The notes under the pieces are model-generated. The model had not been told where the DNA came from. It searched no databases and saw nothing but the letters and a program-made list of their open reading frames with translations. 64,000 nucleotides of DNA from Pseudolabrys sp. (GTDB lineage Bacteria > Pseudomonadota > Alphaproteobacteria > Rhizobiales > Xanthobacteraceae): NCBI GenBank assembly GCA_026125895.1, contig JAHCKG010000011.1, forward strand, positions 1 through 64,000, written 5' to 3'. This document shows, piece after piece, positions 1 through 64,000 of the stretch (positions are counted from its first letter, which is position 1; each line of letters opens with the position of its first letter). The translations under genes were made by a program, and so were the position numbers.

Positions 1-1
1 T

Positions 2-766
2 CGTGGTGAGACGATCGCTCTCAGCCATTACGTCACCGAGCCGGTTCATTCGCTGGTGACGCAGAGCCTTGCAGCGCTCGAATCGACGGCGAGCACGAAC
101 GGCGACGGCTTCGGTCTCGGCTGGTTCGGTGAATATCCCGAGCCCGGCCTCTATCGCGAAGTGCGCCCGGCCTGGTCCGACGAGAATCTTCGCTATTTGT
201 GCCGGCATTTGCGCTCGCATCTGTTCTTCGGCCATGTGCGCGCCGCCACCGGCACACCGGTGACGCGGCCGAACTGTCATCCCTTCAGTTGCGGCGGCTG
301 GCTGTTCATGCACAACGGCTTTATCGGTGGCTGGTCGGCGCTGCGCCGGCCGATCGAAGCGCTGATCCCCGATCGGCTTTACCCGTCGCGCGTGGGCACC
401 ACCGATTCCGAAGCGATCTTCCTCGCCATCCTCGGCGCCGGTGGCATGACCGATCCGCTCGGCGCCTCGGAACGCGTGCTGGCGCAGATTTCCGAGATGG
501 TGCGCGAAACCGGGCCGCATGAGTTTCGCTTCACTGCGTGCCTCGCCAACGGCAAGGACCTTTACGCCTTCCGCTATGCGGTGAACGACGCCGCCAATTC
601 GCTGTACTACCGCGAGTCGACCAACGAACTGCTGGTCGTTTCCGAACCGCTCGACCAGGACCCGCGCTGGCAGTCCGTGCCGGAAAATCATGTGCTGATC
701 GCCCGCGAAGGCGAGGGCGTCGTGGTGCAGCCGCTGCTCGAGGGCTATCGCGCCGCCGCGGAGTGA
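2..766 (+). CDS. Class II glutamine amidotransferase (YafJ/EgtC-like), 5' partial
   Basis: The reading frame is open to the left edge, so the start codon and catalytic N-terminal Cys lie outside the window; 254 residues are visible. The first residues (RGETIALSHYVTEPVHSLV) match the region just after the N-terminal MCRW motif of Ntn-type amidotransferases of the YafJ/EgtC family. GDGFGLGWFG, GHVRAATGTPV and the NCHPF/HNGFIGG segment are the conserved glutaminase-fold blocks. The family hydrolyses a gamma-glutamyl amide; EgtC does so in ergothioneine synthesis, but no egt genes are seen here, so the substrate is unknown. A GTG at 56 is in frame but would delete conserved sequence, so I do not use it. 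Confidence 0.85.
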   Translation, partial: RGETIALSHYVTEPVHSLVTQSLAALESTASTNGDGFGLGWFGEYPEPGLYREVRPAWSDENLRYLCRHLRSHLFFGHVRAATGTPVTRPNCHPFSCGGWLFMHNGFIGGWSALRRPIEALIPDRLYPSRVGTTDSEAIFLAILGAGGMTDPLGASERVLAQISEMVRETGPHEFRFTACLANGKDLYAFRYAVNDAANSLYYRESTNELLVVSEPLDQDPRWQSVPENHVLIAREGEGVVVQPLLEGYRAAAE

Positions 767-792
767 TCCCTGACGACAGTGCGTGGTATTGT

Positions 793-817
793 CCCGGCAC
801 GCTTCTCATGTGCCGGG
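793..817. terminator. Hairpin between amidotransferase and GST genes
   Basis: An 8-bp perfect stem (CCCGGCAC at 793-800 with GTGCCGGG at 810-817, 9-nt loop) lies 26 bases after the amidotransferase stop. There is no clear T-run, so it may be a weak terminator or a processing site. Confidence 0.4.
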
Positions 818-847
818 CAGCCGGGCCTTTCCTTCAGGAGACAATGA

Positions 848-1543
848 ATGACGCTCGATCATCCGATCTTCGCGCGCTGGCCGGCGCGGCATCCCGGCCG
901 GCTGCAGCTCTTTTCCGCGCCGACGCCCAACGGCGTGAAGGCCGGCATCATGCTCGAGGAAACGGGCCTCGCCTACGAGCCGCACCGCATCGACATCATG
1001 GCGAACGAAAGCCACGACCCGGCCTTTCTCGCGCTCAATCCCAACGGCAAGATTCCTGCGATCTACGATCCCACCGGCCCGAGCGGCAAGCCGCTCGCGC
1101 TGTTCGAGTCCGGGGCGATCCTTCTCTATCTCGCCGACAAGACCGGACAGTTCATTTCGGCCGATCCGAACGAGCGCTACGAAACGATCCAGTGGGTGAT
1201 GTGGCAGATGGGCGGCGTCGGCCCGATGTTCGGCCAGGTCGGCTTCTTCAACAAGTTCGCCGGCAAGGCCTATGAGGACAAGCGCCCGCGCGACCGTTAT
1301 GTCGCCGAATCGGTACGGCTGCTCGGCGTCCTCGACGGGCGACTCGCCGATCGTCCCTGGATGATGGGCGAGGCTTACAGCATCGCCGACATTTCGCTGC
1401 TCGGTTGGGTGCGGAACCTGATCGGCTTTTATGAAGCCCGCGACCTCGTCGGCTTCGACCGCTTTGCGCATGTGCAGGCCTGGCTCGACCGCGGGCTCGC
1501 GCGCCCGGCCGTGCAACGCGGGCTGCAGGTGACGGCGGCCTAG
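848..1543 (+). CDS. Glutathione S-transferase family protein (YfcG/YghU-like)
   Basis: This 231-aa cytosolic protein has the two-domain GST layout. The N-terminal thioredoxin fold (about residues 18-100) includes NPNGKIPAI with its cis-proline and [12 protein letters not shown], the glutathione gamma-glutamyl binding Glu-Ser pair. The all-helical C-terminal domain contains [11 protein letters not shown] with the N-capping Asp. The [12 protein letters not shown] segment near residue 20 resembles the disulfide-reductase-type YfcG/YghU GSTs, which reduce disulfides with glutathione. The ATG at 848 follows a CAGGAGACA ribosome-binding site. It stands alone between a hairpin and a convergent tRNA gene. 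The exact substrate cannot be told. Confidence 0.88.
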
Positions 1544-1573
1544 GCCGGCAGGTAGCGATTCGAGAGGGGAGAA

Positions 1574-1650
1574 TGGCGCGCCCGGCGCGATTCGAACGCA
1601 CGACCTTTGCCTTCGGAGGGCAACGCTCTATCCAGCTGAGCTACGGGCGC
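1574..1650 (-). tRNA. tRNA-Arg (anticodon CCG), CCA encoded
   Basis: The reverse complement folds into a complete 77-nt cloverleaf. The acceptor stem is GCGCCCG/CGGGCGC, the D arm is GCTC...GAGC, and the anticodon stem is TTGCC/GGCAA with loop CTCCGAA, giving anticodon CCG. The T arm is GTGCG-TTCGAAT-CGCGC. A genomic G-CCA tail is present at the plus-strand positions 1574-1577. It should read CGG arginine codons, which are frequent in this GC-rich sequence. Confidence 0.97.
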
Positions 1651-2009
1651 GTAGCCGCCCCTGATTAGACCAAATGGCCGGAACCGGCAATGGAGTTCGC
1701 GCGCGCTGGGGAGGAATGTTCCCTGCGCATCGCGCCGGTCATGCGGCGGACGCGGCGCTGCCGGTCGCCCGCGCATGGACAGCGATCCTATACTCAATAT
1801 GACAATTCGGCGCCGCTACCCTCCGGCGCCCTCATTGCCGGTTTTCTCAAGCAGGCAGCCACCGCGCTCCGCAGCAACGCTGCCGAGCACGCCGCGTTAA
1901 ATTTCGAGTTTCCTTGAACGGATCGCGGTGGCGCCGGTTGCCGCAGTGACGTTGCCACATGCGAGCAACGCCTCCTGACAACACGTCAAATGATAAATGG
2001 AGATGTTTC
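1651..2009. other. Intergenic region between tRNA-Arg and the KGG-protein gene
   Basis: About 360 bases, presumably holding the divergent promoters of the tRNA and of the small protein gene. Short open frames occur but none has a recognisable protein. I see no repeat or clear RNA element. Confidence 0.5.
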
Positions 2010-2216
2010 ATGGCAAACGAACAACGTGGCGGTTCCGGTAACTTCGCCAACGATCCGCAGCGTGCGTCCGAAGCCGGACAGAAGGGTGGCGAGCACAGCC
2101 ACGGCGGCCAGCAGTCGCAGTCCGGCGGCTCGAAGGGCCAGCAGGGCGGCTCGGGCAACTTCGCCAACGATCCACAACGCGCCTCCGAAGCCGGCCGCAA
2201 GGGCGGTCAGCAATAG
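2010..2216 (+). CDS. Small KGG-repeat stress protein (con-10/GsiB-like)
   Basis: A 68-aa hydrophilic, Gly/Asn/Gln-rich protein starting MANEQRGG. I chose the ATG at 2010 because a GGAG ribosome-binding site lies 7 bases upstream; an upstream in-frame ATG at 1959 has neither conservation nor a ribosome site. The protein holds two nearly identical copies of [17 protein letters not shown](Q/R)KGG, separated by a His/Gln/Ser-rich linker. This is the KGG motif of the fungal conidiation Con-10 and Bacillus GsiB stress-induced family. Such proteins are thought to be disordered stress protectants. It is monocistronic and followed by a GC-rich hairpin. Confidence 0.85.
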
Positions 2217-2233
2217 CCGGGAACGGGCAACGG

Positions 2234-2275
2234 GCCCCGGCCGCAAGGCCGGGGCTCGCAGCGTTATTTATTTCT
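2234..2275 (+). terminator. GC-rich hairpin after the KGG-protein gene
   Basis: A 9-bp perfect stem, GCCCCGGCC at 2234-2242 with GGCCGGGGC at 2247-2255 and a GCAA tetraloop, starts 17 bases after the stop codon. It is followed by a T-rich but interrupted stretch (GTTATTTATTTCT). It is a probable rho-independent terminator, with an imperfect T-tract. Confidence 0.55.
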
Positions 2276-2296
2276 CCATCGCAAGGTATTTCATCC

Positions 2297-3514
2297 ATGA
2301 AAGCGCTGACGTGGCACGGCAAAGCCGACATCCGCTGCGAAACCATTCCCGATCCGATCATCGAGTATCCGCGCGACGCCGTCATCAAGGTGACCGCCTG
2401 TGCGATCTGCGGCTCGGATCTGCACATCTATGGCGGCATCATTCCCGAGATGAAGGCCGGCGATGTCATCGGTCATGAGACCATGGGTGAAGTCGTCGAA
2501 GTCGGCGCCGCCAACAAGAAGCTGAAGGTCGGCGATCGCGTCGTCGTGCCCTTCACCATTTCCTGCGGCGAATGCTTCTTCTGCAAGAACGGTTACTACT
2601 CCGGCTGCGAGCGCTCCAATCCCGATCGCGACAAGGCCGCGACCTTGTGGGGCAACGCGCCGGCCGGCCTGTTCGGCTACTCGCATCTGTGCGGCGGCTA
2701 TGCCGGCGGCCAGGCCGAATATCTGCGCGTGCCTTACGCCGACGTCGGGCCGATGAAAGTGCCGGACCACCTGAGCGACGAGGAAGTGCTGTTCCTCTCC
2801 GATATTTTCCCGACCGGCTACATGGCCGCCGACTTCTGCGAGATCGCCGGCGGCGAGACCATCGCCATCTGGGGCTGCGGCCCGGTCGGCCAGTTCGCCA
2901 TCCGCAGTGCCATCCTGATGGGCGCCGGCCGCATCATCGCCATCGACACCGTGCCGGAACGCCTCGCTTTGGCAAAAGCCGCGGGCGCCGAAACCATCGA
3001 TTTCATGAAAGACGATGTCTACGACGTCATCATGCAGAAGACGCACGGCCGCGGCGCCGATGCCTGCATCGACGCGGTCGGCACCGAGGCCGAGCCGTCG
3101 GCGAGCTTCGATTCGCGCATCGACCGCATCAAGGTCGCGACCTTCATGGGCACCGATCGGCCGCATGTGCTGCGTCAGGCCATTCACTGCTGCCGCAACT
3201 TCGGCATCGTCTCGATCGTCGGCGTCTATGGCGGCTTTCTCGACAAGATCCCGATGGGTTCGGCGATCAATCGCGGCCTCACCTTCCGCATGGCGCAGAC
3301 GCCGGTGCAAGGCTATCTGCCGAAGCTGATGTCGCTGATCGAGGAGAAGAAGATCGATCCTTCTTTCGTCATCACGCACGTGGCGCCGCTGGAGAAGGGC
3401 CCGGAGCTGTACGACACCTTCCGCGAAAAGCAGGACGGCTGCATCAAGGTGGTGCTCAAGCCCGGCATGGCCGACACCCAGACCATCGAGAAGAAAGAGG
3501 TGACCTATGCTTGA
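2297..3514 (+). CDS. Zinc-dependent alcohol dehydrogenase (glutathione-independent FDH-like)
   Basis: This 405-aa medium-chain dehydrogenase has the catalytic zinc ligands C38 and H60 (GHE motif). The structural-zinc cysteines C90, C93, C96 and C104 follow. A Rossmann NAD(P)-binding segment, [19 protein letters not shown], lies near residues 195-213. The length and the insert after the structural zinc lobe resemble the large Zn-dehydrogenases annotated as glutathione-independent formaldehyde dehydrogenase. The real substrate is uncertain. The last eight bases overlap the SDR gene that follows, so the two are translationally coupled and probably act on the same metabolite or stress response. 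Confidence 0.85.
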
Positions 3515-4295
3515 CGCGACCCGCAAGCTTGCCGTCGTCACCGGCGCGTCCACCGGCATCGGTCTCGAACTCGCCAAACTGTGCGCCGGTGACGGTTATG
3601 ACCTCGTCGTCGCCGCCAATGAGCCGGAGATCGAACGCGCCGCCGACGAACTGCGCCGCGACGGCATCGACGTCAAAGCCGTCAACGCCGATCTTTCCAC
3701 CACCGAAGGCGTCGATCGTCTTTACGATGCGACCGGCGGCCGTCCGGTGGCGGCGCTGCTCGCCAATGCCGGCCGCGGCCTCGGCAAGGCGTTTCTCGAT
3801 CAGGACTGGAGCGCGGCGCGCTACGTCGTCGACACCAACATCACTGGCACGATCTACCTGATCCACCGCATCGGCCGCGACATGCGCGAGCAAGGCGACG
3901 GCCGCATCCTCATCACCGGCTCGATCGCCGGCTTCATGCCGGGGGCCTATCAGGCGGTCTATAACGGCACCAAGGCGTTCCTGGACTCCTTTTCCTACGC
4001 GCTGCGCGAGGAGCTGCGCGACACCCGCATCACCGTCACTTGCCTGATGCCCGGCCCGACCGAAACCGAGTTTTTCGAGCGCGCCGATCTGATGGATACT
4101 AAAGTGGGCCAGGACGATAAGGATGATCCAGCGAAGGTGGCGCGCGACGGCTACGAGGCGATGAAGTCCGGCGAGGGCGGCGTCGTCAGCGGCTGGAAGA
4201 ACAAGATGCAGGCCGCCACCGCGCATGTCATGCCGGCGGAGCGCCTCGCCAGGATGCACACCGGCATGGCCGCGCCCGGTTCCGCCAAGGACTGA
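3507..4295 (+). CDS. SDR family NAD(P)-dependent oxidoreductase
   Basis: A 262-aa classical short-chain dehydrogenase. It has the TGASTGIG cofactor motif (residues 12-19), the LLANAGRG structural motif, and the catalytic Ser of ITGSIAGF with the Tyr/Lys of YNGTKAF. Its ATG overlaps the end of the upstream Zn-dehydrogenase gene by eight bases, indicating a two-gene operon. The C-terminal part ([14 protein letters not shown]) resembles the DltE/short-chain oxidoreductases often found next to such dehydrogenases. Substrate unknown. Confidence 0.87.
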
Positions 4296-4303
4296 CGAAA
4301 CCG

Positions 4304-5242
4304 CTAGCGCACCGCTGTCCGCGAGGCGGCGTCGCGGTGGCGCACGCGTTCGCGGTACAGGGTGTAGAGGCCGGAACCGACGATCAGCAGCGTGCCGGCG
4401 ATCGACAATCGGTCCGAGATCTCGCCGAAGATGAAGTAGCCGGCCAGACCGCTCCAGATCAGCAGCGAATAGCGGAACGGCGCCACCAGCGTCAGGTCGA
4501 CCCCGCGGAACGCCGAGACCGCCAGCGCGCTGCCGGCGCTGAGAAAGATGGCGGCCAGCACCAAAAGGCCGGTGTATTTCGCCGTCATCACGGGCCAGCG
4601 CTCGCCGACGACGAGGCCGAACAGCCCGCCCGCCAGTGTCGTCCCCACCAGGCTGATGAATGTGACGGCGATCGTGCTGGTGCCGGGATGGATGCGGCGG
4701 GTGACGATGTCGCGGATCGCGGAAAAGCTGGCGCCGCACAACGCCACCACCGCCCATTCGTTGAAATTGGCCGGGCTCGGCTTGACGATCAGCAGCATGC
4801 CGATGACGCCGACGCTGATCGCCGTCCAGCGCCGCCAGCCGACCTGTTCCCTGAAGAAGAAGGCGAGAAGCATCGTCACGATCAACGGCGACATCAGGTT
4901 GAGCGCCATCAGATCGGCGAGCCGCAGCTTGGTCAGCGACACCACGAAGGTGACGTTGGCCAGCGCATCGAGCCCGGCGCGCAGCAGCACCATCGGGTGC
5001 AGCGCACCATGGATGACCAGGGTGCGGTGGACGATGAGAAGCGCAACGCCGAGAATGACGAGACAGGCGATGCCGCGCACCACCAGCACTTCGCCGATCG
5101 GATGCGTCAGCGCGGTGATCTTGGTTATCGTGTCGTTTACCGTGAACAGCGCACAGCCCGTCGTCAGGGCGATAATGCCGCGCTTGTTGTCCTGGTAAGA
5201 AGGCACGCGATTTTCGTTCGAACGGGGTGAGGCCGCCGGCAT
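4304..5242 (-). CDS. DMT-superfamily EamA transporter
   Basis: A 312-aa inner-membrane protein with about ten hydrophobic segments arranged as two EamA repeats, the layout of the drug/metabolite exporter superfamily. The first repeat begins GIIALTTGCALFTVNDTITK and contains LRAGLDALANVTFVVSLTKL. The second repeat contains FISLVGTTLAGGLFGLVVG and APFRYSLLIWSGLAGYFIFG. It converges with the SDR gene, leaving only eight bases between stop codons. The start at 5242 gives a 21-residue polar leader; a later start is possible. The exported compound is unknown. Confidence 0.85.
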   Translation of the reverse strand: MPAASPRSNENRVPSYQDNKRGIIALTTGCALFTVNDTITKITALTHPIGEVLVVRGIACLVILGVALLIVHRTLVIHGALHPMVLLRAGLDALANVTFVVSLTKLRLADLMALNLMSPLIVTMLLAFFFREQVGWRRWTAISVGVIGMLLIVKPSPANFNEWAVVALCGASFSAIRDIVTRRIHPGTSTIAVTFISLVGTTLAGGLFGLVVGERWPVMTAKYTGLLVLAAIFLSAGSALAVSAFRGVDLTLVAPFRYSLLIWSGLAGYFIFGEISDRLSIAGTLLIVGSGLYTLYRERVRHRDAASRTAVR

Positions 5243-5544
5243 GAGGCGGTCGCGCAGCGCCTTTGCGGACGGAAGGAGATGTCGGGAGGATGCGACCGGC
5301 GCTTCGCGTTACCACCATTAGGGCAATCCGGCGGCGGCGGCAACGCAGGATGTTGATAGCCGGCCGGCTTTAACCGACCACCGCAGGCCTCGCCGCCAAT
5401 CCACACAATTACGTCGGATTAGAATTCATTTCGCCGAAGTTTCGATCGGAACTTCTCACGGCTTTTAAAGAGGGCCTCGAACAGTGTTGCCGCCTGTTAG
5501 GCATAGGCCGACCCGCATCGGCCGCTTGGGGCAAGGCTCTCCCG
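5243..5544. other. Divergent intergenic region upstream of the Tad locus
   Basis: About 300 bases between the divergently read EamA and TadG-like genes. No gene is evident. It contains a near-perfect 20-bp palindrome at 5436-5455, listed separately, and presumably both promoters. Confidence 0.5.
5436..5455. promoter_or_regulatory. Near-perfect 20-bp palindrome upstream of the TadG-like gene
   Basis: The sequence GAAGTTTCGATCGGAACTTC is self-complementary except for one mismatched pair (positions 5442/5449). It lies 90 bases before the TadG-like start codon in a divergent promoter region and has the form of a dimeric regulator's operator. No regulator is identified. Confidence 0.4.
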
Positions 5545-6819
5545 ATGTTCATGAAGTTTCTGAAGGACCGCCGCGGCAACGTAGCGCCGTTGATGGCGTT
5601 CCTGGCGGTGCCGCTGATCGGCGGCGCCGGCGTCGCCATCGATTACTCGCAGGCCAACGCGACCAAGGCCGCGTTCCAGGCGGCGCTCGACGCCACCGCG
5701 CTGGCGATGTCGAAATCCGCGGCGACCTCGAGCCCCGCCGATCTGCAGACCGCGGCGACCAACTACTTCAACGCGCTGTTCACCAAGCCCAATGTCACCA
5801 ACGTCACCGTCACCGCGAACTACACCGGCACGGCGGGATCGAAGCTGGTGCTGAGCGGCGCCGCGACGCTGAAGACCAACGTCATGGGCGTGCTCGGCTA
5901 CGACCACATCAACATCAGCGCCGGCGCCACCTCGACCTGGGGTGACACCCGGCTACGCGTGGCCCTGGTGCTCGACAACACCGGCTCGATGTCGAGTTCG
6001 AACAAGATGACGGCGCTGAAGGCGGCGAGCCAGAACCTGCTTACGCAGCTCAAGAACGCGGCGCTGGTGCCGGAGGACGTCTACGTCTCGATCGTGCCCT
6101 TCTCCAAGGACGTCAATGTCGGCGCCGACAATGTCGACCAGTCCTGGATCAACTGGTCGCTGTGGGAGGCGGCCAACGGCAGTTGCAGCAACAGCTATTA
6201 CAAATCGAAGAACTCGTGCGAGTCGCGCGGCAATGTCTGGACGCCGGACGCGCATTCGACCTGGAATGGCTGCGTCACCGACCGCGACCAGAATTACGAC
6301 GTCACCAACGACCCGGCGCAGACCGGCGGCACGCGCTATCCGGCCGAACAATACGACTCGTGCCCGGTGCCGCTGATGCAGTTGTCCAACGACTGGACGG
6401 CGCTGTCGGCCAAGATCGAGGCGATGCAGCCGGCCGGCAACACCAACCAGGCGATCGGCCTGCAGATGGGCTGGCAGTCGCTGACCGCCGCGCCGTTCAC
6501 CGTGCCGGCCTTCGATGCCGACTATCAATACAATCAGGTCATCATCCTGCTCACCGACGGCCTCAACACCGAGAATCGCTGGTACACCAACCAGTCGTCG
6601 ATCAATGCGCGGCAGCAGAAGGCCTGCGACAACATCAAGGCCGCCGGAGTCACGCTGTACACCGTGCAGGTCAACACCGGCGGCGATCCGACATCGACAC
6701 TGCTGCAGAATTGCGCCTCGAGCTCCAGCAAGTTCTTTCTGCTGACGTCGTCGACGCAAATCATCACGACTTTTAATCAAATCGGCACCGCGCTCTCGGA
6801 GCTGCGCCTCGCTCAGTAG
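5545..6819 (+). CDS. TadG-like pilus assembly protein with vWA domain
   Basis: A 424-aa protein whose N-terminus (RRGNVAPLMAFLAVPLIGG, then AIDYSQANATKAAFQAALDATALA) is the single-membrane-segment domain of TadE/TadG proteins. A von Willebrand A domain follows with the MIDAS motif D144-N-T-G-S-M-S150. A Cys/Asn/Tyr-rich insert (about residues 210-265) and the second vWA half (VIILLTDGLNT, near residue 330) complete it. The protein should sit in the periplasm, anchored to the inner membrane, and support Flp pilus assembly. It precedes cpaB by 159 bases on the same strand. Alternative: a stand-alone vWA pseudopilin-like adhesin. Confidence 0.85.
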   Translation: MFMKFLKDRRGNVAPLMAFLAVPLIGGAGVAIDYSQANATKAAFQAALDATALAMSKSAATSSPADLQTAATNYFNALFTKPNVTNVTVTANYTGTAGSKLVLSGAATLKTNVMGVLGYDHINISAGATSTWGDTRLRVALVLDNTGSMSSSNKMTALKAASQNLLTQLKNAALVPEDVYVSIVPFSKDVNVGADNVDQSWINWSLWEAANGSCSNSYYKSKNSCESRGNVWTPDAHSTWNGCVTDRDQNYDVTNDPAQTGGTRYPAEQYDSCPVPLMQLSNDWTALSAKIEAMQPAGNTNQAIGLQMGWQSLTAAPFTVPAFDADYQYNQVIILLTDGLNTENRWYTNQSSINARQQKACDNIKAAGVTLYTVQVNTGGDPTSTLLQNCASSSSKFFLLTSSTQIITTFNQIGTALSELRLAQ

Positions 6820-6978
6820 GTATCGCGCGTAGTTTAAGTAAATTGCGCGCCGCATTTCACAAGGCATTCAGCACAGAGTGAAGTGGTTTCATCCCGTTAG
6901 TAATTGAATCGATCGCTGCGGTTACGGTGATCGTGTTGGCTCAGCCGCCCGGGCAGAGCCGTTGAGGGACTCTGTTTC

Positions 6979-7839
6979 ATGCGTGCCAGCACTCTTGTGA
7001 TGATCGGCTTCGCGCTGGTGTTCGGCGTCATCGCCGTCTTCATCGCCCAGGTCTGGCTCGCCGATCAGGCCAGCAAGCGCGTCGAGGCCACCGCCAAGCC
7101 AGCGGCGCCGTCGCAGACGCTGGTGGTCGCCAGGAAGCCGCTGCGTTACGGCACCGAACTTTCCGCCGCGATGCTCGAGGAAGTGCCGTGGCCGTCGGAC
7201 GCCGTGCCGGCCGGCGGCTTTACCAAAATTGCCGACGTGCTCAAGGGCGGCAACCGCATCGTGCTCACCGCCATCGAAGCCAACGAGCCGCTGCTGGCGC
7301 TGAAGATCACCGGGCCCGGCCAGCGCGCCACCTTGTCGGCGCTGGTCAAGCCGGGCATGAAGGCCGTCACCGTTCGCGTCAACGATGTCGAAGGCGTCGG
7401 CGGCTTCGTCCTGCCGGGCGATCATGTCGACGTCGTGCTGACGCGCACCATCGACAAGGGCGACGCCACCACCGAGGTGGTGCTGCAAAACCGCCGCGTG
7501 CTTGCCGTCGATCAGACGGCCGACGAACGCGCCGCCAAGGCGACGGTCGCCAAATCGGTGACGCTCGAAGTGGACACCGTCGAGGCGCAGAAGGTCTGGC
7601 TCGCTTCGACGGTCGGCAACCTGTCGCTGCTGCTGCGCAAGGCCGGCGAAACGGCGCAGGCGCGCACGCGCAAGATCACGCTCAGCGACCTCTCGGCGCC
7701 GGAGCCGGTCGTCGATACCGGCGGGGCGGCGACCACGACCGTGTCGGTGACCCGCGCCGCCGCCAAGCAGGACTACACCGTACCCGTCGAAGCCGTGCGG
7801 CGTCCGCGCGGCGCCGTGGCGGAGGCCGCCCGCCCGTGA
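6979..7839 (+). CDS. cpaB: Flp pilus assembly protein CpaB (RcpC)
   Basis: A 286-aa protein with an N-terminal membrane anchor (TLVMIGFALVFGVIAVFIAQ) and a SAF domain around residues 45-110 (LVVARKPLRYGTELSAAML). The conserved RcpC/CpaB block VRVNDVEGVGGFVLPGDHVD follows at about residues 133-152. CpaB is a periplasmic protein that works with the CpaC secretin in Tad/Flp pilus secretion. The C-terminal tail is basic and Ala-rich. It is the first gene of the compact cpaB-cpaC-lipoprotein-cpaE-cpaF-tadB-tadC run. Confidence 0.93.
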   Translation: MRASTLVMIGFALVFGVIAVFIAQVWLADQASKRVEATAKPAAPSQTLVVARKPLRYGTELSAAMLEEVPWPSDAVPAGGFTKIADVLKGGNRIVLTAIEANEPLLALKITGPGQRATLSALVKPGMKAVTVRVNDVEGVGGFVLPGDHVDVVLTRTIDKGDATTEVVLQNRRVLAVDQTADERAAKATVAKSVTLEVDTVEAQKVWLASTVGNLSLLLRKAGETAQARTRKITLSDLSAPEPVVDTGGAATTTVSVTRAAAKQDYTVPVEAVRRPRGAVAEAARP

Positions 7840-7877
7840 TCGCGGCCCGGTTTTTCTCGAACATCAGGAGGACGGCT

Positions 7878-9452
7878 GTGAACCGTCAAGTTTTGGGCCG
7901 CCACACCGGGGGCCACGCTCGGGCTCGCGGCGTTGTCGTGTGCTGGAAGCTGCTGCGCGAGATGGCGCTGGCGGGGACGGTGACGCTGATCGGCGTTTTG
8001 TATCTCGGCGCCGTCGATGCGCAGGCCGCGCCGCGCCGCGCCGACGAGCCGATGCTGTCCGGCACCTCGAATGTGCAGGTCATCGTCGGCAAGTCGCTGG
8101 ACGTGCGCACCTCGGCCAGCTTTCTTAATATCGCGGTAGGCGATCCGGAAATCGCCGACGTCAATCCGCTCACGGATCATACCTTGTCGATCCTCGGCAA
8201 AAAGATCGGCACCACGCGGGTGACGATCTATGACGAGCAGAAGCGCCTGGTCGGCATCTACGACGTCGAGGTCGCCTATGACGTGTCGCGGCTGGTCGGT
8301 GAGCTGCGCCGCCGCTTCCCGCATGCCAAGCTGCGCGCTTCCGCCGTCAACGGCCGCATCATGCTGGCCGGCGAGGTGCCCGACGCGGTGACGCTCGATC
8401 AGGCGGTCACCATCGCCAAGCAGTTCGGGCCGGACATCATCAACGCCGTGTCGGTAATGTCGCCGCAGCAGGTGATGCTGGAAGTACGCTTCATCGAGAT
8501 TTCGCGCACCGCCGGCCGCGAGCTCGGCTTCCAGTGGAATCGCTTCGGCCAGCAGAGCACGACGAATATCGGTTCGCGCCAGCCGGCGAGCAACCTGCCG
8601 ATCACCTCGCCGCAGAATTCCGGACAGATTCCGGTGGGCGAGGTGGCGGCCGGCGTGCTGTCCGGCGGCTCGCCCTTCGGCTTCATGCTGGCCCGCATGG
8701 TTGCCAACGGCGTCACCACCGACGTCATGATCAACGCGCTGGAGCAGAAAGGCGTCGCGCGCAGTCTCGCCGAGCCGAACCTGGTGGCGCTGTCGGGCGA
8801 CACCGCGAGCTTCCTGGCCGGCGGCGAGTATCCCATTCCGGTGGCCGGTTCGCTGGGTCAGGTGACGGTCGACTACAAGAAATACGGCGTCGGCCTCGCC
8901 TTCACGCCGACGGTGCTCAGCCACGGCCTCATCAACATGAAGATCGAGCCGGAAGTCAGCGCCATCGACGCCACGCACACCGTCTCCGTCGCCTACGGCG
9001 TCTCGGTGCCGGCGCTGACCGTGCGGCGCGCCTCCACCACCATCGAACTGCGCGACGGCCAGAGCTTCGTCATCGGCGGCCTGTTGCAGAACACCGGCCA
9101 GAACCAGCTCGAGCAGTTGCCGTGGCTCGGCTCCGTTCCGGTACTCGGCACCCTGTTCTCGTCGAAATCGTATCAGCGCAACGAGACCGATCTCGCCATC
9201 ATCGTCACGCCGCGCATCGTTCGCCCGGCGCGCCCCGGCGACCCGATGAAGGCGCCGACCGACGACTCGCGGCCGCCCAACGACGTCGATTACTTCCTGA
9301 TGGGCAAGACCGAGCTGCCGCGCGAACCGCGAGCGCGCAGCACCGCGACGCTCGCGGCCTCCGACGCCAAGGTCGCGACCGCGGCCGGCGAAACGCCGTC
9401 GGGTCACATGCTCGACATGCCGAAATGGATTTCCAATGGCGCGGTTCAATAA
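7878..9452 (+). CDS. cpaC: Outer-membrane secretin CpaC (RcpA) of the Tad pilus
   Basis: I place the start at GTG 7878 because a perfect AGGAGG (7866-7871) lies six bases upstream, giving 524 aa. An N-terminal hydrophobic signal segment ends near AVDAQA. It is followed by a pilus/secretin N-terminal domain (VIVGKSLDVRTSASFLNIAV), a BON-like segment (VNGRIMLAGEVPDA) and the type II/III secretin domain. The hallmark VPVLGTLFSS and LAIIVTPRIV sequences are near residue 440. The product forms the outer-membrane channel for the pilus. It overlaps the next gene by 17 bases. Confidence 0.94.
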   Translation: MNRQVLGRHTGGHARARGVVVCWKLLREMALAGTVTLIGVLYLGAVDAQAAPRRADEPMLSGTSNVQVIVGKSLDVRTSASFLNIAVGDPEIADVNPLTDHTLSILGKKIGTTRVTIYDEQKRLVGIYDVEVAYDVSRLVGELRRRFPHAKLRASAVNGRIMLAGEVPDAVTLDQAVTIAKQFGPDIINAVSVMSPQQVMLEVRFIEISRTAGRELGFQWNRFGQQSTTNIGSRQPASNLPITSPQNSGQIPVGEVAAGVLSGGSPFGFMLARMVANGVTTDVMINALEQKGVARSLAEPNLVALSGDTASFLAGGEYPIPVAGSLGQVTVDYKKYGVGLAFTPTVLSHGLINMKIEPEVSAIDATHTVSVAYGVSVPALTVRRASTTIELRDGQSFVIGGLLQNTGQNQLEQLPWLGSVPVLGTLFSSKSYQRNETDLAIIVTPRIVRPARPGDPMKAPTDDSRPPNDVDYFLMGKTELPREPRARSTATLAASDAKVATAAGETPSGHMLDMPKWISNGAVQ

Positions 9453-9813
9453 GCCCATGCTGGTCAACACGACGCGACACCTGACGCTCATCCTGGCGGC
9501 GGCGACGCTCGCCGGCTGCTCGGAATATCTCGACCGTACCGACACCATGTCGCGGCAATCCGGCAACGCGCTGCAAACCGCCAAGCTCACCGAGATGGTC
9601 GATCCTTGGCCGGCGGTGTCGGGGCAGCGCAACATCGCGTTCGACGGCGCCATGATGCAATCGGCCATGACGCGCTACCGCACCGGACGCGTCATCCAGC
9701 CGAGAGGCATGAGCGACAGCGGCGGTGGCTCCAATGCCGCCAATTCGGCGCCGCCGTCGAACACGGCGCCGCTCGGGCCGACCGTGAATTCGCAAGCCGG
9801 TCCCGTGAAGTAA
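9436..9813 (+). CDS. Small Tad-locus lipoprotein (CpaD position)
   Basis: A 125-aa protein with a lipobox (LAAATLAGC), predicting a lipid-anchored periplasmic protein. It sits exactly where cpaD normally lies, between cpaC and cpaE. It is much shorter than usual CpaD proteins (about 200 aa or more) but carries a CpaD-like SGNALQTAKLTEMVDPWP stretch and an Asn/Pro/Ser-rich tail. The ATG at 9436 overlaps cpaC; ATG 9457 would give a tighter signal peptide. It probably assists secretin assembly, by position. Confidence 0.7.
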   Translation: MARFNKPMLVNTTRHLTLILAAATLAGCSEYLDRTDTMSRQSGNALQTAKLTEMVDPWPAVSGQRNIAFDGAMMQSAMTRYRTGRVIQPRGMSDSGGGSNAANSAPPSNTAPLGPTVNSQAGPVK

Positions 9814-9828
9814 GAGTCGAGGCCGCCG

Positions 9829-11049
9829 ATGCGTCATCCCGCTCCCGCCACGCCTGCGCCGACCAAGGTCGTCGTCGTCACCGCCGATGCCGACTTCGGC
9901 GCCATGGCGCGCGCCACCTTTTCCGCCTCCAGCGCCATCGAGCTGGTGATCGAGACAGGGCCGCTGTCGTCGCTCGCCGATACGCTCGACACCGAAGGCG
10001 TCACCGTGATTGTCGTCGATCTCGACATCGGCCGCGGCGACGAACTCTCGGCGTTGGCGCGGCTGACCACGCGCACCGCCGAATGGCCGCCGGTCGTGGC
10101 CGTCACCGAAGCCTTCGATGCCAATCTGGCGCGCACGCTGATGCAGCTGCGCGTCGCCGATTTCCTGGTGAAGCCGGTCAGCGGGCTCGATCTGGTGCGC
10201 ACCTGCGCCCGCGTCGGCAAGCGTCCGGCATCGGGCGGCGGCGATCGCAAGGAAGCGCAGATCGTCTCGTTCCTGCCGGCCGTCGGCGGCGCCGGCGTCA
10301 CCATGCTCGCGGTGCAGACGGCGCTGTTGCTGCTCGACAGCGGCCCGGCGCGCGCCAAGCCGTCGGTCTGCATCGTCGATCTCAACTTCCAGCAGGGCTC
10401 GGTGGCCGATTATCTCGATCTCGAGCCGCGCCTCAATCTCGCGGAGATCGAGCCGCGGCCGGATCGCCTCGATCGCCAGTTGCTCGAGGTGATGCTGTCC
10501 TATCATTCGTCCGGCCTTGCCGTGGTGGCGGCGCCGAACCGGCCGGCCGAGATGCGCTCGTTCGATCCCGACGTGGTGATGCGCCTGCTCGATCTCGTGT
10601 CGGCGCATTTCGACTACGTCGTTTTCGACATGCCGCGCACCTGGTTCTCCTGGACCGACAGCGTGCTGCTCGGCTGCAACAAGCTCTACGTCGTGACCGA
10701 AGCGACGGTGCCGGGACTGCGCCACGCCAAGCAACTGGTCGGCGCCATCACCGAACGGCTCACGGACATCGCGGCGCCGCACGTCATCGTCAATCGCTTC
10801 CAGCAGAAGATGTTCAACGCCGGCCTGCGTCTGTCCGACGTGTCGCGCGCGCTCGGCGACACGCCGCTGCACACGCTGCCGAACGATTACGCGCTGGTGC
10901 GCGAGGCGATCGACCGCGGCGTGCCGCTCAACGAGGTGCAGCAGGGCAACAAGGTCGTCGCCGAACTCAAGAAAATCGTCATCGGCGCGCCGAGGGCCGA
11001 AGGCGGCGTCAAGCCGCTGATGAAGAAGCTCAAGCTGGCGGCGGGGTAG
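9829..11049 (+). CDS. cpaE: Pilus assembly ATPase-like protein CpaE (TadZ)
   Basis: A 406-aa protein with an N-terminal response-regulator-like domain (VVVVTADADFGAMARATF, then VIVVDLDIG and FLVKPVSGLDL). A MinD/ParA-like domain follows from about residue 143 (VSFLPAVGGAGVTMLAVQTA). TadZ/CpaE localises the Tad machine to the cell pole. The Walker A region reads AVGGAGVTM and lacks the lysines of the usual deviant motif (KGGxGKT), so ATP hydrolysis is doubtful; TadZ proteins are known to have atypical Walker boxes. It ends six bases before cpaF. Confidence 0.9.
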   Translation: MRHPAPATPAPTKVVVVTADADFGAMARATFSASSAIELVIETGPLSSLADTLDTEGVTVIVVDLDIGRGDELSALARLTTRTAEWPPVVAVTEAFDANLARTLMQLRVADFLVKPVSGLDLVRTCARVGKRPASGGGDRKEAQIVSFLPAVGGAGVTMLAVQTALLLLDSGPARAKPSVCIVDLNFQQGSVADYLDLEPRLNLAEIEPRPDRLDRQLLEVMLSYHSSGLAVVAAPNRPAEMRSFDPDVVMRLLDLVSAHFDYVVFDMPRTWFSWTDSVLLGCNKLYVVTEATVPGLRHAKQLVGAITERLTDIAAPHVIVNRFQQKMFNAGLRLSDVSRALGDTPLHTLPNDYALVREAIDRGVPLNEVQQGNKVVAELKKIVIGAPRAEGGVKPLMKKLKLAAG

Positions 11050-11055
11050 GGCTCG

Positions 11056-12474
<1,419 letters not shown>

Positions 12475-12486
12475 GCTTGTAGCGCG

Positions 12487-13452
12487 ATGTTCGATATCAA
12501 CCCGCTCTACTTCTTCTACATCCTGATCGGCCTGTCGGCGGCGATGTTCGCCGAGGGCGTCTATCTGTTCTGCTACAACACCGGCTCGTACCGGAAGAAC
12601 ATCAACCGCCGCCTCAAGGTGATCGAAGGCGCCGCCGATCGCGAGAGCGTGCTGGTGCAGATCCGCCGCGAGCGCGGCCTCACCGGCGCCGGCGACTACC
12701 GCTTCAACTTCCTCAACCTCAACCGCCTGTTGCTGCAATCGGGGCTGAGCATCGGCATCAATCGGCTCGTCGTCTTCGTCGCGCTCGGCGCCGTCGGCGC
12801 CTTCGCGGCCGTCGTGATGTTCGAGCACAATCTCGGCCACGCCGTGCTCGCCGCCATCTTCAGCGCCACGGCGCTGCCGGTCATGGTGCTGAAGTTCCTG
12901 CGCAACCGCCGGCAGAAGAAGTTCGGCGCGCAGATCGCCGACGGCCTCGACATCATCGTACGCTCGCTGCGCGCCGGCCATCCGGTGCCGGTGGCGATCG
13001 GCATGGTAGCGCGCGAAATGCCGGACCCGATCGGCTCGGAGTTCGGCATCGTCGGCGACGAGATCACCTACGGCGCCGATCTCGAGACCGCGATGCGCAA
13101 TCTCTATTTCCGCGTCGGCACCGACGACCTGCCGCTGTTCGTCACCGCGGTGGCGATCCAGACCTCGACCGGCGGCAATCTCGGCGAAATCCTCGAGAAC
13201 CTCTCCGGCGTCATCCGCCAACGCTTCAAGATGCGGCGCAAGGTGCGGGCGCTCGCCGCCGAAGGCCGCGCCTCGGCGCTGATCCTGTCGTCGCTGCCGA
13301 TCCTGATGTTCATCGCCATCAACTTCATGGTGCCGACCTTCTATTCCAGCGTCTGGGACGAGCCGCTGACCAAGATGGCGCTGGCGGGCGCCGGCTTCTG
13401 GATGGGTATCGGCAACTTCATCATGTACCGCATGGTCAATTTCAGGATCTGA
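12487..13452 (+). CDS. tadB: Tad pilus inner-membrane platform protein TadB
   Basis: A 321-aa GspF-type membrane protein. One N-terminal transmembrane segment (LYFFYILIGLSAAMFAEGVYLF) and two near residues 90-130 precede the cytoplasmic type II secretion F domain (LDIIVRSLRAGHPVPVAIGM, then IQTSTGGNLGEILENLSGVIR). Two C-terminal membrane segments follow. It is expected to form the platform on which CpaF acts, paired with TadC immediately downstream (three bases between stop and start). Confidence 0.93.
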   Translation: MFDINPLYFFYILIGLSAAMFAEGVYLFCYNTGSYRKNINRRLKVIEGAADRESVLVQIRRERGLTGAGDYRFNFLNLNRLLLQSGLSIGINRLVVFVALGAVGAFAAVVMFEHNLGHAVLAAIFSATALPVMVLKFLRNRRQKKFGAQIADGLDIIVRSLRAGHPVPVAIGMVAREMPDPIGSEFGIVGDEITYGADLETAMRNLYFRVGTDDLPLFVTAVAIQTSTGGNLGEILENLSGVIRQRFKMRRKVRALAAEGRASALILSSLPILMFIAINFMVPTFYSSVWDEPLTKMALAGAGFWMGIGNFIMYRMVNFRI

Positions 13453-13455
13453 CGC

Positions 13456-14412
13456 ATGCCGATGCTCGACGTCCTCGCCAACGCCTTCCGCGACAGCCAG
13501 AGCATGACGCTGACTTTGGTGGTGTTCCTCGCCGCCGGCACGCTCGCCTTCGCCATCATGGCGGTGATGCGCTCGCGCGGTTCGCTCAAGCGCCGCCATG
13601 CCCGCATCGTCGATGCGCCGCGCAATCCGCGAAACGCGCTTCGCCATTCCAGCGCCCGCGCCGTCGCCCGCATCATCGACTACACCAACAAGCATTACTC
13701 CGCCGACGAGGAGGCGATGCGCCTGTTGCGCCGCCGCCTGATCCAGGCCGGCATCTACGATCCGCGCGGCGTCGCGCTGTTCTTCGCCGGCCGCGCCGCG
13801 CTCGCCGTGGTGCTCGCCGCCGTGACCTTCTTTTTCCTGCCCTTCGTCTGGCCGATGCAGGGCTCGATGCTGTGGATGGTCGTGATCGTCGGCGGCGTCG
13901 CCGGCTATGTCGGCCCCAGCATCTATATCGACAAACGCATCAAGGCGCGCACCCAGCAGCACCAGTCCGGCTTCCCGGATTTCCTCGACCTGCTGGTGGT
14001 CTGCTCCAATGCCGGGCTGTCGATGGAGGCGGCGCTGGAGCGCGTCGGCCGCGAGATGGGCGAGAGCTATCCCTCGCTCACCGCCAACATCCATATCACC
14101 AACCTGGAGATCCGCGCCGGCCGCAATCTCAAGGACGCGCTGGAGCGCTTTGCCGAGCGGCTGGCGCTGGAGGAAGCGCGCGCCTTCGCCACCTTGATCA
14201 ACCAGTCGATCGATCTGGGGTCCTCGATCACCGACGCGCTGCGCGTCTATTCCGACGACATGCGGCACAAGCGCATGGCCCGCGCCGAGGAGAAGGCCTA
14301 TGCGCTGCCGGCCAAGCTCGCCATCCCGATGATGGTCTGCATCTTCCCGGTGCTGTTCGTCGTCATCCTGCTGCCGGTGATCGTGCGATTGTCGAGCGGA
14401 CATTACTTTTAA
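13456..14412 (+). CDS. tadC: Tad pilus inner-membrane platform protein TadC
   Basis: A 318-aa paralogue of TadB with the GspF-like domain (FPDFLDLLVVCSNAGLSMEAAL, about residues 175-196; then FATLINQSIDLGSSITDALR) and terminal membrane segments ending LFVVILLPVIVRLSSGHYF. It partners TadB in the inner membrane. The start follows the tadB stop by only three bases, so the pair is translationally linked. Confidence 0.93.
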   Translation: MPMLDVLANAFRDSQSMTLTLVVFLAAGTLAFAIMAVMRSRGSLKRRHARIVDAPRNPRNALRHSSARAVARIIDYTNKHYSADEEAMRLLRRRLIQAGIYDPRGVALFFAGRAALAVVLAAVTFFFLPFVWPMQGSMLWMVVIVGGVAGYVGPSIYIDKRIKARTQQHQSGFPDFLDLLVVCSNAGLSMEAALERVGREMGESYPSLTANIHITNLEIRAGRNLKDALERFAERLALEEARAFATLINQSIDLGSSITDALRVYSDDMRHKRMARAEEKAYALPAKLAIPMMVCIFPVLFVVILLPVIVRLSSGHYF

Positions 14413-14522
14413 GCCGACAATAATCGATAAAATCGCGCGCAATTTCTCCCGAGGTTCCGGCAGGACAATTAACTCGCGTCAATTAGTCTGACGGCAAGCG
14501 CGTTAAGCGTATCGGGGGTTGT

Positions 14523-15095
14523 ATGCGTCGAAGTCTCAGCCGGCTGGGGTTGATCGTGTGCGCGGGGCTCATGCTCGCGGGCTGCAACGCCGCCACCAAC
14601 GCGTCGCTGTCGGATAGCCTGAAGGACACGCCCGGCGCCGCCGCCTTCGCCGCCGCGCCGGCCGACGGCACCGATGCGCCCTTCGGCGAGCCGACCCCCG
14701 AAGGCAGGCTGCTCGGCGCCGATCCGGGCGACGATCTCGCCACCGGCAAGGCCTACTTCCGCTCCGGCAATTACGGCATGGCGGAGCGCTACTTCCGACG
14801 CGCCGTCGAGCAGCATCCGACCGATGCCGAAGCCTGGCTCGATCTCGGCGCCTCCTACGATCACGTCAAGCGCTTCGACCTCGCCGACCGCGCCTACGCG
14901 CAGGCGATCAAGCTCGTCGGCGTCAAGGTCGAGATCCTCAACAACCAGGGCTATTCCTACATGCTGCGCGGCGATAAGGCGCGGGCCTACGAAAAGCTGA
15001 ATGAGGCGCTTCGCCGCTCCCCCGGCAATCCCTATGTGATGAGCAATCTGCGCCTGTTGCAGGCCAGCGCCGCGCAGGGCAAGGCGATCGAGTAG
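14523..15095 (+). CDS. tadD: TadD-like TPR lipoprotein
   Basis: A 190-aa secreted lipoprotein with the signal peptide MRRSLSRLGLIVCAGLMLAGC, the lipid-modified Cys being residue 21. Tetratricopeptide repeats follow (GKAYFRSGNYGMAERYFRRA, DAEAWLDLGASYDHVKRFDL, and a third around VEILNNQGYSYMLRGDKARAY). TadD proteins are pilotins or scaffolds for Tad pilus biogenesis. It closes the locus, 110 bases after tadC, and may have its own promoter. Confidence 0.9.
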   Translation: MRRSLSRLGLIVCAGLMLAGCNAATNASLSDSLKDTPGAAAFAAAPADGTDAPFGEPTPEGRLLGADPGDDLATGKAYFRSGNYGMAERYFRRAVEQHPTDAEAWLDLGASYDHVKRFDLADRAYAQAIKLVGVKVEILNNQGYSYMLRGDKARAYEKLNEALRRSPGNPYVMSNLRLLQASAAQGKAIE

Positions 15096-15120
15096 CAGCA
15101 GCGTCGCATCAGCCTTTGTC

Positions 15121-15142
15121 ATGCCCCGCGCAGGCGGGGCAT
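15121..15142. repeat. Short palindromic intergenic repeat
   Basis: ATGCCCCGC (15121-15129) pairs with GCGGGGCAT (15134-15142). It belongs to the same family as hairpins at 17420, 21736, 24687 and 53577, and it lies between tadD and the antiporter gene. Confidence 0.75.
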
Positions 15143-15242
15143 CCAGTACCCGCCGACGTCCGAGACGACGATGACGGCCTGTGGCCTTGCCTCCTTCGCC
15201 CATCGCAGGCAGAAATAGCCCGCAAATGATGGGGGAGGATCG

Positions 15243-16655
15243 ATGAAGCGCATCGTGTTGGCCGGGCTGTTCACCGCGGCGTTTTGCAGCACCGCTTTCG
15301 CCGCCGAGGGCGTCCACCTCGACGGCTCGCAGCTCAGCCTGCTGTGGCCGCTGCCCTTCGCCGGCATTTTGCTGTCGATCGCGCTGTTCCCGCTGCTGGC
15401 GCCGCATTTCTGGGAACATCACTTCGGCAAGGTCGCGGCCTTCTGGGCCTTTGCCTTCCTCGTTCCCTGCGCCGCGATCTACGGCCTGCCGACGACCTTG
15501 GCCGAGGTGGTGCACACCGCCGCGCTCGAATATCTGCCCTTCATCATCCTCTTGCTGTCGCTGTTCGTGGTGTCCGGCGGCATTCGCATCGCCGGCAACC
15601 TGGTTGGCAATCCGGCGACCAACACCGCGATGCTCGCCATCGGCACATTCGCCGCCAGCGTCGTCGGCACCACCGGCGCCTCGATGCTGCTGATCCGGCC
15701 GATGATCGTCGCCAACAAGAACCGCGCCAAGAACGTTCACGTCTTCATCTTTTTCATCTTCCTCGTCTCCAACATCGGCGGCTCGCTGACGCCGCTCGGC
15801 GATCCGCCGCTGTTCCTCGGCTTCCTCAAGGGCGTCGATTTCCTCTGGACTGTCGAGTCGATGTTCGCGCCGATGATGGTGTCGAGCTTGATCCTGCTCG
15901 GTCTGTTCTATGCGCTGGACAGCTATTACTGGACCAAGGAAGGACGCCATCGCCGCGACGGCCACACGCTGCGCCATGTCGATGTCGCCGGCCTGCACAA
16001 CGTGCTGTATCTGTTCGGCATTGTCGGCGCGGTGCTCATCAGCGGCATCTGGAAGTCCGGCGTCTCGGTGCCGGTCGGCTTCGGCATCGCCATGCCGCTG
16101 GAGGGCGTGCTGCGCGACGTCGTGCTGCTGGTGCTGGCTTATCTGTCGCTGCGCACGACGCGGCGTAACATCCGCATCGAGAACGCTTTCACCTGGACGC
16201 CGATCCAGGAAGTGGCGCTGCTGTTCGCCGGCATCTTCATCACCATCATTCCGGCGCTGGCCATCCTGCGCGCCGGCCAGAACGGTCATCTGGCGCCGCT
16301 GCTCGCCTTCGTCACCGGGCCGGACGGCCAGCCGATCAACGCCGCCTATTTCTGGCTGACCGGCCTGCTGTCGAGCTTCCTCGACAATGCGCCGACCTAT
16401 CTGGTGTTCTTCAACCTCGCCGGCGGCGATGCCCAGCACCTGATGGGGCCGCTGTACAAGACGCTGCTGGCGATCTCGGCGGGCGCCGTGTTCATGGGCG
16501 CCAACTCCTACATCGGCAACGCGCCGAACTTCATGGTGAAGTCGATCTGCGAGGAGCGCGGCATCAAGATGCCGAGCTTCTTCGGCTACATGGCGTGGTC
16601 GGGTCTGATCCTGCTGCCGCTGTTCGTGGTCATCACCGTGATTTTCTTCCGCTAG
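15243..16655 (+). CDS. NhaD-like sodium:proton antiporter (ArsB/NhaD superfamily)
   Basis: A 470-aa protein with a probable N-terminal signal (AAFCSTAFAAEG) and about 11-12 transmembrane segments. The conserved TTGASMLLIRPMI and SNIGGSLTPLGDPPLFLGFL blocks mark the ion-transporter (IT) superfamily. FLDNAPTYLVFFNLAGG and MGANSYIGNAPNFMVKSI form the second inverted hairpin with the N-A-P motif. These match the NhaD-type Na+/H+ antiporters and related proteins in alphaproteobacteria. It is monocistronic. Citrate or arsenite transport by a related fold is less likely. Confidence 0.85.
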   Translation: MKRIVLAGLFTAAFCSTAFAAEGVHLDGSQLSLLWPLPFAGILLSIALFPLLAPHFWEHHFGKVAAFWAFAFLVPCAAIYGLPTTLAEVVHTAALEYLPFIILLLSLFVVSGGIRIAGNLVGNPATNTAMLAIGTFAASVVGTTGASMLLIRPMIVANKNRAKNVHVFIFFIFLVSNIGGSLTPLGDPPLFLGFLKGVDFLWTVESMFAPMMVSSLILLGLFYALDSYYWTKEGRHRRDGHTLRHVDVAGLHNVLYLFGIVGAVLISGIWKSGVSVPVGFGIAMPLEGVLRDVVLLVLAYLSLRTTRRNIRIENAFTWTPIQEVALLFAGIFITIIPALAILRAGQNGHLAPLLAFVTGPDGQPINAAYFWLTGLLSSFLDNAPTYLVFFNLAGGDAQHLMGPLYKTLLAISAGAVFMGANSYIGNAPNFMVKSICEERGIKMPSFFGYMAWSGLILLPLFVVITVIFFR

Positions 16656-16900
16656 CGTCATCTGGCTTTGGCGGGCGCGAATCACCTCCGGCCGGGCGGG
16701 CAGTTCCGCCCGGTACCGGGGCGCGAAAAGGCCTGCGACATGGGCGCTCAGGCGCCCTCGGGTGCCAAAAAGCCCCATTCCAAGGGCCGAATCGTCAGCT
16801 TCCTGTGATTATCCGGCTCCGGCAGGGGCCAATCGCTTGCGAAAATCAGCGAATCTCATAGTGCTTCATCAGCGCATTTTGCGCTCAAGGAGCTTATTCA

Positions 16901-17218
16901 ATGGCTACGAAACCCGCCGCCTCGGCGAAGCCGAAGGCCGCCAAGCCGGTTACCATGAAACAACTCGCCTACGCTCTGGCCGAGCAGCACTCGCTCACCA
17001 AGAAGCAGGGCGTGGAGATGCTCGAAGAGCTGGTCGCGATGATCACCAAGCACCTGAAGAAGGGTGAGCGGGTGAAGATCGCCGGTCTCGGCATCCTGCA
17101 GGTGCGCAAGCGCGCCGCCCGCATGGGCCGCAACCCGGCCACCGGCGAAGCGATCAAGATCAAGGCGTCGAAGAAGGTCGCCTTCCGCGCCGCCAAGGAC
17201 CTCAAGGAAGCGATCTAA
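16901..17218 (+). CDS. HU-family DNA-binding protein
   Basis: A 105-aa protein with a 17-residue Ala/Lys/Pro-rich N-terminal extension. The histone-like HU/IHF fold follows (MKQLAYALAEQHSLTKKQGVEMLEELVAMI) with a basic beta arm containing the RMGRNPATGEAI signature that intercalates DNA. The start ATG follows an AAGGAG ribosome-binding site. A strong rho-independent terminator follows, in keeping with a highly expressed single-gene transcript. The extension is longer than in standard HU and resembles the tailed HU variants of rhizobia. Confidence 0.93.
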   Translation: MATKPAASAKPKAAKPVTMKQLAYALAEQHSLTKKQGVEMLEELVAMITKHLKKGERVKIAGLGILQVRKRAARMGRNPATGEAIKIKASKKVAFRAAKDLKEAI

Positions 17219-17245
17219 CGATCGCCTCCTTGCTGGACTGCAAAG

Positions 17246-17277
17246 CCCCGTCGGGTCTCCCGGCGGGGTTTTTGTTT
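17246..17277 (+). terminator. Rho-independent terminator of the HU gene
   Basis: The stem CCCCG-T-CGGG / CCCG-G-CGGGG (17246-17268, one mismatch, TCT loop) is directly followed by TTTTTGTTTG. It lies 27 bases after the HU stop. Confidence 0.9.
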
Positions 17278-17279
17278 GT

Positions 17280-18105
17280 TCGCTTTCTTATCCCTCCCCT
17301 GAAAGGGGAGGGTGGCCCGCCGAAGGCGGGTCGGGTGGGGTCAGCGACGCCGCGAACGCGCTTTCTCCTCTCCCTCAAGAGGAGGCGAATAAGAAGGCAC
17401 GTCCGTCGCTTTCCTGTCGTCCCCGCGAAAGCGGGGACCCATAATCACCGTCCTCTCGATAGCGCGGTGGCTATGGGTCCCGGGTCTCGCTGTCGCTCGC
17501 CCGGGACGAAAGGCCAAGACCCGTCACACCCCTCAGAAAATAGTCCTTGACTATTAGTCCTAGGATCATATAGCCTCACCCCGTCCTGTTCCTACCGAGG
17601 GCGCTCTCATGAGGCGTCATGTCAGCGGGAGCAGAATGCGGTGCCCGCGGGCCCGGGGATTACGCATCCCGGGCGCTCGGGCGGCGCCGGGGCTCCGCCC
17701 GCCGGCAATAAGACCGGCCGCAAGGAGCTTGCTGATGGTGAGCGCTACCCGCGAAAGCGGATCAGCCGCCAGAAGCGCGGCCCGGCGTCGTAACGACACC
17801 GCGATGGAGCGCCGCGGGGCGCAGGCCTTCTCCGATCGCAAGGAGGGGCCGCGCCGCAAGGCGCATGTTTGGGCGCTTCGCGGCGCTCCATTCCCTCGGC
17901 ATGTCCGAGGGGCGGAAGACATGTCCCCGCGAAGGCGGGGGAAAGGCAGGCCACCCCGGGCCTTCGAGAACAGGGGCGCCGGCGCATGCCCGCCGTATTC
18001 CCATGCAATCTGCGGCAGCGCAGCACACTCTTGCTCACGCCCCCGCCGGGCTATAATCACGCAAAGCTAAAGGTTCCGCCCGCGAGGGCCAGAGGAGTTC
18101 CGACC
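17280..18105. repeat. Composite repeat-rich intergenic region
   Basis: About 800 bases without a convincing gene. It holds CCCTCCCCT/AGGGGAGGG at 17292-17312, CCCGCC/GGCGGG at 17316-17330 and TCCCCGC/GCGGGGA at 17420-17437. A larger stem pairs 17434-17450 with 17465-17481 (17 bp, two mismatches), and a further CCCCGC/GCGGGG hairpin lies at 17923-17941. Several short Arg-rich reading frames are open on both strands, as expected by chance at this GC content. The end of the region carries the promoter and AGAGGAG ribosome site of the acyl-CoA dehydrogenase gene. Confidence 0.7.
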
Positions 18106-19323
<1,218 letters not shown>

Positions 19324-19370
19324 GTCTCTTGTCCCGGGCGCAGCGCGGCATGAAGTGACGCGCTGCAGAA

Positions 19371-19410
19371 CCGGGACCGTTCCGGACGAATGAAATCGGA
19401 ACGGTCCCGG
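19371..19410. repeat. Inverted repeat between gcdH and the TSUP gene
   Basis: CCGGGACCGTTCC (19371-19383) is perfectly complementary to GGAACGGTCCCGG (19398-19410). Outer GTCCCGGGC-type sequences extend the symmetry towards 19331 and 19434. It is an intergenic palindromic element that could also terminate the gcdH transcript, though there is no T-run. Confidence 0.75.
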
Positions 19411-19445
19411 CTCTCGCTGCGCTCGGCCGGGACAGGGAAGTTGCA

Positions 19446-20216
19446 ATGTCCCTCCACACCGCGCTCATGCTGTTTCTCGCCGGCATCGGCGGCGGCGTGC
19501 TGACATCGCTGGTCGGCGGCGCCGCCATCGTCACCTATCCGGCGCTGGTCGCGGCCGGCCTGCCGCCGCAGGCGGCCACCATCTGCAATCTCGTGGCGTC
19601 GTTTCCCGGCTCGTTCCTCGCCGCCATGGCCGACCGCGGCCAGTTGCCGAAGCTCGATCGCGCCTTCGCCGGGATGGTGGTGGCGTCGATGCTGGGGGCG
19701 CTGCTCGGCGCGCTCCTGCTGCTGGTGACGCCGCAACGCGTCTTCGCCGTGCTGGTCCCGGTGCTGCTCGGCTTCGCCACGGTGCTGTTCGCGTTTTCGC
19801 AGCGCATCGGCCATTGGCTGCATACGCGCGCCGCGGCGAAAGGCCGAACGATCGATTTCAGCGTCGGCAATCTGAAGGTCCTGCTGCCGGTGTCGTTCTA
19901 CGGCGGTTATTTCGGCGCCGGCGTCAGCGTGCTCATTCTCGGCGTCATGTCGGTCGCGACGCGCGGCGACTATCGCTCCGCCAACGTCGCCAAGAACCTG
20001 GTGACCAGTCTCAACACAGGCACGGCGGCGATGCTGTTCATCCTCAAGGGCACGGTGATCTGGCCGCCGGCGCTGGCCATGATGGCCGGCACCATCATCG
20101 GCGGCCAGCTCGGCGCCGCGCTGGCCAAGGTGGCGCCGCGTCACGTCATGCGCGTCGCCGTCACCGCGGTCGGTGCGCTGCTGACGGCTTATTTCGCATG
20201 GGAATACTGGTTCTAG
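19446..20216 (+). CDS. TauE/SafE (TSUP) family membrane transporter
   Basis: A 256-aa inner-membrane protein with about eight hydrophobic segments in two TauE/SafE repeats. The first has GGVLTSLVGGAAIVTYPALVAAG and the second has GGYFGAGVSVLILGVMSVATRGDY; the Gly-rich loops are the family signature. TSUP proteins are implicated in sulfite, sulfoacetate or other organic anion export. Which anion is moved here cannot be told. It is transcribed alone and converges with the alpha/beta hydrolase gene. Confidence 0.87.
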   Translation: MSLHTALMLFLAGIGGGVLTSLVGGAAIVTYPALVAAGLPPQAATICNLVASFPGSFLAAMADRGQLPKLDRAFAGMVVASMLGALLGALLLLVTPQRVFAVLVPVLLGFATVLFAFSQRIGHWLHTRAAAKGRTIDFSVGNLKVLLPVSFYGGYFGAGVSVLILGVMSVATRGDYRSANVAKNLVTSLNTGTAAMLFILKGTVIWPPALAMMAGTIIGGQLGAALAKVAPRHVMRVAVTAVGALLTAYFAWEYWF

Positions 20217-20231
20217 CGCATAGATCCCGAT

Positions 20232-21080
20232 CTACCGATCCATCAGCGCGGTCTGGCGCGCCATTTCGGCGATGCGCTTCGTCATGGCGCTGTCGGGGTC
20301 GGTCAGCGGATCGAGCACGCTGAAATGATTGGCGCTGCCAATCGCTTCGTAACGCGTTTCGACATTGTCCTGCCGCCAGGCCTCGGCGAAATCGCGGCTC
20401 TGCCGCAGGAACTCGTTCGATTCGGATCCGCCGACCACGGCGTCGAAGGTTCGGCCGGACGGCACCGCCCAGAACAACGGCGAACAGGCGCGCGCCGTTC
20501 CTTCGGTGAGCTTGAGATCGGTGTTGAGCGGCGTCGTCAGCAGCTTGGTCGTGTCGTAGACGCCGGAAATACCGTAGCCGGCGGGCACCAGATCGGTCGG
20601 CACCGTGGGATCGAGCATCTCCCAGTCGGTCGCGACCAGGCAGGCGGACAGATGGCCGCCGGCGGAATGGCCGTAGGCGACGAAATGCTTCTTGTGCGCG
20701 CGCCACAGATGCAGCGCCGCCGCGCGCATCTGCTCGGTGATCTCCGCGATCGAGACCTGCGGCGCGAGGTCGTAGCCGACCACCGCGACCGACACGCCGT
20801 TCTCGTTCAAGCCCTTCGCCATCTGGCTGAACGAGGCCGGCGAGAGGCTGCGCCACCAGCCACCGTGAATGAACATGGCGAGCGGCGCGTCGGCGCCGGC
20901 ATCGCGGCCCGGAAAAAAGTCGATGGTCTGGCGCGGCGACGGTCCGTAGGAGATGCGGAGTTCCGCTTTTGGCGATGCAGCCCGGTAAGCCGCGCCGTCG
21001 GCCTCCCAGCGCGCGAAAATCTGCGGGTGTTCCGGCACGCGGGCGCGGTTGTCGTATTCCTTGGTGTAGTCGATCGCCAT
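20232..21080 (-). CDS. Alpha/beta hydrolase (kynurenine-formamidase/HSL-like)
   Basis: 282 aa from ATG 21080 (complement), preceded by a GGAGAA ribosome site. The oxyanion-hole motif HGGWW lies at about residues 71-75 and the nucleophile elbow GHSAGGH near residues 133-139, giving the serine hydrolase of the esterase/lipase alpha/beta fold. The HGGxW motif resembles kynurenine formamidases and hormone-sensitive-lipase-like enzymes. The catalytic His is probably in SANHFSVLDPL. No kynurenine genes are nearby, so the substrate is open. Confidence 0.85.
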   Translation of the reverse strand: MAIDYTKEYDNRARVPEHPQIFARWEADGAAYRAASPKAELRISYGPSPRQTIDFFPGRDAGADAPLAMFIHGGWWRSLSPASFSQMAKGLNENGVSVAVVGYDLAPQVSIAEITEQMRAAALHLWRAHKKHFVAYGHSAGGHLSACLVATDWEMLDPTVPTDLVPAGYGISGVYDTTKLLTTPLNTDLKLTEGTARACSPLFWAVPSGRTFDAVVGGSESNEFLRQSRDFAEAWRQDNVETRYEAIGSANHFSVLDPLTDPDSAMTKRIAEMARQTALMDR

Positions 21081-21170
21081 GATATTTCTCCGGTTCCGCC
21101 GACACTGGCCGATCGTCCGAGGCGAGACAAGAGACGTGCGGCGGCGCCCGCCTTGCGCTAAGGTTGCGCC

Positions 21171-21656
21171 ATGTCCGCCGTCATCAAAACGCTCACCCTG
21201 CCGGTCGATGGCCGCCAGTCGCAAACCGCGCTCGCGGTGGCGCGCGGCACCGCGCGGCTTCTGCACGCGCATGGTTTCTGCGTCGTCAGCGAACTGCCGC
21301 TGCCCTCCGGCCGCCGGGCCGATCTGGTGGCGCTGCGCGACAACGGCGAAGTCTGGATCGTCGAGATCAAATCCTCGGTCGCCGATTTTCGCGCCGACCA
21401 GAAGTGGCAGGATTACCGCGCGCATTGCGACCGGCTGTTTTTCGCCACGTCGCAGGACGTGCCGTGCGAGATCTTTCCGCCGGATACCGGGCTGATCGTG
21501 GCGGATGCCTTCGGCGCCGCGTTCTACTGCGAGGCGCCCGAGCACAAGCTCGCGGCGGCGACGCGCAAGTCGATGCTGGTGCTGGTCGCCCGCGCCGCGG
21601 CACTGCGGCTGCAGTCGCTGATCGACCCGAACGGGCCGTATGGGGAGTTTGTGTGA
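21171..21656 (+). CDS. mmcB: MmcB family DNA repair protein
   Basis: A 161-aa protein with a restriction-endonuclease-like core: LPLPSGRRADLVAL followed by EVWIVEIKSSVADFRADQKW and YRAHCDRLFFATSQD. This D-x(n)-ExK arrangement is the PD-(D/E)xK nuclease motif. It matches MmcB of Caulobacter, an SOS-regulated protein that works with ImuABC-type damage tolerance. No LexA box or imu genes are obvious here. It is divergent from the hydrolase gene and convergent with actR. Confidence 0.85.
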   Translation: MSAVIKTLTLPVDGRQSQTALAVARGTARLLHAHGFCVVSELPLPSGRRADLVALRDNGEVWIVEIKSSVADFRADQKWQDYRAHCDRLFFATSQDVPCEIFPPDTGLIVADAFGAAFYCEAPEHKLAAATRKSMLVLVARAAALRLQSLIDPNGPYGEFV

Positions 21657-21683
21657 CGCGGCGCGTCGGCGCCAAACGCCGTC

Positions 21684-21755
21684 ATCGCCCGCGCAGGCGG
21701 GCGATCCGGTTCTGAGGTTCTGTCGAAAGGGCTGGGTCCCCGCTTTCGCGGGGAC
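21684..21755. repeat. Pair of palindromic repeats between mmcB and actR
   Basis: Two hairpins, ATCGCCCGC/GCGGGCGAT (21684-21705) and GTCCCCGC/GCGGGGAC (21736-21755), are separated by 30 bases. They belong to the window-wide palindrome family and lie in the convergent spacer, so they may act as a bidirectional terminator. Confidence 0.8.
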
Positions 21756-21762
21756 GACACAA

Positions 21763-22341
21763 TCAGCGCGGAGCCCTTTTGGCCAAAATCCGCTGCAAGG
21801 TGCGGCGGTGCATGTTGAGCCGGCGCGCGGTTTCCGAAACGTTGCGGCCGCACAGTTCGTAGATACGCTGGATGTGCTCCCAGCGCACGCGGTCGGCCGA
21901 CATCGGATTTTCCGGCGGCTCGATCTTCGGGCTCTCATGCGCAAGCAGCGCGGCGAGCACATCGTCGGCATCGACCGGCTTGGCGAGGTAATCGACGGCG
22001 CCGAGCTTCACCGCGGTCACGGCGGTGGCGATGTTGCCGTAGCCGGTGAGGATGATGCCGCGCGCTTCGGGGCGCTGCTTCTTCAGCGCCGAGATGACGT
22101 CGAGGCCGTTGCCGTCGCCAAGCCGCATATCGACCACGGCGAAAGCCGGCGCCGAGCGCTCGACCTGCATCAGGCCGTCGGCGACCGACTCGGCGGTCGT
22201 CACTTCGAAGCCGCGCTGTTCCAGCGCCTTGGCCAGCCGTTGCAGGAACGACTTGTCGTCTTCAACGATCAGCACGGAGCGGTCGGCAATGTTGTCGAGC
22301 GGCAGCGGCATCTCGACCGTGTCGTTCATGGCAACGTCCAT
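21763..22341 (-). CDS. actR: Redox response regulator ActR (RegA/PrrA family)
   Basis: A 192-aa two-domain regulator. The receiver domain has the acidic pair in LIVEDDKSF and phosphoacceptor D71 (AVVDMRLGDG), with LTGYG and the K of YLAKPVD. A Pro-containing linker leads to a Fis-type helix-turn-helix, GRNVSETARRLNMHRRTLQR, the near-invariant DNA-recognition helix of RegA/PrrA/ActR. These regulators control redox-balancing genes such as respiration, CO2 and N2 fixation. The cognate kinase gene lies just upstream on the same strand, 126 bases away. Confidence 0.94.
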   Translation of the reverse strand: MDVAMNDTVEMPLPLDNIADRSVLIVEDDKSFLQRLAKALEQRGFEVTTAESVADGLMQVERSAPAFAVVDMRLGDGNGLDVISALKKQRPEARGIILTGYGNIATAVTAVKLGAVDYLAKPVDADDVLAALLAHESPKIEPPENPMSADRVRWEHIQRIYELCGRNVSETARRLNMHRRTLQRILAKRAPR

Positions 22342-22467
22342 ATCCTGTCTTCGCTCCTCGGTTGTGCGGCGCTTTGAACGCGCCCGTAACCCAAGGAGCT
22401 ATTCATCGCCCGCGCGGCGCGCGAGTGTACAAAACGTCGCACAGCAGACCCTGCGGCCATGGCGAAA

Positions 22468-23823
22468 TCAAGTCCCGGTCAGGCCCGCCATTCGCTCGAA
22501 ATCGCCCCTGTTCCAGCGCAATTTGACGATGGCGCCGCGTTTCGGCGGCAACTGGTTGGCGAAAACGATGGTGGCACCGGAGCGCTCCAGCAGCGTCTTG
22601 GCGATGAAGAAGCCGAGGCCGAGGCCGGCTGGCTGGTCGTCATTGCCGTCCGGCTTGCGCCGGCGGGTGGTGACGTAGGGCTCGCCGATCCGCGCCAGTA
22701 TATCGGGCGCGAAGCCGGGGCCGTCGTCGGTGATGGTGATTTCGATGGTGGCGTCGTCCCATTGCGTTACGACGTCCACTTGTTCACGGGCGAAGTCGAC
22801 GGCGTTCTCCAGGAGATTGCCCAGCCCGTAAATGATCGCCGGGTTGCGCGCGCCGACCGGCTCGGTCTCGTGTTCGGATGGCGCGCTGACATTGATGACG
22901 ACGTCGAAGTCGCGATGCGGCGCCACGACTTCCTCGATCAGCGAGGTGATCGGTGTGCGGTCGAACGGCGCGCCGCTCGACGACAGTTCGGTGATCTTCG
23001 ACAGGATATCGCGGCAGCGCGAGGCCTGGCTGCGCAGCAGCCGCACGTCCTCGCCATGCGGCGCGTCGGCAGGAATGGCGTTCTCCAGTTCCTTGGCGAT
23101 GACGGTGATGGTGGACAGCGGCGTGCCGAGCTCGTGCGCGGCAGCGGCGGCCAAGCCGTCGAGCTGCGACAGGTGTTGTTCGCGCAGCACCACGAGTTCG
23201 GTGGCAGCCAGCGCGTCGGCGAGCTGGCGCGACTCTTCGGTGATCTGCCACGCATAGACACCGATGAAGCCGATGGCGAGCAGGATCGAGAGCCACACGC
23301 CCATCATGTAGACCGGCGGCAGCACCAGAGGATCGGCGTCGTCCCACGGCAACGGATAATGCGTGAACACCAGCAGCGTCGCGCAGGCGACGGCGAAGAT
23401 GCCGAGCAGCACGGTGTAGCGCGGCGGCAGCGCGGTCGCCGACAGGAGCACGGGCCCCAGGAACAGGAAGGAGAACGGGTTCTGCAGGCCGCCGGTGAGA
23501 TAGAGCAGCACCGCGAGCTCGGCGATGTCGAAGGCGAGCAGCCAGGCGGCGCGGTCCGGCTCGAGACGCTGCGTCAGGTGGAAGCGCAGGCGCAGCGCCA
23601 CATTAAGCCAGGCCGACAGCGCGATGGCGGCGAGACACGTCCACAGCGGCAGCGGGAATTCCAGGCCGAAATAGACGACGAGGACGGCGGTGGTCTGGCC
23701 GACCACGGCGAGCCAGCGCAGCCGTACCAGCGTGTCGAGGCGGACGTTGCGGCGCGGGTGGTGTTGGGCGAGTTCGAGGGCGGGCGGCATGAGGGGAGTG
23801 TAGCCTATTTCCATGGCGTCCAT
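22468..23823 (-). CDS. actS: Redox-sensing histidine kinase ActS (RegB/PrrB family)
   Basis: A 451-aa inner-membrane kinase with about six N-terminal transmembrane segments. The quinone-binding motif GGLQNPF is at 111-117. The dimerisation/phosphoacceptor H230 lies in AAAAHELGTPLST. The redox-active C270 lies in SRCRDILSKI, and the C-terminal ATPase domain has GLGNLLENAVDFA and DDGPGFAPD. All known redox-control residues of RegB are therefore present. It signals quinone and thiol redox state to ActR. It is divergent from an ABC exporter operon with a 69-base shared promoter region. Confidence 0.94.
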   Translation of the reverse strand: MDAMEIGYTPLMPPALELAQHHPRRNVRLDTLVRLRWLAVVGQTTAVLVVYFGLEFPLPLWTCLAAIALSAWLNVALRLRFHLTQRLEPDRAAWLLAFDIAELAVLLYLTGGLQNPFSFLFLGPVLLSATALPPRYTVLLGIFAVACATLLVFTHYPLPWDDADPLVLPPVYMMGVWLSILLAIGFIGVYAWQITEESRQLADALAATELVVLREQHLSQLDGLAAAAAHELGTPLSTITVIAKELENAIPADAPHGEDVRLLRSQASRCRDILSKITELSSSGAPFDRTPITSLIEEVVAPHRDFDVVINVSAPSEHETEPVGARNPAIIYGLGNLLENAVDFAREQVDVVTQWDDATIEITITDDGPGFAPDILARIGEPYVTTRRRKPDGNDDQPAGLGLGFFIAKTLLERSGATIVFANQLPPKRGAIVKLRWNRGDFERMAGLTGT

Positions 23824-23892
23824 CTGCCATCTCGCGGCCCTTGCGTCCGAGGTGGCGGAAGGTCACATGTGGTAAGGGGCTGAGCTTTGCCA

Positions 23893-24651
23893 ATGGACGC
23901 AACAACCGACACTGCCGCCATCGCGGTCACCGATCTGGTCAAACGCTACAAGGGCGTGGCGGCGGTCGATGGCATTTCCTTCGCCCTGCCGGCCGGCTCG
24001 GTGACCGGGCTGCTCGGCGGCAACGGCGCCGGCAAGACCACCACCATTGCCATGATCATGGGCCTCGTCACTCCCACCGCCGGCGCCGTCGCGGTGCTCG
24101 GGGCGGCGATGCCGGGCGAGCGCTACCGCGTCCTGCACCGCATGAATTTCGAGAGCCCTTACGTCGACATGCCGATGCGGCTGACGGTGCGGCAGAACCT
24201 GTCGGTCTTTGCGCAGCTCTACGGCGTGCCGCAGGCGAGGGATCGCATCGCGCAATTGGCGAGCGAGCTCGAACTCAACGAATTCATTGATCGGCCGACC
24301 GGCAAATTGTCGGCGGGGCAGAAGACGCGCGTGTCGCTGGCCAAGTCGCTGCTCAACGAGCCCGAGGTGTTGCTGCTCGACGAGCCGACCGCATCGCTCG
24401 ATCCCGACACCGCCGACTGGGTGCGCGCCCGCCTCGAACGCTACCGCAAGGAAACCGGCGCAACGATCCTGCTCGCCTCGCACAACATGAACGAGGTCGA
24501 GCGGCTATGCGACCGCGTCATCATCATGAAGCGCGGCCGCATCGAGGAAGATGACACGCCGCAGGGTTTGCTGGCGCGCCACGGCCGCGAGAATCTCGAG
24601 GAGGTGTTCCTCGACGTCGCGCGGGGCCGGCAATCGGAGGCGATGCGATGA
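23893..24651 (+). CDS. ABC-2 type exporter ATP-binding protein
   Basis: 252 aa from ATG 23893; an upstream TTG at 23887 has no support. It is a CcmA-type ATPase with Walker A GGNGAGKTT, Q-loop region MNFESPYVDMPMRLT, signature LSAGQKTRVSLAKSL, Walker B VLLLDEPTASLDPD and the His switch LLASHNMNEVE. The LSAGQ signature (not LSGGQ) is common in ABC-2 exporters. The partner permease is 160 bases downstream, after a repeat pair. The cargo is unknown. Confidence 0.9.
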   Translation: MDATTDTAAIAVTDLVKRYKGVAAVDGISFALPAGSVTGLLGGNGAGKTTTIAMIMGLVTPTAGAVAVLGAAMPGERYRVLHRMNFESPYVDMPMRLTVRQNLSVFAQLYGVPQARDRIAQLASELELNEFIDRPTGKLSAGQKTRVSLAKSLLNEPEVLLLDEPTASLDPDTADWVRARLERYRKETGATILLASHNMNEVERLCDRVIIMKRGRIEEDDTPQGLLARHGRENLEEVFLDVARGRQSEAMR

Positions 24652-24686
24652 CGACTGAGGCTAGGGCGCACCACCACACGCCGCTC

Positions 24687-24763
24687 ATCCCCGCGGAAGC
24701 GGGGATCCAGTGCGGCAATCCCGGAGCGCGCGGCAAAGACTGGGTTCCCGCTTCCGCGGGAAC
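24687..24763. repeat. Pair of palindromic repeats between exporter genes
   Basis: ATCCCCGC/GCGGGGAT (24687-24706) and GTTCCCGC/GCGGGAAC (24744-24763) are two members of the CCCCGC palindrome family in head-to-tail symmetry. They separate the ATPase and permease genes of one presumed operon. Confidence 0.8.
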
Positions 24764-24811
24764 GAGCGGAGTTTGTAATAACCGCAGTGCTGCCAAACAG
24801 TGCGTGTCATC

Positions 24812-25636
24812 ATGAGCACGGCCGCATCCGATCGCAGCCTCAACTTCTCCCTCCACCGCGTCAGTGCGATGGTGCGGCGCTATTGGTATCTGCTGATCTC
24901 GTCCTGGCCGCGCATACTCGACCTGATCTACTGGCCGACGGTGCAGATGCTGATGTGGGGCTTCCTGCAGCTCTACGTGTCGAAAACCGCCGGCTTTGCC
25001 GCCGGCGCGGCCGGCACCTTCATCGGCGCCGTGCTTCTGTGGGACATCCTGTTTCGCGGCCAGCTCGGCTTCTCCATCTCCTTCCTCGAGGAGATGTGGG
25101 CGCGCAACCTCGGCAACCTGATGATGTCGCCGCTGCGGCCGACCGAGTTCGTCGCCGCGCTGATGGTGATGAGCATCGTCCGCCTCGCCATCGGCATGAT
25201 ACCGGTGTCGTTCCTCGCCATCGCCTTCTTCGGCTTCAACTTGTGGGCGCTCGGCCTCGCGCTGGTGGCCTTCTTCGTCAATCTGATCCTGACGAGCTGG
25301 GCGATCGGCATCTTCGTCGCCGGCCTGCTGCTGCGCAACGGCATGGGCGCCGAGAGCATGGCCTGGACCATCATGTTCCTGTTCCTGCCGCTCACCTGTG
25401 TTTATTACCCCGTGGCGGTATTGCCGGAATGGCTGCAATACGTGGCGTGGTGCCTGCCGCCGACCTATGTATTTGAAGGTATGCGGGCGCTCCTGATCGA
25501 CCACGTATTCCGGGGCGACCTGATGCTGGAGGCCTTCGCCTTCAACGTGGTGCTGTTTTCCCTGGCCTCCTTCGGCTTTGTCCGGCTGCTGGAGAGCGCC
25601 CGAACCAACGGCGCGCTGGTTCAGAGCGGCGAATAG
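24812..25636 (+). CDS. ABC-2 type exporter permease
   Basis: 274 aa from ATG 24812. Six transmembrane segments fit the ABC-2 permease domain: IYWPTVQMLMWGFLQLY, AGTFIGAVLLWDILFRG, an amphipathic SFLEEMWARNLGNLMMSPL coupling stretch, and PLTCVYYPVAVLPEWLQYVA near the C-terminus. It pairs with the upstream ATPase, and the pair would make a homodimeric-permease exporter. The protein ends right before a hairpin at 25638-25664. Confidence 0.88.
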   Translation: MSTAASDRSLNFSLHRVSAMVRRYWYLLISSWPRILDLIYWPTVQMLMWGFLQLYVSKTAGFAAGAAGTFIGAVLLWDILFRGQLGFSISFLEEMWARNLGNLMMSPLRPTEFVAALMVMSIVRLAIGMIPVSFLAIAFFGFNLWALGLALVAFFVNLILTSWAIGIFVAGLLLRNGMGAESMAWTIMFLFLPLTCVYYPVAVLPEWLQYVAWCLPPTYVFEGMRALLIDHVFRGDLMLEAFAFNVVLFSLASFGFVRLLESARTNGALVQSGE

Positions 25637-25637
25637 G

Positions 25638-25667
25638 ACGGTAAATCTCTGGGAACTTTACCGTTTT
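25638..25667 (+). terminator. Hairpin after the exporter permease gene
   Basis: ACGGTAAA (25638-25645) is perfectly complementary to TTTACCGT (25657-25664), followed by a few Ts (through 25667). It begins immediately after the permease stop codon. It is probably a weak terminator; it could also be an operator for the phaZ gene that starts about 100 bases further on. Confidence 0.5.
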
Positions 25668-25764
25668 GCCCTCGTAAACAAGTTTCCAAGGATTCGAGCC
25701 TAATGTTGACGTGGTCCATCAAAAGCGACAGTGTGCCGCAGTGCAGCAGGAACCGGGTGAACTG

Positions 25765-27090
25765 ATGCCGATCGGCGAATTCGACGGTGCGGCAGCCATG
25801 CCGTCCGGGAACGGCGGTGCTTTGTCGACGCCGATGTACTGGCTTTACGAACTGGGCCATGCCGCGCTCGATCCGTCGCGCGCCTGGGCCGATGCCACCA
25901 AGCTGTTCTTCCGCAATCCGGCCAATCCGCTCGCGCACACCACCTACGGCAAGTCCGTGGCAGCTGCCGCGGAGCTGTTCGAACGCACGACGCGCATCTA
26001 CGGCAAGCCCGACTGGGGCATCGAGGAAACCTCCGTCGGCGGCGCCCGCGTGCCGGTGAAGATCCAGCCGGTGTGGGAGCGGCCGTTCTGCCGCCTGCTG
26101 CATTTCGAACGTGAATTCGAGCACACGCCGCGCCGGCCGCAGCCGAAGGTGCTGATCGTGGCGCCTCTGTCCGGTCACTACGCGACGCTGCTGCGCGGTA
26201 CGGTCGAAGCGTTCCTGCCCAATCACGAAGTCTACATCACCGAGTGGCGCAACGCGCGCAACGTGCCGCTGTCGGAAGGGCGCTTCGATCTCGACGATTA
26301 CATCGACTACGTCATCTCGATGCTGCACATGCTGCAGGGCGAGTGCCACGTCGTCGCCGTGTGCCAGCCGGCCGTGCCGGTGCTGGCGGCGGTGTCGGTG
26401 ATGGAAGGCAATGACGACCCTTACGTGCCGCATTCCATGACGCTGATGGGCGGCCCGATCGACACGCGCTGCAATCCGACCGCGGTGAATCAACTGGCGC
26501 AGGGCAAAGGCATCGACTGGTTTCAGCGCAACGTCATCACCAAAGTGCCGTTCCCGCATGCCGGCTTCATGCGCGATGTCTATCCGGGCTTCCTGCAGCT
26601 CTCCGGCTTCATGAGCATGAACCTCGATCGCCATCTTGAGGCGCATCGCAGCCTGTTCTCGCATCTGGTCAAGGGCGACGGCGACTCGGCGCAGAAGCAC
26701 CGCGAGTTCTACGACGAGTATCTCGCCGTCATGGACCTGTCGGCCGAGTTTTATCTGCAGACCGTCGATACCGTGTTCATCCAGCACGCGCTGCCGAACG
26801 GCACGATGAAGCATCGCGGCCTGCCGGTCGATCCCGGCAAGATCCGCCGCGTCGCGCTGATGACGGTGGAGGGCGAGCTCGACGATATCTCCGGTCTCGG
26901 CCAGACCGAGGCGACGCATCGCCTGTGCCCGAACATTCCGGCCGAGGACAAGGTGCATTACGTGCAGAACGGCGTCGGCCATTACGGCGTGTTCAACGGC
27001 TCGCGCTTCCGCTCGGAGATTCAGCCGCGCATCGCCGACTTCATGCTGTCGCACAACGGCGGCCACGGCGGCGGCAAGAAGCGCGGCTGA
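25765..27090 (+). CDS. phaZ: Intracellular polyhydroxyalkanoate depolymerase
   Basis: 441 aa from ATG 25765 (MPIGEFDGAA). The YWLYELGHAALDPSRA opening and the HTTYGKS segment are characteristic of intracellular PhaZ. The nucleophile is C200 in VVAVCQPAVPVLAA, a lipase-box-like motif with Cys in place of Ser. The remaining catalytic Asp and His are in VEGELDDISGLGQT and NGVGHYGVFNG. It degrades stored polyhydroxybutyrate granules in the cytoplasm to hydroxybutyrate units. It is monocistronic. A frame-matching start at 25711 exists but is not typical of the family. Confidence 0.92.
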   Translation: MPIGEFDGAAAMPSGNGGALSTPMYWLYELGHAALDPSRAWADATKLFFRNPANPLAHTTYGKSVAAAAELFERTTRIYGKPDWGIEETSVGGARVPVKIQPVWERPFCRLLHFEREFEHTPRRPQPKVLIVAPLSGHYATLLRGTVEAFLPNHEVYITEWRNARNVPLSEGRFDLDDYIDYVISMLHMLQGECHVVAVCQPAVPVLAAVSVMEGNDDPYVPHSMTLMGGPIDTRCNPTAVNQLAQGKGIDWFQRNVITKVPFPHAGFMRDVYPGFLQLSGFMSMNLDRHLEAHRSLFSHLVKGDGDSAQKHREFYDEYLAVMDLSAEFYLQTVDTVFIQHALPNGTMKHRGLPVDPGKIRRVALMTVEGELDDISGLGQTEATHRLCPNIPAEDKVHYVQNGVGHYGVFNGSRFRSEIQPRIADFMLSHNGGHGGGKKRG

Positions 27091-27157
27091 CGCCGCGCAT
27101 TCTTCCCCTCTTTATGGCAGACTGACGCGGCCGATTCTTCGTCCGGGTTCAGCACCG

Positions 27158-27919
27158 ATGTCCCTGCCGCTTCGCGCCTTGTTCATCCGCCGCGCCAGCG
27201 AGCCGTCGATGATCACGGTCGCCTTCGAGCAGGAGGTGATCCCGGTGCAGCTCAAGCGCAACGCCAAGGCGCGGCGCTACACCTTGCGCATCCAGTCGGC
27301 GAGCCGCGAGGTGGTGCTCACCATCCCGCCGCGCGGCAGCCTGAAGCAGGCGCGCGAATTCGCCGAGAAACACGCGGCGTGGATGGCGGCGCGGCTGGCG
27401 CGGTTGCCGGTGCCGGTGCCCTTTACCGACGGCGCAGCGATTCCCTTGCGCGGCGTGCCGCATCGCATCGAGCATCGCCCGCATGCGCGCGGCACGGTGT
27501 GGACCGAGGCGGGCGATGACGGCGCGAGGGTGCTGTGCGTCGCCGGTGACAAGCCGCATGTCGCGCGGCGTGTCCATGACTACCTCAAGAAGGAAGCCAA
27601 GCACGATCTCACCATCGCCAGCCGGCGCGCTGCCGCGGCGCTCGGTGTCGTGCTCCGCCGCGTCTCGGTGCGCGACCAGTCGAGCCGCTGGGGTTCGTGC
27701 TCGACGACCGGCGTGCTGTCTTATTCCTGGCGGCTGATCCTGACGCCGCCCTTCGTGCTCGAATACCTTGCGGCGCACGAGGCCGCGCATCTGGTCGAGA
27801 TGAACCACAGCCGCGCCTTCTGGCGTCAGGTCGAGCGTATCTGCCCGGATTTCAAGCGCGCCAAGGCCTGGCTCGACGCGCACGGCGCCGAACTCCATCG
27901 CTACGGCGCGGAAGGCTAG
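27158..27919 (+). CDS. YgjP/SprT-like M48 family zinc metallopeptidase
   Basis: A 253-aa protein with the DUF45/YgjP layout: LKRNAKARRYTLRI near residue 32, RDQSSRWGSCSTTG near 172-185, and the zinc motif H207-E208-A-A-H211. The third ligand is H217 (MNHSRAFW). The family is a predicted cytosolic metal-dependent protease of unclear substrate. Start ATG 27158 gives a 25-residue leader before the conserved part; the internal ATG at residue 18 is possible. It stands alone. Confidence 0.87.
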   Translation: MSLPLRALFIRRASEPSMITVAFEQEVIPVQLKRNAKARRYTLRIQSASREVVLTIPPRGSLKQAREFAEKHAAWMAARLARLPVPVPFTDGAAIPLRGVPHRIEHRPHARGTVWTEAGDDGARVLCVAGDKPHVARRVHDYLKKEAKHDLTIASRRAAAALGVVLRRVSVRDQSSRWGSCSTTGVLSYSWRLILTPPFVLEYLAAHEAAHLVEMNHSRAFWRQVERICPDFKRAKAWLDAHGAELHRYGAEG

Positions 27920-27989
27920 CGCCTTATCGCCACTTCCTATAGGAAATCGCCGTGCCGTTGCCTTTTCGCCGGCACAACAGGAAAGATCC

Positions 27990-29198
27990 ATGCTCGCGCC
28001 CGGCACCTTCGCGCTGACGCTGTTGCTGGCGGCGCTGAGCGCCACCGGCCCGCTATCGACAGACCTCTACCTGCCGTCGCTGCCGGCGATCGCCACGGGT
28101 CTGAATTCCGACGCGTCCCACGTTCAGTTCACGATCTCGGCTTTCCTCGTCGGCTTCGCCATCGGTCAGATCGTCTACGGTCCGTTTTCCGATCGGCATG
28201 GCCGCAAGCCACTGCTGCTGCTGTCGATGGGCATTTTTCTCGCCGCCTCGGTGATGTGCGTATTCGCGATGTCGATCGAGATGTTGGTGGTCGCCCGTGT
28301 GCTCCAGGCCTTCGGCGGCGCCGGCGGCGTCGTGCTGTCGCGTGCGGTGGTCCGCGATCTCTACACCGGCGCGCGCGCCGGCCGCGAAATGTCGATCATC
28401 AGTTCGGTCATGGCCTTCGCGCCGGTGCTGGCGCCGATGTTCGGTGGCGTCTTGCAGACGGCCTTCGGCTGGCGCGGCGTGTTTGCGACGCTCGGCCTCA
28501 TCGGCGCCTGCGTCACGCTGGCGACCGTCTTTCTGCTGCCTGAAACGCTGAAGGTCCGCGCCGCCGCCAAGGTGTCGCTCGCCTCGATCTGGGGCTCGTA
28601 CCGTGTCGTTTTCCGCCATGGCGGGTATCGCTCTTATCTGGCGATCTGCACCGCAATCTATGCCGGCCTGCTGGCCTGGCTGACGGGAGCGGCCTTCGTC
28701 CTGCAGGATATCTACGAACTCTCGGCGTTCGAGTTCGGCTTCGTCTTCGCCATCGGCTCGGCCGGCTTTCTGGTCGGCTCGAACATTGGCGCGCGCATTG
28801 TCACGCGTCTTGGCATCGACACGGTGATCGGCATCGGCGCCGCGCTGGCGGCGGTCGGCGGCGCCTGCGTGCTCGTATCGGTGATGCTCGGTTTCAAGTC
28901 GTCGCTGACCATCGTGCTGCCGGTCGCAGTCTATCTCAGCGGTCTCGGCATGGTGCTGCCGCTATCCATCGCCGGCGCCATGACGCCGTTTCCGGAACGC
29001 GCCGGCGCCGCCTCGTCGCTGTTCGGCTTCATTCAGCAGACCACGGCGGCCGTGAGCGGCGCGGTAGTCGGCTTGCTGCTCGGTTATGGCGCGTGGCCCG
29101 TGGCGGTCGCTATGGCGTCGATGGGCCTTGCCACGCTGGCGCTATGGATCGCCACGCGCGGCGTGCGCAAGCGCAACGCCTATGTCCATCGAGACTAG
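27990..29198 (+). CDS. Bcr/CflA family multidrug efflux MFS transporter
   Basis: A 402-aa protein with 12 hydrophobic segments. TM1 begins with LLAALSATGPLSTDLYLPSLP, the Bcr/CflA-type motif with the membrane-embedded acidic residue in STDLYLP. The MFS loop 2-3 motif is GPFSDRHGRKPLLL. A second conserved loop, LSRAVVRDLYTG, and the proline-rich APVLAPMFGG motif C indicate a drug:H+ antiporter. The drug specificity cannot be told. A palindromic repeat directly follows the stop. Confidence 0.92.
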   Translation: MLAPGTFALTLLLAALSATGPLSTDLYLPSLPAIATGLNSDASHVQFTISAFLVGFAIGQIVYGPFSDRHGRKPLLLLSMGIFLAASVMCVFAMSIEMLVVARVLQAFGGAGGVVLSRAVVRDLYTGARAGREMSIISSVMAFAPVLAPMFGGVLQTAFGWRGVFATLGLIGACVTLATVFLLPETLKVRAAAKVSLASIWGSYRVVFRHGGYRSYLAICTAIYAGLLAWLTGAAFVLQDIYELSAFEFGFVFAIGSAGFLVGSNIGARIVTRLGIDTVIGIGAALAAVGGACVLVSVMLGFKSSLTIVLPVAVYLSGLGMVLPLSIAGAMTPFPERAGAASSLFGFIQQTTAAVSGAVVGLLLGYGAWPVAVAMASMGLATLALWIATRGVRKRNAYVHRD

Positions 29199-29247
29199 AG
29201 CGTTTTCGAGCGAAGTGGGTACCGGTTCGCGTGAAGAAAACGCGTCA
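29197..29247. repeat. Interspersed palindrome, GCGTTTTC...GAAAACGC type
   Basis: GCGTTTTC (29200-29207) pairs with GAAAACGC (29236-29243), enclosing a conserved-looking GCGAAGTGGGTACCGGTTCGC core. Such AGCGTTTTCGAGCGAAGTGG elements recur in Hyphomicrobiales genomes as I recall them. It lies between the convergent efflux and PBP1A genes. Confidence 0.65.
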
Positions 29248-29258
29248 AGCGAAGGATC

Positions 29259-31391
29259 CTAACGCCGGCTGCCGAACAGGTTGTTGAGTAGCCAGCCGTC
29301 GAGGCTGCCGCTGCCGTTGGTCTGGCGCTCGGCATTGGCCATCGGCACCGAGCCGGGCGGCACCGGCGCCTGCGACATCGGCACGCCCTGCGACGGCGGC
29401 GGGGGCGGCGCGGTATCGCCGCCGCCGAACAGCCCGCCGAAGAAGCCGGTGGACGGCACGCTCGGCAGACCGGCGACCGGCACGCCCTGATGCGCATCGC
29501 GCATGTAGCGGCTCCAGATCTCGACCGGCAGGCTGCCTCCGGTCACCTTCTTCATCGGCGTGTTGTCATCATTGCCAAGCCAGACGGCGGTGACGAGATG
29601 CGCGGTGTAGCCGACGAACCAGGCGTCGCGGAAATCCTGCGACGTGCCGGTCTTGCCGGCGGCGGGCCAGCCCGGCAGCTCGGCCTTGTGCGCGGTGCCG
29701 ATGGTCAGCGTCTCCTGCATCATCTGGTTCATCATGCCGATGTAGCGGGCATCGACGATGCGGCCGAGCGCCTGACGGTTGCGCACATAGAGCACTTTGC
29801 CGGCCGTGGTGCTGATGCGCTCGATGACATGCGGCATCACCGCATAGCCGCCATTGGCGAAGGTGGCGTAGGCGCCGGTGAGTTCGAGCGGCGACACCTC
29901 CGAGGTGCCGAGCGAAATCGATGCGTTCGGTTCCAGCTTCGAGGAGATGCCGAGCCGGTGCGCGGTGCGGATCACCGCCATCGGCGTGACTTCCATCGTC
30001 AGCCGCACCGACACGGTGTTGAGCGACATGGCGAGCGCGCGCGTCAGTGTCACCGGACCTTGGTACTTGTGCTCGTAGTTCTCCGGCTGCCAGCCCTTGA
30101 TCTTGATTGGCCCATCGACGCGCACCGTGTCCGGTGTCAGGCCGCGCTCCAGCGCCGTCAAATAGACGAAGGGCTTGAAGGCCGAGCCGGGCTGACGCTT
30201 GGCGTCGACCGCGCGGTTGAACTGGCTCTCGGCATAGTCGCGGCCGCCGATCAGCGCGCGCACGGCGCCGTCGGGCGTCATCGACACCAGCGCCGTTTGC
30301 GAGGCGCCACCCTTGTTGGTCTTGGCGAACTCGGCGGCGACGGCCTTCTCGGCGTCCGCCTGCAAGGCGGCGTCGATGGTGGTCTGCACGACGACGTCTT
30401 CCTCGACATGACCGATGGAGTCGTTGACCGCGTCCATCACCCAGTCGGCGACATAGTTGCCGGCGCCGTTGTTCGCCTGCGCGACGATGCGCGGCGGCGC
30501 GGCGATCGCCTGCTTTTCGTTGGCCGCGGAAATGAAGCCGAGTTCGTTCATCGCCGCCAGCACGATGCGCGCGCGCTTCTCCGCGGCGTTGTAGTTGCGC
30601 GTCGGCGCGAGACGCGACGGCGACTTGACGAGACCAGCGAGCAGGGCGGCTTCGGCGACATTGATCTGTTTTGCCGACTTGCCGAAATAGCGCTGCGAGG
30701 CCTGCTCGATGCCGTAGGCGCCGGCGCCGAAATAGACGCGGTTGAGATAGAGCTCGAGGATCTGCGTCTTGGTGAATTTCTGTTCCAGCCAGACCGCGAG
30801 CAACGCTTCCTGCAGCTTGCGCGTCATCGTCCGTTCCTGAGTGAGGAACAGGTTCTTGGCGAGCTGCTGCGTCAGCGTCGAGCCGCCTTGCGCGACGCCG
30901 CGATGCAGGATGTTCGCCACCGCAGCGCGGGCGATGCCCATCGGATCGACGCCGAAGTGATCGTAGAAGCGCCGATCCTCGATGGCGACGAAAGCCTTCG
31001 GCACGTAAGGCGGCATTTCCTTGAGCGACAGCACTTCACCGGCCATGTCGCCGCGGCGCGCGAATTCGCGGCCGGTGACGTCGAGCATGCGGATGGTCGG
31101 CGGACGCTTCGGAATTTCCAGCGACTGGATCGGCGGCAGATGCGCGCCGACATAGGCGACGGTGCCGACGACGCCGACCACGAGCCAGAGCCCTGCGACG
31201 ACGGACCAGTAAGCCAGGCGGCCGATCAGCGAGCGCTTCGGCAGTCGCGACTTGCGGCTTTTCTTTTTCTTCGATGAGGGCCGCCGCGCTCCGCCGCCCG
31301 ACGGCCGGTCGGCAGGCGCTACGCGCACTTCGGGCGATGCATCGAACACCGGCTCGCGGCGTCCGCCCGATTGTCCTCGTCCCGACGCCAT
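29259..31391 (-). CDS. Bifunctional penicillin-binding protein 1A family
   Basis: 710 aa from ATG 31391 (MASGRGQSGG). A basic cytoplasmic leader (SSKKKKSRKSRLPKRSL) precedes one transmembrane segment. The glycosyltransferase family 51 domain follows (AIEDRRFYDHFGVDP with catalytic Glu; GGSTLTQQLAKN; RKLQEALLAVWLE). The transpeptidase domain has SxxK in PGSAFKPF, SLN in MSLNTVSV and KTGTS. The C-terminal tail is Pro/Gly-rich (GGDTAPPPPPSQG). The enzyme polymerises and cross-links peptidoglycan. An upstream in-frame start at 31448 would extend the polar leader. Confidence 0.94.
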   Translation of the reverse strand: MASGRGQSGGRREPVFDASPEVRVAPADRPSGGGARRPSSKKKKSRKSRLPKRSLIGRLAYWSVVAGLWLVVGVVGTVAYVGAHLPPIQSLEIPKRPPTIRMLDVTGREFARRGDMAGEVLSLKEMPPYVPKAFVAIEDRRFYDHFGVDPMGIARAAVANILHRGVAQGGSTLTQQLAKNLFLTQERTMTRKLQEALLAVWLEQKFTKTQILELYLNRVYFGAGAYGIEQASQRYFGKSAKQINVAEAALLAGLVKSPSRLAPTRNYNAAEKRARIVLAAMNELGFISAANEKQAIAAPPRIVAQANNGAGNYVADWVMDAVNDSIGHVEEDVVVQTTIDAALQADAEKAVAAEFAKTNKGGASQTALVSMTPDGAVRALIGGRDYAESQFNRAVDAKRQPGSAFKPFVYLTALERGLTPDTVRVDGPIKIKGWQPENYEHKYQGPVTLTRALAMSLNTVSVRLTMEVTPMAVIRTAHRLGISSKLEPNASISLGTSEVSPLELTGAYATFANGGYAVMPHVIERISTTAGKVLYVRNRQALGRIVDARYIGMMNQMMQETLTIGTAHKAELPGWPAAGKTGTSQDFRDAWFVGYTAHLVTAVWLGNDDNTPMKKVTGGSLPVEIWSRYMRDAHQGVPVAGLPSVPSTGFFGGLFGGGDTAPPPPPSQGVPMSQAPVPPGSVPMANAERQTNGSGSLDGWLLNNLFGSRR

Positions 31392-31966
31392 GACGCGACC
31401 CAAAACGCAAAACCGCCGACGGTCCGGAATGCCCGCCGATCCCCACATCGCGGAAGCTAAGCGGGGCGGTTTAAGGGGCCGTAAAGAGGCTACATTTTCG
31501 CGCGTTTTCGGCGGTTGCAGTTAACGCTCTCTTTGCCATCTAAGCGGCTGGAGCGGCTTCGGTTTCTGAGGAGACGTCATTGATCGCCGGATGAAGGCGG
31601 GGCGGCGCGGACGAGGAGGCCATCGGCGCGCATGGTGCTGATCGCGGTGGCGCCTGCCGGCGCGGCCGTGCGGGCCGTGGGGCATCTCATCTCAAATTCG
31701 CGACGACGTATGGGACATCGCCCACGCCATCGCGGTGCGCGCGTCGCGCTGTCGTTCACGACCGCGGCACGGCGCGCGAGACGAGAAGCCAACCGCGGGT
31801 TGCGCGTCATCGTGTTTGTATCGAAATTTTATCGACGGATTGTCTTTCGCGGCGCGCCGCTGCGTAGAAATTCTCTGTAACGAAAAAACATTGCCGACAT
31901 TTTGGTACCCCCATAAGCTGTTTGTCGATGCCGGGTCGTTTCATCTGATGGATGACACCAATCCCC
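31392..31966. other. Intergenic region between PBP1A and the NMT1-type importer
   Basis: About 575 bases. Open frames occur on both strands but no product is recognisable. A stretch at about 31690-31760 reads DDVWDIAHAIAVRA in one forward frame, which could be a decayed gene fragment. The A+T content rises after about 31810, so the importer promoter probably lies at 31810-31950. Confidence 0.45.
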
Positions 31967-32750
31967 ATGCACGACCTCAAGGTTTCCAATCTTCGCTTTG
32001 GCTATACGACCGAGACGGGCGCGCGCCTCGCCCGTCATCGACGATCTCGACATTTCGCTGAAGGCGAATGAATTCGTCTCGATCATCGGGCCGAGCGGCT
32101 GCGGCAAATCGACCTTGTTTAATATGATCGCGGGACTTCAGGTGCCGGACTCCGGCATGATCAGCCTCGACGACAAGAGCATCGTCGGCCAGACCGGGGC
32201 TGTCACTTACATGATGCAGCGCGACTTCCTGCTGCCGTGGCGCACGGTGCTCGAGAATGTCACGCTCGGGCCGGAGCTTGCCGGCAAGCCGCTGGCGGCG
32301 GCGCGCGCCGATGCCCGCAAGCTTCTGCGCCGGTTCGGCCTGGAAGGTTTCGAGAACGTCTATCCATCGTCTTTGTCGGGCGGAATGCGGCAGCGCGCGG
32401 CGCTATTGCGCACCATCCTCTGCGATCGTCCGATCATCCTGCTCGATGAGCCTTTCGGCGCGCTCGATGCGCTGACGCGTGCTTCGATGCACGAATGGCT
32501 GCTCGGCATCCAGCGCGAATTCCAGTGCGCCATGATCCTGATCACGCACGATCCGGACGAGGCGGTCTATCTGTCGGATCGCATCTATGTCTCGACGCCG
32601 CGGCCGATGCAGATCGCCGGCATCGTCGATATCGATCTCCCGGCCGAGCGTCACCGCGACGTGACGTTGTCGCCGCGATTCGCCGAGCATAAGCGCGAAG
32701 TCCTGTCTCTGCTGCACGCGCTGTCCTCGCCCCCCGAAGCCGTCCACTGA
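31967..32750 (+). pseudogene. ABC importer ATPase (nitrate/sulfonate/taurine type), frameshifted near its start
   Basis: The first 20 codons from ATG 31967 read MHDLKVSNLRFGYTTETGAR, a normal first strand of an ABC ATPase, but that frame stops at 32069-32071. The rest (SPVIDDLDISLKANEFVSII from 32028) continues without stop in the next frame to 32750. Removing one base in the GCGCGC run near 32020-32026 would join the two into a standard protein of about 260 aa. Walker A (GPSGCGKST), signature LSGGMRQRAALLRT and Walker B (IILLDEPFGALD) are intact. A TTG start at 31998 would give a protein lacking strand one. A sequencing error or recent mutation are the two explanations. Confidence 0.75.
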
Positions 32751-32778
32751 GCGGAATGGCAATGCGGGGGGTCGCAAC

Positions 32779-33615
32779 ATGAGCCGGCGCCGACCCACCA
32801 GCGATGTCGCCGCGCCGGCGCTGCTGGCCTTTCTGATCCTGGCTGTCTGGGAAGTGCTCGTGCGCGTTCTCGGCATCCAGACATTCGTGCTGCCGACGCC
32901 GACGCAGATCGTCGCCACGATCTTCAGCGACAGCGCGATGATATTGCGCCATCTCAAGGTGACGTTGTTCGAGATCGCCTGCGGCTATGTCCTGGCGGCG
33001 GCGGTCGGTTTTGCCGTCAGCCTCGCGACGGTCTACTCCGTCGCGTTCCGGCGCGGCGCGCTGCCGCTGATCGTCGCGGCGCAGACCATTCCCGTGATCG
33101 CCATCGCGCCGATTCTCGTCATCTGGTTCGGCTACAACGCCGTGCCGCGCATCATCATCACGGCTTTGGTCGCGTTCTTTCCGCTGACGATCTCCTTCGT
33201 CACCGGCCTGCAATCGGTGACGCCCGATTTCATCGCCTTCTTCCGCTCGCTCAACGCCAGTGAGTTCCAGATCTTTCTGAAGCTGCGGTTGCCGGCCGGG
33301 CTTCCCAACATCTTCGCCGGGCTGAAGGTCGCGACCACGCTGGCGGTCGTCGGCGCCACGATCAGCGAATGGGTCGGGGCCTCCGAAGGCATCGGCTACC
33401 TGATCGCGCAGGACACCGCGCAGATCAACACCACGCGCGTTTTTGCCTCGCTGGTCGTTCTTGGCGCCTTTGGCATGGCGTTTTTCGCTGCGGTTGGCGT
33501 GGCCGAGCGCCTGGCGATGCCGTGGATCTTCGGCAAGCTGGCCTGGCCCGGCCTGCGGCTGCGCACCAAGGACGAGATGACGCGGCCGCCGGTTCGCGCG
33601 AACGAGCAATCCTGA
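32779..33615 (+). CDS. ABC importer permease (SsuC/TauC/ThiX type)
   Basis: A 278-aa inner-membrane protein with about six transmembrane segments and the BPD transmembrane domain. The EAA loop is in FFRSLNASEFQIFLKLRLPAGLPNIFAGLK. QTIPVIAIAPILVIWFG is the typical preceding helix. It would pair with the upstream ATPase and downstream binding protein. It begins 28 bases after the ATPase gene. Confidence 0.9.
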   Translation: MSRRRPTSDVAAPALLAFLILAVWEVLVRVLGIQTFVLPTPTQIVATIFSDSAMILRHLKVTLFEIACGYVLAAAVGFAVSLATVYSVAFRRGALPLIVAAQTIPVIAIAPILVIWFGYNAVPRIIITALVAFFPLTISFVTGLQSVTPDFIAFFRSLNASEFQIFLKLRLPAGLPNIFAGLKVATTLAVVGATISEWVGASEGIGYLIAQDTAQINTTRVFASLVVLGAFGMAFFAAVGVAERLAMPWIFGKLAWPGLRLRTKDEMTRPPVRANEQS

Positions 33616-33645
33616 CTTGACGGTGATGCAACAACGGAGGGGGAC

Positions 33646-34674
33646 ATGAGCGGTTTCGGAAGGACAAGGATCAAGTTGGCTGCGGCGGCGCTGTTCGCCA
33701 TCGCCATGGCCGCGGGCCAGGGCGACGCCCTGGCGCAGGGCAAGACGGCGGTGAAGTTCGGCCTGCTGACGCAGCCGGGCATCTGGGACGCCGGCATCTT
33801 CGGCGCGGTCGATCAGAAGTTCTTCGACGCCGAAGGGCTCGAGGTTTCCTTCGTGTCGCCGGCGACGCCGGCGGACGGCCTCAAGCTGCTCGCCAGCGGC
33901 GGCGTCACTTTTGCCACCGCGCACTCGACGGAAGTCATCACCGCGCGAAGCCGCGACCTGCCGGTCGTCTCGATCGCGACCAACCATCAGTTCGGCACGG
34001 CTGGGATCATGATGCCGGTGACGAGCGGCGTGACGACGATCAAGGGCGTCGAGGGCAAAACGCTCGGCGTGACCGGCATTCCCTTCAACAAGACGATGCT
34101 CGAATACAGCCTGAAGAAGTCGGGCGTGGACGTGGACAAGGTCAAGATCGTCACCGTCGGCTTTACGCCGATGCCGCTCCTCATGAGCGGCCGCATCGAC
34201 GGCCTCGGCGACGCGATCACCTGGTCGGAGCCGGCGATGTACAACATGCAGCTCAAGAAGCCGGCCGACGACAAGACGACCTACAAGTATTTCGCCTTCT
34301 TTGAGAACGGCGTGCCGCGCTACTACACGCTCGGTGTCGTCGCGGACGAGCGCAACCTCGCCAAGGACCCGGAGCTGGCCAAGAAATTCCTGCGGGCCTG
34401 GGCCAAGGGGCAGGCCTGGGCGATCGCCAACCAGAAGGCGGCTGTCGATTCGCTCCGCAAGCGCTACCCGGAACTCAACGAGGCCGAGTCGATCGCCAAT
34501 CTCGCCGAGATCGCGCGCATCACGCAGAGCGACGAGACCAAACAGCATGGCCTCGGTTGGCAGGATCCGGCCTTGTGGGTGAAGCAGGAGGCCTTCATGC
34601 GCGAGGCCGGTCTCATTCCGGCCGCCGTCGATACCAGCAAGGCCGTCACCAACGCCTATCTGCCGGGCAAGTAG
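33646..34674 (+). CDS. NMT1/THI5-like ABC substrate-binding protein
   Basis: A 342-aa periplasmic binding protein. An N-terminal signal (LAAAALFAIAMAAGQGDALAQ) precedes the bilobed NMT1/ThiY-type fold: VKFGLLTQPGIWDAGIFGAVDQKFFDAEGLEV, then LLASGGVTFATAHSTEVITAR and GKTLGVTGIPFNKTMLEYSLKK. The family binds pyrimidine-like, sulfonate or nitrate ligands. Next to an amidohydrolase of the cytosine deaminase/TRZ-ATZ type, a nitrogen-heterocycle ligand is the best guess. An AACGGAGGGGG ribosome site precedes the ATG. Confidence 0.88.
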   Translation: MSGFGRTRIKLAAAALFAIAMAAGQGDALAQGKTAVKFGLLTQPGIWDAGIFGAVDQKFFDAEGLEVSFVSPATPADGLKLLASGGVTFATAHSTEVITARSRDLPVVSIATNHQFGTAGIMMPVTSGVTTIKGVEGKTLGVTGIPFNKTMLEYSLKKSGVDVDKVKIVTVGFTPMPLLMSGRIDGLGDAITWSEPAMYNMQLKKPADDKTTYKYFAFFENGVPRYYTLGVVADERNLAKDPELAKKFLRAWAKGQAWAIANQKAAVDSLRKRYPELNEAESIANLAEIARITQSDETKQHGLGWQDPALWVKQEAFMREAGLIPAAVDTSKAVTNAYLPGK

Positions 34675-34794
34675 TCCGCGCACAGACTGATCCAATACGG
34701 CCCGGTGCTCGCCTCGGCGCGGCGCACCGGGCCGGCTGCGACCATCACTGGCAAAACACCGACACGTCAGAATCAAGTGGAAGGCGACGAAGCA

Positions 34795-36177
34795 ATGAGC
34801 GAAGCCCGGGGGCATTATCTCTTCAAGAACGGCGCGGTGATCACCGTTGATCGCAAGATCGGCACCTTGCCGAAGGCCGATGTTCACGTGAAGGACGGCG
34901 TCATCGTCGCGGTCGGCGAGAATATCGCGGCGCCGGGCGCAGAAGTCATCGACGCCTCCAACGCGATCGTCATGCCGGGCCTGATCGACTCGCACTATCA
35001 CATGTGGAGCACGCTCGGCCGCAACTTCCTGACCGACGGCGGCTACGAATATTTCCAGGCGAAGTGGGCGACGGGCGAACTCTATTCCGCCGAGGACTTC
35101 TACAACAGCGTCTCGCTTGGCCTTGCCGACCTCGCCAATATGGGCGTCACCACCGTGCACAACTGGGCGCACAACAATCGCGGCCCGGCGCACGTCGATG
35201 CCGAACTGCGCGCCCACAAGGAATCGCGGCTGCGCGCCCGCTATTCGATGGGCCATATCGATCGCCTGCCGGCGGACGTCGTCAACACCTATGACGATCT
35301 CGACCGCGTCGAGAAGGAGTGGTTCGCCGACGCCTCGCGCCTCGACGGGCTGGTGCATCTCGGCGCCAATCTCCGGGCCATGGTGCAGAGCGAGCCGGCG
35401 GTGTTCCACAAGGAAATGGAGTTCATGCTCAAGCGCGGCCTGCCGGTGTCGATCCACGCCAGCCAGGGCCGGCCGAATTCCGACGACGCCGTCGATTACG
35501 AGAAGCGCGGCTATCTCGGGCCGAAATTCATGTTCTGCCACTATCTGGCGGCGCGCGATGAAGATCGCGCGGCGATGGCGCGCACCAATACGCCGCTGAG
35601 TTTCTCGATCCATTCGGAATTCCGCCTCGGCGAGCACGGCGACCCGCGGGTTGCGCTGCTCAAGGCGCGCCACGCCGGCGTGACGGTCTCGCTGTCGTCG
35701 GATGCCTCGTCGATCGCGCCGCCGAACATGCTCGAGGCCATGCGTTTTGCCTGGAATGTCTGCATGCCGTGGAAGTTCTCGGAAACCGAGACCTATCCGA
35801 TGCTGGGCTTTGTCGAAACGATCGAGATGGGCACGCTCAACGGCGCCAAGGCGCTCGGACTTGGCGACGTCACCGGATCGCTGACGCCCGGCAAACGGGC
35901 CGACCTGATCGTGATCCGCACCACGGACCTCAATATCGCGCCGCTGGCGCATATCGAGACCACCGTGGTCCAGTCGGCGCAGCCCTCCAACATCGACGCG
36001 GTGATGGTTGACGGCCGCTTCGTCAAGCGGCACGGCAAGCTGATCGGCTTCGACGTGCCGGCGATCGTCGAGCGTGCGCAGAAATCGTCGCTGCGTATCC
36101 GCTCCTCGGCCGGCAAGCCGCTGCTGCCTTGCTGTGACGGCTGCGGCAATCCGGTGTTCCAGGCGACGGCTGTCTAG
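34795..36177 (+). CDS. Amidohydrolase (TRZ/ATZ/cytosine deaminase-like)
   Basis: 460 aa from ATG 34795. The metal-dependent amidohydrolase fold shows N-terminal beta-sandwich strands (LFKNGAVITVDRKIGTLPKA) and the metal pair H67-Y-H69 in DSHYHMW. Further ligands are His in PVSIHAS and FCHYLAA, and the Asp of SLSSDASS. The C-terminal sandwich contains LTPGKRADLIVI. Relatives hydrolyse s-triazines, cytosine or S-adenosylhomocysteine-like amines. A C-terminal PCCDGCG tail with three close cysteines is unusual. It forms an operon with the importer upstream, so it likely acts on the imported compound. Confidence 0.87.
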   Translation: MSEARGHYLFKNGAVITVDRKIGTLPKADVHVKDGVIVAVGENIAAPGAEVIDASNAIVMPGLIDSHYHMWSTLGRNFLTDGGYEYFQAKWATGELYSAEDFYNSVSLGLADLANMGVTTVHNWAHNNRGPAHVDAELRAHKESRLRARYSMGHIDRLPADVVNTYDDLDRVEKEWFADASRLDGLVHLGANLRAMVQSEPAVFHKEMEFMLKRGLPVSIHASQGRPNSDDAVDYEKRGYLGPKFMFCHYLAARDEDRAAMARTNTPLSFSIHSEFRLGEHGDPRVALLKARHAGVTVSLSSDASSIAPPNMLEAMRFAWNVCMPWKFSETETYPMLGFVETIEMGTLNGAKALGLGDVTGSLTPGKRADLIVIRTTDLNIAPLAHIETTVVQSAQPSNIDAVMVDGRFVKRHGKLIGFDVPAIVERAQKSSLRIRSSAGKPLLPCCDGCGNPVFQATAV

Positions 36178-36197
36178 CCCGTTGCCCGCATACACCG

Positions 36198-37040
36198 CTA
36201 CTGCGCCGGCGCCGGCGGCTTGGCCGCCTTCCAGTCGATCCGGTCAGCCTCGATCTCGAGCGTGCCGATGCCGGTCGGCATCTTCAGCCGGCCGGGCGCG
36301 ATCACCGGCGCGCCGCCCACCGGCATGAACCAGATTTCCATGCCCGGGCGGCCGCCGACATATTTCACCAGTACGCTGTCCGGCCGATAGCCGGCGATGG
36401 GGCGCAGCACCACCGCGCAGACCAGCGCCGGGCCGTTATAGCCGCGGTCGAGCTTCAGCTTGTCCATGCGTTTGAACGACAGGTTGAGGTCGTAACGGCG
36501 CTGGCCGTCGAAAACGGGCAGGCTGCGCTCGCAGCGTCCCGGCGACAATGGCGCCTCGCCGTCGGGCGCGGCGATGAGCATGGCGCTCAGCGGATCGGTG
36601 ACGTTGATCTTGTCTTCGTCGCGCACCGGAATGCGCTTGCTCTTGTCGCTCGGCTCTTCCGCCCGCAGCGTCTTGACGCTGCCATTCTCGAGGATCATCT
36701 GCAGGCCGGTGGTTTCGCCGTCGTCGGTGACGTTCGAGGAAAAGAATGTCGGGGTAACATGTCCGCCGTTGATCGTTCCCTGCGTGGCGACGCGGCCTTC
36801 GCCGTTCACCAGAATGCTCATGGCGCCGCTCGCGCGGCCACTGGCCGATGTCTGGTAGGCATGTGCGCTGAGATCCATGGCCCAGGTGATCTGCCCGATC
36901 GGCACGCCCACCATGGAGATCGAGTAATGGATCGTCGCCCGCGTTTCCGGCGGTGGCGAGGCCGCGTTCGCGCCCGGCTGGGCCAGCACGATAACGGCGG
37001 CCATCAGCCCGGATTTGCAGAGTGCCGGAGCCATCATCAT
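36198..37040 (-). CDS. DUF3108 domain periplasmic protein
   Basis: 280 aa from the ATG at 37040 (three consecutive ATGs, 37034-37040). A signal peptide (ALCKSGLMAAVIVLAQPGANAA) is followed by the DUF3108 beta-rich domain: HYSISMVGVPIGQITWAMDL, then DDGETTGLQMILENGSVKTL and MEIWFMPVGGAPVIAPGRLK. DUF3108 proteins are exported proteins of unknown function. It lies downstream of glnD on the same strand, 46 bases away, and may be co-transcribed. It converges with the amidohydrolase gene. Confidence 0.85.
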   Translation of the reverse strand: MMMAPALCKSGLMAAVIVLAQPGANAASPPPETRATIHYSISMVGVPIGQITWAMDLSAHAYQTSASGRASGAMSILVNGEGRVATQGTINGGHVTPTFFSSNVTDDGETTGLQMILENGSVKTLRAEEPSDKSKRIPVRDEDKINVTDPLSAMLIAAPDGEAPLSPGRCERSLPVFDGQRRYDLNLSFKRMDKLKLDRGYNGPALVCAVVLRPIAGYRPDSVLVKYVGGRPGMEIWFMPVGGAPVIAPGRLKMPTGIGTLEIEADRIDWKAAKPPAPAQ

Positions 37041-37086
37041 GGCGAGAATCCAGTCCCGCGTGGTCGTCTGTGCGGCGCGAGCAAAC

Positions 37087-39918
37087 TCAGGCCGCGCCGC
37101 GGCTCGATTTTGCCTCGGGCCGCGTGAATAGAGCAATCAGCGCGCGTTTGACGGCGGCCTGCCGGGTCGCCGAGGTGATCTGCGCACCCATCAGGTCCGT
37201 GACGTAGAACACGTCGACCGCGCGCTCGCCGAAGGTGGCGACATGCGCCGAGGCGATGTTGAGATTCAGCTTCGACAGAGTTGCGGTCAGTTCGTAGAGC
37301 AGGCCGGGACGATCGAGGCCGGTAACCTCGATCATCGTGTAGCGGTGCGACCACTGGTTATTGATATCGACGTTCGGCTCGACGGCGAAGGCCTTGATGC
37401 GGCCTTTCGGCGGCGCCCGTTTGGCGACGACGTCCGGCAGCCGCAACTCGCCGCGCAAGGCCTTCTCGATCGAATCGGCGATGCGGCCGGCGCGCCGTTG
37501 CTCGTCCTCGTCGCGGTCGAACTCGCGCGACAGCGAGATGGTGTCGAGCGCCTGGCCGTCGGTGGTCGTGAAGATCTGCGCGTCGACGATATTGCCGCCG
37601 GCCATGGCGCAGGCGCCGGCGATGATCGACAGCAGCCACGGATGGTCGGGCGCAAGCACGGTCAGTTCGGTGACGGCGCGCTCGGTATCGAAGCGGATGG
37701 CCGTCGCCAGGTTTTTTCCGGTTTCCTTGGCCGCATGCACGAGGTCTGCATGCTCGATTTTATGCGGCACATCGACCTTCAGCCAATAGGCCGGATAAAG
37801 ATGCGCGATATGTGAGTCGATGCGCGCGGCTGGCCATTGCCGGGCCAGCATGGCCGTACGGAATTCCTCCTGCGCCATGGCGACGCGTTGCGCGCGGTTG
37901 ACCTCGGAGAAGCCGCCGGTCAGCGCCGGTTCGGTCTCGAAATACAGCGTGCGGATGAGCTGCGCCTTCCAGCCGTTCCAGACGCCGGGACCGACGGCCT
38001 TGATGTCGGCCGTGGTCAGGATGGTGAGCAGCTTGAGTCGCTCGACCGACTGCACGACGGCGGCGAAGTTCTCGATCGTCTTGCGGTCCGAAAGGTCGCG
38101 GGATTGCGCGACACTCGACATCACCAGATGCTGCTCGATCAGCCACGACACCGTCGCGGTATCGGCGGCCGACAGGCCGAGGCGCGGACAGAGGCGCTTG
38201 GCGAGACGGGCGCCGGCGATGGAGTGATCCTCCGGCCGGCCCTTGGCGATGTCGTGCAGGAACACCGCGACGTAGAGCAGCCTCAGGCTCGCCGGTTTGA
38301 TCTTCTGGATGAGCTCGTTGGACAGCGGCGTATCCTTGCTGGTGTCGTGCTCGATCTCGGACAGCACGCCGATGCAGCGCAGCAGGTGTTCGTCCACCGT
38401 GTAGTGGTGATACATGTTGAATTGCATCATCGCCACGATCTTGCCGAAAGCGGGAACGAAACGGCCGAGCACGCCGGTCTCATTCATCCGGCGCAGCACG
38501 GTTTCCGGATCGTTCTTGGAGGTGAGAATGTCGAGGAACAGCTCGTTGGCCTCCTCGTTCTCGCGCAGCTTGGCGTCGATCAGCTTCAGCGACCGCGTCA
38601 TCTCCCGCATCGTATCGGGGTGCAAAGCGAGATTGTGCTTCTGCGCCAGATAGAAGATGCGGATCATGTTGACCGGATCGCGCTTGAACACATTGGCGTT
38701 GGCGCAATGGATGCGATTGTTCTCGGCGATGAAGTCCTTGTTGTCGCCCAGCGCCTTGCGTTTTACCGGGCGCAGCTTCGCCATGACGCGGCTCAGCACG
38801 GGTGCGCCCTTGGCGTGACTGTCCTCGAGCTCGGCCGACAGGATCGCCGTCAGGTCGCCGACATCCTTGGCGACCAGGAAGTAGTGCTTCATGAAGCGCT
38901 CGACATCCTGCTGGCCGGGATGGTCGGTATAGCCGAGGCGCACCGCGATCTCGCGCTGGAGGTCGAACGACAGACGCTCCTCGGCGCGGCCGGTGATGAA
39001 GTGCAGGTGACAGCGCACGGACAGCAGGAAGTCTTCGCAGCGCCGGAAGGTCTCGTATTCCTGCTCGTCGAACACGCCGCGCTTCATCAGTTCGTCGGGC
39101 TCGCGCACGCGGTAGACGTATTTGGCGATCCAGAACAAGGTGTGCAGGTCGCGCAGACCGCCTTTGCCGTCCTTGACGTTCGGCTCGACCAGATAACGCG
39201 ACTGGCCGCTGCGGCGATGCCGCTCCTCCCGCTCGGTCAGTTTGGCGGCGACGAATTGCGCTGCCGTATTGCGCACCACGTCGGCGTCGAAGCGCGTCAC
39301 CAGCTCGTCGAACAGCTTGCGGTCACCGAGCAGGAAGCGCGCCTCCAGCAGGGCGGTGCGGATGGTCATGTCCGCCTTGGCCTGACGGATGCACTCGTCG
39401 ACCGAACGCGTCGCGTGGCCGACCTTCAGCCCGGTGTCCCACAGCGCATACAGGATCGCCTCGGCGACCGACTCTCCCCACGCAGTTTGCTTGTAAGGGA
39501 GCAGGAACAGCAGATCGATGTCCGAGCCCGGCGCCTGGAAGCCGCGGCCATAGCCGCCGGTGGCGACGATCGCCATGTGCTCGGTCTCCGACGGGTTCTC
39601 CGACGGATAAAGATGCTTGCGAACGAAGTCGTAGAGGATGCCGATGATGTCGTCTTCCATCCGGCAGATGCGCTCGGCGCAGCGCCGGCCATGGCGATCC
39701 TTGAGCAGCAGGCGCTCGGCTTTCTCGCGTCCCTCGCTGAGCGCCGTCTTCAGGCGCTGCGCCAGCGCGGTACGCAGCTCGACGTCGTTGCCGCGATTGC
39801 TTTTGGCGAGTTCGTCGAGGTCCGCGAGGATGGCGTTGCGATCGATCAGCTCGCCGCCGGCGCGCGAGGGTGCTGCCGCGGATTTGGTCGAATCGCGCTC
39901 GAGATCGAGAGAGGCCAT
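37087..39918 (-). CDS. glnD: [Protein-PII] uridylyltransferase/uridylyl-removing enzyme GlnD
   Basis: A 943-aa cytosolic enzyme. The nucleotidyltransferase domain has GGYGRGFQAPGSDIDLLFLL (about residues 117-136) with the catalytic Asp pair. A PII-UTase helical domain follows (RYLVEPNVKDGKGGLRDLHTL). The HD phosphohydrolase domain has FLHDIAKGRPEDHS (about residue 555), and two ACT domains lie at the C-terminus (LTVLAPDHPWLLSIIAGACA and MIEVTGLDRPGLLYELTATL). It uridylylates PII proteins when glutamine is low and removes UMP when glutamine is high. Full length. Confidence 0.96.
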   Translation of the reverse strand: MASLDLERDSTKSAAAPSRAGGELIDRNAILADLDELAKSNRGNDVELRTALAQRLKTALSEGREKAERLLLKDRHGRRCAERICRMEDDIIGILYDFVRKHLYPSENPSETEHMAIVATGGYGRGFQAPGSDIDLLFLLPYKQTAWGESVAEAILYALWDTGLKVGHATRSVDECIRQAKADMTIRTALLEARFLLGDRKLFDELVTRFDADVVRNTAAQFVAAKLTEREERHRRSGQSRYLVEPNVKDGKGGLRDLHTLFWIAKYVYRVREPDELMKRGVFDEQEYETFRRCEDFLLSVRCHLHFITGRAEERLSFDLQREIAVRLGYTDHPGQQDVERFMKHYFLVAKDVGDLTAILSAELEDSHAKGAPVLSRVMAKLRPVKRKALGDNKDFIAENNRIHCANANVFKRDPVNMIRIFYLAQKHNLALHPDTMREMTRSLKLIDAKLRENEEANELFLDILTSKNDPETVLRRMNETGVLGRFVPAFGKIVAMMQFNMYHHYTVDEHLLRCIGVLSEIEHDTSKDTPLSNELIQKIKPASLRLLYVAVFLHDIAKGRPEDHSIAGARLAKRLCPRLGLSAADTATVSWLIEQHLVMSSVAQSRDLSDRKTIENFAAVVQSVERLKLLTILTTADIKAVGPGVWNGWKAQLIRTLYFETEPALTGGFSEVNRAQRVAMAQEEFRTAMLARQWPAARIDSHIAHLYPAYWLKVDVPHKIEHADLVHAAKETGKNLATAIRFDTERAVTELTVLAPDHPWLLSIIAGACAMAGGNIVDAQIFTTTDGQALDTISLSREFDRDEDEQRRAGRIADSIEKALRGELRLPDVVAKRAPPKGRIKAFAVEPNVDINNQWSHRYTMIEVTGLDRPGLLYELTATLSKLNLNIASAHVATFGERAVDVFYVTDLMGAQITSATRQAAVKRALIALFTRPEAKSSRGAA

Positions 39919-40126
39919 GGGGTCATCCGGATAGCGGAGGGCGCGGGCGAAGTCACCGGCTTGCCGGAAAGATAGTGATGGCCCCTTCCCGGGAGCCGAA
40001 ACATAAAAATATTCCTCATAGCGACGAAAAATAGATCAAAATATGCTTTTGACCCGAATTTTAGCCCGTCCTACAGAATAAAATTATTGTAGCGGGCTGG
40101 GTCCGCGGTGTCCTGGAGGGGGCGAT
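39919..40126. promoter_or_regulatory. AT-rich divergent promoter region with imperfect stem-loop
   Basis: Unusually A+T-rich for this genome. It separates glnD from the second sulfonate-type importer. An imperfect inverted repeat, AGCCCG..CTACA (40063-40074) with TGTAG.GGGCT (up to 40098), surrounds AATAAAATTAT. This could be an operator or a leader stem-loop for the importer. Confidence 0.4.
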
Positions 40127-41101
40127 ATGAGTTTGTTGTCACGACGTTTGGTGATCGCGCTGGCGCTTGCGGCGGGGGTGGGCTCGGTCGCCCATGCCGC
40201 CGACAAGCCCAAGGAATTGCGCATCGACTGGGCGACCTACAATCCGGTTTCGATCCTGCTCAAGAACAAAGGGCTGCTCGAAAAGGAATTTGCCAAGGAC
40301 GGCATCACGATCCGCTGGGTGCAGTCGGCTGGTTCGAACAAGGCGCTCGAATTCCTCAATGCCGGCTCGATCGACTTCGGCTCGACCGCCGGATCGGCGG
40401 CGCTGGTTGCCAAGATCAACGGCAACCCCATCAAGTCGATCTACGTGTATTCGCGCCCGGAATGGACCGCCCTGGTCACCGGCAAGGACTCGAAGATCAC
40501 CAAGATCGAGGACCTCAAGGGCAAGCGCGTCGCCGTGACGCGCGGCACCGATCCGCACATCTTCCTTGTCCGCGCGCTGCTCAGTGCGGGCCTGACCGAC
40601 AAGGACATCACGCCGGTGCTGTTGCAGCACGCCGACGGCAAGACCGCGCTGATCCGCGGCGACGTCGATGCCTGGGCGGGGCTCGATCCGATGATGGCGC
40701 AGGCGGAAATCGAGGACGGCGCCAGGCTGTTCTATCGCAACGCCGCCGCCAACACCTGGGGCATCCTCAACGTCCGCGAGGATTTCGCCAAGGATCATCC
40801 CGATCTCGTCAAGCGCGTGCTTGCCGTCTATGAGGAGGCCCGCAAATATTCGCTGTCGCACTATGACGAGGTGAAGGCCGATTTCATCGCCGTCACCAAG
40901 CTGCCCGGCGCGGTGGTCGACAAACAGCTCAAGGAGCGCACCGAGCTCACCCATTCGAAGATCGGCGCACCGCAGCGCGAGTCGATCCTCGAAGCCGGTC
41001 TGGCGCTGCAAAAGGCCGGCGTCATCAAGGCCGACGTCGACGTGAAGAAGGCGCTCGATGACCTGGTCGACGATCAATATCTCAGCGGCGGGACGAACTG
41101 A
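40127..41101 (+). CDS. Sulfonate-type ABC substrate-binding protein (SsuA-like)
   Basis: A 324-aa periplasmic protein with a signal peptide (RRLVIALALAAGVGSVAHA). The SsuA/NMT1 fold begins KELRIDWATYNPVSILLKNKGLLEKEFAKDG and contains VQSAGSNKALEFLNAGSIDFGSTAGSAAL and GKRVAVTRGTDPHIFLVRALLSAGL. These are typical aliphatic sulfonate binding protein blocks. No ssuD-type monooxygenase is nearby, so the ligand could be a sulfonate, taurine or another small anion. A TGGAGGGGGCG ribosome site precedes the ATG. Confidence 0.88.
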   Translation: MSLLSRRLVIALALAAGVGSVAHAADKPKELRIDWATYNPVSILLKNKGLLEKEFAKDGITIRWVQSAGSNKALEFLNAGSIDFGSTAGSAALVAKINGNPIKSIYVYSRPEWTALVTGKDSKITKIEDLKGKRVAVTRGTDPHIFLVRALLSAGLTDKDITPVLLQHADGKTALIRGDVDAWAGLDPMMAQAEIEDGARLFYRNAAANTWGILNVREDFAKDHPDLVKRVLAVYEEARKYSLSHYDEVKADFIAVTKLPGAVVDKQLKERTELTHSKIGAPQRESILEAGLALQKAGVIKADVDVKKALDDLVDDQYLSGGTN

Positions 41102-41166
41102 GCGCGCCTCTTCTCCTCCACCGCGAAGCGGGGGAGGGGACAAGTGTTGCCTTTTCCGGTGGTCCT

Positions 41167-42009
41167 ATGTCTGTTGGGAGCATGAGTATCGCAGCCGATG
41201 ACACCGATGCGGCGCCGGTGCAGCGCGCCCCCCGGGCCCGCTACGTCACGCCGCTCGTTGGACTGATCATTCCGGTGGTGGCAGCGGTGCTCTGGGAGTT
41301 CGCGGTGCGCTGGGGCTGGTCGAACGGCCGCCTCGTTCCGCCACCGTCGGTCATTTACGCCACCTTCGCGGAGCTCGCCGCGACCGGCGAATTGCAGCGC
41401 CATGCGCTGGCGACCATCGCCCGCGTTGCCGCCGGATTCGGCCTCGGCGTCGTCGCCGGTACGCTTCTCGGCGCGCTGACCGGCTATTCGGTGGGCTTTT
41501 TCCGCCTGCTCGATCCGACCATCCAGGCGCTGCGCGCCATTCCCTCGATCGCCTGGGTGCCGCTGTTCATCCTGTGGCTCGGCATCTTCGAGGCCTCGAA
41601 AATCACGCTGATCGCCGTCGGCGTCTTCTTCCCGGTTTATCTCGGCGTCATGGGCGCGGTGATGTCGGTCGACCGCAAGATCGTCGAGGTCGGCCGCGCC
41701 TTCCGCCTGTCGGGCTTCGAGATGGTGCGGCGGATCCTGCTGCCGGCGGTGCTGCCCGCCTACGTGATCGCGTTGCGCTCCGGGCTCGGCCTCGGCTGGA
41801 TGTTCGTCGTCGCCGCCGAGTTCATGGGCGCGTCGGAAGGCCTCGGCTTCCTGCTGGTCGACGGCCAGCAACTCGGCAAGCCGGCGCAGATCGTCGCCGC
41901 CATCGTCGCCTTCGCCGTCATCGGCAAGATCACCGACTGGCTGATCGTCGGCCTTGCCGCGCCGTTCCTGCGCTGGGAAGACCGCTTCGGCCGCGGCGCG
42001 GAGCGCTGA
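41167..42009 (+). CDS. Sulfonate-type ABC permease (SsuC-like)
   Basis: A 280-aa inner-membrane protein with about six transmembrane segments and the BPD permease domain. The EAA loop region reads VGRAFRLSGFEMVRRILLPAVLPAYV, preceded by LRAIPSIAWVPLFILWLG. The first transmembrane segment is VGLIIPVVAAVLWEFAV after a polar leader; ATG 41182 is an alternative start. It lies between the binding protein and the ATPase of the same importer; its stop is one base before the ATPase start. Confidence 0.9.
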   Translation: MSVGSMSIAADDTDAAPVQRAPRARYVTPLVGLIIPVVAAVLWEFAVRWGWSNGRLVPPPSVIYATFAELAATGELQRHALATIARVAAGFGLGVVAGTLLGALTGYSVGFFRLLDPTIQALRAIPSIAWVPLFILWLGIFEASKITLIAVGVFFPVYLGVMGAVMSVDRKIVEVGRAFRLSGFEMVRRILLPAVLPAYVIALRSGLGLGWMFVVAAEFMGASEGLGFLLVDGQQLGKPAQIVAAIVAFAVIGKITDWLIVGLAAPFLRWEDRFGRGAER

Positions 42010-42010
42010 C

Positions 42011-42796
42011 ATGCTGCAGCTCGAAGGCGTCGGCAAAACCTACCCCAACAACGTGCACGCGCTCGAGGCCGTCAGCTTCACGGTCTCGCCCGGCGAGATC
42101 GTCGCCATCGTCGGTGGCTCCGGCTGCGGCAAATCGACGATGTTGCGCGCCATCAGCGGCCTCGACACCGCCAGCCAGGGCCGCGTCCTGCTCGATGGCG
42201 TCGCGGTGACGGCGCCGCATGAGAAGATCGGCATCGTGTTTCAGGAGCCGCGGCTGCTGCCGTGGCTGAGCGTCGCCGACAATATCGGTTTTGGTCTCGC
42301 CCATGTGCCGAAAGCGGAGCGCGATGCCCGCGTCGCCGGGGCGCTGCAGCGCGTCGGTCTGGCCGACAAGGCGACTGTCTGGCCGCGCGAATTGTCGGGC
42401 GGGCAGGCGCAGCGCGTTGCCATTGCACGCGCGCTGGTGCCGCGGCCGGAGGTGCTGCTGCTGGACGAGCCGTTCTCGGCGCTCGATGCGTTCACCCGCG
42501 CGGATCTGCAGGAGCATCTGCTCGACCTGTGGGCCGACGTCCGGCCGACGCTTATCCTCGTCACCCATGATGTCGAGGAAGCCGTCGTGCTGGCCGATCG
42601 CGTCTTCGTCATGCAGCCCCGCCCGGGCCGGCTGTTCGAGGAGATCGTCACCGGGCTGGCGCGGCCGCGTGACCGGCAGTCGACCCGGTTCGAGAATGCC
42701 AAGAAGCAGGTGCTGGCGGCGCTCGACCGCTCGCTGGCGCGCCCGATCCGCGAGGCGGAGGACAAGGCGCCGGAGGGCGCCGCCCTCTGGTGGTGA
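42011..42796 (+). CDS. Sulfonate-type ABC ATPase (SsuB-like)
   Basis: 261 aa from ATG 42011. Complete ABC ATPase motifs: Walker A GGSGCGKST, Q-loop IVFQEPRLLPWL, signature LSGGQAQRVAIARAL, Walker B VLLLDEPFSALD and His switch ILVTHDVEEAV. The PRLLPWL Q-loop and the post-switch MQPRPGRLFEEI are typical of SsuB/TauB/NrtD ATPases. It completes a binding protein-permease-ATPase operon, in the reverse gene order to the importer at 31967-34674. Confidence 0.92.
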   Translation: MLQLEGVGKTYPNNVHALEAVSFTVSPGEIVAIVGGSGCGKSTMLRAISGLDTASQGRVLLDGVAVTAPHEKIGIVFQEPRLLPWLSVADNIGFGLAHVPKAERDARVAGALQRVGLADKATVWPRELSGGQAQRVAIARALVPRPEVLLLDEPFSALDAFTRADLQEHLLDLWADVRPTLILVTHDVEEAVVLADRVFVMQPRPGRLFEEIVTGLARPRDRQSTRFENAKKQVLAALDRSLARPIREAEDKAPEGAALWW

Positions 42797-42903
42797 GGCC
42801 GGTCTGCCTCTCAGGCACATAAGCTTATCCCAAAACCCTTTCCCCCTTGGCCGCGCCATGCGCTATGGTCCCCGGCGAAATTGCATCCGGGAGAGAAACT
42901 GCC

Positions 42904-43962
42904 ATGCGTATGTTCCAGGTCTGCACCTGCGGTCAGCCCCTGCAACTCAATGAAAAGCCGACGCCGGAGCCGAAAGGCACCGAAGTCCTGCTGAAGATCA
43001 AGGCGTCGGGCGTCTGCCACAGCGATATCCATATCTGGGACGGTTATTACGAACTCGGCGGCGGCAAGCGCCTGCAGCTGCTGGAGCGGGGCATCAAGCT
43101 GCCGCTGACGATGGGCCATGAGAACGTCGGCGAAGTCGTCGCTGTCGGCCCCGACGCCAAAGGCGTCAAGGTCGGCGAGGTCAAGCTCGCCAATCCGTGG
43201 ATCGGCTGTGGCGAATGCATGGTGTGCCGCCGCGGCGAAGAGAACCTCTGCAAGACGCCGAAGAACCTCGGCGTGTTCGCCGACGGCGGCTATGCGACGC
43301 ATCTCGTCGTGCCGCATCCGCGCCACCTGTTCGACATCGGCAACCTGACGCCGGTGCAGGCCGCGCCGCTCGCCTGCTCGGGCATCACCACCTTCAGCGC
43401 GCTGAAGAAGGTGGCCGACACCATCAAGGACGAGCCGCTGGTCATCATGGGCGCCGGCGGCCTCGGCCTGATGGCGATCTCGCTGCACAAGGCCATGGGC
43501 GGCAAGGGCGTGATCATGGTCGATATCGATCCGGCCAAGCGCGAAGCCGCGCTGAAGGCCGGCGCTATCGCCGCGATCGACGGCCGCGCGCCCGATGCGG
43601 CCAAACAGATCATCGAAGCCACCAGAGGCGGCGCCTGGTCGATCATCGATTTCGTCGGCTCGTCCGACACGGTGCGGCTGGCGATCGACTCGCTGGTCAC
43701 CAAGGGCGGCAAGATCGTCGTCGTCGGCCTGTTCGGCGGCGACGTCACCATCTCCACGCCGTTCTTCCCGATGCGCGCCATGACCATCCAGGGCTCCTAT
43801 GTCGGCTCGCTGCCGGAAATGAAGGAGTTGCTCGAACTGGTCGGCCGCACCGGCGTGCCGCAGGTGCCGCTGCGCGAGCGCCCGCTGGAGGAAGTTCAGG
43901 AAGCGCTCGACGATCTCAAGGCCGGCAAGGTCATCGGCCGCGTCGTGCTGACGAACGCCTGA
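42904..43962 (+). CDS. Zinc-dependent alcohol dehydrogenase
   Basis: 352 aa from ATG 42904, which follows a GGGAGAGAA ribosome site. Catalytic zinc ligands are C38 and H72 (GHE). Structural zinc cysteines are C102, C105, C108 and C116. The Rossmann motif is GAGGLGLMAISLHKAMGG. Unlike the dehydrogenase at 2297-3514, it has an insert (YYELGGGKRLQLLERGIK) between the catalytic Cys and GHE, as in Adh-like and 6-hydroxycyclohexenecarbonyl-CoA dehydrogenase-like enzymes. The substrate is unknown. A repeat cluster separates it from the OsmC gene. Confidence 0.87.
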   Translation: MRMFQVCTCGQPLQLNEKPTPEPKGTEVLLKIKASGVCHSDIHIWDGYYELGGGKRLQLLERGIKLPLTMGHENVGEVVAVGPDAKGVKVGEVKLANPWIGCGECMVCRRGEENLCKTPKNLGVFADGGYATHLVVPHPRHLFDIGNLTPVQAAPLACSGITTFSALKKVADTIKDEPLVIMGAGGLGLMAISLHKAMGGKGVIMVDIDPAKREAALKAGAIAAIDGRAPDAAKQIIEATRGGAWSIIDFVGSSDTVRLAIDSLVTKGGKIVVVGLFGGDVTISTPFFPMRAMTIQGSYVGSLPEMKELLELVGRTGVPQVPLRERPLEEVQEALDDLKAGKVIGRVVLTNA

Positions 43963-43974
43963 GTGGTCTTCTAT

Positions 43975-44092
43975 CCCTCCCCTGAAAGGGGAGGGTCCGG
44001 CGCGCCAGCGCCGGGGGTGGGGTCATTCTCACCAACCGTAATTCCCCACCCGTCCGCGCTGCGCGCGGCCACCCTCCCCCAAGGGGGGAGGG
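43975..44092. repeat. Compound palindromic repeat between ADH and OsmC genes
   Basis: CCCTCCCCT/AGGGGAGGG (43975-43995), CCGGCGC/GCGCCGG (about 43997-44014) and CCCTCCCCC/GGGGGAGGG (44072-44092) form a nested compound element. The same CCCTCCCCTGAAAGGGGAGGG unit is present at 17292-17312. Confidence 0.8.
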
Positions 44093-44110
44093 ATAAGGAA
44101 GGAAGACACG

Positions 44111-44620
44111 ATGGATGCCAATGAACTGCGCGCTATGCAGGCGCCGATCAAGGACAAGTACAAGAGCGATGCCGCCTCGGCGATGATCACGCTGAAAGCC
44201 AAAGGCACGCTCGACGACACCAGCATCGCCTGCAAGGTGGAGACCGGCCGCGCGCTCGCGGTCGCCGGGCTGCATCCGGCAACCGGCGGCTCCGGCATGG
44301 AACTGTGTTCGGGCGACATGCTGCTCGAGGCGCTGGTCGCCTGCGCCGGAGTCACCGTGAAAGCGGTGGCGACGGCGCTCGAGATCGCGCTGAAGTCAGG
44401 CAAGGTGTCGGCCGAAGGCGATCTCGACTTCCGCGGCACCCTCGGCGTTGCCAAGGATGCGCCGGTCGGCTTCGCCCAGATCCGCCTGCGCTTCGATCTC
44501 GATACCGACGCGCCGCAGGAGAAACTCGATCAGCTCCTCAAGCTGACGGAGCGCTATTGCGTGGTCTATCAGACCATCAAGAGCGGCCCGCAGGTCGATG
44601 TGAAGATGGCGCGGGCGTAA
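44111..44620 (+). CDS. OsmC family peroxiredoxin-like protein
   Basis: A 169-aa protein of the OsmC/Ohr fold. The two conserved cysteines are probably C78 (EALVACAGVTVKAVA) and C150 (TERYCVVYQTIKSGP), the peroxidatic and resolving positions of the family. The GLHPATGGSGMELCSGDMLLEAL block is typical of YhfA/OsmC-like proteins. OsmC proteins reduce organic hydroperoxides with thiols. The CSGDMLL variant with an extra Cys (C66) differs from classical Ohr. Confidence 0.85.
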   Translation: MDANELRAMQAPIKDKYKSDAASAMITLKAKGTLDDTSIACKVETGRALAVAGLHPATGGSGMELCSGDMLLEALVACAGVTVKAVATALEIALKSGKVSAEGDLDFRGTLGVAKDAPVGFAQIRLRFDLDTDAPQEKLDQLLKLTERYCVVYQTIKSGPQVDVKMARA

Positions 44621-44632
44621 CGATTGCTTTTA

Positions 44633-44753
44633 CCTCTCCCCGCGTGCGGGGAGAGGTCGGCCGCCCAATGGCGGCCGGGTGAGGGGGCGCTTCCTCTCGC
44701 TGCGACATGCACTGCCCCTCACCCCGACCCTCTCCCCGCAAGCGGGGAGAGGG
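44633..44753. repeat. Pair of CCTCTCCCC palindromes
   Basis: CCTCTCCCC/GGGGAGAGG (44633-44656) and CCCTCTCCCCGC/GCGGGGAGAGGG (44728-44753) with a GGCCGCC/GGCGGCC-like hairpin between them. This type is distinct from the CCCTCCCCT type 650 bases upstream, yet both bracket the OsmC gene. Confidence 0.8.
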
Positions 44754-44765
44754 AGAAGGGATAGA

Positions 44766-45560
44766 ATGTCTCCCGATCTTTACTTCGCGCTGACCTTGGC
44801 CGTACGCATGGCCGTGACTGCCGCATTCCTGATCGCGGCGACGGTGACGGCGGAGCGGGCCGGACCGTTGATCGGCGGTCTGGTGGCGACGCTGCCGATC
44901 AGCGCCGGGCCGATCTACATCTTTCTCGCCATCGACCATGACGCGGCTTTCATCGGCGCCAGCGCGCTCGGCAGCATGTTGTCGAACGCTGTGAACATCG
45001 CGTTTTCGCTCACCTACTGCCTGCTGGCGCAGAAGCGATCGCTCGCCGTGAGCCTCGGCGGCGCCTTCCTGGTCTGGGGCCTATCGATCTGGCTGCTGGG
45101 CAATCAGCTGCAGCTCGGGCTGTGGGCCACGATCGGCATCAACATCGTCGCCGTCATCATTGCGCTGGCGGTGCAGGCGATGCTGCCGCACATCCATTTC
45201 CCGCGCATGCGGACCTATTGGTACGACTATTTCCTGCGCGCCGGAATGGTGGCGGTCCTGGTCGGGGTCGTGGTGACGCTGAGCTACCACATCGGCCCCG
45301 CCGCGAGCGGCAATCTCGCGGTGTTTCCCATCGTGCTCAGCAGCATCGCCATCATCCTGCATTCCCGCGCCGGCGGGCGAGCGACGGCGACCGTGCTGGC
45401 GCACTCGGCAGTCGGCCTCGGCGGTTTCGGCCTCGCCATGCTCGTCCTGCATCTGGCGGCGGAGCCGCTCGGCTCGGTCTGGGCGCTGCTGCTGACGCTT
45501 GCCGTATCGGTCGGCGTCAATGTGGTCATCTTCTTCATCCGCAGGGTCAAAGCCGCATGA
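44766..45560 (+). CDS. Multi-pass membrane protein of unknown function (first of a tandem pair)
   Basis: 264 aa from ATG 44766. About eight hydrophobic segments fill the protein; no signal for a known transporter family was recognised. The N-terminal half has ERAGPLIGGLVATLPISAG and LAIDHDAAFIGASALGSM. These align by eye with the downstream gene, so the two are paralogues. The stop overlaps the next start (ATGA), indicating translational coupling and possibly a heteromeric complex. The HDAAFI segment places charged residues near a membrane boundary, as in some small transporters. Confidence 0.7.
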   Translation: MSPDLYFALTLAVRMAVTAAFLIAATVTAERAGPLIGGLVATLPISAGPIYIFLAIDHDAAFIGASALGSMLSNAVNIAFSLTYCLLAQKRSLAVSLGGAFLVWGLSIWLLGNQLQLGLWATIGINIVAVIIALAVQAMLPHIHFPRMRTYWYDYFLRAGMVAVLVGVVVTLSYHIGPAASGNLAVFPIVLSSIAIILHSRAGGRATATVLAHSAVGLGGFGLAMLVLHLAAEPLGSVWALLLTLAVSVGVNVVIFFIRRVKAA

Positions 45561-46360
45561 GCGCCTTGCTGGTTACGCCGCTGTTCTGGTTCGGCCTCGC
45601 GCTCAAGATCGCGATGACGGCAAGCATCGTCGTCATGGCCTCGGTGGTGGTGGAGCGCTCGGGGCCTTTCATCGGTGCACTGATCGCAGCGCTGCCGACC
45701 GCCGGCGGCGCGGCGATGATCATTCTCGCCGTCGAGCACGATGCGCGTTTCATCGCCCAGAGCGCTATCGGCAGCATGGTCGCGAACGCGGTGGTGCCTC
45801 TGTTCGCGCTGACTTTTGCGATTCTGGCGCCGCGGCGCCGGCTGTTGCCCAGCCTCGGCGGTGCCCTGCTGGTCTGGCTCGCGGGAGTCTTTCTGTGCCG
45901 GCTGGTGCCGTGGACGGCGCCGACCGCGCTCCTGGCCAATGCTGTCGTCTATCCGGTGACCATCTATATCGCCTCGCATTATCTCGGCGACATCAAGGCC
46001 AAGGCGCGCGTGACACTGACCGGCCGCGATCTTGCCTGGCGGGCCGCCGTGGTGACGCTCATCGTCGTCGTGGTCACGGGCTTGAGCTCGTCGATCGGGT
46101 CATACTTTTCGGGCGTCTTCGCCTTTTTCCCGGTGGCGATGAGTTCGTTTTTCATCATTCTGTATACGCGCGCCGGCGGCGCGGCGGCGGCCAGCGTCGC
46201 CGCGCATCTGCAGGTGCCGCTCATCGGCCTGACGCTCGGCCTGCTCGCCGTGCACCTGCTGGCGGAGTCCATCGGCGTGTGGTGGGCGTATCTGATGGGA
46301 CTCGCCATCTGCGTGGCGTGGAACGGGTTGTTGTGGGTGTGGAAGAATCGGGGACGATAG
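45557..46360 (+). CDS. Multi-pass membrane protein of unknown function (second of a tandem pair)
   Basis: 267 aa from ATG 45557, overlapping the previous stop by four bases. The paralogous signature reads ERSGPFIGALIAALPTAGG, then LAVEHDARFIAQSAIGSM and PSLGGALLVWLAG, matching the upstream protein position by position. About eight to nine hydrophobic segments are visible. I do not recognise the family. The pair looks like a duplicated half-transporter or regulator; function is open. Confidence 0.7.
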   Translation: MSALLVTPLFWFGLALKIAMTASIVVMASVVVERSGPFIGALIAALPTAGGAAMIILAVEHDARFIAQSAIGSMVANAVVPLFALTFAILAPRRRLLPSLGGALLVWLAGVFLCRLVPWTAPTALLANAVVYPVTIYIASHYLGDIKAKARVTLTGRDLAWRAAVVTLIVVVVTGLSSSIGSYFSGVFAFFPVAMSSFFIILYTRAGGAAAASVAAHLQVPLIGLTLGLLAVHLLAESIGVWWAYLMGLAICVAWNGLLWVWKNRGR

Positions 46361-46382
46361 GCGGCCCGCACACTCTGCCGTC

Positions 46383-46464
46383 ATGCCCGGCCTTGTGCCG
46401 GGCATCAACGTCTTTCTTGCTCATTGTCAGTCAAGGCGTGGATGGCCGGGCCAAGCCCGGCCAT
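46383..46464. repeat. Two ATGCCCGG/ATGGCCGG palindromes between convergent genes
   Basis: ATGCCCGG/CCGGGCAT (46383-46405) and ATGGCCGGGC/GCCCGGCCAT (46442-46464) form two hairpins in the convergent spacer between the membrane protein pair and mutS. They could terminate both transcripts. Confidence 0.8.
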
Positions 46465-46483
46465 GACGAAGACGACACGGTAG

Positions 46484-49237
46484 TCACTTCTTCTCCGCCT
46501 CTTTCAGCTTCGCCTTCAACTGGTAAAGCGCCTCCATCGCCTCGCGCGGCGACAGCTCATCGGGATTGAGCGCGGCGATGGCGGCGATGACGCGCTCATG
46601 CGCCGGCTCTGCTGGCGCGGCCGGCGGCTGATAGTTCGCCGCGAACAACGGCAGGTCCTCGAAGCCTTTCGGCGCGGCGCGGTCTTCCTGCTCGAGCTTG
46701 GCGAGCACCACCTTGGCGCGCTCGATGACGCTGCCGGGCAGGCCGGCGAGCTTGGCCACCTGGATGCCGTAGGACCGATCGGCGGCGCCGGCGACGACCT
46801 CGTGCAGGAACACCACCTCGCCCTTCCACTCCTTCACCTTGACGGTGACGTTGTGCAATCGCGGCAGCCGCGCCGACAGCGCGGTGAGCTCGTGATAATG
46901 CGTGGCGAACAGCGAGCGGCATTTGTTGATGTCGTGCAGGTGTTCGATGGTCGCCCAGGCAATCGACAGGCCGTCGAAAGTCGCGGTGCCGCGGCCGATC
47001 TCATCGAGAATGACGAGAGCGCGGGAGCCGGCCTGATTGAGGATGGCCGCGGTCTCCACCATCTCGACCATGAAGGTCGAGCGGCCGCGCGCCAGATCGT
47101 CGGCGGCGCCGACGCGCGAGAACAGGCGATCGACGATCCCGATATGCGCGCGCTTGGCCGGCACGAACGATCCCATCTGCGCCATGATGGCGATCAGCGC
47201 GTTCTGGCGCAGGAAGGTCGATTTGCCGGCCATGTTCGGGCCGGTGATCAGCCAGATGCGGCCGGCCTCCGCCTCGGCGGGAGGCGAGAGGTCGCTGTCA
47301 TTGGCGACGAAAGGCGTGCCGTCGCGCGACAAGGCGTGCTCGACTACGGGATGGCGCCCGCCTTCGATGCAGAAGGCAAGGCTGTCATCGACGTCCGGCC
47401 GCGCGTAACCGGATTCGGCGGCGAGCGCAGCCAGACTCGCGGCGACGTCGAGCCGCGCCAGCGCCTCGGCGCATTGCTTGATCGCCGGACCTTCGGCGAT
47501 CGCCGCAGCGCACAGCTTTTCGAAAATCTCGAGTTCGAGGCCGAGTGCGCGATCAGCGGCGCTGGCGATCTTGGCCTCGAGTTCACCGAGTTCGGTCGAG
47601 GTGAAACGCACCTGGCCGGCCAAGGTCTGGCGATGGATGAAGGTCGCGTTCAGCGGCGGCTGCATCATTCTGTCGGCGTTCTGCGCCGTGACTTCGACGA
47701 AGTAGCCGAGCACGTTGTTGTGCTTGATCTTGAGCGCCTTGACGCCGGTCTCGTCGGCGTAGCGCGCCTGCAACGCGGCGATGACGCGGCGCGATTCGTC
47801 GCGCAGCGCGCGGTTCTCGTCGAGCGCGCCGTCGTAGCCTTCGCGCACGAAGCCCCCGTCGCGCTTGATCAGCGGCAGGTCGTCGCCGAGCGCGCGGGTA
47901 AGTTCATCGGTCAGCGCGGCATCGACCTTGCGGCAATAGCCGAGCGCCTCGGCGATCTCGTCCGGCGCGTCCTTGATCGAGGCGAGCGCACGGGCGAGGT
48001 CATGTGCCGCGGCGATGCCATCACGAATAGCCGCGAGATCGCGTGGTCCGCCGCGCTGCAGCGCGACGCGCGTCAGTGCGCGGGCAAGGTCCGGCGCGGC
48101 GGCGAGCCGTGAGCGCGTCTCGGCGCGCGCCGCCACATCGCCGACGAAGCACGCCACCGCATCGAGGCGGCGTGTGATGGCATTCACATCGGTGAGCGGC
48201 GCCGACAGCCGCTGCGCCAGCAGGCGCGAGCCGGCGGCGGTGACGGTGCGGTCGATGCAATCGAGCAGCGAGCCGCGCCGTTCGCCGCCGAGCGTGCGCA
48301 TCAGTTCGAGATTGCCGCGCGTCGCCTGGTCGATCGCCATCGTCGCGGCGGCGGCCTCGCGCAACGGCGGCGACAAAGGGGGACGCTGGCCGACCTGCGT
48401 GCGCTCGATATAGGTGACGGCGGCGGCCGCCGCGGTGATCTCGAGCCGCGTCAGCGCGCCGAAGCCGTCGCTGGTGGCGACGGCAAAGAATGACGTGAGG
48501 CGGCGCTCCGCGGTCGCTGAGTCGAACACGTCGCGCGACAGCGGCGTTACCGCCGGCAATTCGCGCCACAACGGGATCAGCTCGATGTCGGTGTTGAGCG
48601 AATCCGAAATGAGAATCTCGCCGGGCTCCAGCCGCGCGATCTCGGCGGCGAGCATGACGCGGTCGCATTCGGTGATGCGGAATTCGCCGGTCGACATGTC
48701 GATCCAGGCCAAGCCGAAGCGCGCTTCGGTGCCGACCGACGACAGCCGCGCCCGCGCGATGGCGAGCAGGTAGTTGTTGCGCCGGGCATCCAGCAGCGTG
48801 TCTTCGGTCAGCGTGCCGGGCGTGACGAGGCGCACGACGTCGCGTTTGACGACGCTCTTGGAGCCGCGCTTTTTCGCCTCGGCCGGATCCTCGAGCTGCT
48901 CGCACACGGCGACGCGGTGGCCGAGCGCGATCAGGCGATGCAGGTATTCGTCGGAGCGGTGGATTGGCACCCCGCACATCGGGATGTCCTGGCCCTGATG
49001 CTTGCCGCGCTTGGTCAGCACGATGCCGAGCGCCCGGCTCGCCACCTCGGCGTCCTCGAAGAACAGTTCGTAGAAATCGCCCATCCGGTAGAACAGCAGA
49101 CTGTCCGGATTATTGGTCTTGATCTCGATATACTGCTCCAGCATCGGAGACAGCTTTTCCGGCGGCGCCGCGTCGGGCGGCGTCTCGGGTTCCGACAATC
49201 CGGGAGGCAGGTTGCCGATGGGCTGGGGCTGGGGCAT
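46484..49237 (-). CDS. mutS: DNA mismatch repair protein MutS
   Basis: A 917-aa protein with the complete MutS layout. The mismatch-reading motif is in [14 protein letters not shown] (F-x-E, about residues 50-63), preceded by a Pro-rich leader. The clamp and lever domains follow. The ATPase has Walker [10 protein letters not shown] at about residues 665-673 and Walker [21 protein letters not shown]. The C-terminal helix-turn-helix includes [20 protein letters not shown]. It recognises base mismatches and small loops in DNA. Confidence 0.97.
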
Positions 49238-49296
49238 CGGGGCAAATTAGCCCAGTTGGACGGGCCATTTAAGCCCTGGGGCACCTCATTTCCCCG

Positions 49297-50505
49297 CTAA
49301 ATCACCTCGCTCGCCCGCTTCAGGCCCAGGATCATCGACGTATTGAGCAGATGCGCGCGCGCCTTGTCGGGATCGGCGGCGACGGCGACCATCTCCTCGA
49401 GGTGCTGGCGCTGAACGGCCGGGTCGCGCTCTTCCATCATCCGCTTGTTGCGGATCGACATCGCCTGCACCTGCTCGATGGTGGCGAAGCGGCGCTGGCG
49501 GGAATAGAGGTCGAGCAGATGGTCGCCTTCGCCGCGCCAGTGCCGGCCGAGCTTGTCGCAGAGATTGACGGCGTCGTGGATGCCGCTGTTGAGGCCGAAG
49601 CCGCCGAGCGGGTTGTTGAGATGCGCGGCGTCGCCGGCGAGCAGCACGCGGCCGGCGCGGAACGAGGCGGCGACGCGCTGGTGCACGCGGTAGGTGCTCT
49701 TGTAGCGGATGTCGTAGGCGTCCGGCTTCGGCAGCACGCGCTGCAGCGCCGCCTCGACGCGCTCGGGCGACAGCAGCACCTCGTCGCTCTCGTCCGGATT
49801 GACCGGGTAGGCGAGGCGCCACAATCCCGGCGGGCCGGCATCGGGGACCTTGAACAACGCGCCGAATTCGACCGGGTCGGCGATGTAGCAGTTATAGGCG
49901 AAGCCATGCTGGCCGAAGTCATAGGGCGTCGACACGACGACAAATAATTCCGGCCAGGTGAAGCCCTCGAAGTCGACGCCGAGGCCCTTGCGCACGACGC
50001 TGCGGCCGCCATCGGCGCCGATCAGCCATGAGCCTTCGAAGCGCCGGTCGCCGGAGGGGCCGGCGGTCGTCACGGTGACTCCATCGGCGTGCTGGGTGAA
50101 CCCGGTGACGGCGTGGCCAAAATGAATCTCGGCGCCGCCCGTCTTTTGCAGCAGGTCGAGCTGGATCGGCGTCAGCCGGTGCTGCTCGAGATGCAGGCGG
50201 TAAGGGTAGGGCGTGACGTCGTGCAGCAGATCGAGATCGAACTCGGCAACGAGATCGCCGGGGCGGTTGCGGATCTGCCAGTGCCGCACCTTGATGCCGC
50301 TCTCGTGCATCCGTTCGGTGATGCCGTAGGGCGCCATCATCTCGAGCGTCGGCGGATGAAACGAGCCGGCGCGCAGGTCGTGGGTGAGACCTTCCTCGGC
50401 CTCGAGCAGCACGACGGGGATGTCCTGCGCGCGCAGCGCCAGCGCGCACATCAGGCCGGTCGGGCCGGCGCCGGCGATGACGACGGGTTTATGTGTGGTC
50501 ATCAT
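49297..50505 (-). CDS. FAD-dependent aromatic-type monooxygenase
   Basis: A 402-aa flavoprotein hydroxylase. The N-terminal FAD motif is VVIAGAGPTGLMCALALRAQ. The NAD(P)H-associated block is GADGGRSVVRKGLGV, and the flavin-sealing block is VLLAGDAAHLNNPLGGFGLNSG. This is the PHBH/MhpA fold that adds a hydroxyl to phenolic substrates. It is the last gene of the presumed hydroxycinnamate cluster, so a hydroxybenzoate or phenylpropanoid product is the likely substrate. It is separated from the next gene by a palindromic repeat. Start at 50505 or 50502. Confidence 0.85.
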   Translation of the reverse strand: MMTTHKPVVIAGAGPTGLMCALALRAQDIPVVLLEAEEGLTHDLRAGSFHPPTLEMMAPYGITERMHESGIKVRHWQIRNRPGDLVAEFDLDLLHDVTPYPYRLHLEQHRLTPIQLDLLQKTGGAEIHFGHAVTGFTQHADGVTVTTAGPSGDRRFEGSWLIGADGGRSVVRKGLGVDFEGFTWPELFVVVSTPYDFGQHGFAYNCYIADPVEFGALFKVPDAGPPGLWRLAYPVNPDESDEVLLSPERVEAALQRVLPKPDAYDIRYKSTYRVHQRVAASFRAGRVLLAGDAAHLNNPLGGFGLNSGIHDAVNLCDKLGRHWRGEGDHLLDLYSRQRRFATIEQVQAMSIRNKRMMEERDPAVQRQHLEEMVAVAADPDKARAHLLNTSMILGLKRASEVI

Positions 50506-50510
50506 TGTTG

Positions 50511-50559
50511 GCGCATGACCTTTTCCGAAAACCGGTTTCCACTTTTCGGGGTCATGCGC
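50511..50559. repeat. GCGCATGACC...GGTCATGCGC interspersed palindrome
   Basis: GCGCATGACC and CCGAAAA on the left pair with TTTTCGG and GGTCATGCGC on the right, around CCGGTTTCCAC. This GCGCATGAcCCCGAAAA-type element is widespread in Hyphomicrobiales as I recall it. It lies between the monooxygenase and amidohydrolase genes of the cluster. Confidence 0.75.
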
Positions 50560-50578
50560 TGCCGGCGCTTCGGACCCT

Positions 50579-51595
50579 TTACTTCACCAGCTTCGTGCCG
50601 GTGATGCGCTCGAGATTGCCGTGCCAGATCGCTTCCTTGGTCGCCTTCGGCAGCTCGACCTCGTCGATGAACTTGATGGCGTCGCGCGTGTACATCGTGC
50701 CCTTCTCCGGATCGAACGGGCAGTCCGAGGCGAACACCACCTTGTCGTGATCGAAGAACGACAGGCCGATATCGATGCCGGCGCGCGAGGAGAAGGTCGC
50801 GGTGTCGGCATAGAACCGGTGCTTGAAGTAATCGAGCGGGCGGTGCTTGAGCTCGCCGAGCAGCTTGCCGAGGTCCTCGCCCGAGGTGCGCGAGCCGAGC
50901 TGATCCCAGCCGGGGCCGATGCGCCCTTCCAGCATCGGCACGATGCCGCCGAAGTGATGGGTGATGATGTTCAGCTTCGGATACTTGTCCATCAGCTTGG
51001 AGAAGACGAGGCGCGCCATGGCGGTTGCGGTCTCGTACGACCAGCCGAAGGCCCACCAGATTTCGTACTTCGACGTCTTCTCGGTCGGGTAATCCGGAAT
51101 GTTGGCGCCGCGCGCCGGATGCAGCCAGATCGGCTTGTTGAGTTTTTCCATCTCGGCGAAGAACGGCTCGAACTTCGGATCGTCGAGCGGCACGCCGGCG
51201 ACATTGGTGTAGATCTGCACGCCGAGCGCGCCCATCTTGATGGCGCGCCGCGCCTCAGTGACGCCAACGTCCGGCGCGCCGAGCGCGCCCTGCGCCACCC
51301 AGCCCGGAAAGTGGGCCGGATCCCTGGCGATGATCTCGGCCAGCTCGTCGTTGATCAGCTTGGCGTATTCCTCGACCTTGGCGCCGTCGCCTTTGCACAG
51401 CACTTCGAGCGGCGGCATGCCGTGCGACAGGATCTGCGCGTAATCGGGGAAGGTATCGACCACCTTCTTGCGGATATCGAGATCGTGGATGCTCGGCACT
51501 TCGCGCATGCGCTTGCCGATATCGGGAAGGCCGCTGTCGATCAGCACCTTGAAGAAACGGCTCGGCAGAAAGTGGGTATAGGCATCGATACGCAT
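50579..51595 (-). CDS. Amidohydrolase of the ACMSD/LigW-like family
   Basis: A 338-aa TIM-barrel protein of the amidohydrolase_2 superfamily (aminocarboxymuconate semialdehyde decarboxylase type). Expected metal-site blocks are IWLHPARGANI, NIITHHFGGIVP and VFASDCPFDPEKGTM. The first HxH motif is altered: MRIDAYTHFLP has Tyr6-Thr-His8 rather than His-x-His. Relatives are decarboxylases or hydratases acting on ring-cleavage or aromatic acid intermediates. Its place in the cluster suggests an aromatic substrate. Start 51595. Confidence 0.85.
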   Translation of the reverse strand: MRIDAYTHFLPSRFFKVLIDSGLPDIGKRMREVPSIHDLDIRKKVVDTFPDYAQILSHGMPPLEVLCKGDGAKVEEYAKLINDELAEIIARDPAHFPGWVAQGALGAPDVGVTEARRAIKMGALGVQIYTNVAGVPLDDPKFEPFFAEMEKLNKPIWLHPARGANIPDYPTEKTSKYEIWWAFGWSYETATAMARLVFSKLMDKYPKLNIITHHFGGIVPMLEGRIGPGWDQLGSRTSGEDLGKLLGELKHRPLDYFKHRFYADTATFSSRAGIDIGLSFFDHDKVVFASDCPFDPEKGTMYTRDAIKFIDEVELPKATKEAIWHGNLERITGTKLVK

Positions 51596-51739
51596 GGCGT
51601 CTTCCCTCGGCCGCGCAGCCGGTTTTCGGATGGCGGAATGTTATTGATGGCTTGGCTCGCGTTTCTACGCGAGGCGGCAAGGCGTGACAACGCTTCGGCG
51701 CGCCGCCGGCCTATGCGCTTGCGGCGTTGGGAGAGCGCC

Positions 51740-52150
51740 TTATTTGAACTTCGCCAATACCGCTTCGGGCACCGGGTGGGATTTGAGCTGCCCACCTTCG
51801 CCCCGCACCGTCCAGACTCGCTTCTCGTTGGCCTCGACGCAGGTCTCGCCCTTCAGCGTGATCTTGTGGCTGACCTCGAAGGAGGTGCGGCCGAAGGTGA
51901 CGGTGCTGGCGATGAGGCAGTCGTCGCCGAACCGCGTCGGCTTGAGGAACCGGGCCTGCGTCTTGAGCAGCGGCCAGCCGGCGAATTCCAGCGTCTTCAG
52001 CATCTCGTATTTGGTGATGCCGAGCGCGGCCTCGAACAGCATTTCGATCGAGTGGTCGAAGAAGCGGAAGTAGTTGGGATAGAAGATGATCCCGGCGGGG
52101 TCGCAGTCGCCCCATTCGATGCGCAGGTTTCGCGTGTTGGTGTAGGCCAT
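51740..52150 (-). CDS. 4-Hydroxybenzoyl-CoA thioesterase-like acyl-CoA thioesterase
   Basis: A 136-aa hotdog-fold protein. The active-site motif EWGDCDPAGIIFYPNYF has the catalytic D17, at the same place as in the Pseudomonas 4-hydroxybenzoyl-CoA thioesterase. LNTR-type and VSHKITLKGETCVE strands fit the fold. It would release an aromatic acid such as 4-hydroxybenzoate or vanillate from its CoA thioester. The methyltransferase gene lies nine bases upstream in the same run. The substrate is inferred from this context. Confidence 0.87.
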   Translation of the reverse strand: MAYTNTRNLRIEWGDCDPAGIIFYPNYFRFFDHSIEMLFEAALGITKYEMLKTLEFAGWPLLKTQARFLKPTRFGDDCLIASTVTFGRTSFEVSHKITLKGETCVEANEKRVWTVRGEGGQLKSHPVPEAVLAKFK

Positions 52151-52159
52151 GGAGGATTC

Positions 52160-52774
52160 CTAGCGGTCTTCGGCGCGCCGCGCCAGCCAGACCGAGCGGC
52201 CGCCGCAATCGGCATCGTTCATCCGCGCATCGACAACGGTAAAGTCATTGGCGGCGAGCAGCGCCCGGTATTCCTCCGGGGCGAGGCTGGCGTGATAGAG
52301 TGGCTCGCCGTGCAGCTCGCCGATGGCTTCGCCGTGGGCCGGCCCGCTGGTGAACATCAGCGGCGCGCCGGGCGAGGCATGCGCCGCGAAGATCGCGAAC
52401 ATGCGGCGCTGCGCGTCAAAGTCGAGATGGAAGAATGAGTCCCATGCCAGGATGCCGCCGAAGCGTCGGCCGAGGTCGAGCGTTCGCATGTCGGCGATGC
52501 GCCAGTCCTGTTCGGGAAAATCGCGCCGGCACAGCGAGATCATCGTCGGCGATGAATCGACGCCGGTGACGGCGCGGCCCTGCGCGATCAGATAGGCCGC
52601 GATCGGTTTGCCGAAACCGCAACCGATATCGAGCACGGTGCCGCCGCCGGGCACCAGCGCCAGGAAGCGGTCGAGCCAGCCTTGCTCGAACAGCCGCGTC
52701 TCCCGGCGCCGGTCGGCGGCCCAGTCATGCGCCTTGCGTTCGTAAAGACCGACGATGTTGTCGGCATCCGACAT
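52160..52774 (-). CDS. Class I SAM-dependent methyltransferase
   Basis: A 204-aa cytosolic protein. The SAM-binding glycine-rich motif I is VLDIGCGFGKPI (about residues 44-55), followed by VTGVDSSPTMISLC and LGRRFGGILAWDSFFHL, as in the UbiE/Trans-aconitate-like methyltransferases. It lies in the tight run between the thioesterase and SDR genes (six bases from the SDR stop). It might methylate a catabolic intermediate or a by-product; nothing in the sequence fixes its target. Confidence 0.84.
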   Translation of the reverse strand: MSDADNIVGLYERKAHDWAADRRRETRLFEQGWLDRFLALVPGGGTVLDIGCGFGKPIAAYLIAQGRAVTGVDSSPTMISLCRRDFPEQDWRIADMRTLDLGRRFGGILAWDSFFHLDFDAQRRMFAIFAAHASPGAPLMFTSGPAHGEAIGELHGEPLYHASLAPEEYRALLAANDFTVVDARMNDADCGGRSVWLARRAEDR

Positions 52775-52780
52775 CTTTTC

Positions 52781-53542
52781 TTAACGGGGCGCCATGCGCA
52801 GCGCGCCGTCGATGCGGATGACCTCGCCGTTGAGATAACCGTTCTCGACGATGTGCACGGCGAGCTTGGCGAATTCCGCCGGTTCGCCCAGCCGCTTGGG
52901 GAAAGGCACCGACGCGCCGAGCGAATCCTGCGCTTCCTGCGGCAGCGCTTTGAGCATCGGCGTACCGAAGATTCCCGGCGCGATGGCGCAGACGCGGATG
53001 CCGAACTGCGCGAATTCGCGCGCCGCCGGCAGGGTCAGCGCCGCGACCGCGCCCTTGGACGACGAATAGGCCGACTGGCCGATCTGGCCCTCGAAGGCCG
53101 CGACCGATGCGGTCGAGATGATGACGCCGCGATCGCCGCCCGGCAGCGGCTCGACGCTCTGCATGTTGGCGGCGACGAGCCGCATCATGTTGAAGGTGCC
53201 GATCAGGTTGATCTTGATGACGCGTTCGAAGTCCTCGAGCGGCATCGGACCATCCTTGCCGACGATGCGCTTGGCCGGGCCGATACCGGCGCAGTTGACC
53301 AGCACGCGCGCCGCGCCGTGCACGGTGGCGGCGGCGTTGATTGCGGCGCTGGCGCCCTTGTCGAGCGTCACGTCGCAGGCGAAGGCGATGCCGCCGATCT
53401 CCTTGGCGACGTCGTTGGCGCCTTTCTCGTTGAGGTCGAACACGGCGACCTTCGCGCCCGCCGTCGCCAGCGCCCGCGCCGTGGCGGCGCCGAGACCCGA
53501 AGCGCCGCCAGTGACGATCGCGGCCTGTCCTTTGATGTCCAT
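52781..53542 (-). CDS. 3-Hydroxyacyl-CoA dehydrogenase-type SDR (HSD10-like)
   Basis: 253 aa from ATG 53542; longer in-frame extension upstream is not supported because a repeat lies there. The SDR cofactor motif is TGGASGLG (residues 11-18). The catalytic residues are S146 (TAS), Y159 and K163 (YSSSK). The whole, including VDL-like FDLNEKG and PGIFGTPML, resembles the type II 3-hydroxyacyl-CoA dehydrogenases (HSD17B10). In this cluster it could oxidise the hydroxyacyl-CoA made by the crotonase before thiolysis. Confidence 0.88.
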   Translation of the reverse strand: MDIKGQAAIVTGGASGLGAATARALATAGAKVAVFDLNEKGANDVAKEIGGIAFACDVTLDKGASAAINAAATVHGAARVLVNCAGIGPAKRIVGKDGPMPLEDFERVIKINLIGTFNMMRLVAANMQSVEPLPGGDRGVIISTASVAAFEGQIGQSAYSSSKGAVAALTLPAAREFAQFGIRVCAIAPGIFGTPMLKALPQEAQDSLGASVPFPKRLGEPAEFAKLAVHIVENGYLNGEVIRIDGALRMAPR

Positions 53543-53576
53543 TGATCGAAATCCTTCTATTACTTTTACTCCGCTC

Positions 53577-53634
53577 ACCCCCGCGAAAGCGGGGGTCCAG
53601 AGGCCAAGAACTGGATCCCCGCTTTCGCGGGGAT
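53577..53634. repeat. Two CCCCGC palindromes inside the aromatic cluster
   Basis: ACCCCCGC/GCGGGGGT (53577-53596) and ATCCCCGC/GCGGGGAT (53615-53634) separate the SDR and thiolase genes. Same family as 17420, 21736 and 24687. Confidence 0.85.
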
Positions 53635-53649
53635 GAGCGGATAAATACT

Positions 53650-54891
53650 CTAAGCCGCCTTGGCCTCGGTATTCTCGATCAGCAGCGCGATGCCTTGGCC
53701 GCCGCCGATGCAGGCGGAAGAGATACCATAACGCTGGCCGCTGCGCTTGAGTTCGCGCGCCAGCGTCAAAGTGAGGCGGATACCGGTGGCGCCCAGCGGG
53801 TGGCCGATGGCGATGGCGCCGCCATTGACGTTGAGCTTGTCTTCGTCGAGGCCGAGCGCGCGGGCGCAGGCCATGACCTGCGCGCCGAAAGCCTCGTTGA
53901 TCTCGAAGCGGCCGATGTCCTCGAGCTTGAGGCCGGCGCGTTCGACCACGGCCTTGATCGCCGGCACCGGTCCGATGCCCATGATTTCCGGCGGCACGCC
54001 GACCGCTGCGCTGGCGATGATGCGCGCCAGCGGCTTCTTGCCGTTCTTCTCGGCATAGGCTTTCGACGACACCAGCACGGCCGCCGCGCCATCGACGATG
54101 GCGGAGGAGTTGCCGCCGGTCTGCACGCCGCCAAAGGCCGGCTTGATCTTCGCAAGCTGCTCGACGGTCGAATGCCGCACATGTGTGTCGGCCGTGACGT
54201 CTTCCTTCACGCGGATGCCGCGCGCGTTCATGCCGTCGGCCTCGAATTTCTCGGTCGTCACCGGCGCGATCTCGCCGGCGCGGAAGTCGGCGGCCTTCAT
54301 GGCGCGCTCGAACGAGCGCGAGGCATAGGCATCCACTTCGGCGCGGGTGATCTGATATTGCTTGGCGAGGTTCTCCGCGGTGTCGCCCATGGTGCAGTTG
54401 ACGCCCGGATCCATCAGGGCTTCCCACAGGAAGTCCTTGAATTCGACCTGGCCCATGCGAAAGCCGCCGCGGCTGGTATAGGACGCCACCGGATTGCGGC
54501 TCATCGACTCGGCGCCGACGCACAGCGCGAGATCGGCGCGGCCGAGCGAGGTACTGTCGGAGGCCTGCGCAATCACCTCGATGCCGGTGCCGCAGACGCG
54601 CTGCACCAGATGCGCCGGCACTTCCTGCGGCACGCCGGCATAGAGCCCGACATGGCGCGGCAGCATGTAGGCGTCGAAACTCGCTTGGGCCATGCTGCCG
54701 GCGATCACGGTGCCGACGTCCTTCGGCGACACGCCGGACTTCTTGATCGCCTCGCGCGCCGCCTTGATGCCGAGGTCGATGGGCGAGATCGGCGCCAGCG
54801 CGCCGTTGTAATCGACGAAGGGCGTGCGCGCGCCGTCGATCAGCCAGGCGTCCTCGAAGGTGGCGCCGATGCCGGGGATCTTGTCAGTCAC
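53650..54891 (-). CDS. Acetyl-CoA acyltransferase (thiolase)
   Basis: A 413-aa thiolase with a short N-terminal extension. The nucleophile is C100 in LVQRVCGTGIEV. The His block is INEAFGAQVMACARALG, the GGAIAIGHPLGATG glycine motif follows, and the second catalytic Cys is in SSACIGGGQGIALL. All three thiolase signatures are intact. In context it would cleave a 3-keto-acyl-CoA (aromatic 3-ketopropanoyl-CoA) to acetyl-CoA and a shorter aryl-CoA. It is separated from the first ligase gene by 12 bases. Confidence 0.93.
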   Translation of the reverse strand: MTDKIPGIGATFEDAWLIDGARTPFVDYNGALAPISPIDLGIKAAREAIKKSGVSPKDVGTVIAGSMAQASFDAYMLPRHVGLYAGVPQEVPAHLVQRVCGTGIEVIAQASDSTSLGRADLALCVGAESMSRNPVASYTSRGGFRMGQVEFKDFLWEALMDPGVNCTMGDTAENLAKQYQITRAEVDAYASRSFERAMKAADFRAGEIAPVTTEKFEADGMNARGIRVKEDVTADTHVRHSTVEQLAKIKPAFGGVQTGGNSSAIVDGAAAVLVSSKAYAEKNGKKPLARIIASAAVGVPPEIMGIGPVPAIKAVVERAGLKLEDIGRFEINEAFGAQVMACARALGLDEDKLNVNGGAIAIGHPLGATGIRLTLTLARELKRSGQRYGISSACIGGGQGIALLIENTEAKAA

Positions 54892-54903
54892 GGTTGCTCT
54901 CCA

Positions 54904-56754
54904 TCACAAGCGGATCACGCGCGGCGAGACTTCGTCGGCGTACAGCTCCTCGACCAGCGCGGCGCGGTTCTTGAGCACGGTGCGCTGGTTGATCGAGCCC
55001 TTGTCGGTCATCTCGCCTTTGTCCATCGACGGCGGCTCGGTCATCAGCATGATGCGCTGGACGCGGTTCGACGAACCGGTCGAGGCCGCGGCCATCCTGG
55101 CGAGCAGCGACGTGAAGTGCTGCTGCACGTCGTAGTGCTGCACCACCTGCGCGGCCGGCGTATCCGGCGCGCGATGGAGGAGCGAGCGGCAGGCCTCGAC
55201 ATCGGGAAACACGAGGGCCGCGAGATAATCGCGGTCGAGTCCGGCGAAGACGACGTCGCGCACATAAGGCTTGAAGGCGTCGATGAACTGCGCGCGCAAG
55301 GGCCCGACATTGACCCAGGTGCCGGACGACAGCTTGAAATCCTCGGCAATGCGGCCGTCGAACAGCAGGCCTTGCTCCGGATGATCGGGGTCGGCGAACT
55401 TGAAGGTGTCGCCCAGCTTGTAGAAGCCTTCGTCGTCGAACGCCTTGCCGGTGTATTCCGGCTGTCGCCAGTAGCCCGGCGTGATGTTGGGGCCGCGGAC
55501 GCGCGCTTCGAGCTTGCCCTCGGAGGGCACCAGCTTGAGTTCGAGCCCTGCGGCGGGCAGGCCCATGTTGGTGGAGTTCGGATGATAGAAGGTGCGCGCC
55601 AGCGCGCAGGGCGCGGTCTCGGTGGCGCCGAAGCCGGTGAGGAACTGCACGCGTTCGCCGCAGGTCTCGACCGCCAGCGCATTGATCTCGTCGAACACAT
55701 GCTGCGCCAGACCCGCGCCGGCAAACCACAGCACCTTCACCTTGGAGAAGAACTTGCGTCGCAACTCGGCGTCGGTGCGCAGGTGCGGCAGCAGCGCCTC
55801 GTAGCCTTTCGGCACGGTGAAGTACCAGGTCGAGGCGATGTCGCGCAGGTTGCGCACCGTCTCCTCGATGGCGCCGGGCAGCGGCTTGCCTTCGTCGATG
55901 TAGAAAGTGCCGCCGTTGTAGAGCACCAGGCCGACGTCGTGATTGCCGCCGGCGGTGTGGTGCCACGGCGCCCAGTCGAGAATCACAGGCGGCTCGTCCT
56001 GGAAGAAGGCGAGCGCCTGGCGCAGCATCACCTGATTGGCGCACCACATGCGCTGCGTGTTGATCACGCATTTCGGCACGCCAGTCGAGCCGGAGGTGAA
56101 CAGGAATTTGGCGATGGTGTCGGGGCCGACCTTGTCGTTGGCCGCATCGACGGCGGCGGTCGGCTCGGCGGAGAGATCGGAGAAGAGTGTCGTGCGGCCC
56201 TCGATCGGATTGCGCGTGACGACGACCGGCACATCCTCCGGCACGATCGTCTCGATGGCGCGGGCGAAGGCCTTGCCGTCGGCCGCAAAGACGAGCCCCG
56301 GCGTGATCAGGTCGAAGATCGATTTGAGCCGCGCGAAGTCCTGGCTGACCAGCGAATAGGCCGGCGAGATTGGCGCGTAGGCGACGCCGATATAGACGGC
56401 GGCGAGCCCGAGCATCGCATGCTCGAGATCGTTGCCGGACAGGATGACGATCGGCCGCTCGGCCGACAGATTGTATTTGAGCAGCGCCGTGCCGATGCGG
56501 CGGGCGTGATCGAGCGCCTGCGCATAGGTGATGGTGCGCCAGCTCTCGCCGTCACGCTGCGCCATGAAGACGCGATCCGGCGCGTGCTGCGCCCAGTATT
56601 CGAGGCGCTCGGTCAGTTTCGTCGGATAGGGCCCGAGCGGCTCCGGCGAGCGCAGCAGCAGCGCGCCATCGGGACGTGTCTCGATATCGACGTCCTGCGG
56701 CCCGAGTCGCACCGGGCGGAAGGGCGCTTGTTGGAGCGGCGATGCGATACTCAT
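54904..56754 (-). CDS. Feruloyl-CoA synthase-like acyl-CoA ligase, copy 1
   Basis: A 616-aa adenylate-forming ligase. The ATP-binding P-loop is FTSGSTGVPKCV, followed by WAPWHHTAGGNHD. The A8 hinge and C-terminal domain carry a catalytic Lys in TDKGSINQR. The opening (RLGPQDVDIETRPDGALLL) is the pattern I know from feruloyl-CoA synthases of Bradyrhizobium-like bacteria. It activates a hydroxycinnamate to its CoA thioester using ATP. The VPKCV variant (Cys for the usual Gly) is atypical. It is followed at a repeat by a second copy. Confidence 0.85.
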   Translation of the reverse strand: MSIASPLQQAPFRPVRLGPQDVDIETRPDGALLLRSPEPLGPYPTKLTERLEYWAQHAPDRVFMAQRDGESWRTITYAQALDHARRIGTALLKYNLSAERPIVILSGNDLEHAMLGLAAVYIGVAYAPISPAYSLVSQDFARLKSIFDLITPGLVFAADGKAFARAIETIVPEDVPVVVTRNPIEGRTTLFSDLSAEPTAAVDAANDKVGPDTIAKFLFTSGSTGVPKCVINTQRMWCANQVMLRQALAFFQDEPPVILDWAPWHHTAGGNHDVGLVLYNGGTFYIDEGKPLPGAIEETVRNLRDIASTWYFTVPKGYEALLPHLRTDAELRRKFFSKVKVLWFAGAGLAQHVFDEINALAVETCGERVQFLTGFGATETAPCALARTFYHPNSTNMGLPAAGLELKLVPSEGKLEARVRGPNITPGYWRQPEYTGKAFDDEGFYKLGDTFKFADPDHPEQGLLFDGRIAEDFKLSSGTWVNVGPLRAQFIDAFKPYVRDVVFAGLDRDYLAALVFPDVEACRSLLHRAPDTPAAQVVQHYDVQQHFTSLLARMAAASTGSSNRVQRIMLMTEPPSMDKGEMTDKGSINQRTVLKNRAALVEELYADEVSPRVIRL

Positions 56755-56772
56755 GGCGCTATCCTGTGTCCG

Positions 56773-56874
56773 TCATCCTGAGGTGGCCGCCGAAGGCGGC
56801 CCTGGGAGGACGACGGCCCATGATCCACGAGCCGTGCATCCTTCGAGGCTCGCTGCGCTCGCGCCTCAGGATGA
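56773..56874. repeat. Long TCATCCTGAGG palindromic repeat between the two ligase genes
   Basis: TCATCCTGAGG (56773-56783) pairs with CCTCAGGATGA (56864-56874), enclosing an inner GGCCGCC/GGCGGCC hairpin (56785-56801). It is the largest palindromic element in the window and lies in the 148-base gap between the tandem ligases. Confidence 0.85.
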
Positions 56875-56902
56875 TGAATTTTCTGTTCGATGTTACCCAT
56901 AT

Positions 56903-58774
56903 TCAACTGTCGCTGCGGATCACGCCCGGCGATGGCGTGTCGGCGTAGAGTTCATTGACCAGCGCGGCGCGGCTCGCCAGCACCGCGCGCTGGTTGATCG
57001 AGCCCTTGTCGGTGGCTTCGCCCTTGTCGAGCGACGGCGGCTCGGCCATCAGGATCAGGCGCTCGACGCGGGTCGAGGATCCCTTGGCCTGCGCCGCCAG
57101 CGTGAACAGCCGCTCGGCGAACAGCAGGCGCACCGTCGGCGCGGCGATGATGTCGGCCGCCGTCGCCTCGGGGCCGAGGCCGGCGAGCTTGCGGCAGGCT
57201 TCGATATCGGGAAACACCAGCGCGCCGATGAAATCGCGATCGGCCCCGGCGAGTACGACGTCGCGCACATAAGGCGCGAAGTGGTCGATGAAGCGGCCGC
57301 GCAATGGCCCGACGCTGACCCATGTCCCGGTCGAGAGCTTGTAGTCCTCGGCAATGCGGCCGTCGAAGATCAGGCCCTTGTTCGGATCGTCCGGGTCCGC
57401 GAATTTCAGCGCATCGCCGATCCGGTAGAAACCTTCGTCGTCGAAGGCGGCCTGGGTGTGGTTGTCCTGGCGCCAGTAGCCGGGCGTGATGTGCGGGCCG
57501 CGCAGCCGCGCTTCGAGCTTGCCGGCGTTCGGCACCAGCTTGAGTTCGACGCCGGCGCAGGGCAGGCCGATATTGCCGGGGCGGCCGAAATCGAAGGTGC
57601 AGGCCAGCGCCGCCGGCGCGGTCTCGGTCGAGCCGAGCGAGGACAGGAAAATGACGCGCTCGCCGGTCGTCTCGACCGCGATCTCATTCATCTCGTCATA
57701 GGTCGCCTGGTTCAGCCCGGCGCCGGCATAGAACAGGACGTCCAGACGGCTGAAGAAGTTGCGGCGCAAGGTGTCGTCGGCGCGGAGGTGCGGGATCAGC
57801 GCCTCGTAGCCTTTCGGCACGTTGAAATAGATGGTCGGGGCGATGTCGCGCAGGTTGCGCGCCGTTTTCGGCACGCCGGGCGGCGTCGGATTGCCGTCAT
57901 CGATGTAGAGCGAGCCGCCATTGACCAGGACCAGGTTGAAATTGTGGTTGGAGCCGAAAGTGTGGCTCCACGGCAGCCAGTCGACCAGTACGGGAGGCTC
58001 GTCCTTCACGAACGCCAAACTCCCGTGCAGCATGGCCTGGTTCGACAGCAGCATGCGGTGGGTGTTGATGACGCCCTTCGGCGTGCCGGTGGATCCTGAG
58101 GTGAACAGGAATTTGGCGATGGTGTCGGGGCCGACCGCCGCGCGCGCCGCCGCGACGCCGTTTTTGTCCGCGGCGCCAACCAAGTCGGCGAACACCGTCG
58201 TCGGCCGGTCGCCGAGCGGATTGCACGTGACGACCAGTTCGATGTCGTCCGAGATGGTTGCATAGAGCGCCTTGCCGAAGGCCAGGCCGTCGGCGGCGAA
58301 CACCATGCCAGGCGTGAGTAATTCGACGATCATGCGCAATTTGCCGAAGTCGCTCGACATCAGCGAATAGGCCGGCGACACCGGCGCGTAGGGAATGCCG
58401 GCATACATGCTCGCCAACGCCAGCAGCGCATGCTCGATGTCGTTGCCGGAGAGCACGACGATGGGCCGCTCCGGCGACAGTCCGCGCCGCAACAACGCAG
58501 CGGCGATACGGCGCACCTTCTCGAGCACTTCGGCGTAGGTCAGTTTGCGCCAGTGTCCGTCGGCATCTCGCTGCGCCAGATAGACGCGATCGGGGGCGAC
58601 GCGGGCCCAATGCTCCAGCGGTTCGGCGATGCTGTCGTGATAGATCCCGAGCGGCTGTGCACTGCGCAGATAGATCGTGCCGTCCGGCCGCCGATCGACG
58701 ACGGCGTCGAGCGCGCCGAGCTTGACGCTGCGCAGCGGCGCATCTGGAGCGGCGAGGGGCCGGTTCACCTGCAT
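56903..58774 (-). CDS. Feruloyl-CoA synthase-like acyl-CoA ligase, copy 2
   Basis: A 623-aa paralogue of the ligase at 54904-56754, roughly 60 percent identical by eye. The P-loop is FTSGSTGTPKGVINTHRM, with the standard KGV, and the C-terminal Lys is again in TDKGSINQR. WLPWSHTFGSNHNFNLVL, YVRDVVLAGADRDFIGALVFP and the rest of the C-terminal domain are intact. The two ligases may act on different hydroxycinnamates (for example coumarate versus ferulate). It is 10 bases from the crotonase gene. Confidence 0.86.
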   Translation of the reverse strand: MQVNRPLAAPDAPLRSVKLGALDAVVDRRPDGTIYLRSAQPLGIYHDSIAEPLEHWARVAPDRVYLAQRDADGHWRKLTYAEVLEKVRRIAAALLRRGLSPERPIVVLSGNDIEHALLALASMYAGIPYAPVSPAYSLMSSDFGKLRMIVELLTPGMVFAADGLAFGKALYATISDDIELVVTCNPLGDRPTTVFADLVGAADKNGVAAARAAVGPDTIAKFLFTSGSTGTPKGVINTHRMLLSNQAMLHGSLAFVKDEPPVLVDWLPWSHTFGSNHNFNLVLVNGGSLYIDDGNPTPPGVPKTARNLRDIAPTIYFNVPKGYEALIPHLRADDTLRRNFFSRLDVLFYAGAGLNQATYDEMNEIAVETTGERVIFLSSLGSTETAPAALACTFDFGRPGNIGLPCAGVELKLVPNAGKLEARLRGPHITPGYWRQDNHTQAAFDDEGFYRIGDALKFADPDDPNKGLIFDGRIAEDYKLSTGTWVSVGPLRGRFIDHFAPYVRDVVLAGADRDFIGALVFPDIEACRKLAGLGPEATAADIIAAPTVRLLFAERLFTLAAQAKGSSTRVERLILMAEPPSLDKGEATDKGSINQRAVLASRAALVNELYADTPSPGVIRSDS

Positions 58775-58784
58775 CGCTTGTCCT

Positions 58785-59585
58785 CTAGTCCGGCCGCTTC
58801 ACCTTGCTCGCCTTGCCTTCGAGGAAGGCGTTGAGCCGGTTCTTGGCTTCCGGATCGGCTTGCGCGATCGACGAAATCAGCGACTCCATGGCATAGCCCG
58901 TGGCCGGCGCCGCTTCTGCGATGCGCGGCAGCGCATGGGTGATGGCGAAATTGGTGAGATGTGTGTTCTGCGCGATGCGTTCGGCCAACTGCACCGCCTT
59001 CCCCATCCCTTCGCCCGGCTCGACGAGATAGGTGGACAGGCCCATGGTCTGACCGTCCTCGGCCGAGTAGGTGCGCCCGGTCAGCATCATGTCCATCATG
59101 CGCGCAACGCCGATGAGGCGCGGCACGCGCACCGAGCCGCCGCCGCCGACATAGATGCCGCGGCTGCCTTCGGGCAGGCCGTAATAGACCGAGCGTTCGG
59201 CGACGCGGATATGCGCCGACGCGGCAAGTTCGAGGCCGCCGCCGATCACCGCGCCATGCAGCGCGGCGACGACCGGCACCTTGCCGAACTGGATCTTCTC
59301 GAAGGCGCGATGCCATAGCGAGGAATGCGCGATGCCCTCGCGGATGTCGCGCTCCTGCAGTTCCGATAAATCGAGGCCGGCGCAGAAGTGCTCGCCTTCG
59401 CCGCCGATGACGACGGCGCGGACATCCTCTGGCAGCCGCGTGAAGAACGTGTCGATACCGATGACGGTGTCGTCGTCGATCGCGTTGCGCTTGTGCGGGC
59501 GATTGAGCTTGAGGATGGCAACGGGACCGTGCTGCTCGGCGGCAAGCGACGGCGGCAATCCGGCAAACGGCTCTCTCTTGCTCAC
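58785..59585 (-). CDS. Crotonase-family enoyl-CoA hydratase/lyase
   Basis: A 266-aa crotonase. The first oxyanion-hole block is HFCAGLDL (67-74) and the second is GAVIGGGLELAAS with E119. The second acidic residue is E139 in GLPEGSRG, and GGGGSVRVPRLIG follows. Both catalytic glutamates of enoyl-CoA hydratase are therefore kept. It would hydrate a hydroxycinnamoyl-CoA. A retro-aldol lyase activity making an aldehyde is possible too, but no vanillin dehydrogenase gene is in the window. Start 59585, 73 bases from the binding-protein stop. Confidence 0.87.
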   Translation of the reverse strand: MSKREPFAGLPPSLAAEQHGPVAILKLNRPHKRNAIDDDTVIGIDTFFTRLPEDVRAVVIGGEGEHFCAGLDLSELQERDIREGIAHSSLWHRAFEKIQFGKVPVVAALHGAVIGGGLELAASAHIRVAERSVYYGLPEGSRGIYVGGGGSVRVPRLIGVARMMDMMLTGRTYSAEDGQTMGLSTYLVEPGEGMGKAVQLAERIAQNTHLTNFAITHALPRIAEAAPATGYAMESLISSIAQADPEAKNRLNAFLEGKASKVKRPD

Positions 59586-59658
59586 GCGATGGCTCCTTGA
59601 AAGTCAGGATGCCGCCGCCCTGAGGCGACGGCATTTGAGGGTGTAGCGTCGGCCGCGA

Positions 59659-60867
59659 TCAGTTCGACTTCACCAGAGGGCAACCGCCTTCGCTGAGCGG
59701 GCGAAACGCCTTGTCGGCCGGGATCGTACCGGCGATCTTGAAGACGTCCCACTCGCTCTTCGATTCCGCCGGTGACTTCACCTGGAGCAGATAGAGCGGA
59801 TGGATGGCGCGGCCGTCCGCGCGGATTTCGACCTTGCCGTAGACCGGATCATCCGATGGCGTCGCCTTCATGGCATCGACCACGGCCTTGCCGTCCGTCG
59901 GCGAGCCGACTTTGTCAACGGCCTTGAGATAGGCGAGGGTGGCCGAATAGACGCCGGCCTGCATGTGATTGGGATACATCTTCTTAGCGTGGCGAGCGGC
60001 ATAGCGCTTGGCGAAGTCGCGCGTGCCGTCGTTTTCGTCCCAGTACCAGGCATTGATCGCCTGAAGGCCCTGCGCGGTGCCGAGCCCGATCGCCGGCACG
60101 CTCTGCAAGTCGAAGATCAGCGCGACCAGCTTCTGCTTCTCGGTGACCTTGAAGTCGGCGGCCTGCTTGATGGTGTTGACGGTGTCACCACCGGCATTGG
60201 CGAGCAGTATCACGTCGGCCTTCGAAGCCTGCGCCTGCAAGAGCGCCGAGGAGAAGTCGTTAGTGCCGAGCGGCAGCCGCACGGCGCCGAGGACCTTGCC
60301 GCCCGATGCGTTGATCTCGTCGGTCGCCTGCTTCTCGAGGTCATGACCGAAGGCGTAGTCGGCGGTGATGAAGAAGAAGGTCTTCGCCCCTTGCGCCAGC
60401 ACGCCCTTGGCGGTGCCGTGGCCGAACGCCCAGGTGTCGTAAGTCCAGTGCACGAAAGTCGGCGAACACTTGGCGCCGGTGAGTGCCGCCGTGCCGGCGC
60501 CGGAGCCGATCACCACCTTGTTCTTTTCCTTGCCGATATCGGAGACGGCAAGCGCGACCGCGGAGTTCGGCAGATCGATCACCATGTCGACGCCTTCGGC
60601 ATCGAACCAGCGGCGGGCGATGGCGGCCCCGACATCTGGCTTGTTCTGGTGATCGGCTGAAATCACTTCGATTTTTCGCTTGGACGTCTTGTTGAAGTCC
60701 TCGACCGCCATCTGCGCCGCGAGCACCGAGCCCGGACCCTGGAAGTCCGAATAGACGCTCGACATGTCGTTCATGACGCCGATCCGGAGCGTGCCGTTCT
60801 GTTCGGCCAAAGCCGGTGTGGCGGCGAGCGCCGCGAGCAAGGCGGCGAGCTTGATCGCTTTCTGCAT
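59659..60867 (-). CDS. Branched-chain amino acid-type ABC substrate-binding protein
   Basis: 402 aa from ATG 60867. A signal peptide (KLAALLAALAATPALA) precedes the periplasmic binding protein type I fold (LRIGVMNDMSSVYSDFQGPG; AVEDFNKTSKRKIEVISADH). The LivK-like domain is used in some bacteria for aromatic acids such as hydroxycinnamates. It is the first gene of the minus-strand cluster, and no matching permease or ATPase is in the window, so the rest of the importer must lie elsewhere. The candidate operator at 60958-60980 lies 91 bases upstream. Confidence 0.9.
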   Translation of the reverse strand: MQKAIKLAALLAALAATPALAEQNGTLRIGVMNDMSSVYSDFQGPGSVLAAQMAVEDFNKTSKRKIEVISADHQNKPDVGAAIARRWFDAEGVDMVIDLPNSAVALAVSDIGKEKNKVVIGSGAGTAALTGAKCSPTFVHWTYDTWAFGHGTAKGVLAQGAKTFFFITADYAFGHDLEKQATDEINASGGKVLGAVRLPLGTNDFSSALLQAQASKADVILLANAGGDTVNTIKQAADFKVTEKQKLVALIFDLQSVPAIGLGTAQGLQAINAWYWDENDGTRDFAKRYAARHAKKMYPNHMQAGVYSATLAYLKAVDKVGSPTDGKAVVDAMKATPSDDPVYGKVEIRADGRAIHPLYLLQVKSPAESKSEWDVFKIAGTIPADKAFRPLSEGGCPLVKSN

Positions 60868-60957
60868 GGGGTCCCTCCCGGGGAATGCTGTGAGAAGGCG
60901 GCGCTGTTTTTTTCGCCGCTCGTTCCCAATGCTGTCAGGCCGCGGGCCTGCGGTCAA

Positions 60958-60980
60958 TATTGTTGTCCATGACAACAATA
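60958..60980. promoter_or_regulatory. Perfect TATTGTTGTC-N3-GACAACAATA operator
   Basis: A perfect inverted repeat (10-bp arms, CAT spacer) lies in the 215-base divergent region between the binding-protein gene (start 60867) and the secreted-protein gene (start 61083). On the minus strand a TTGACC (complement of 60952-60957) immediately follows and could be a -35 element, so a bound regulator could block or position RNA polymerase. The TTGTTGTC-type half site fits a GntR- or MarR-class dimer. No such regulator gene is seen in the window. Confidence 0.75.
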
Positions 60981-61082
60981 AGGCCAGGCCAGGCACCTAT
61001 TCCTTTCGCATCTGCGAGATGAGTTGCGTCGCCAACCCTCGGAGGTAAGACTTGCCCCCGCGTCGGCGGCGAGGCCTTTGCG

Positions 61083-61844
61083 ATGAACCTGAGCGATCTA
61101 AAACCCTGGCGCACGGGCGCCGTCATGGCCCTGCTGACGCTGCTTTCATGCCGGGCCGGGGCCGCAGCCGAGGCTGCCGGCGATATGGTCATTCCCCCGG
61201 CGACCTATCCCGCTCTAATGAGCCACGCGCCGACGCCCGAGGCCTTTGTCCCGGAAGGATGGCGCATGGAAAGCCAGGTCTCCGGCGATCTGAATGCAGA
61301 CCGCCAAGCCGATATCGTGCTGGTCCTGCGGCAGAATGCGCCCGGCAATATCGTGGACGCCCGCGGGCGGGGTGGTCCGGAGCGTTTCGACACCAATCCC
61401 CGCATTCTGGCCGTGGCAGTGGCTGCCGCCGGCGGCGGCTACGATCTCGTCGCCGAGAACCACACCCTGATCGGGCGAACCACCGAGCCTTCGCAGCAGG
61501 ACCCGCTCGACCCCGACGGCGTTCAGGCCGGCGGCATCGAGATCGTGCGCGGCACGCTCAGGGTGACGCTCGGCTATTTCGGCGGCGCCATGGGGCACCG
61601 GACTTTGACGTTCCGGCTGCGGAACCAGCAACTCCTGCTGATCGGCTATGACAGCATCCACGTCGAGCGTTCGCGCGGCAGCCTCGACCAGGTGAGCATC
61701 AACTACCTGACCCGGCGGATGAAGCGCACCACCGGCACCATTTCGAGCGACGCCGAGACGGTGACGCATTCCGCGGTACAGTCGCGGCGCCTGCTGGCAA
61801 TCGACGAGGTGGGCGACGGTTTGGCCTTCGAACGGGCCAGATAA
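61083..61844 (+). CDS. Secreted protein of unknown function
   Basis: A 253-aa protein. A signal peptide (AVMALLTLLSCRAGAAAEA) is followed by SGDLNADRQADIVLVLRQN, which resembles the calcium-binding loop of FG-GAP/VCBS-type repeats (D-x-N-x-D-x-x-D). The rest (GGIEIVRGTLRVTLGYFGGAMGHRTLTFRLRNQQLLLIGY) suggests a beta-rich periplasmic fold. I do not recognise a family with certainty. It starts from the same divergent region as the catabolic cluster and may be co-regulated. The next plus-strand gene is pcaF. Confidence 0.7.
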   Translation: MNLSDLKPWRTGAVMALLTLLSCRAGAAAEAAGDMVIPPATYPALMSHAPTPEAFVPEGWRMESQVSGDLNADRQADIVLVLRQNAPGNIVDARGRGGPERFDTNPRILAVAVAAAGGGYDLVAENHTLIGRTTEPSQQDPLDPDGVQAGGIEIVRGTLRVTLGYFGGAMGHRTLTFRLRNQQLLLIGYDSIHVERSRGSLDQVSINYLTRRMKRTTGTISSDAETVTHSAVQSRRLLAIDEVGDGLAFERAR

Positions 61845-61867
61845 CCAGGCGGTTGACCGGCGGCGCT

Positions 61868-62347
61868 CTACAGAACCTCGAACACGTCGAGGCGCACCGC
61901 GCGGGCCTCGCGCTGGCCGCGGGCGATGGCGATGATGCGGTTCATCCAGGCCACCGCCGGGTCCGATGTCTCGAACCGCATCACCGTGCGGAAATAATAG
62001 AGCGCCGGATCGACGGTTTCCCCGCGCATGACGCGTTCCAGGACTTCCTTCGGCCCGTGCCGCAGGCCGTCACTCGATACCAGGATGCGGGCGCCGGCAT
62101 CGGTTTCGATGGTGTAGCGCGCCTGGATGTCGGCGGCGCCATCGTTGCGGATGAACTGCCAGTCGGCGCCGCCCGGCAGCACGCGGCCGTTGAGCTTTTC
62201 GCCGCGTACGGTTCCGCCAAGGATATCGATGATGCGCCGATGACCGTAGGGCGTGGCGCCCAGATCGAGAATGCCAGCCAGTTCAGCGTGAATGGTGAAG
62301 ATCGGTTGGTCGCTCAGGATGGCGGTCACCGGCGTGCGCTCCCACAT
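61868..62347 (-). CDS. DUF3237 domain-containing protein
   Basis: A 159-aa cytosolic protein. IFTIHAELAGILDLGATPYG, then RVLPGGADWQFIRNDGAADIQARY and DPALYYFRTVMRFETSDPAVAWMNRII, are the DUF3237 (UPF0311) pattern. The family is a small beta-barrel of unknown function, often near aromatic degradation genes. It converges with the secreted-protein gene and diverges from pcaF. Confidence 0.82.
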   Translation of the reverse strand: MWERTPVTAILSDQPIFTIHAELAGILDLGATPYGHRRIIDILGGTVRGEKLNGRVLPGGADWQFIRNDGAADIQARYTIETDAGARILVSSDGLRHGPKEVLERVMRGETVDPALYYFRTVMRFETSDPAVAWMNRIIAIARGQREARAVRLDVFEVL

Positions 62348-62414
62348 GTCGTCAAAAGATGGCCATTTGACCCTGTCCCGGACGGGCCGTAAATACGAGG
62401 CCGCTTGGAACCCG

Positions 62415-62431
62415 GCGCGATCTCATCGCGC
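62415..62431. promoter_or_regulatory. Perfect GCGCGAT-N3-ATCGCGC inverted repeat upstream of pcaF
   Basis: Seven-base perfect arms with a CTC spacer, 38 bases before the pcaF start codon. A direct repeat CGGTGCAAGG lies between it and the gene (about 62438-62460). It could be an operator for the pca genes, but GC-rich chance palindromes are common here. Confidence 0.35.
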
Positions 62432-62469
62432 ATGACGGCGGTGCAAGGGGCGGTGCAAGGAAAGTTGTG

Positions 62470-63690
62470 ATGACCGACAAGATCCGTGACGTTTTCATCT
62501 GCGACGCCGTTCGCACGCCGATCGGCCGCTACGGCGGCTCGCTGGCCAAGGTGCGTACCGACGATCTTGCCGCCGTGCCGCTGAAGGCGCTGATGGCGCG
62601 CAATCCGAAAGCCGATTGGGAAAAGCTCGAGGAGGTCGTCTTCGGCTGCGCCAATCAGGCGGGCGAAGACAACCGCAACGTCGCGCGCATGGCTGCCTTG
62701 CTGTCGGGCCTGCCCGTTTCGGTGCCGGGCATTACCGTGAACCGGCTGTGCGCCTCGGGCCTCAATGCGGTGGGCGACGTCGCCCGAGCCATTCGTTCTG
62801 GCGAAATGGAATTCGCCATTGCCGGCGGCGTCGAGTCGATGACCCGCGCGCCCTTCGTACAGGGCAAGGCGACCGAAGCCTTCTCGCGTTCGGCGGAGAT
62901 CTATGACACCACCATCGGCTGGCGTTTCATCAATCCGCTGATGAAGGCGCAGTACGGCGTCGATTCCATGCCGGAGACCGGCGAGAACGTCGCCGAGGAT
63001 TATCAGGTGTCGCGCGCCGATCAGGACCTGTTCGCGCTGCGCTCGCAGCAGAAGGCGGGCAAGGCGATCGCCGCCGGCTTCTTTGCGCAGGAGATCGTTG
63101 CGGTCGAGATCGCCGGCCGCAAGGGCGAAGTGGTGAAGGTGGACAAGGACGAGCATCCGCGTCCCGACACCACGCTCGAGCAGCTTACCAAGTTGAAAAC
63201 GCCGTTCCGCAATCCGGGCACCGTGACCGCCGGCAACGCCTCCGGCGTCAACGACGGCGCCGCGGCGCTGATCCTTGCCTCGGAAGCCGCGGTGAAGGCA
63301 CATGGTTTGACGCCGCGCGCCCGCGTGCTCGGCATGGCGTCGGCTGCTGTCCCACCGCGCGTCATGGGCATCGGCCCCGTGCCCTCGACGCAGAAGCTGC
63401 TGGCGCGGCTCGGCCACAAGATCACGCAGTATGACGTGATCGAATTGAACGAAGCCTTTGCTTCGCAATCGCTCGCCGTCATGCGGCAACTCGGTCTGCC
63501 CGACGACGCCGAACACGTTAATCCCAATGGCGGCGCCATCGCGTTGGGCCACCCGCTCGGCATGTCCGGTGCGCGTCTGGCATTGACAGCGACCCATGCG
63601 CTGGAACAAAGGTCTGGCAAGCTGGCGCTCGCGACGATGTGCGTCGGTGTCGGTCAGGGCGTCTCGCTGGCGCTCGAACGGATCGCCTGA
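62470..63690 (+). CDS. pcaF: 3-Oxoadipyl-CoA thiolase (beta-ketoadipyl-CoA thiolase)
   Basis: 406 aa from ATG 62470 (a GTG three bases earlier is also in frame). The nucleophile is C94 in NRLCASGLNA. CDAVRTPIGRYGGSL, DNRNVARMAALLSGLP and GGAIALGHPLGMSGARLALT are blocks of the PcaF/PaaJ-type thiolases. The enzyme splits 3-oxoadipyl-CoA into succinyl-CoA and acetyl-CoA, the last step of the beta-ketoadipate pathway. pcaH follows 20 bases downstream, which supports the pca identity. Confidence 0.93.
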   Translation: MTDKIRDVFICDAVRTPIGRYGGSLAKVRTDDLAAVPLKALMARNPKADWEKLEEVVFGCANQAGEDNRNVARMAALLSGLPVSVPGITVNRLCASGLNAVGDVARAIRSGEMEFAIAGGVESMTRAPFVQGKATEAFSRSAEIYDTTIGWRFINPLMKAQYGVDSMPETGENVAEDYQVSRADQDLFALRSQQKAGKAIAAGFFAQEIVAVEIAGRKGEVVKVDKDEHPRPDTTLEQLTKLKTPFRNPGTVTAGNASGVNDGAAALILASEAAVKAHGLTPRARVLGMASAAVPPRVMGIGPVPSTQKLLARLGHKITQYDVIELNEAFASQSLAVMRQLGLPDDAEHVNPNGGAIALGHPLGMSGARLALTATHALEQRSGKLALATMCVGVGQGVSLALERIA

Positions 63691-63710
63691 AGCGAAAAAG
63701 GAACAACAAC

Positions 63711-64000
63711 GTGTCGCTGATCTATCCGACCAAGAGCCTCGAGAATTTCCCGAAGCATCTGACGCCGGGATACAAGAGTACCCTCAAGCGCTCGCCGACC
63801 AAGCCGCTGATGATCATTCCGCACACCTTGTCGGAATTGACCGGTCCGGTTTACGGCCACAACGCCGTGCAGGAAGGCGACAACGACCTGACCAGGCAGC
63901 ATCAGGGCGAACCGCTCGGCGAGCGCATCATCGTTCACGGCCAGGTGCTCGACGAAGACCGCCGCCCGGTGAAGAACGCGCTGGTCGAGCTGTGGCAGGC
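63711..64000 (+). CDS. pcaH: Protocatechuate 3,4-dioxygenase beta subunit, 3' partial
   Basis: The frame opens at GTG 63711 and runs off the window; 96 residues are visible. The translation starts MSLIYPTKSLENFPKHLTPG and includes YKSTLKRSPTKPLMIIPHTL and GERIIVHGQVLDEDRRPVK, then NALVELWQA. These match the N-terminal part of PcaH, before the iron-binding Tyr/His residues. The enzyme opens the protocatechuate ring in the ortho position. It forms an operon with pcaF, and pcaG should follow. Confidence 0.93.
   Translation, partial: MSLIYPTKSLENFPKHLTPGYKSTLKRSPTKPLMIIPHTLSELTGPVYGHNAVQEGDNDLTRQHQGEPLGERIIVHGQVLDEDRRPVKNALVELWQ

Follow-up and report, generated by a model that had tools for sequence, protein, structure and literature searches.

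A Pseudolabrys gene cluster with a predicted beta-oxidative deacetylation pathway for p-coumarate-type acids

Described routes and their genes

Pathways of the kind considered here are already known: Agrobacterium fabrum and Rhodococcus jostii have the beta-oxidative hydroxycinnamate routes with genetics that we met in the literature searched. The SpG8-1b ferulate pathway of A. fabrum (Atu1415–Atu1422) is described, in the available text, as running from ligase through hydratase and dehydrogenase to cleavage (PMC7797058), which is the reaction order that we propose below for Pseudolabrys. Our locus has homologs of its ligase, crotonase and SDR. A. fabrum itself was not recovered in our Rhizobiaceae search and a close relative served as a stand-in; the Pseudolabrys crotonase (ECH), first ligase (LIG1) and SDR are 50%, 49% and 58% identical to the Peteryoungia set, the last to the SDR of its Agrobacterium-type locus. 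The GntR regulator of the Agrobacterium-type locus matches PDB 6Z74 (named Atu1419 in the part of PMC7797058 available) with 473 bits over 241 residues. One such locus (L164) shares a PRK08150 crotonase with ours. Unlike our locus, with its thiolase, thioesterase and two ligases, it encodes a CouO-like amidohydrolase, a LigM demethylase and regulators of the MarR and GntR types, and a search within 8 kb gave no match to a thiolase or a thioesterase. Judged by position, its amidohydrolase seems to be the protein that the paper calls the beta-keto-thiolase Atu1421, so that the A. fabrum route also appears to end in an amidohydrolase.

The cou pathway of R. jostii RHA1 is described, in the accessible part of the source, as a beta-oxidative deacetylation of 4-hydroxycinnamates to the aromatic acid (PMC4737184), a feature that our proposal shares. 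It ends with the CouO amidohydrolase (Gordonia sequences stood in for RHA1 in our comparisons), in contrast to the thiolase and thioesterase found here. The cou locus of Rhodopseudomonas palustris (CouA, CouB, thioesterase, CouP) has its crotonase, ligase and thioesterase genes in the order seen in ours, the proteins being 61%, 54% and 44% identical; TRAP genes and pobA lie near it, and its 19.9 kb stretch holds no SDR or thiolase match. The sources disagree, in their available portions, on how this organism degrades p-coumarate: the breakdown is called non-beta-oxidative (lyase) in PMC3610893 and PMC7997838 and beta-oxidative in PMC10458429.

Two further crotonases delimit the comparison. The Pseudomonas HCHL route starts from the same CoA thioesters, but its crotonase belongs to another family (NF006588), and the first catalytic residue of that enzyme is Ser, where ECH has Glu. 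DmdD of Ruegeria pomeroyi is a close relative of ECH with both glutamates kept, although its partner genes differ; it acts on methylthioacryloyl-CoA and also hydrolyses the thioester (PMC3660561, available text).

Gene content of the Pseudolabrys locus

The locus lies in a 64,000-nucleotide stretch of a Pseudolabrys sp. contig (JAHCKG010000011.1, positions 1 to 64,000; ‘the window’), from an assembly that is 82% complete with 5% contamination, so that absences from it are soft. Frame calling returned ten minus-strand open frames spanning 49297–60867, and Pfam backed the class that the initial annotation had given to each. Third-codon-position G+C was 0.83–0.90 in nine of the ten; the sole low value (0.66) came from an SDR frame drawn too long, the gene probably starting at 53542. 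The gaps between genes measure 73, 144, 9, 6, 107, 12, 148, 10 and 73 bases, and thus four of nine, rather than the five originally counted, are of 12 bases or less. A promoter and terminator scan of the region gave no excess over shuffled sequence.

ECH (58785–59585) belongs to the PRK08150/DmdD/CouA clade (NF006013, 390 bits against a cut-off of 232) and carries both hydratase glutamates, Glu119 and Glu139. These two residues are kept in 100 of 100 aligned crotonases of the clade (L035, whose matched stretch is interrupted by an in-frame stop, was left out), the first place being Ser in HCHL (2j5i); the accompanying tree was thinned to 63 rows, HCHL and DmdD included. ECH reaches 65.5 bits against the HCHL model NF006588, whose cut-off is 276. 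Its nearest solved relatives are 3hin, which we identify as R. palustris CouA (a link absent from the searchable papers), and then the DmdD entries. From its sequence, ECH is best read as hydrating the cinnamoyl-CoA double bond.

LIG1 (56903–58774; 803 bits against NF009232, cut-off 777) is a PRK12582 acyl-CoA ligase of feruloyl-CoA-synthase type, and LIG2 (54904–56754; 793 bits) is a second PRK12582 copy; of 24 matches to NF009232 in the genome, these two exceed the cut-off. The ligase had been called duplicated, and two copies are indeed present, but the ligase tree (thinned to 66 rows, with L170 left out for an in-frame stop) places them in two old paralogous lineages, which rules out a recent duplication. 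They are 60.6% identical and differ at fixed sites within conserved motifs; the PKC and APWHHTAGGNH signatures of LIG2 recur in copy 2 of 14 loci. The two enzymes probably accept different acids.

The thiolase KT (53650–54891; TIGR01930, 386 bits, cut-off 240.6) retains its two active-site Cys residues along with the GHP motif, and the 3-hydroxyacyl-CoA dehydrogenase-like SDR (52781–53542; PF00106, 158 bits) has Ser-Tyr-Lys. The 4-hydroxybenzoyl-CoA-type thioesterase TE (51740–52150) scores weakly, with 34 bits against PF13279 and NCBIfam thioesterase models far under their cut-offs; its nearest solved relatives are 5wh9 and 1bvq. As annotated at the outset, it has D17 in a DCDPAGIIFYPNY motif (DCDPAGI), and we take Asp17 to be the catalytic residue. 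SBP (59659–60867; PF13458, Peripla_BP_6, 342 bits) is a periplasmic substrate-binding protein whose best solved relative is 3i09; homologs occur in 15 of the 80 related loci, in one case at just 26% identity, and the protein likely serves acid uptake.

The remaining three genes encode MT (52160–52774; PF13649), a class I SAM methyltransferase, AHS (50579–51595), a PF04909 amidohydrolase in Pfam, and FMO (49297–50505; PF01494), an FAD-dependent aromatic monooxygenase. The class given to FMO at the outset stands, but its place as a pathway enzyme is not supported. It resembles PnpA/HspB (6ain, PnpA, 247 bits) and is not PobA (TIGR02360, 32 bits against a cut-off of 538.7). AHS falls outside the CouO-like group; both belong to PF04909, and one plasmid homolog of AHS matches one CouO-like protein at 29% over 86 residues. 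Plasmid homologs of AHS have pcaGH, aldehyde dehydrogenase or transporter genes nearby with no shared theme, and the neighbours of the FMO homologs examined gave no function for FMO.

As the initial annotation held, no aldehyde dehydrogenase is found by Pfam among the ten genes; nor is an acyl-CoA dehydrogenase, and the ten include no permease or regulator gene (a frame at 61083–61844 has no Pfam family). Also as it held, pcaF (62467–63690; 3-oxoadipyl-CoA thiolase, TIGR02430, 702 bits, cut-off 597) adjoins the cluster on the plus strand, followed by pcaHG (pcaH 369.5 bits, pcaG 251 bits), which crosses the window end. Eight of nine frames picked beyond the window matched no Pfam family. A true PobA is encoded on another contig. 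None of 22 NF006588 matches in the assembly exceeds 276 bits, so that no HCHL-type lyase over cut-off is present in it, and VanA was not found in this 82% complete genome.

Conservation of the core and the two kinds of pathway end

We compared 80 related loci, kept from 157 encoding a relative. In this comparison, of the kind proposed initially, core gene order is maintained in the relatives, which indicates that the grouping is more than chance. A ligase accompanies the crotonase in 78 loci, a thioesterase in 69, an SDR in 66 and a thiolase in 31; no thiolase of at least 55% identity turned up close to the crotonase in 49 of the 80, some contigs ending early. PcaF is linked in 25 of the 80, and in R. 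palustris, as in many loci of Bradyrhizobium, PobA lies within 8 kb of an ECH-type unit. Of the idea that the whole cluster is a pathway unit, the part covering ligase, hydratase, dehydrogenase, thiolase and thioesterase thus stands, while MT (11 of 80 loci), AHS and FMO (four each) are accessory rather than conserved pathway parts, judging by these distributions.

A wider set of 101 crotonase-centred loci comprised the window and the 80 related loci, together with three loci from plasmids, one from R. palustris and 16 hand-picked from 41 matched genomes; Bradyrhizobium is over-sampled in it, and 16 of the 101 stretches are shorter than 16 kb, so that a partner may lie past the end. A thiolase and/or thioesterase occurs in 74 of these loci and a CouO-like amidohydrolase in 18, never both, as would be expected if they are alternative pathway ends; the exclusion was not significant in an independent-pairs test correcting for the tree. 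The units of an R. palustris group (four genomes) and a Bradyrhizobium-like group (six) are without a thiolase, the top thiolase of the former being 44% identical to KT, and all ten genomes encode elsewhere a CouO-like enzyme of 74–80% identity (511–541 bits). The Pseudolabrys genome gave just a partial match of 131 bits (37%) and one weaker.

A proposed pathway and competing explanations

We infer the reactions, their substrates and the co-transcription of the genes from these data, and the core (ECH-LIG1-LIG2-thiolase-SDR-thioesterase) together with SBP is best read as an operon through which p-coumarate and 4-hydroxycinnamates like it would be broken down by CoA-dependent beta-oxidative deacetylation, with a probability of roughly 0.7. 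A ligase would form the cinnamoyl-CoA, to which ECH would add water; the SDR would oxidise the resulting 3-hydroxyl, the thiolase would split off acetyl-CoA to leave 4-hydroxybenzoyl-CoA, and the thioesterase would liberate 4-hydroxybenzoate. PobA would then convert this product to protocatechuate, which would enter the pathway of the adjacent pcaHG and pcaF genes. PobA and the pca genes point to a product of the 4-hydroxyphenyl type. With VanA not found in this 82% complete genome, the acids degraded may not extend to hydroxycinnamates as a whole.

The published aldehyde-forming role of CouA is the strongest evidence against the non-aldehyde reading of the initial annotation. R. palustris CouA, the nearest experimentally assigned homolog of ECH (61% identity), is described in the available parts of PMC7260809, PMC7997838 and PMC12366328 as yielding aldehydes; papers have it giving hydroxybenzaldehydes, and CouAB converting ferulate to vanillin, with citation of Hirakawa 2012, and Arabidopsis expressing couA showed altered lignin that its authors likened to that of HCHL plants (PMC7260809, available text). 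If ECH behaved likewise, it would both hydrate cinnamoyl-CoA and cleave it, releasing an aldehyde and acetyl-CoA; the acid would come from the action of an aldehyde dehydrogenase encoded elsewhere, and the SDR, thiolase and thioesterase would serve other acyl-CoAs; the R. palustris locus, without SDR or thiolase, would fit such a scheme. Against it stand the sub-threshold score of ECH in the HCHL model, the Glu in place of Ser at the first catalytic position, and the 24% identity between HCHL and the R. palustris enzyme. Further, the homologous A. fabrum crotonase is described as acting ahead of a dehydrogenase (PMC7797058, available text), and the alkali-released phenolics of couA plants were, in the text available, mostly unchanged against the authors' expectation, p-coumaric and ferulic acids excepted (PMC7260809). 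An aldehyde dehydrogenase match to either of two query proteins lies within 8 kb in four of the 101 loci, and the window is not one of them. We consider aldehyde release by ECH unlikely, at about one chance in five. The initial annotation itself had named direct aldehyde release by the crotonase as a refuting observation, and aldehyde formation is what the papers describe for its nearest experimentally assigned homolog.

A somewhat better prospect, still doubtful and overlapping with the preferred deacetylation of p-coumarate-like acids, is that the same chemistry acts mainly on cinnamate, caffeate or methoxylated or phenylpropanoid relatives, with the two ligases serving two classes. The fixed ligase differences would suit this, as would the absence of the CouP entries 4JB0 and 4JB2 from the 16 PDB sequences matching SBP, but the 4-hydroxyphenyl-type product, the PobA genes near such units in Bradyrhizobium and R. 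palustris and the missing VanA speak against it. It is quite improbable that AHS, FMO and MT perform essential steps, for example with AHS as a CouO-type deacetylase: they share the strand, and AHS and FMO adjoin each other in the window and in four related loci, but AHS and FMO were not found in 76 of 80 loci and MT in 69 (some contigs end early), and AHS has no blastp match to the CouO-like proteins of ~290 residues at E 1e-3 or E 1. More improbable still is a DmdD-like hydration and thioester hydrolysis of a non-aromatic, acrylyl-type CoA. The DmdD entries do follow 3hin among the nearest solved structures, and DmdD hydrolyses thioesters (PMC3660561, available text), but the ten genes lack an acyl-CoA dehydrogenase and the partners are PRK12582 ligases, a 4-hydroxybenzoyl-CoA-type thioesterase and pca genes; we dropped it as a main reading because its partner genes are absent.

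Under the preferred reading, the Pseudolabrys operon would be a compact thiolase-plus-thioesterase version of the beta-oxidative hydroxycinnamate route. More tentatively, and at clearly less than even odds, the ECH clade including R. palustris CouA (PDB 3HIN) may consist of beta-oxidative hydratases rather than aldehyde-forming lyases, one ligase-hydratase front being joined to either of two interchangeable backs (thiolase and thioesterase, or a CouO-type amidohydrolase). The chemistry of CouA is in our view the point of greatest interest, the clade keeping both glutamates throughout and sitting beside beta-oxidation genes, and the operon makes the contradiction over the R. palustris p-coumarate route testable. 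The question bears on the engineering of lignin into aromatics, in which aldehydes are either toxic or the wanted product.

Gene cluster and encoded enzymes

Ten genes lie on the minus strand of the window, from 60867 down to 49297, encoding in reading order a binding protein (SBP), a crotonase (ECH), two ligases (LIG1, LIG2), a thiolase (KT), a dehydrogenase (SDR), a methyltransferase (MT), a thioesterase (TE), an amidohydrolase (AHS, 50579–51595) and a monooxygenase (FMO). The cluster described in the initial annotation was upheld and its genes confirmed, with one correction: of the gaps between SBP and FMO (73, 10, 148, 12, 107, 6, 9, 144 and 73 bases), four rather than five are 12 bases or less. 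Palindromic repeats occupy two wide gaps: CCCGCGAAAGCGGGGATCCAG with its inverse lies between KT and SDR (53580–53631) and again at 17422, 21732 and 24690–24760 (6 matches in the window at up to 3 mismatches, versus 0.02 expected), while CCTCAGGATGA forms an inverted pair between LIG1 and LIG2 (56773–56874; 2 matches in the window versus 0.03 expected). The host genome comprises 4.5 Mb in 50 contigs (completeness 82.3%, contamination 5.2%), and its closest named relatives are Pseudolabrys.

Pfam and NCBIfam assigned the products as a periplasmic binding protein (SBP), a PRK08150 crotonase (ECH; 390 bits, cut-off 232), PRK12582 ligases (LIG1 and LIG2; 803 and 793 bits, cut-off 777), an acetyl-CoA C-acyltransferase (KT; 386 bits, cut-off 241), a short-chain dehydrogenase (SDR), a methyltransferase (MT), a hot-dog thioesterase (TE), an Amidohydro_2 protein (AHS) and an FAD monooxygenase (FMO). 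Residues that we take to be catalytic from knowledge of these families are in place: both Cys and the GHP motif of KT, Ser-Tyr-Lys of SDR, Asp17 of TE (as already reported from the sequence) and Glu119 and Glu139 of ECH. The N-terminal motif of AHS is DAYTH, where two plasmid homologs have DAFNH and 3ij6 has DAYAH; its Tyr occupies what is presumably a metal-binding position in related enzymes.

LIG1 and LIG2 are 60.6% identical, and tandem ligase pairs occur at 14 of 101 crotonase-centred loci, the window included. Copy 2 contains PKC and APWHHTAGGNH in all 14, versus PKG or PKA (PKC in none) and, again in all 14, LPWSHTFG[SG]NH in copy 1. In the ligase tree, copy 1 belongs to a starred group of 20 rows (11 single-copy) and copy 2 to a starred group of 14 rows (3 single-copy); four single-copy ligases of that locus type (L029, L031, L032 and L035) carry PKG, not PKC. 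Judged from these sequences, the two ligases would likeliest be kept for different substrates.

The crotonase and its R. palustris counterpart

Among solved structures, ECH comes closest to 3hin (335 bits), followed by DmdD (225 bits), the third reaching only 124 bits. With the model for the Pseudomonas hydratase/lyase (HCHL), whose cut-off is 276 bits, ECH reaches 65.5 bits, and all 22 matches in the 82.3% complete genome fall short of the cut-off. Both Glu residues, which are described as catalytic in PMC3660561, are conserved in all 100 crotonases aligned from the 101 loci, versus a Ser at the first of these positions in HCHL. ECH is 61% identical to the protein at the place of CouA, the R. 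palustris crotonase, a protein with which HCHL shares 24% identity; a ligase and a thioesterase are also present at the CouA locus.

The gene part of the rpa1789 (couP) primer printed in PMC3610893 matches exactly in one of 391 genomes, a member of the window's family, and with one mismatch in three. The exact match falls within a row of genes for a crotonase, then a ligase, then a thioesterase and then CouP, consistent with RPA1786–1789, and the crotonase is identical to the 3hin stretch at 252 of 253 residues. For rpa1782, the gene-derived portion of the primer has no letter-for-letter match in this locus, but a TRAP-binding-protein frame there encodes an identical run of seven residues, differing by two synonymous substitutions, so that the genome is that of R. 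palustris or a very near relative. On sequence grounds, we take R. palustris CouA to be PDB 3HIN. The DmdD paper (PMC3660561) names 3HIN as an R. palustris enoyl-CoA hydratase, and is the only item in the searchable literature to pair these terms.

At a second R. palustris locus (L218:8153–11917), a frame resembling crotonases accompanies an SDR 61% like that of Bradyrhizobium and a ligase 46% like LIG1. Other frames there look by eye like acyl-CoA dehydrogenases, and the locus perhaps serves saturated phenylpropanoids.

Conservation and two proposed back ends

Among 80 loci kept out of 157 encoding a relative, on contigs some of which end early, a ligase is present in 78, TE in 69, SDR in 66, KT in 31 and PcaF in 25, with homologs of SBP at 15 loci (one of them no more than 26% identical). 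MT (11/80) is an optional member of the unit, and AHS and FMO (4/80 each) are additions close to the window's own genus. In Bradyrhizobium macuxiense (L041) and Gordonia jinhuaensis (L036) the crotonase lies beside a CouO-like protein and a different frame resembling 3-hydroxyacyl-CoA dehydrogenases, suggesting that the enzyme for the oxidation may likewise be exchangeable.

'CouO-like' is our own label, for which the Gordonia protein stood in for the Rhodococcus RHA1 sequence; its GTD aspartate is residue 257, which we take to be the number of a metal ligand in CouO. AHS was ruled out as a member of this group by sequence comparison. The RHA1 pathway finishes with an amidohydrolase (PMC4737184). 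Within 8 kb of the crotonase, KT and/or TE were found at 74 of the 101 loci, a CouO-like amidohydrolase at 18, neither at nine and both at none, 16 of the stretches being shorter than 16 kb. On a crotonase tree of 63 rows, the two states must have switched at least four times; an independent-pairs test of their mutual exclusion was not significant, with five supported pairs of which at most two were informative.

A CouO-like protein of 74–80% identity is encoded in all of ten other genomes, four of the R. palustris group and six of a second group taken for Bradyrhizobium; the window's genome has one 37% partial match and one weaker. These genes include L216:7406–8275 (R. palustris) and L217:7416–8300 and L220:7764–8648 (two genomes of the other group, same family). 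No crotonase, PRK12582 ligase or thioesterase lies beside the gene in the three genomes inspected (one R. palustris group, two second group). SDRs of the R. palustris group reach 58–59% identity and thiolases at most 44%; in R. palustris itself both are encoded at a distance from the cou locus.

Locus L164, taken to be from Rhizobiaceae and a stand-in for A. fabrum, encodes an SDR, a ligase, a divergent ECH (PRK08150, 393 bits), a further frame, a GntR regulator (473 bits over 241 residues against Atu1419, 6Z74), a LigM demethylase (655 bits, cut-off 580), an Amidohydro_2 protein and a MarR regulator, in the gene order described for Atu1415–1422 in PMC7797058. That paper labels Atu1421 a beta-keto-thiolase, and the word 'amidohydrolase' is absent from its available text; from the position of L164:3402–4277, Atu1421 looks like the Amidohydro_2 protein.

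Product, substrate and the bearing on CouA

As the initial annotation had noted, pca genes adjoin the cluster: pcaF (702 bits) and pcaHG (369.5 and 251 bits), on the other strand. The genome has one true PobA, on a different contig (687 bits, cut-off 538.7); PobA lies within 8 kb of a window-type crotonase unit in Bradyrhizobium L055 and R. palustris; and VanA_C has no match in the 82.3% complete genome. Together these observations point to 4-hydroxybenzoate as the product and to p-coumarate as the likeliest substrate. For ferulate a demethylase would also be required; VanA, the one looked for across the genome, was not found.

Beta-oxidation is in our view the best explanation of the cluster, with a probability of roughly 0.7. 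The published aldehyde-forming activity of CouA counts against it: PMC7260809 and PMC7997838 give hydroxybenzaldehydes as the CouA product, citing Hirakawa 2012, and PMC12366328 adopts this view, reporting that knock-down of RPA1786 impaired growth little if at all. PMC10458429 terms the same R. palustris pathway beta-oxidative. Alkali-released phenolics in the transgenic lines of PMC7260809 were mostly unchanged, against expectation, p-coumaric acid and ferulic acid being the exceptions in the couA lines; lignin was altered in the plants, a change that the authors interpret as HCHL-like. The kinetic model of PMC7997838 was rebuilt without an aldehyde pool for better accuracy, which its authors ascribe to rapid turnover or channelling. 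The plant phenolics and the kinetic model amount to hints in favour of our reading and fall short of proof. The system itself represents a variation on an established pathway, and its wider interest lies in the implication for CouA.
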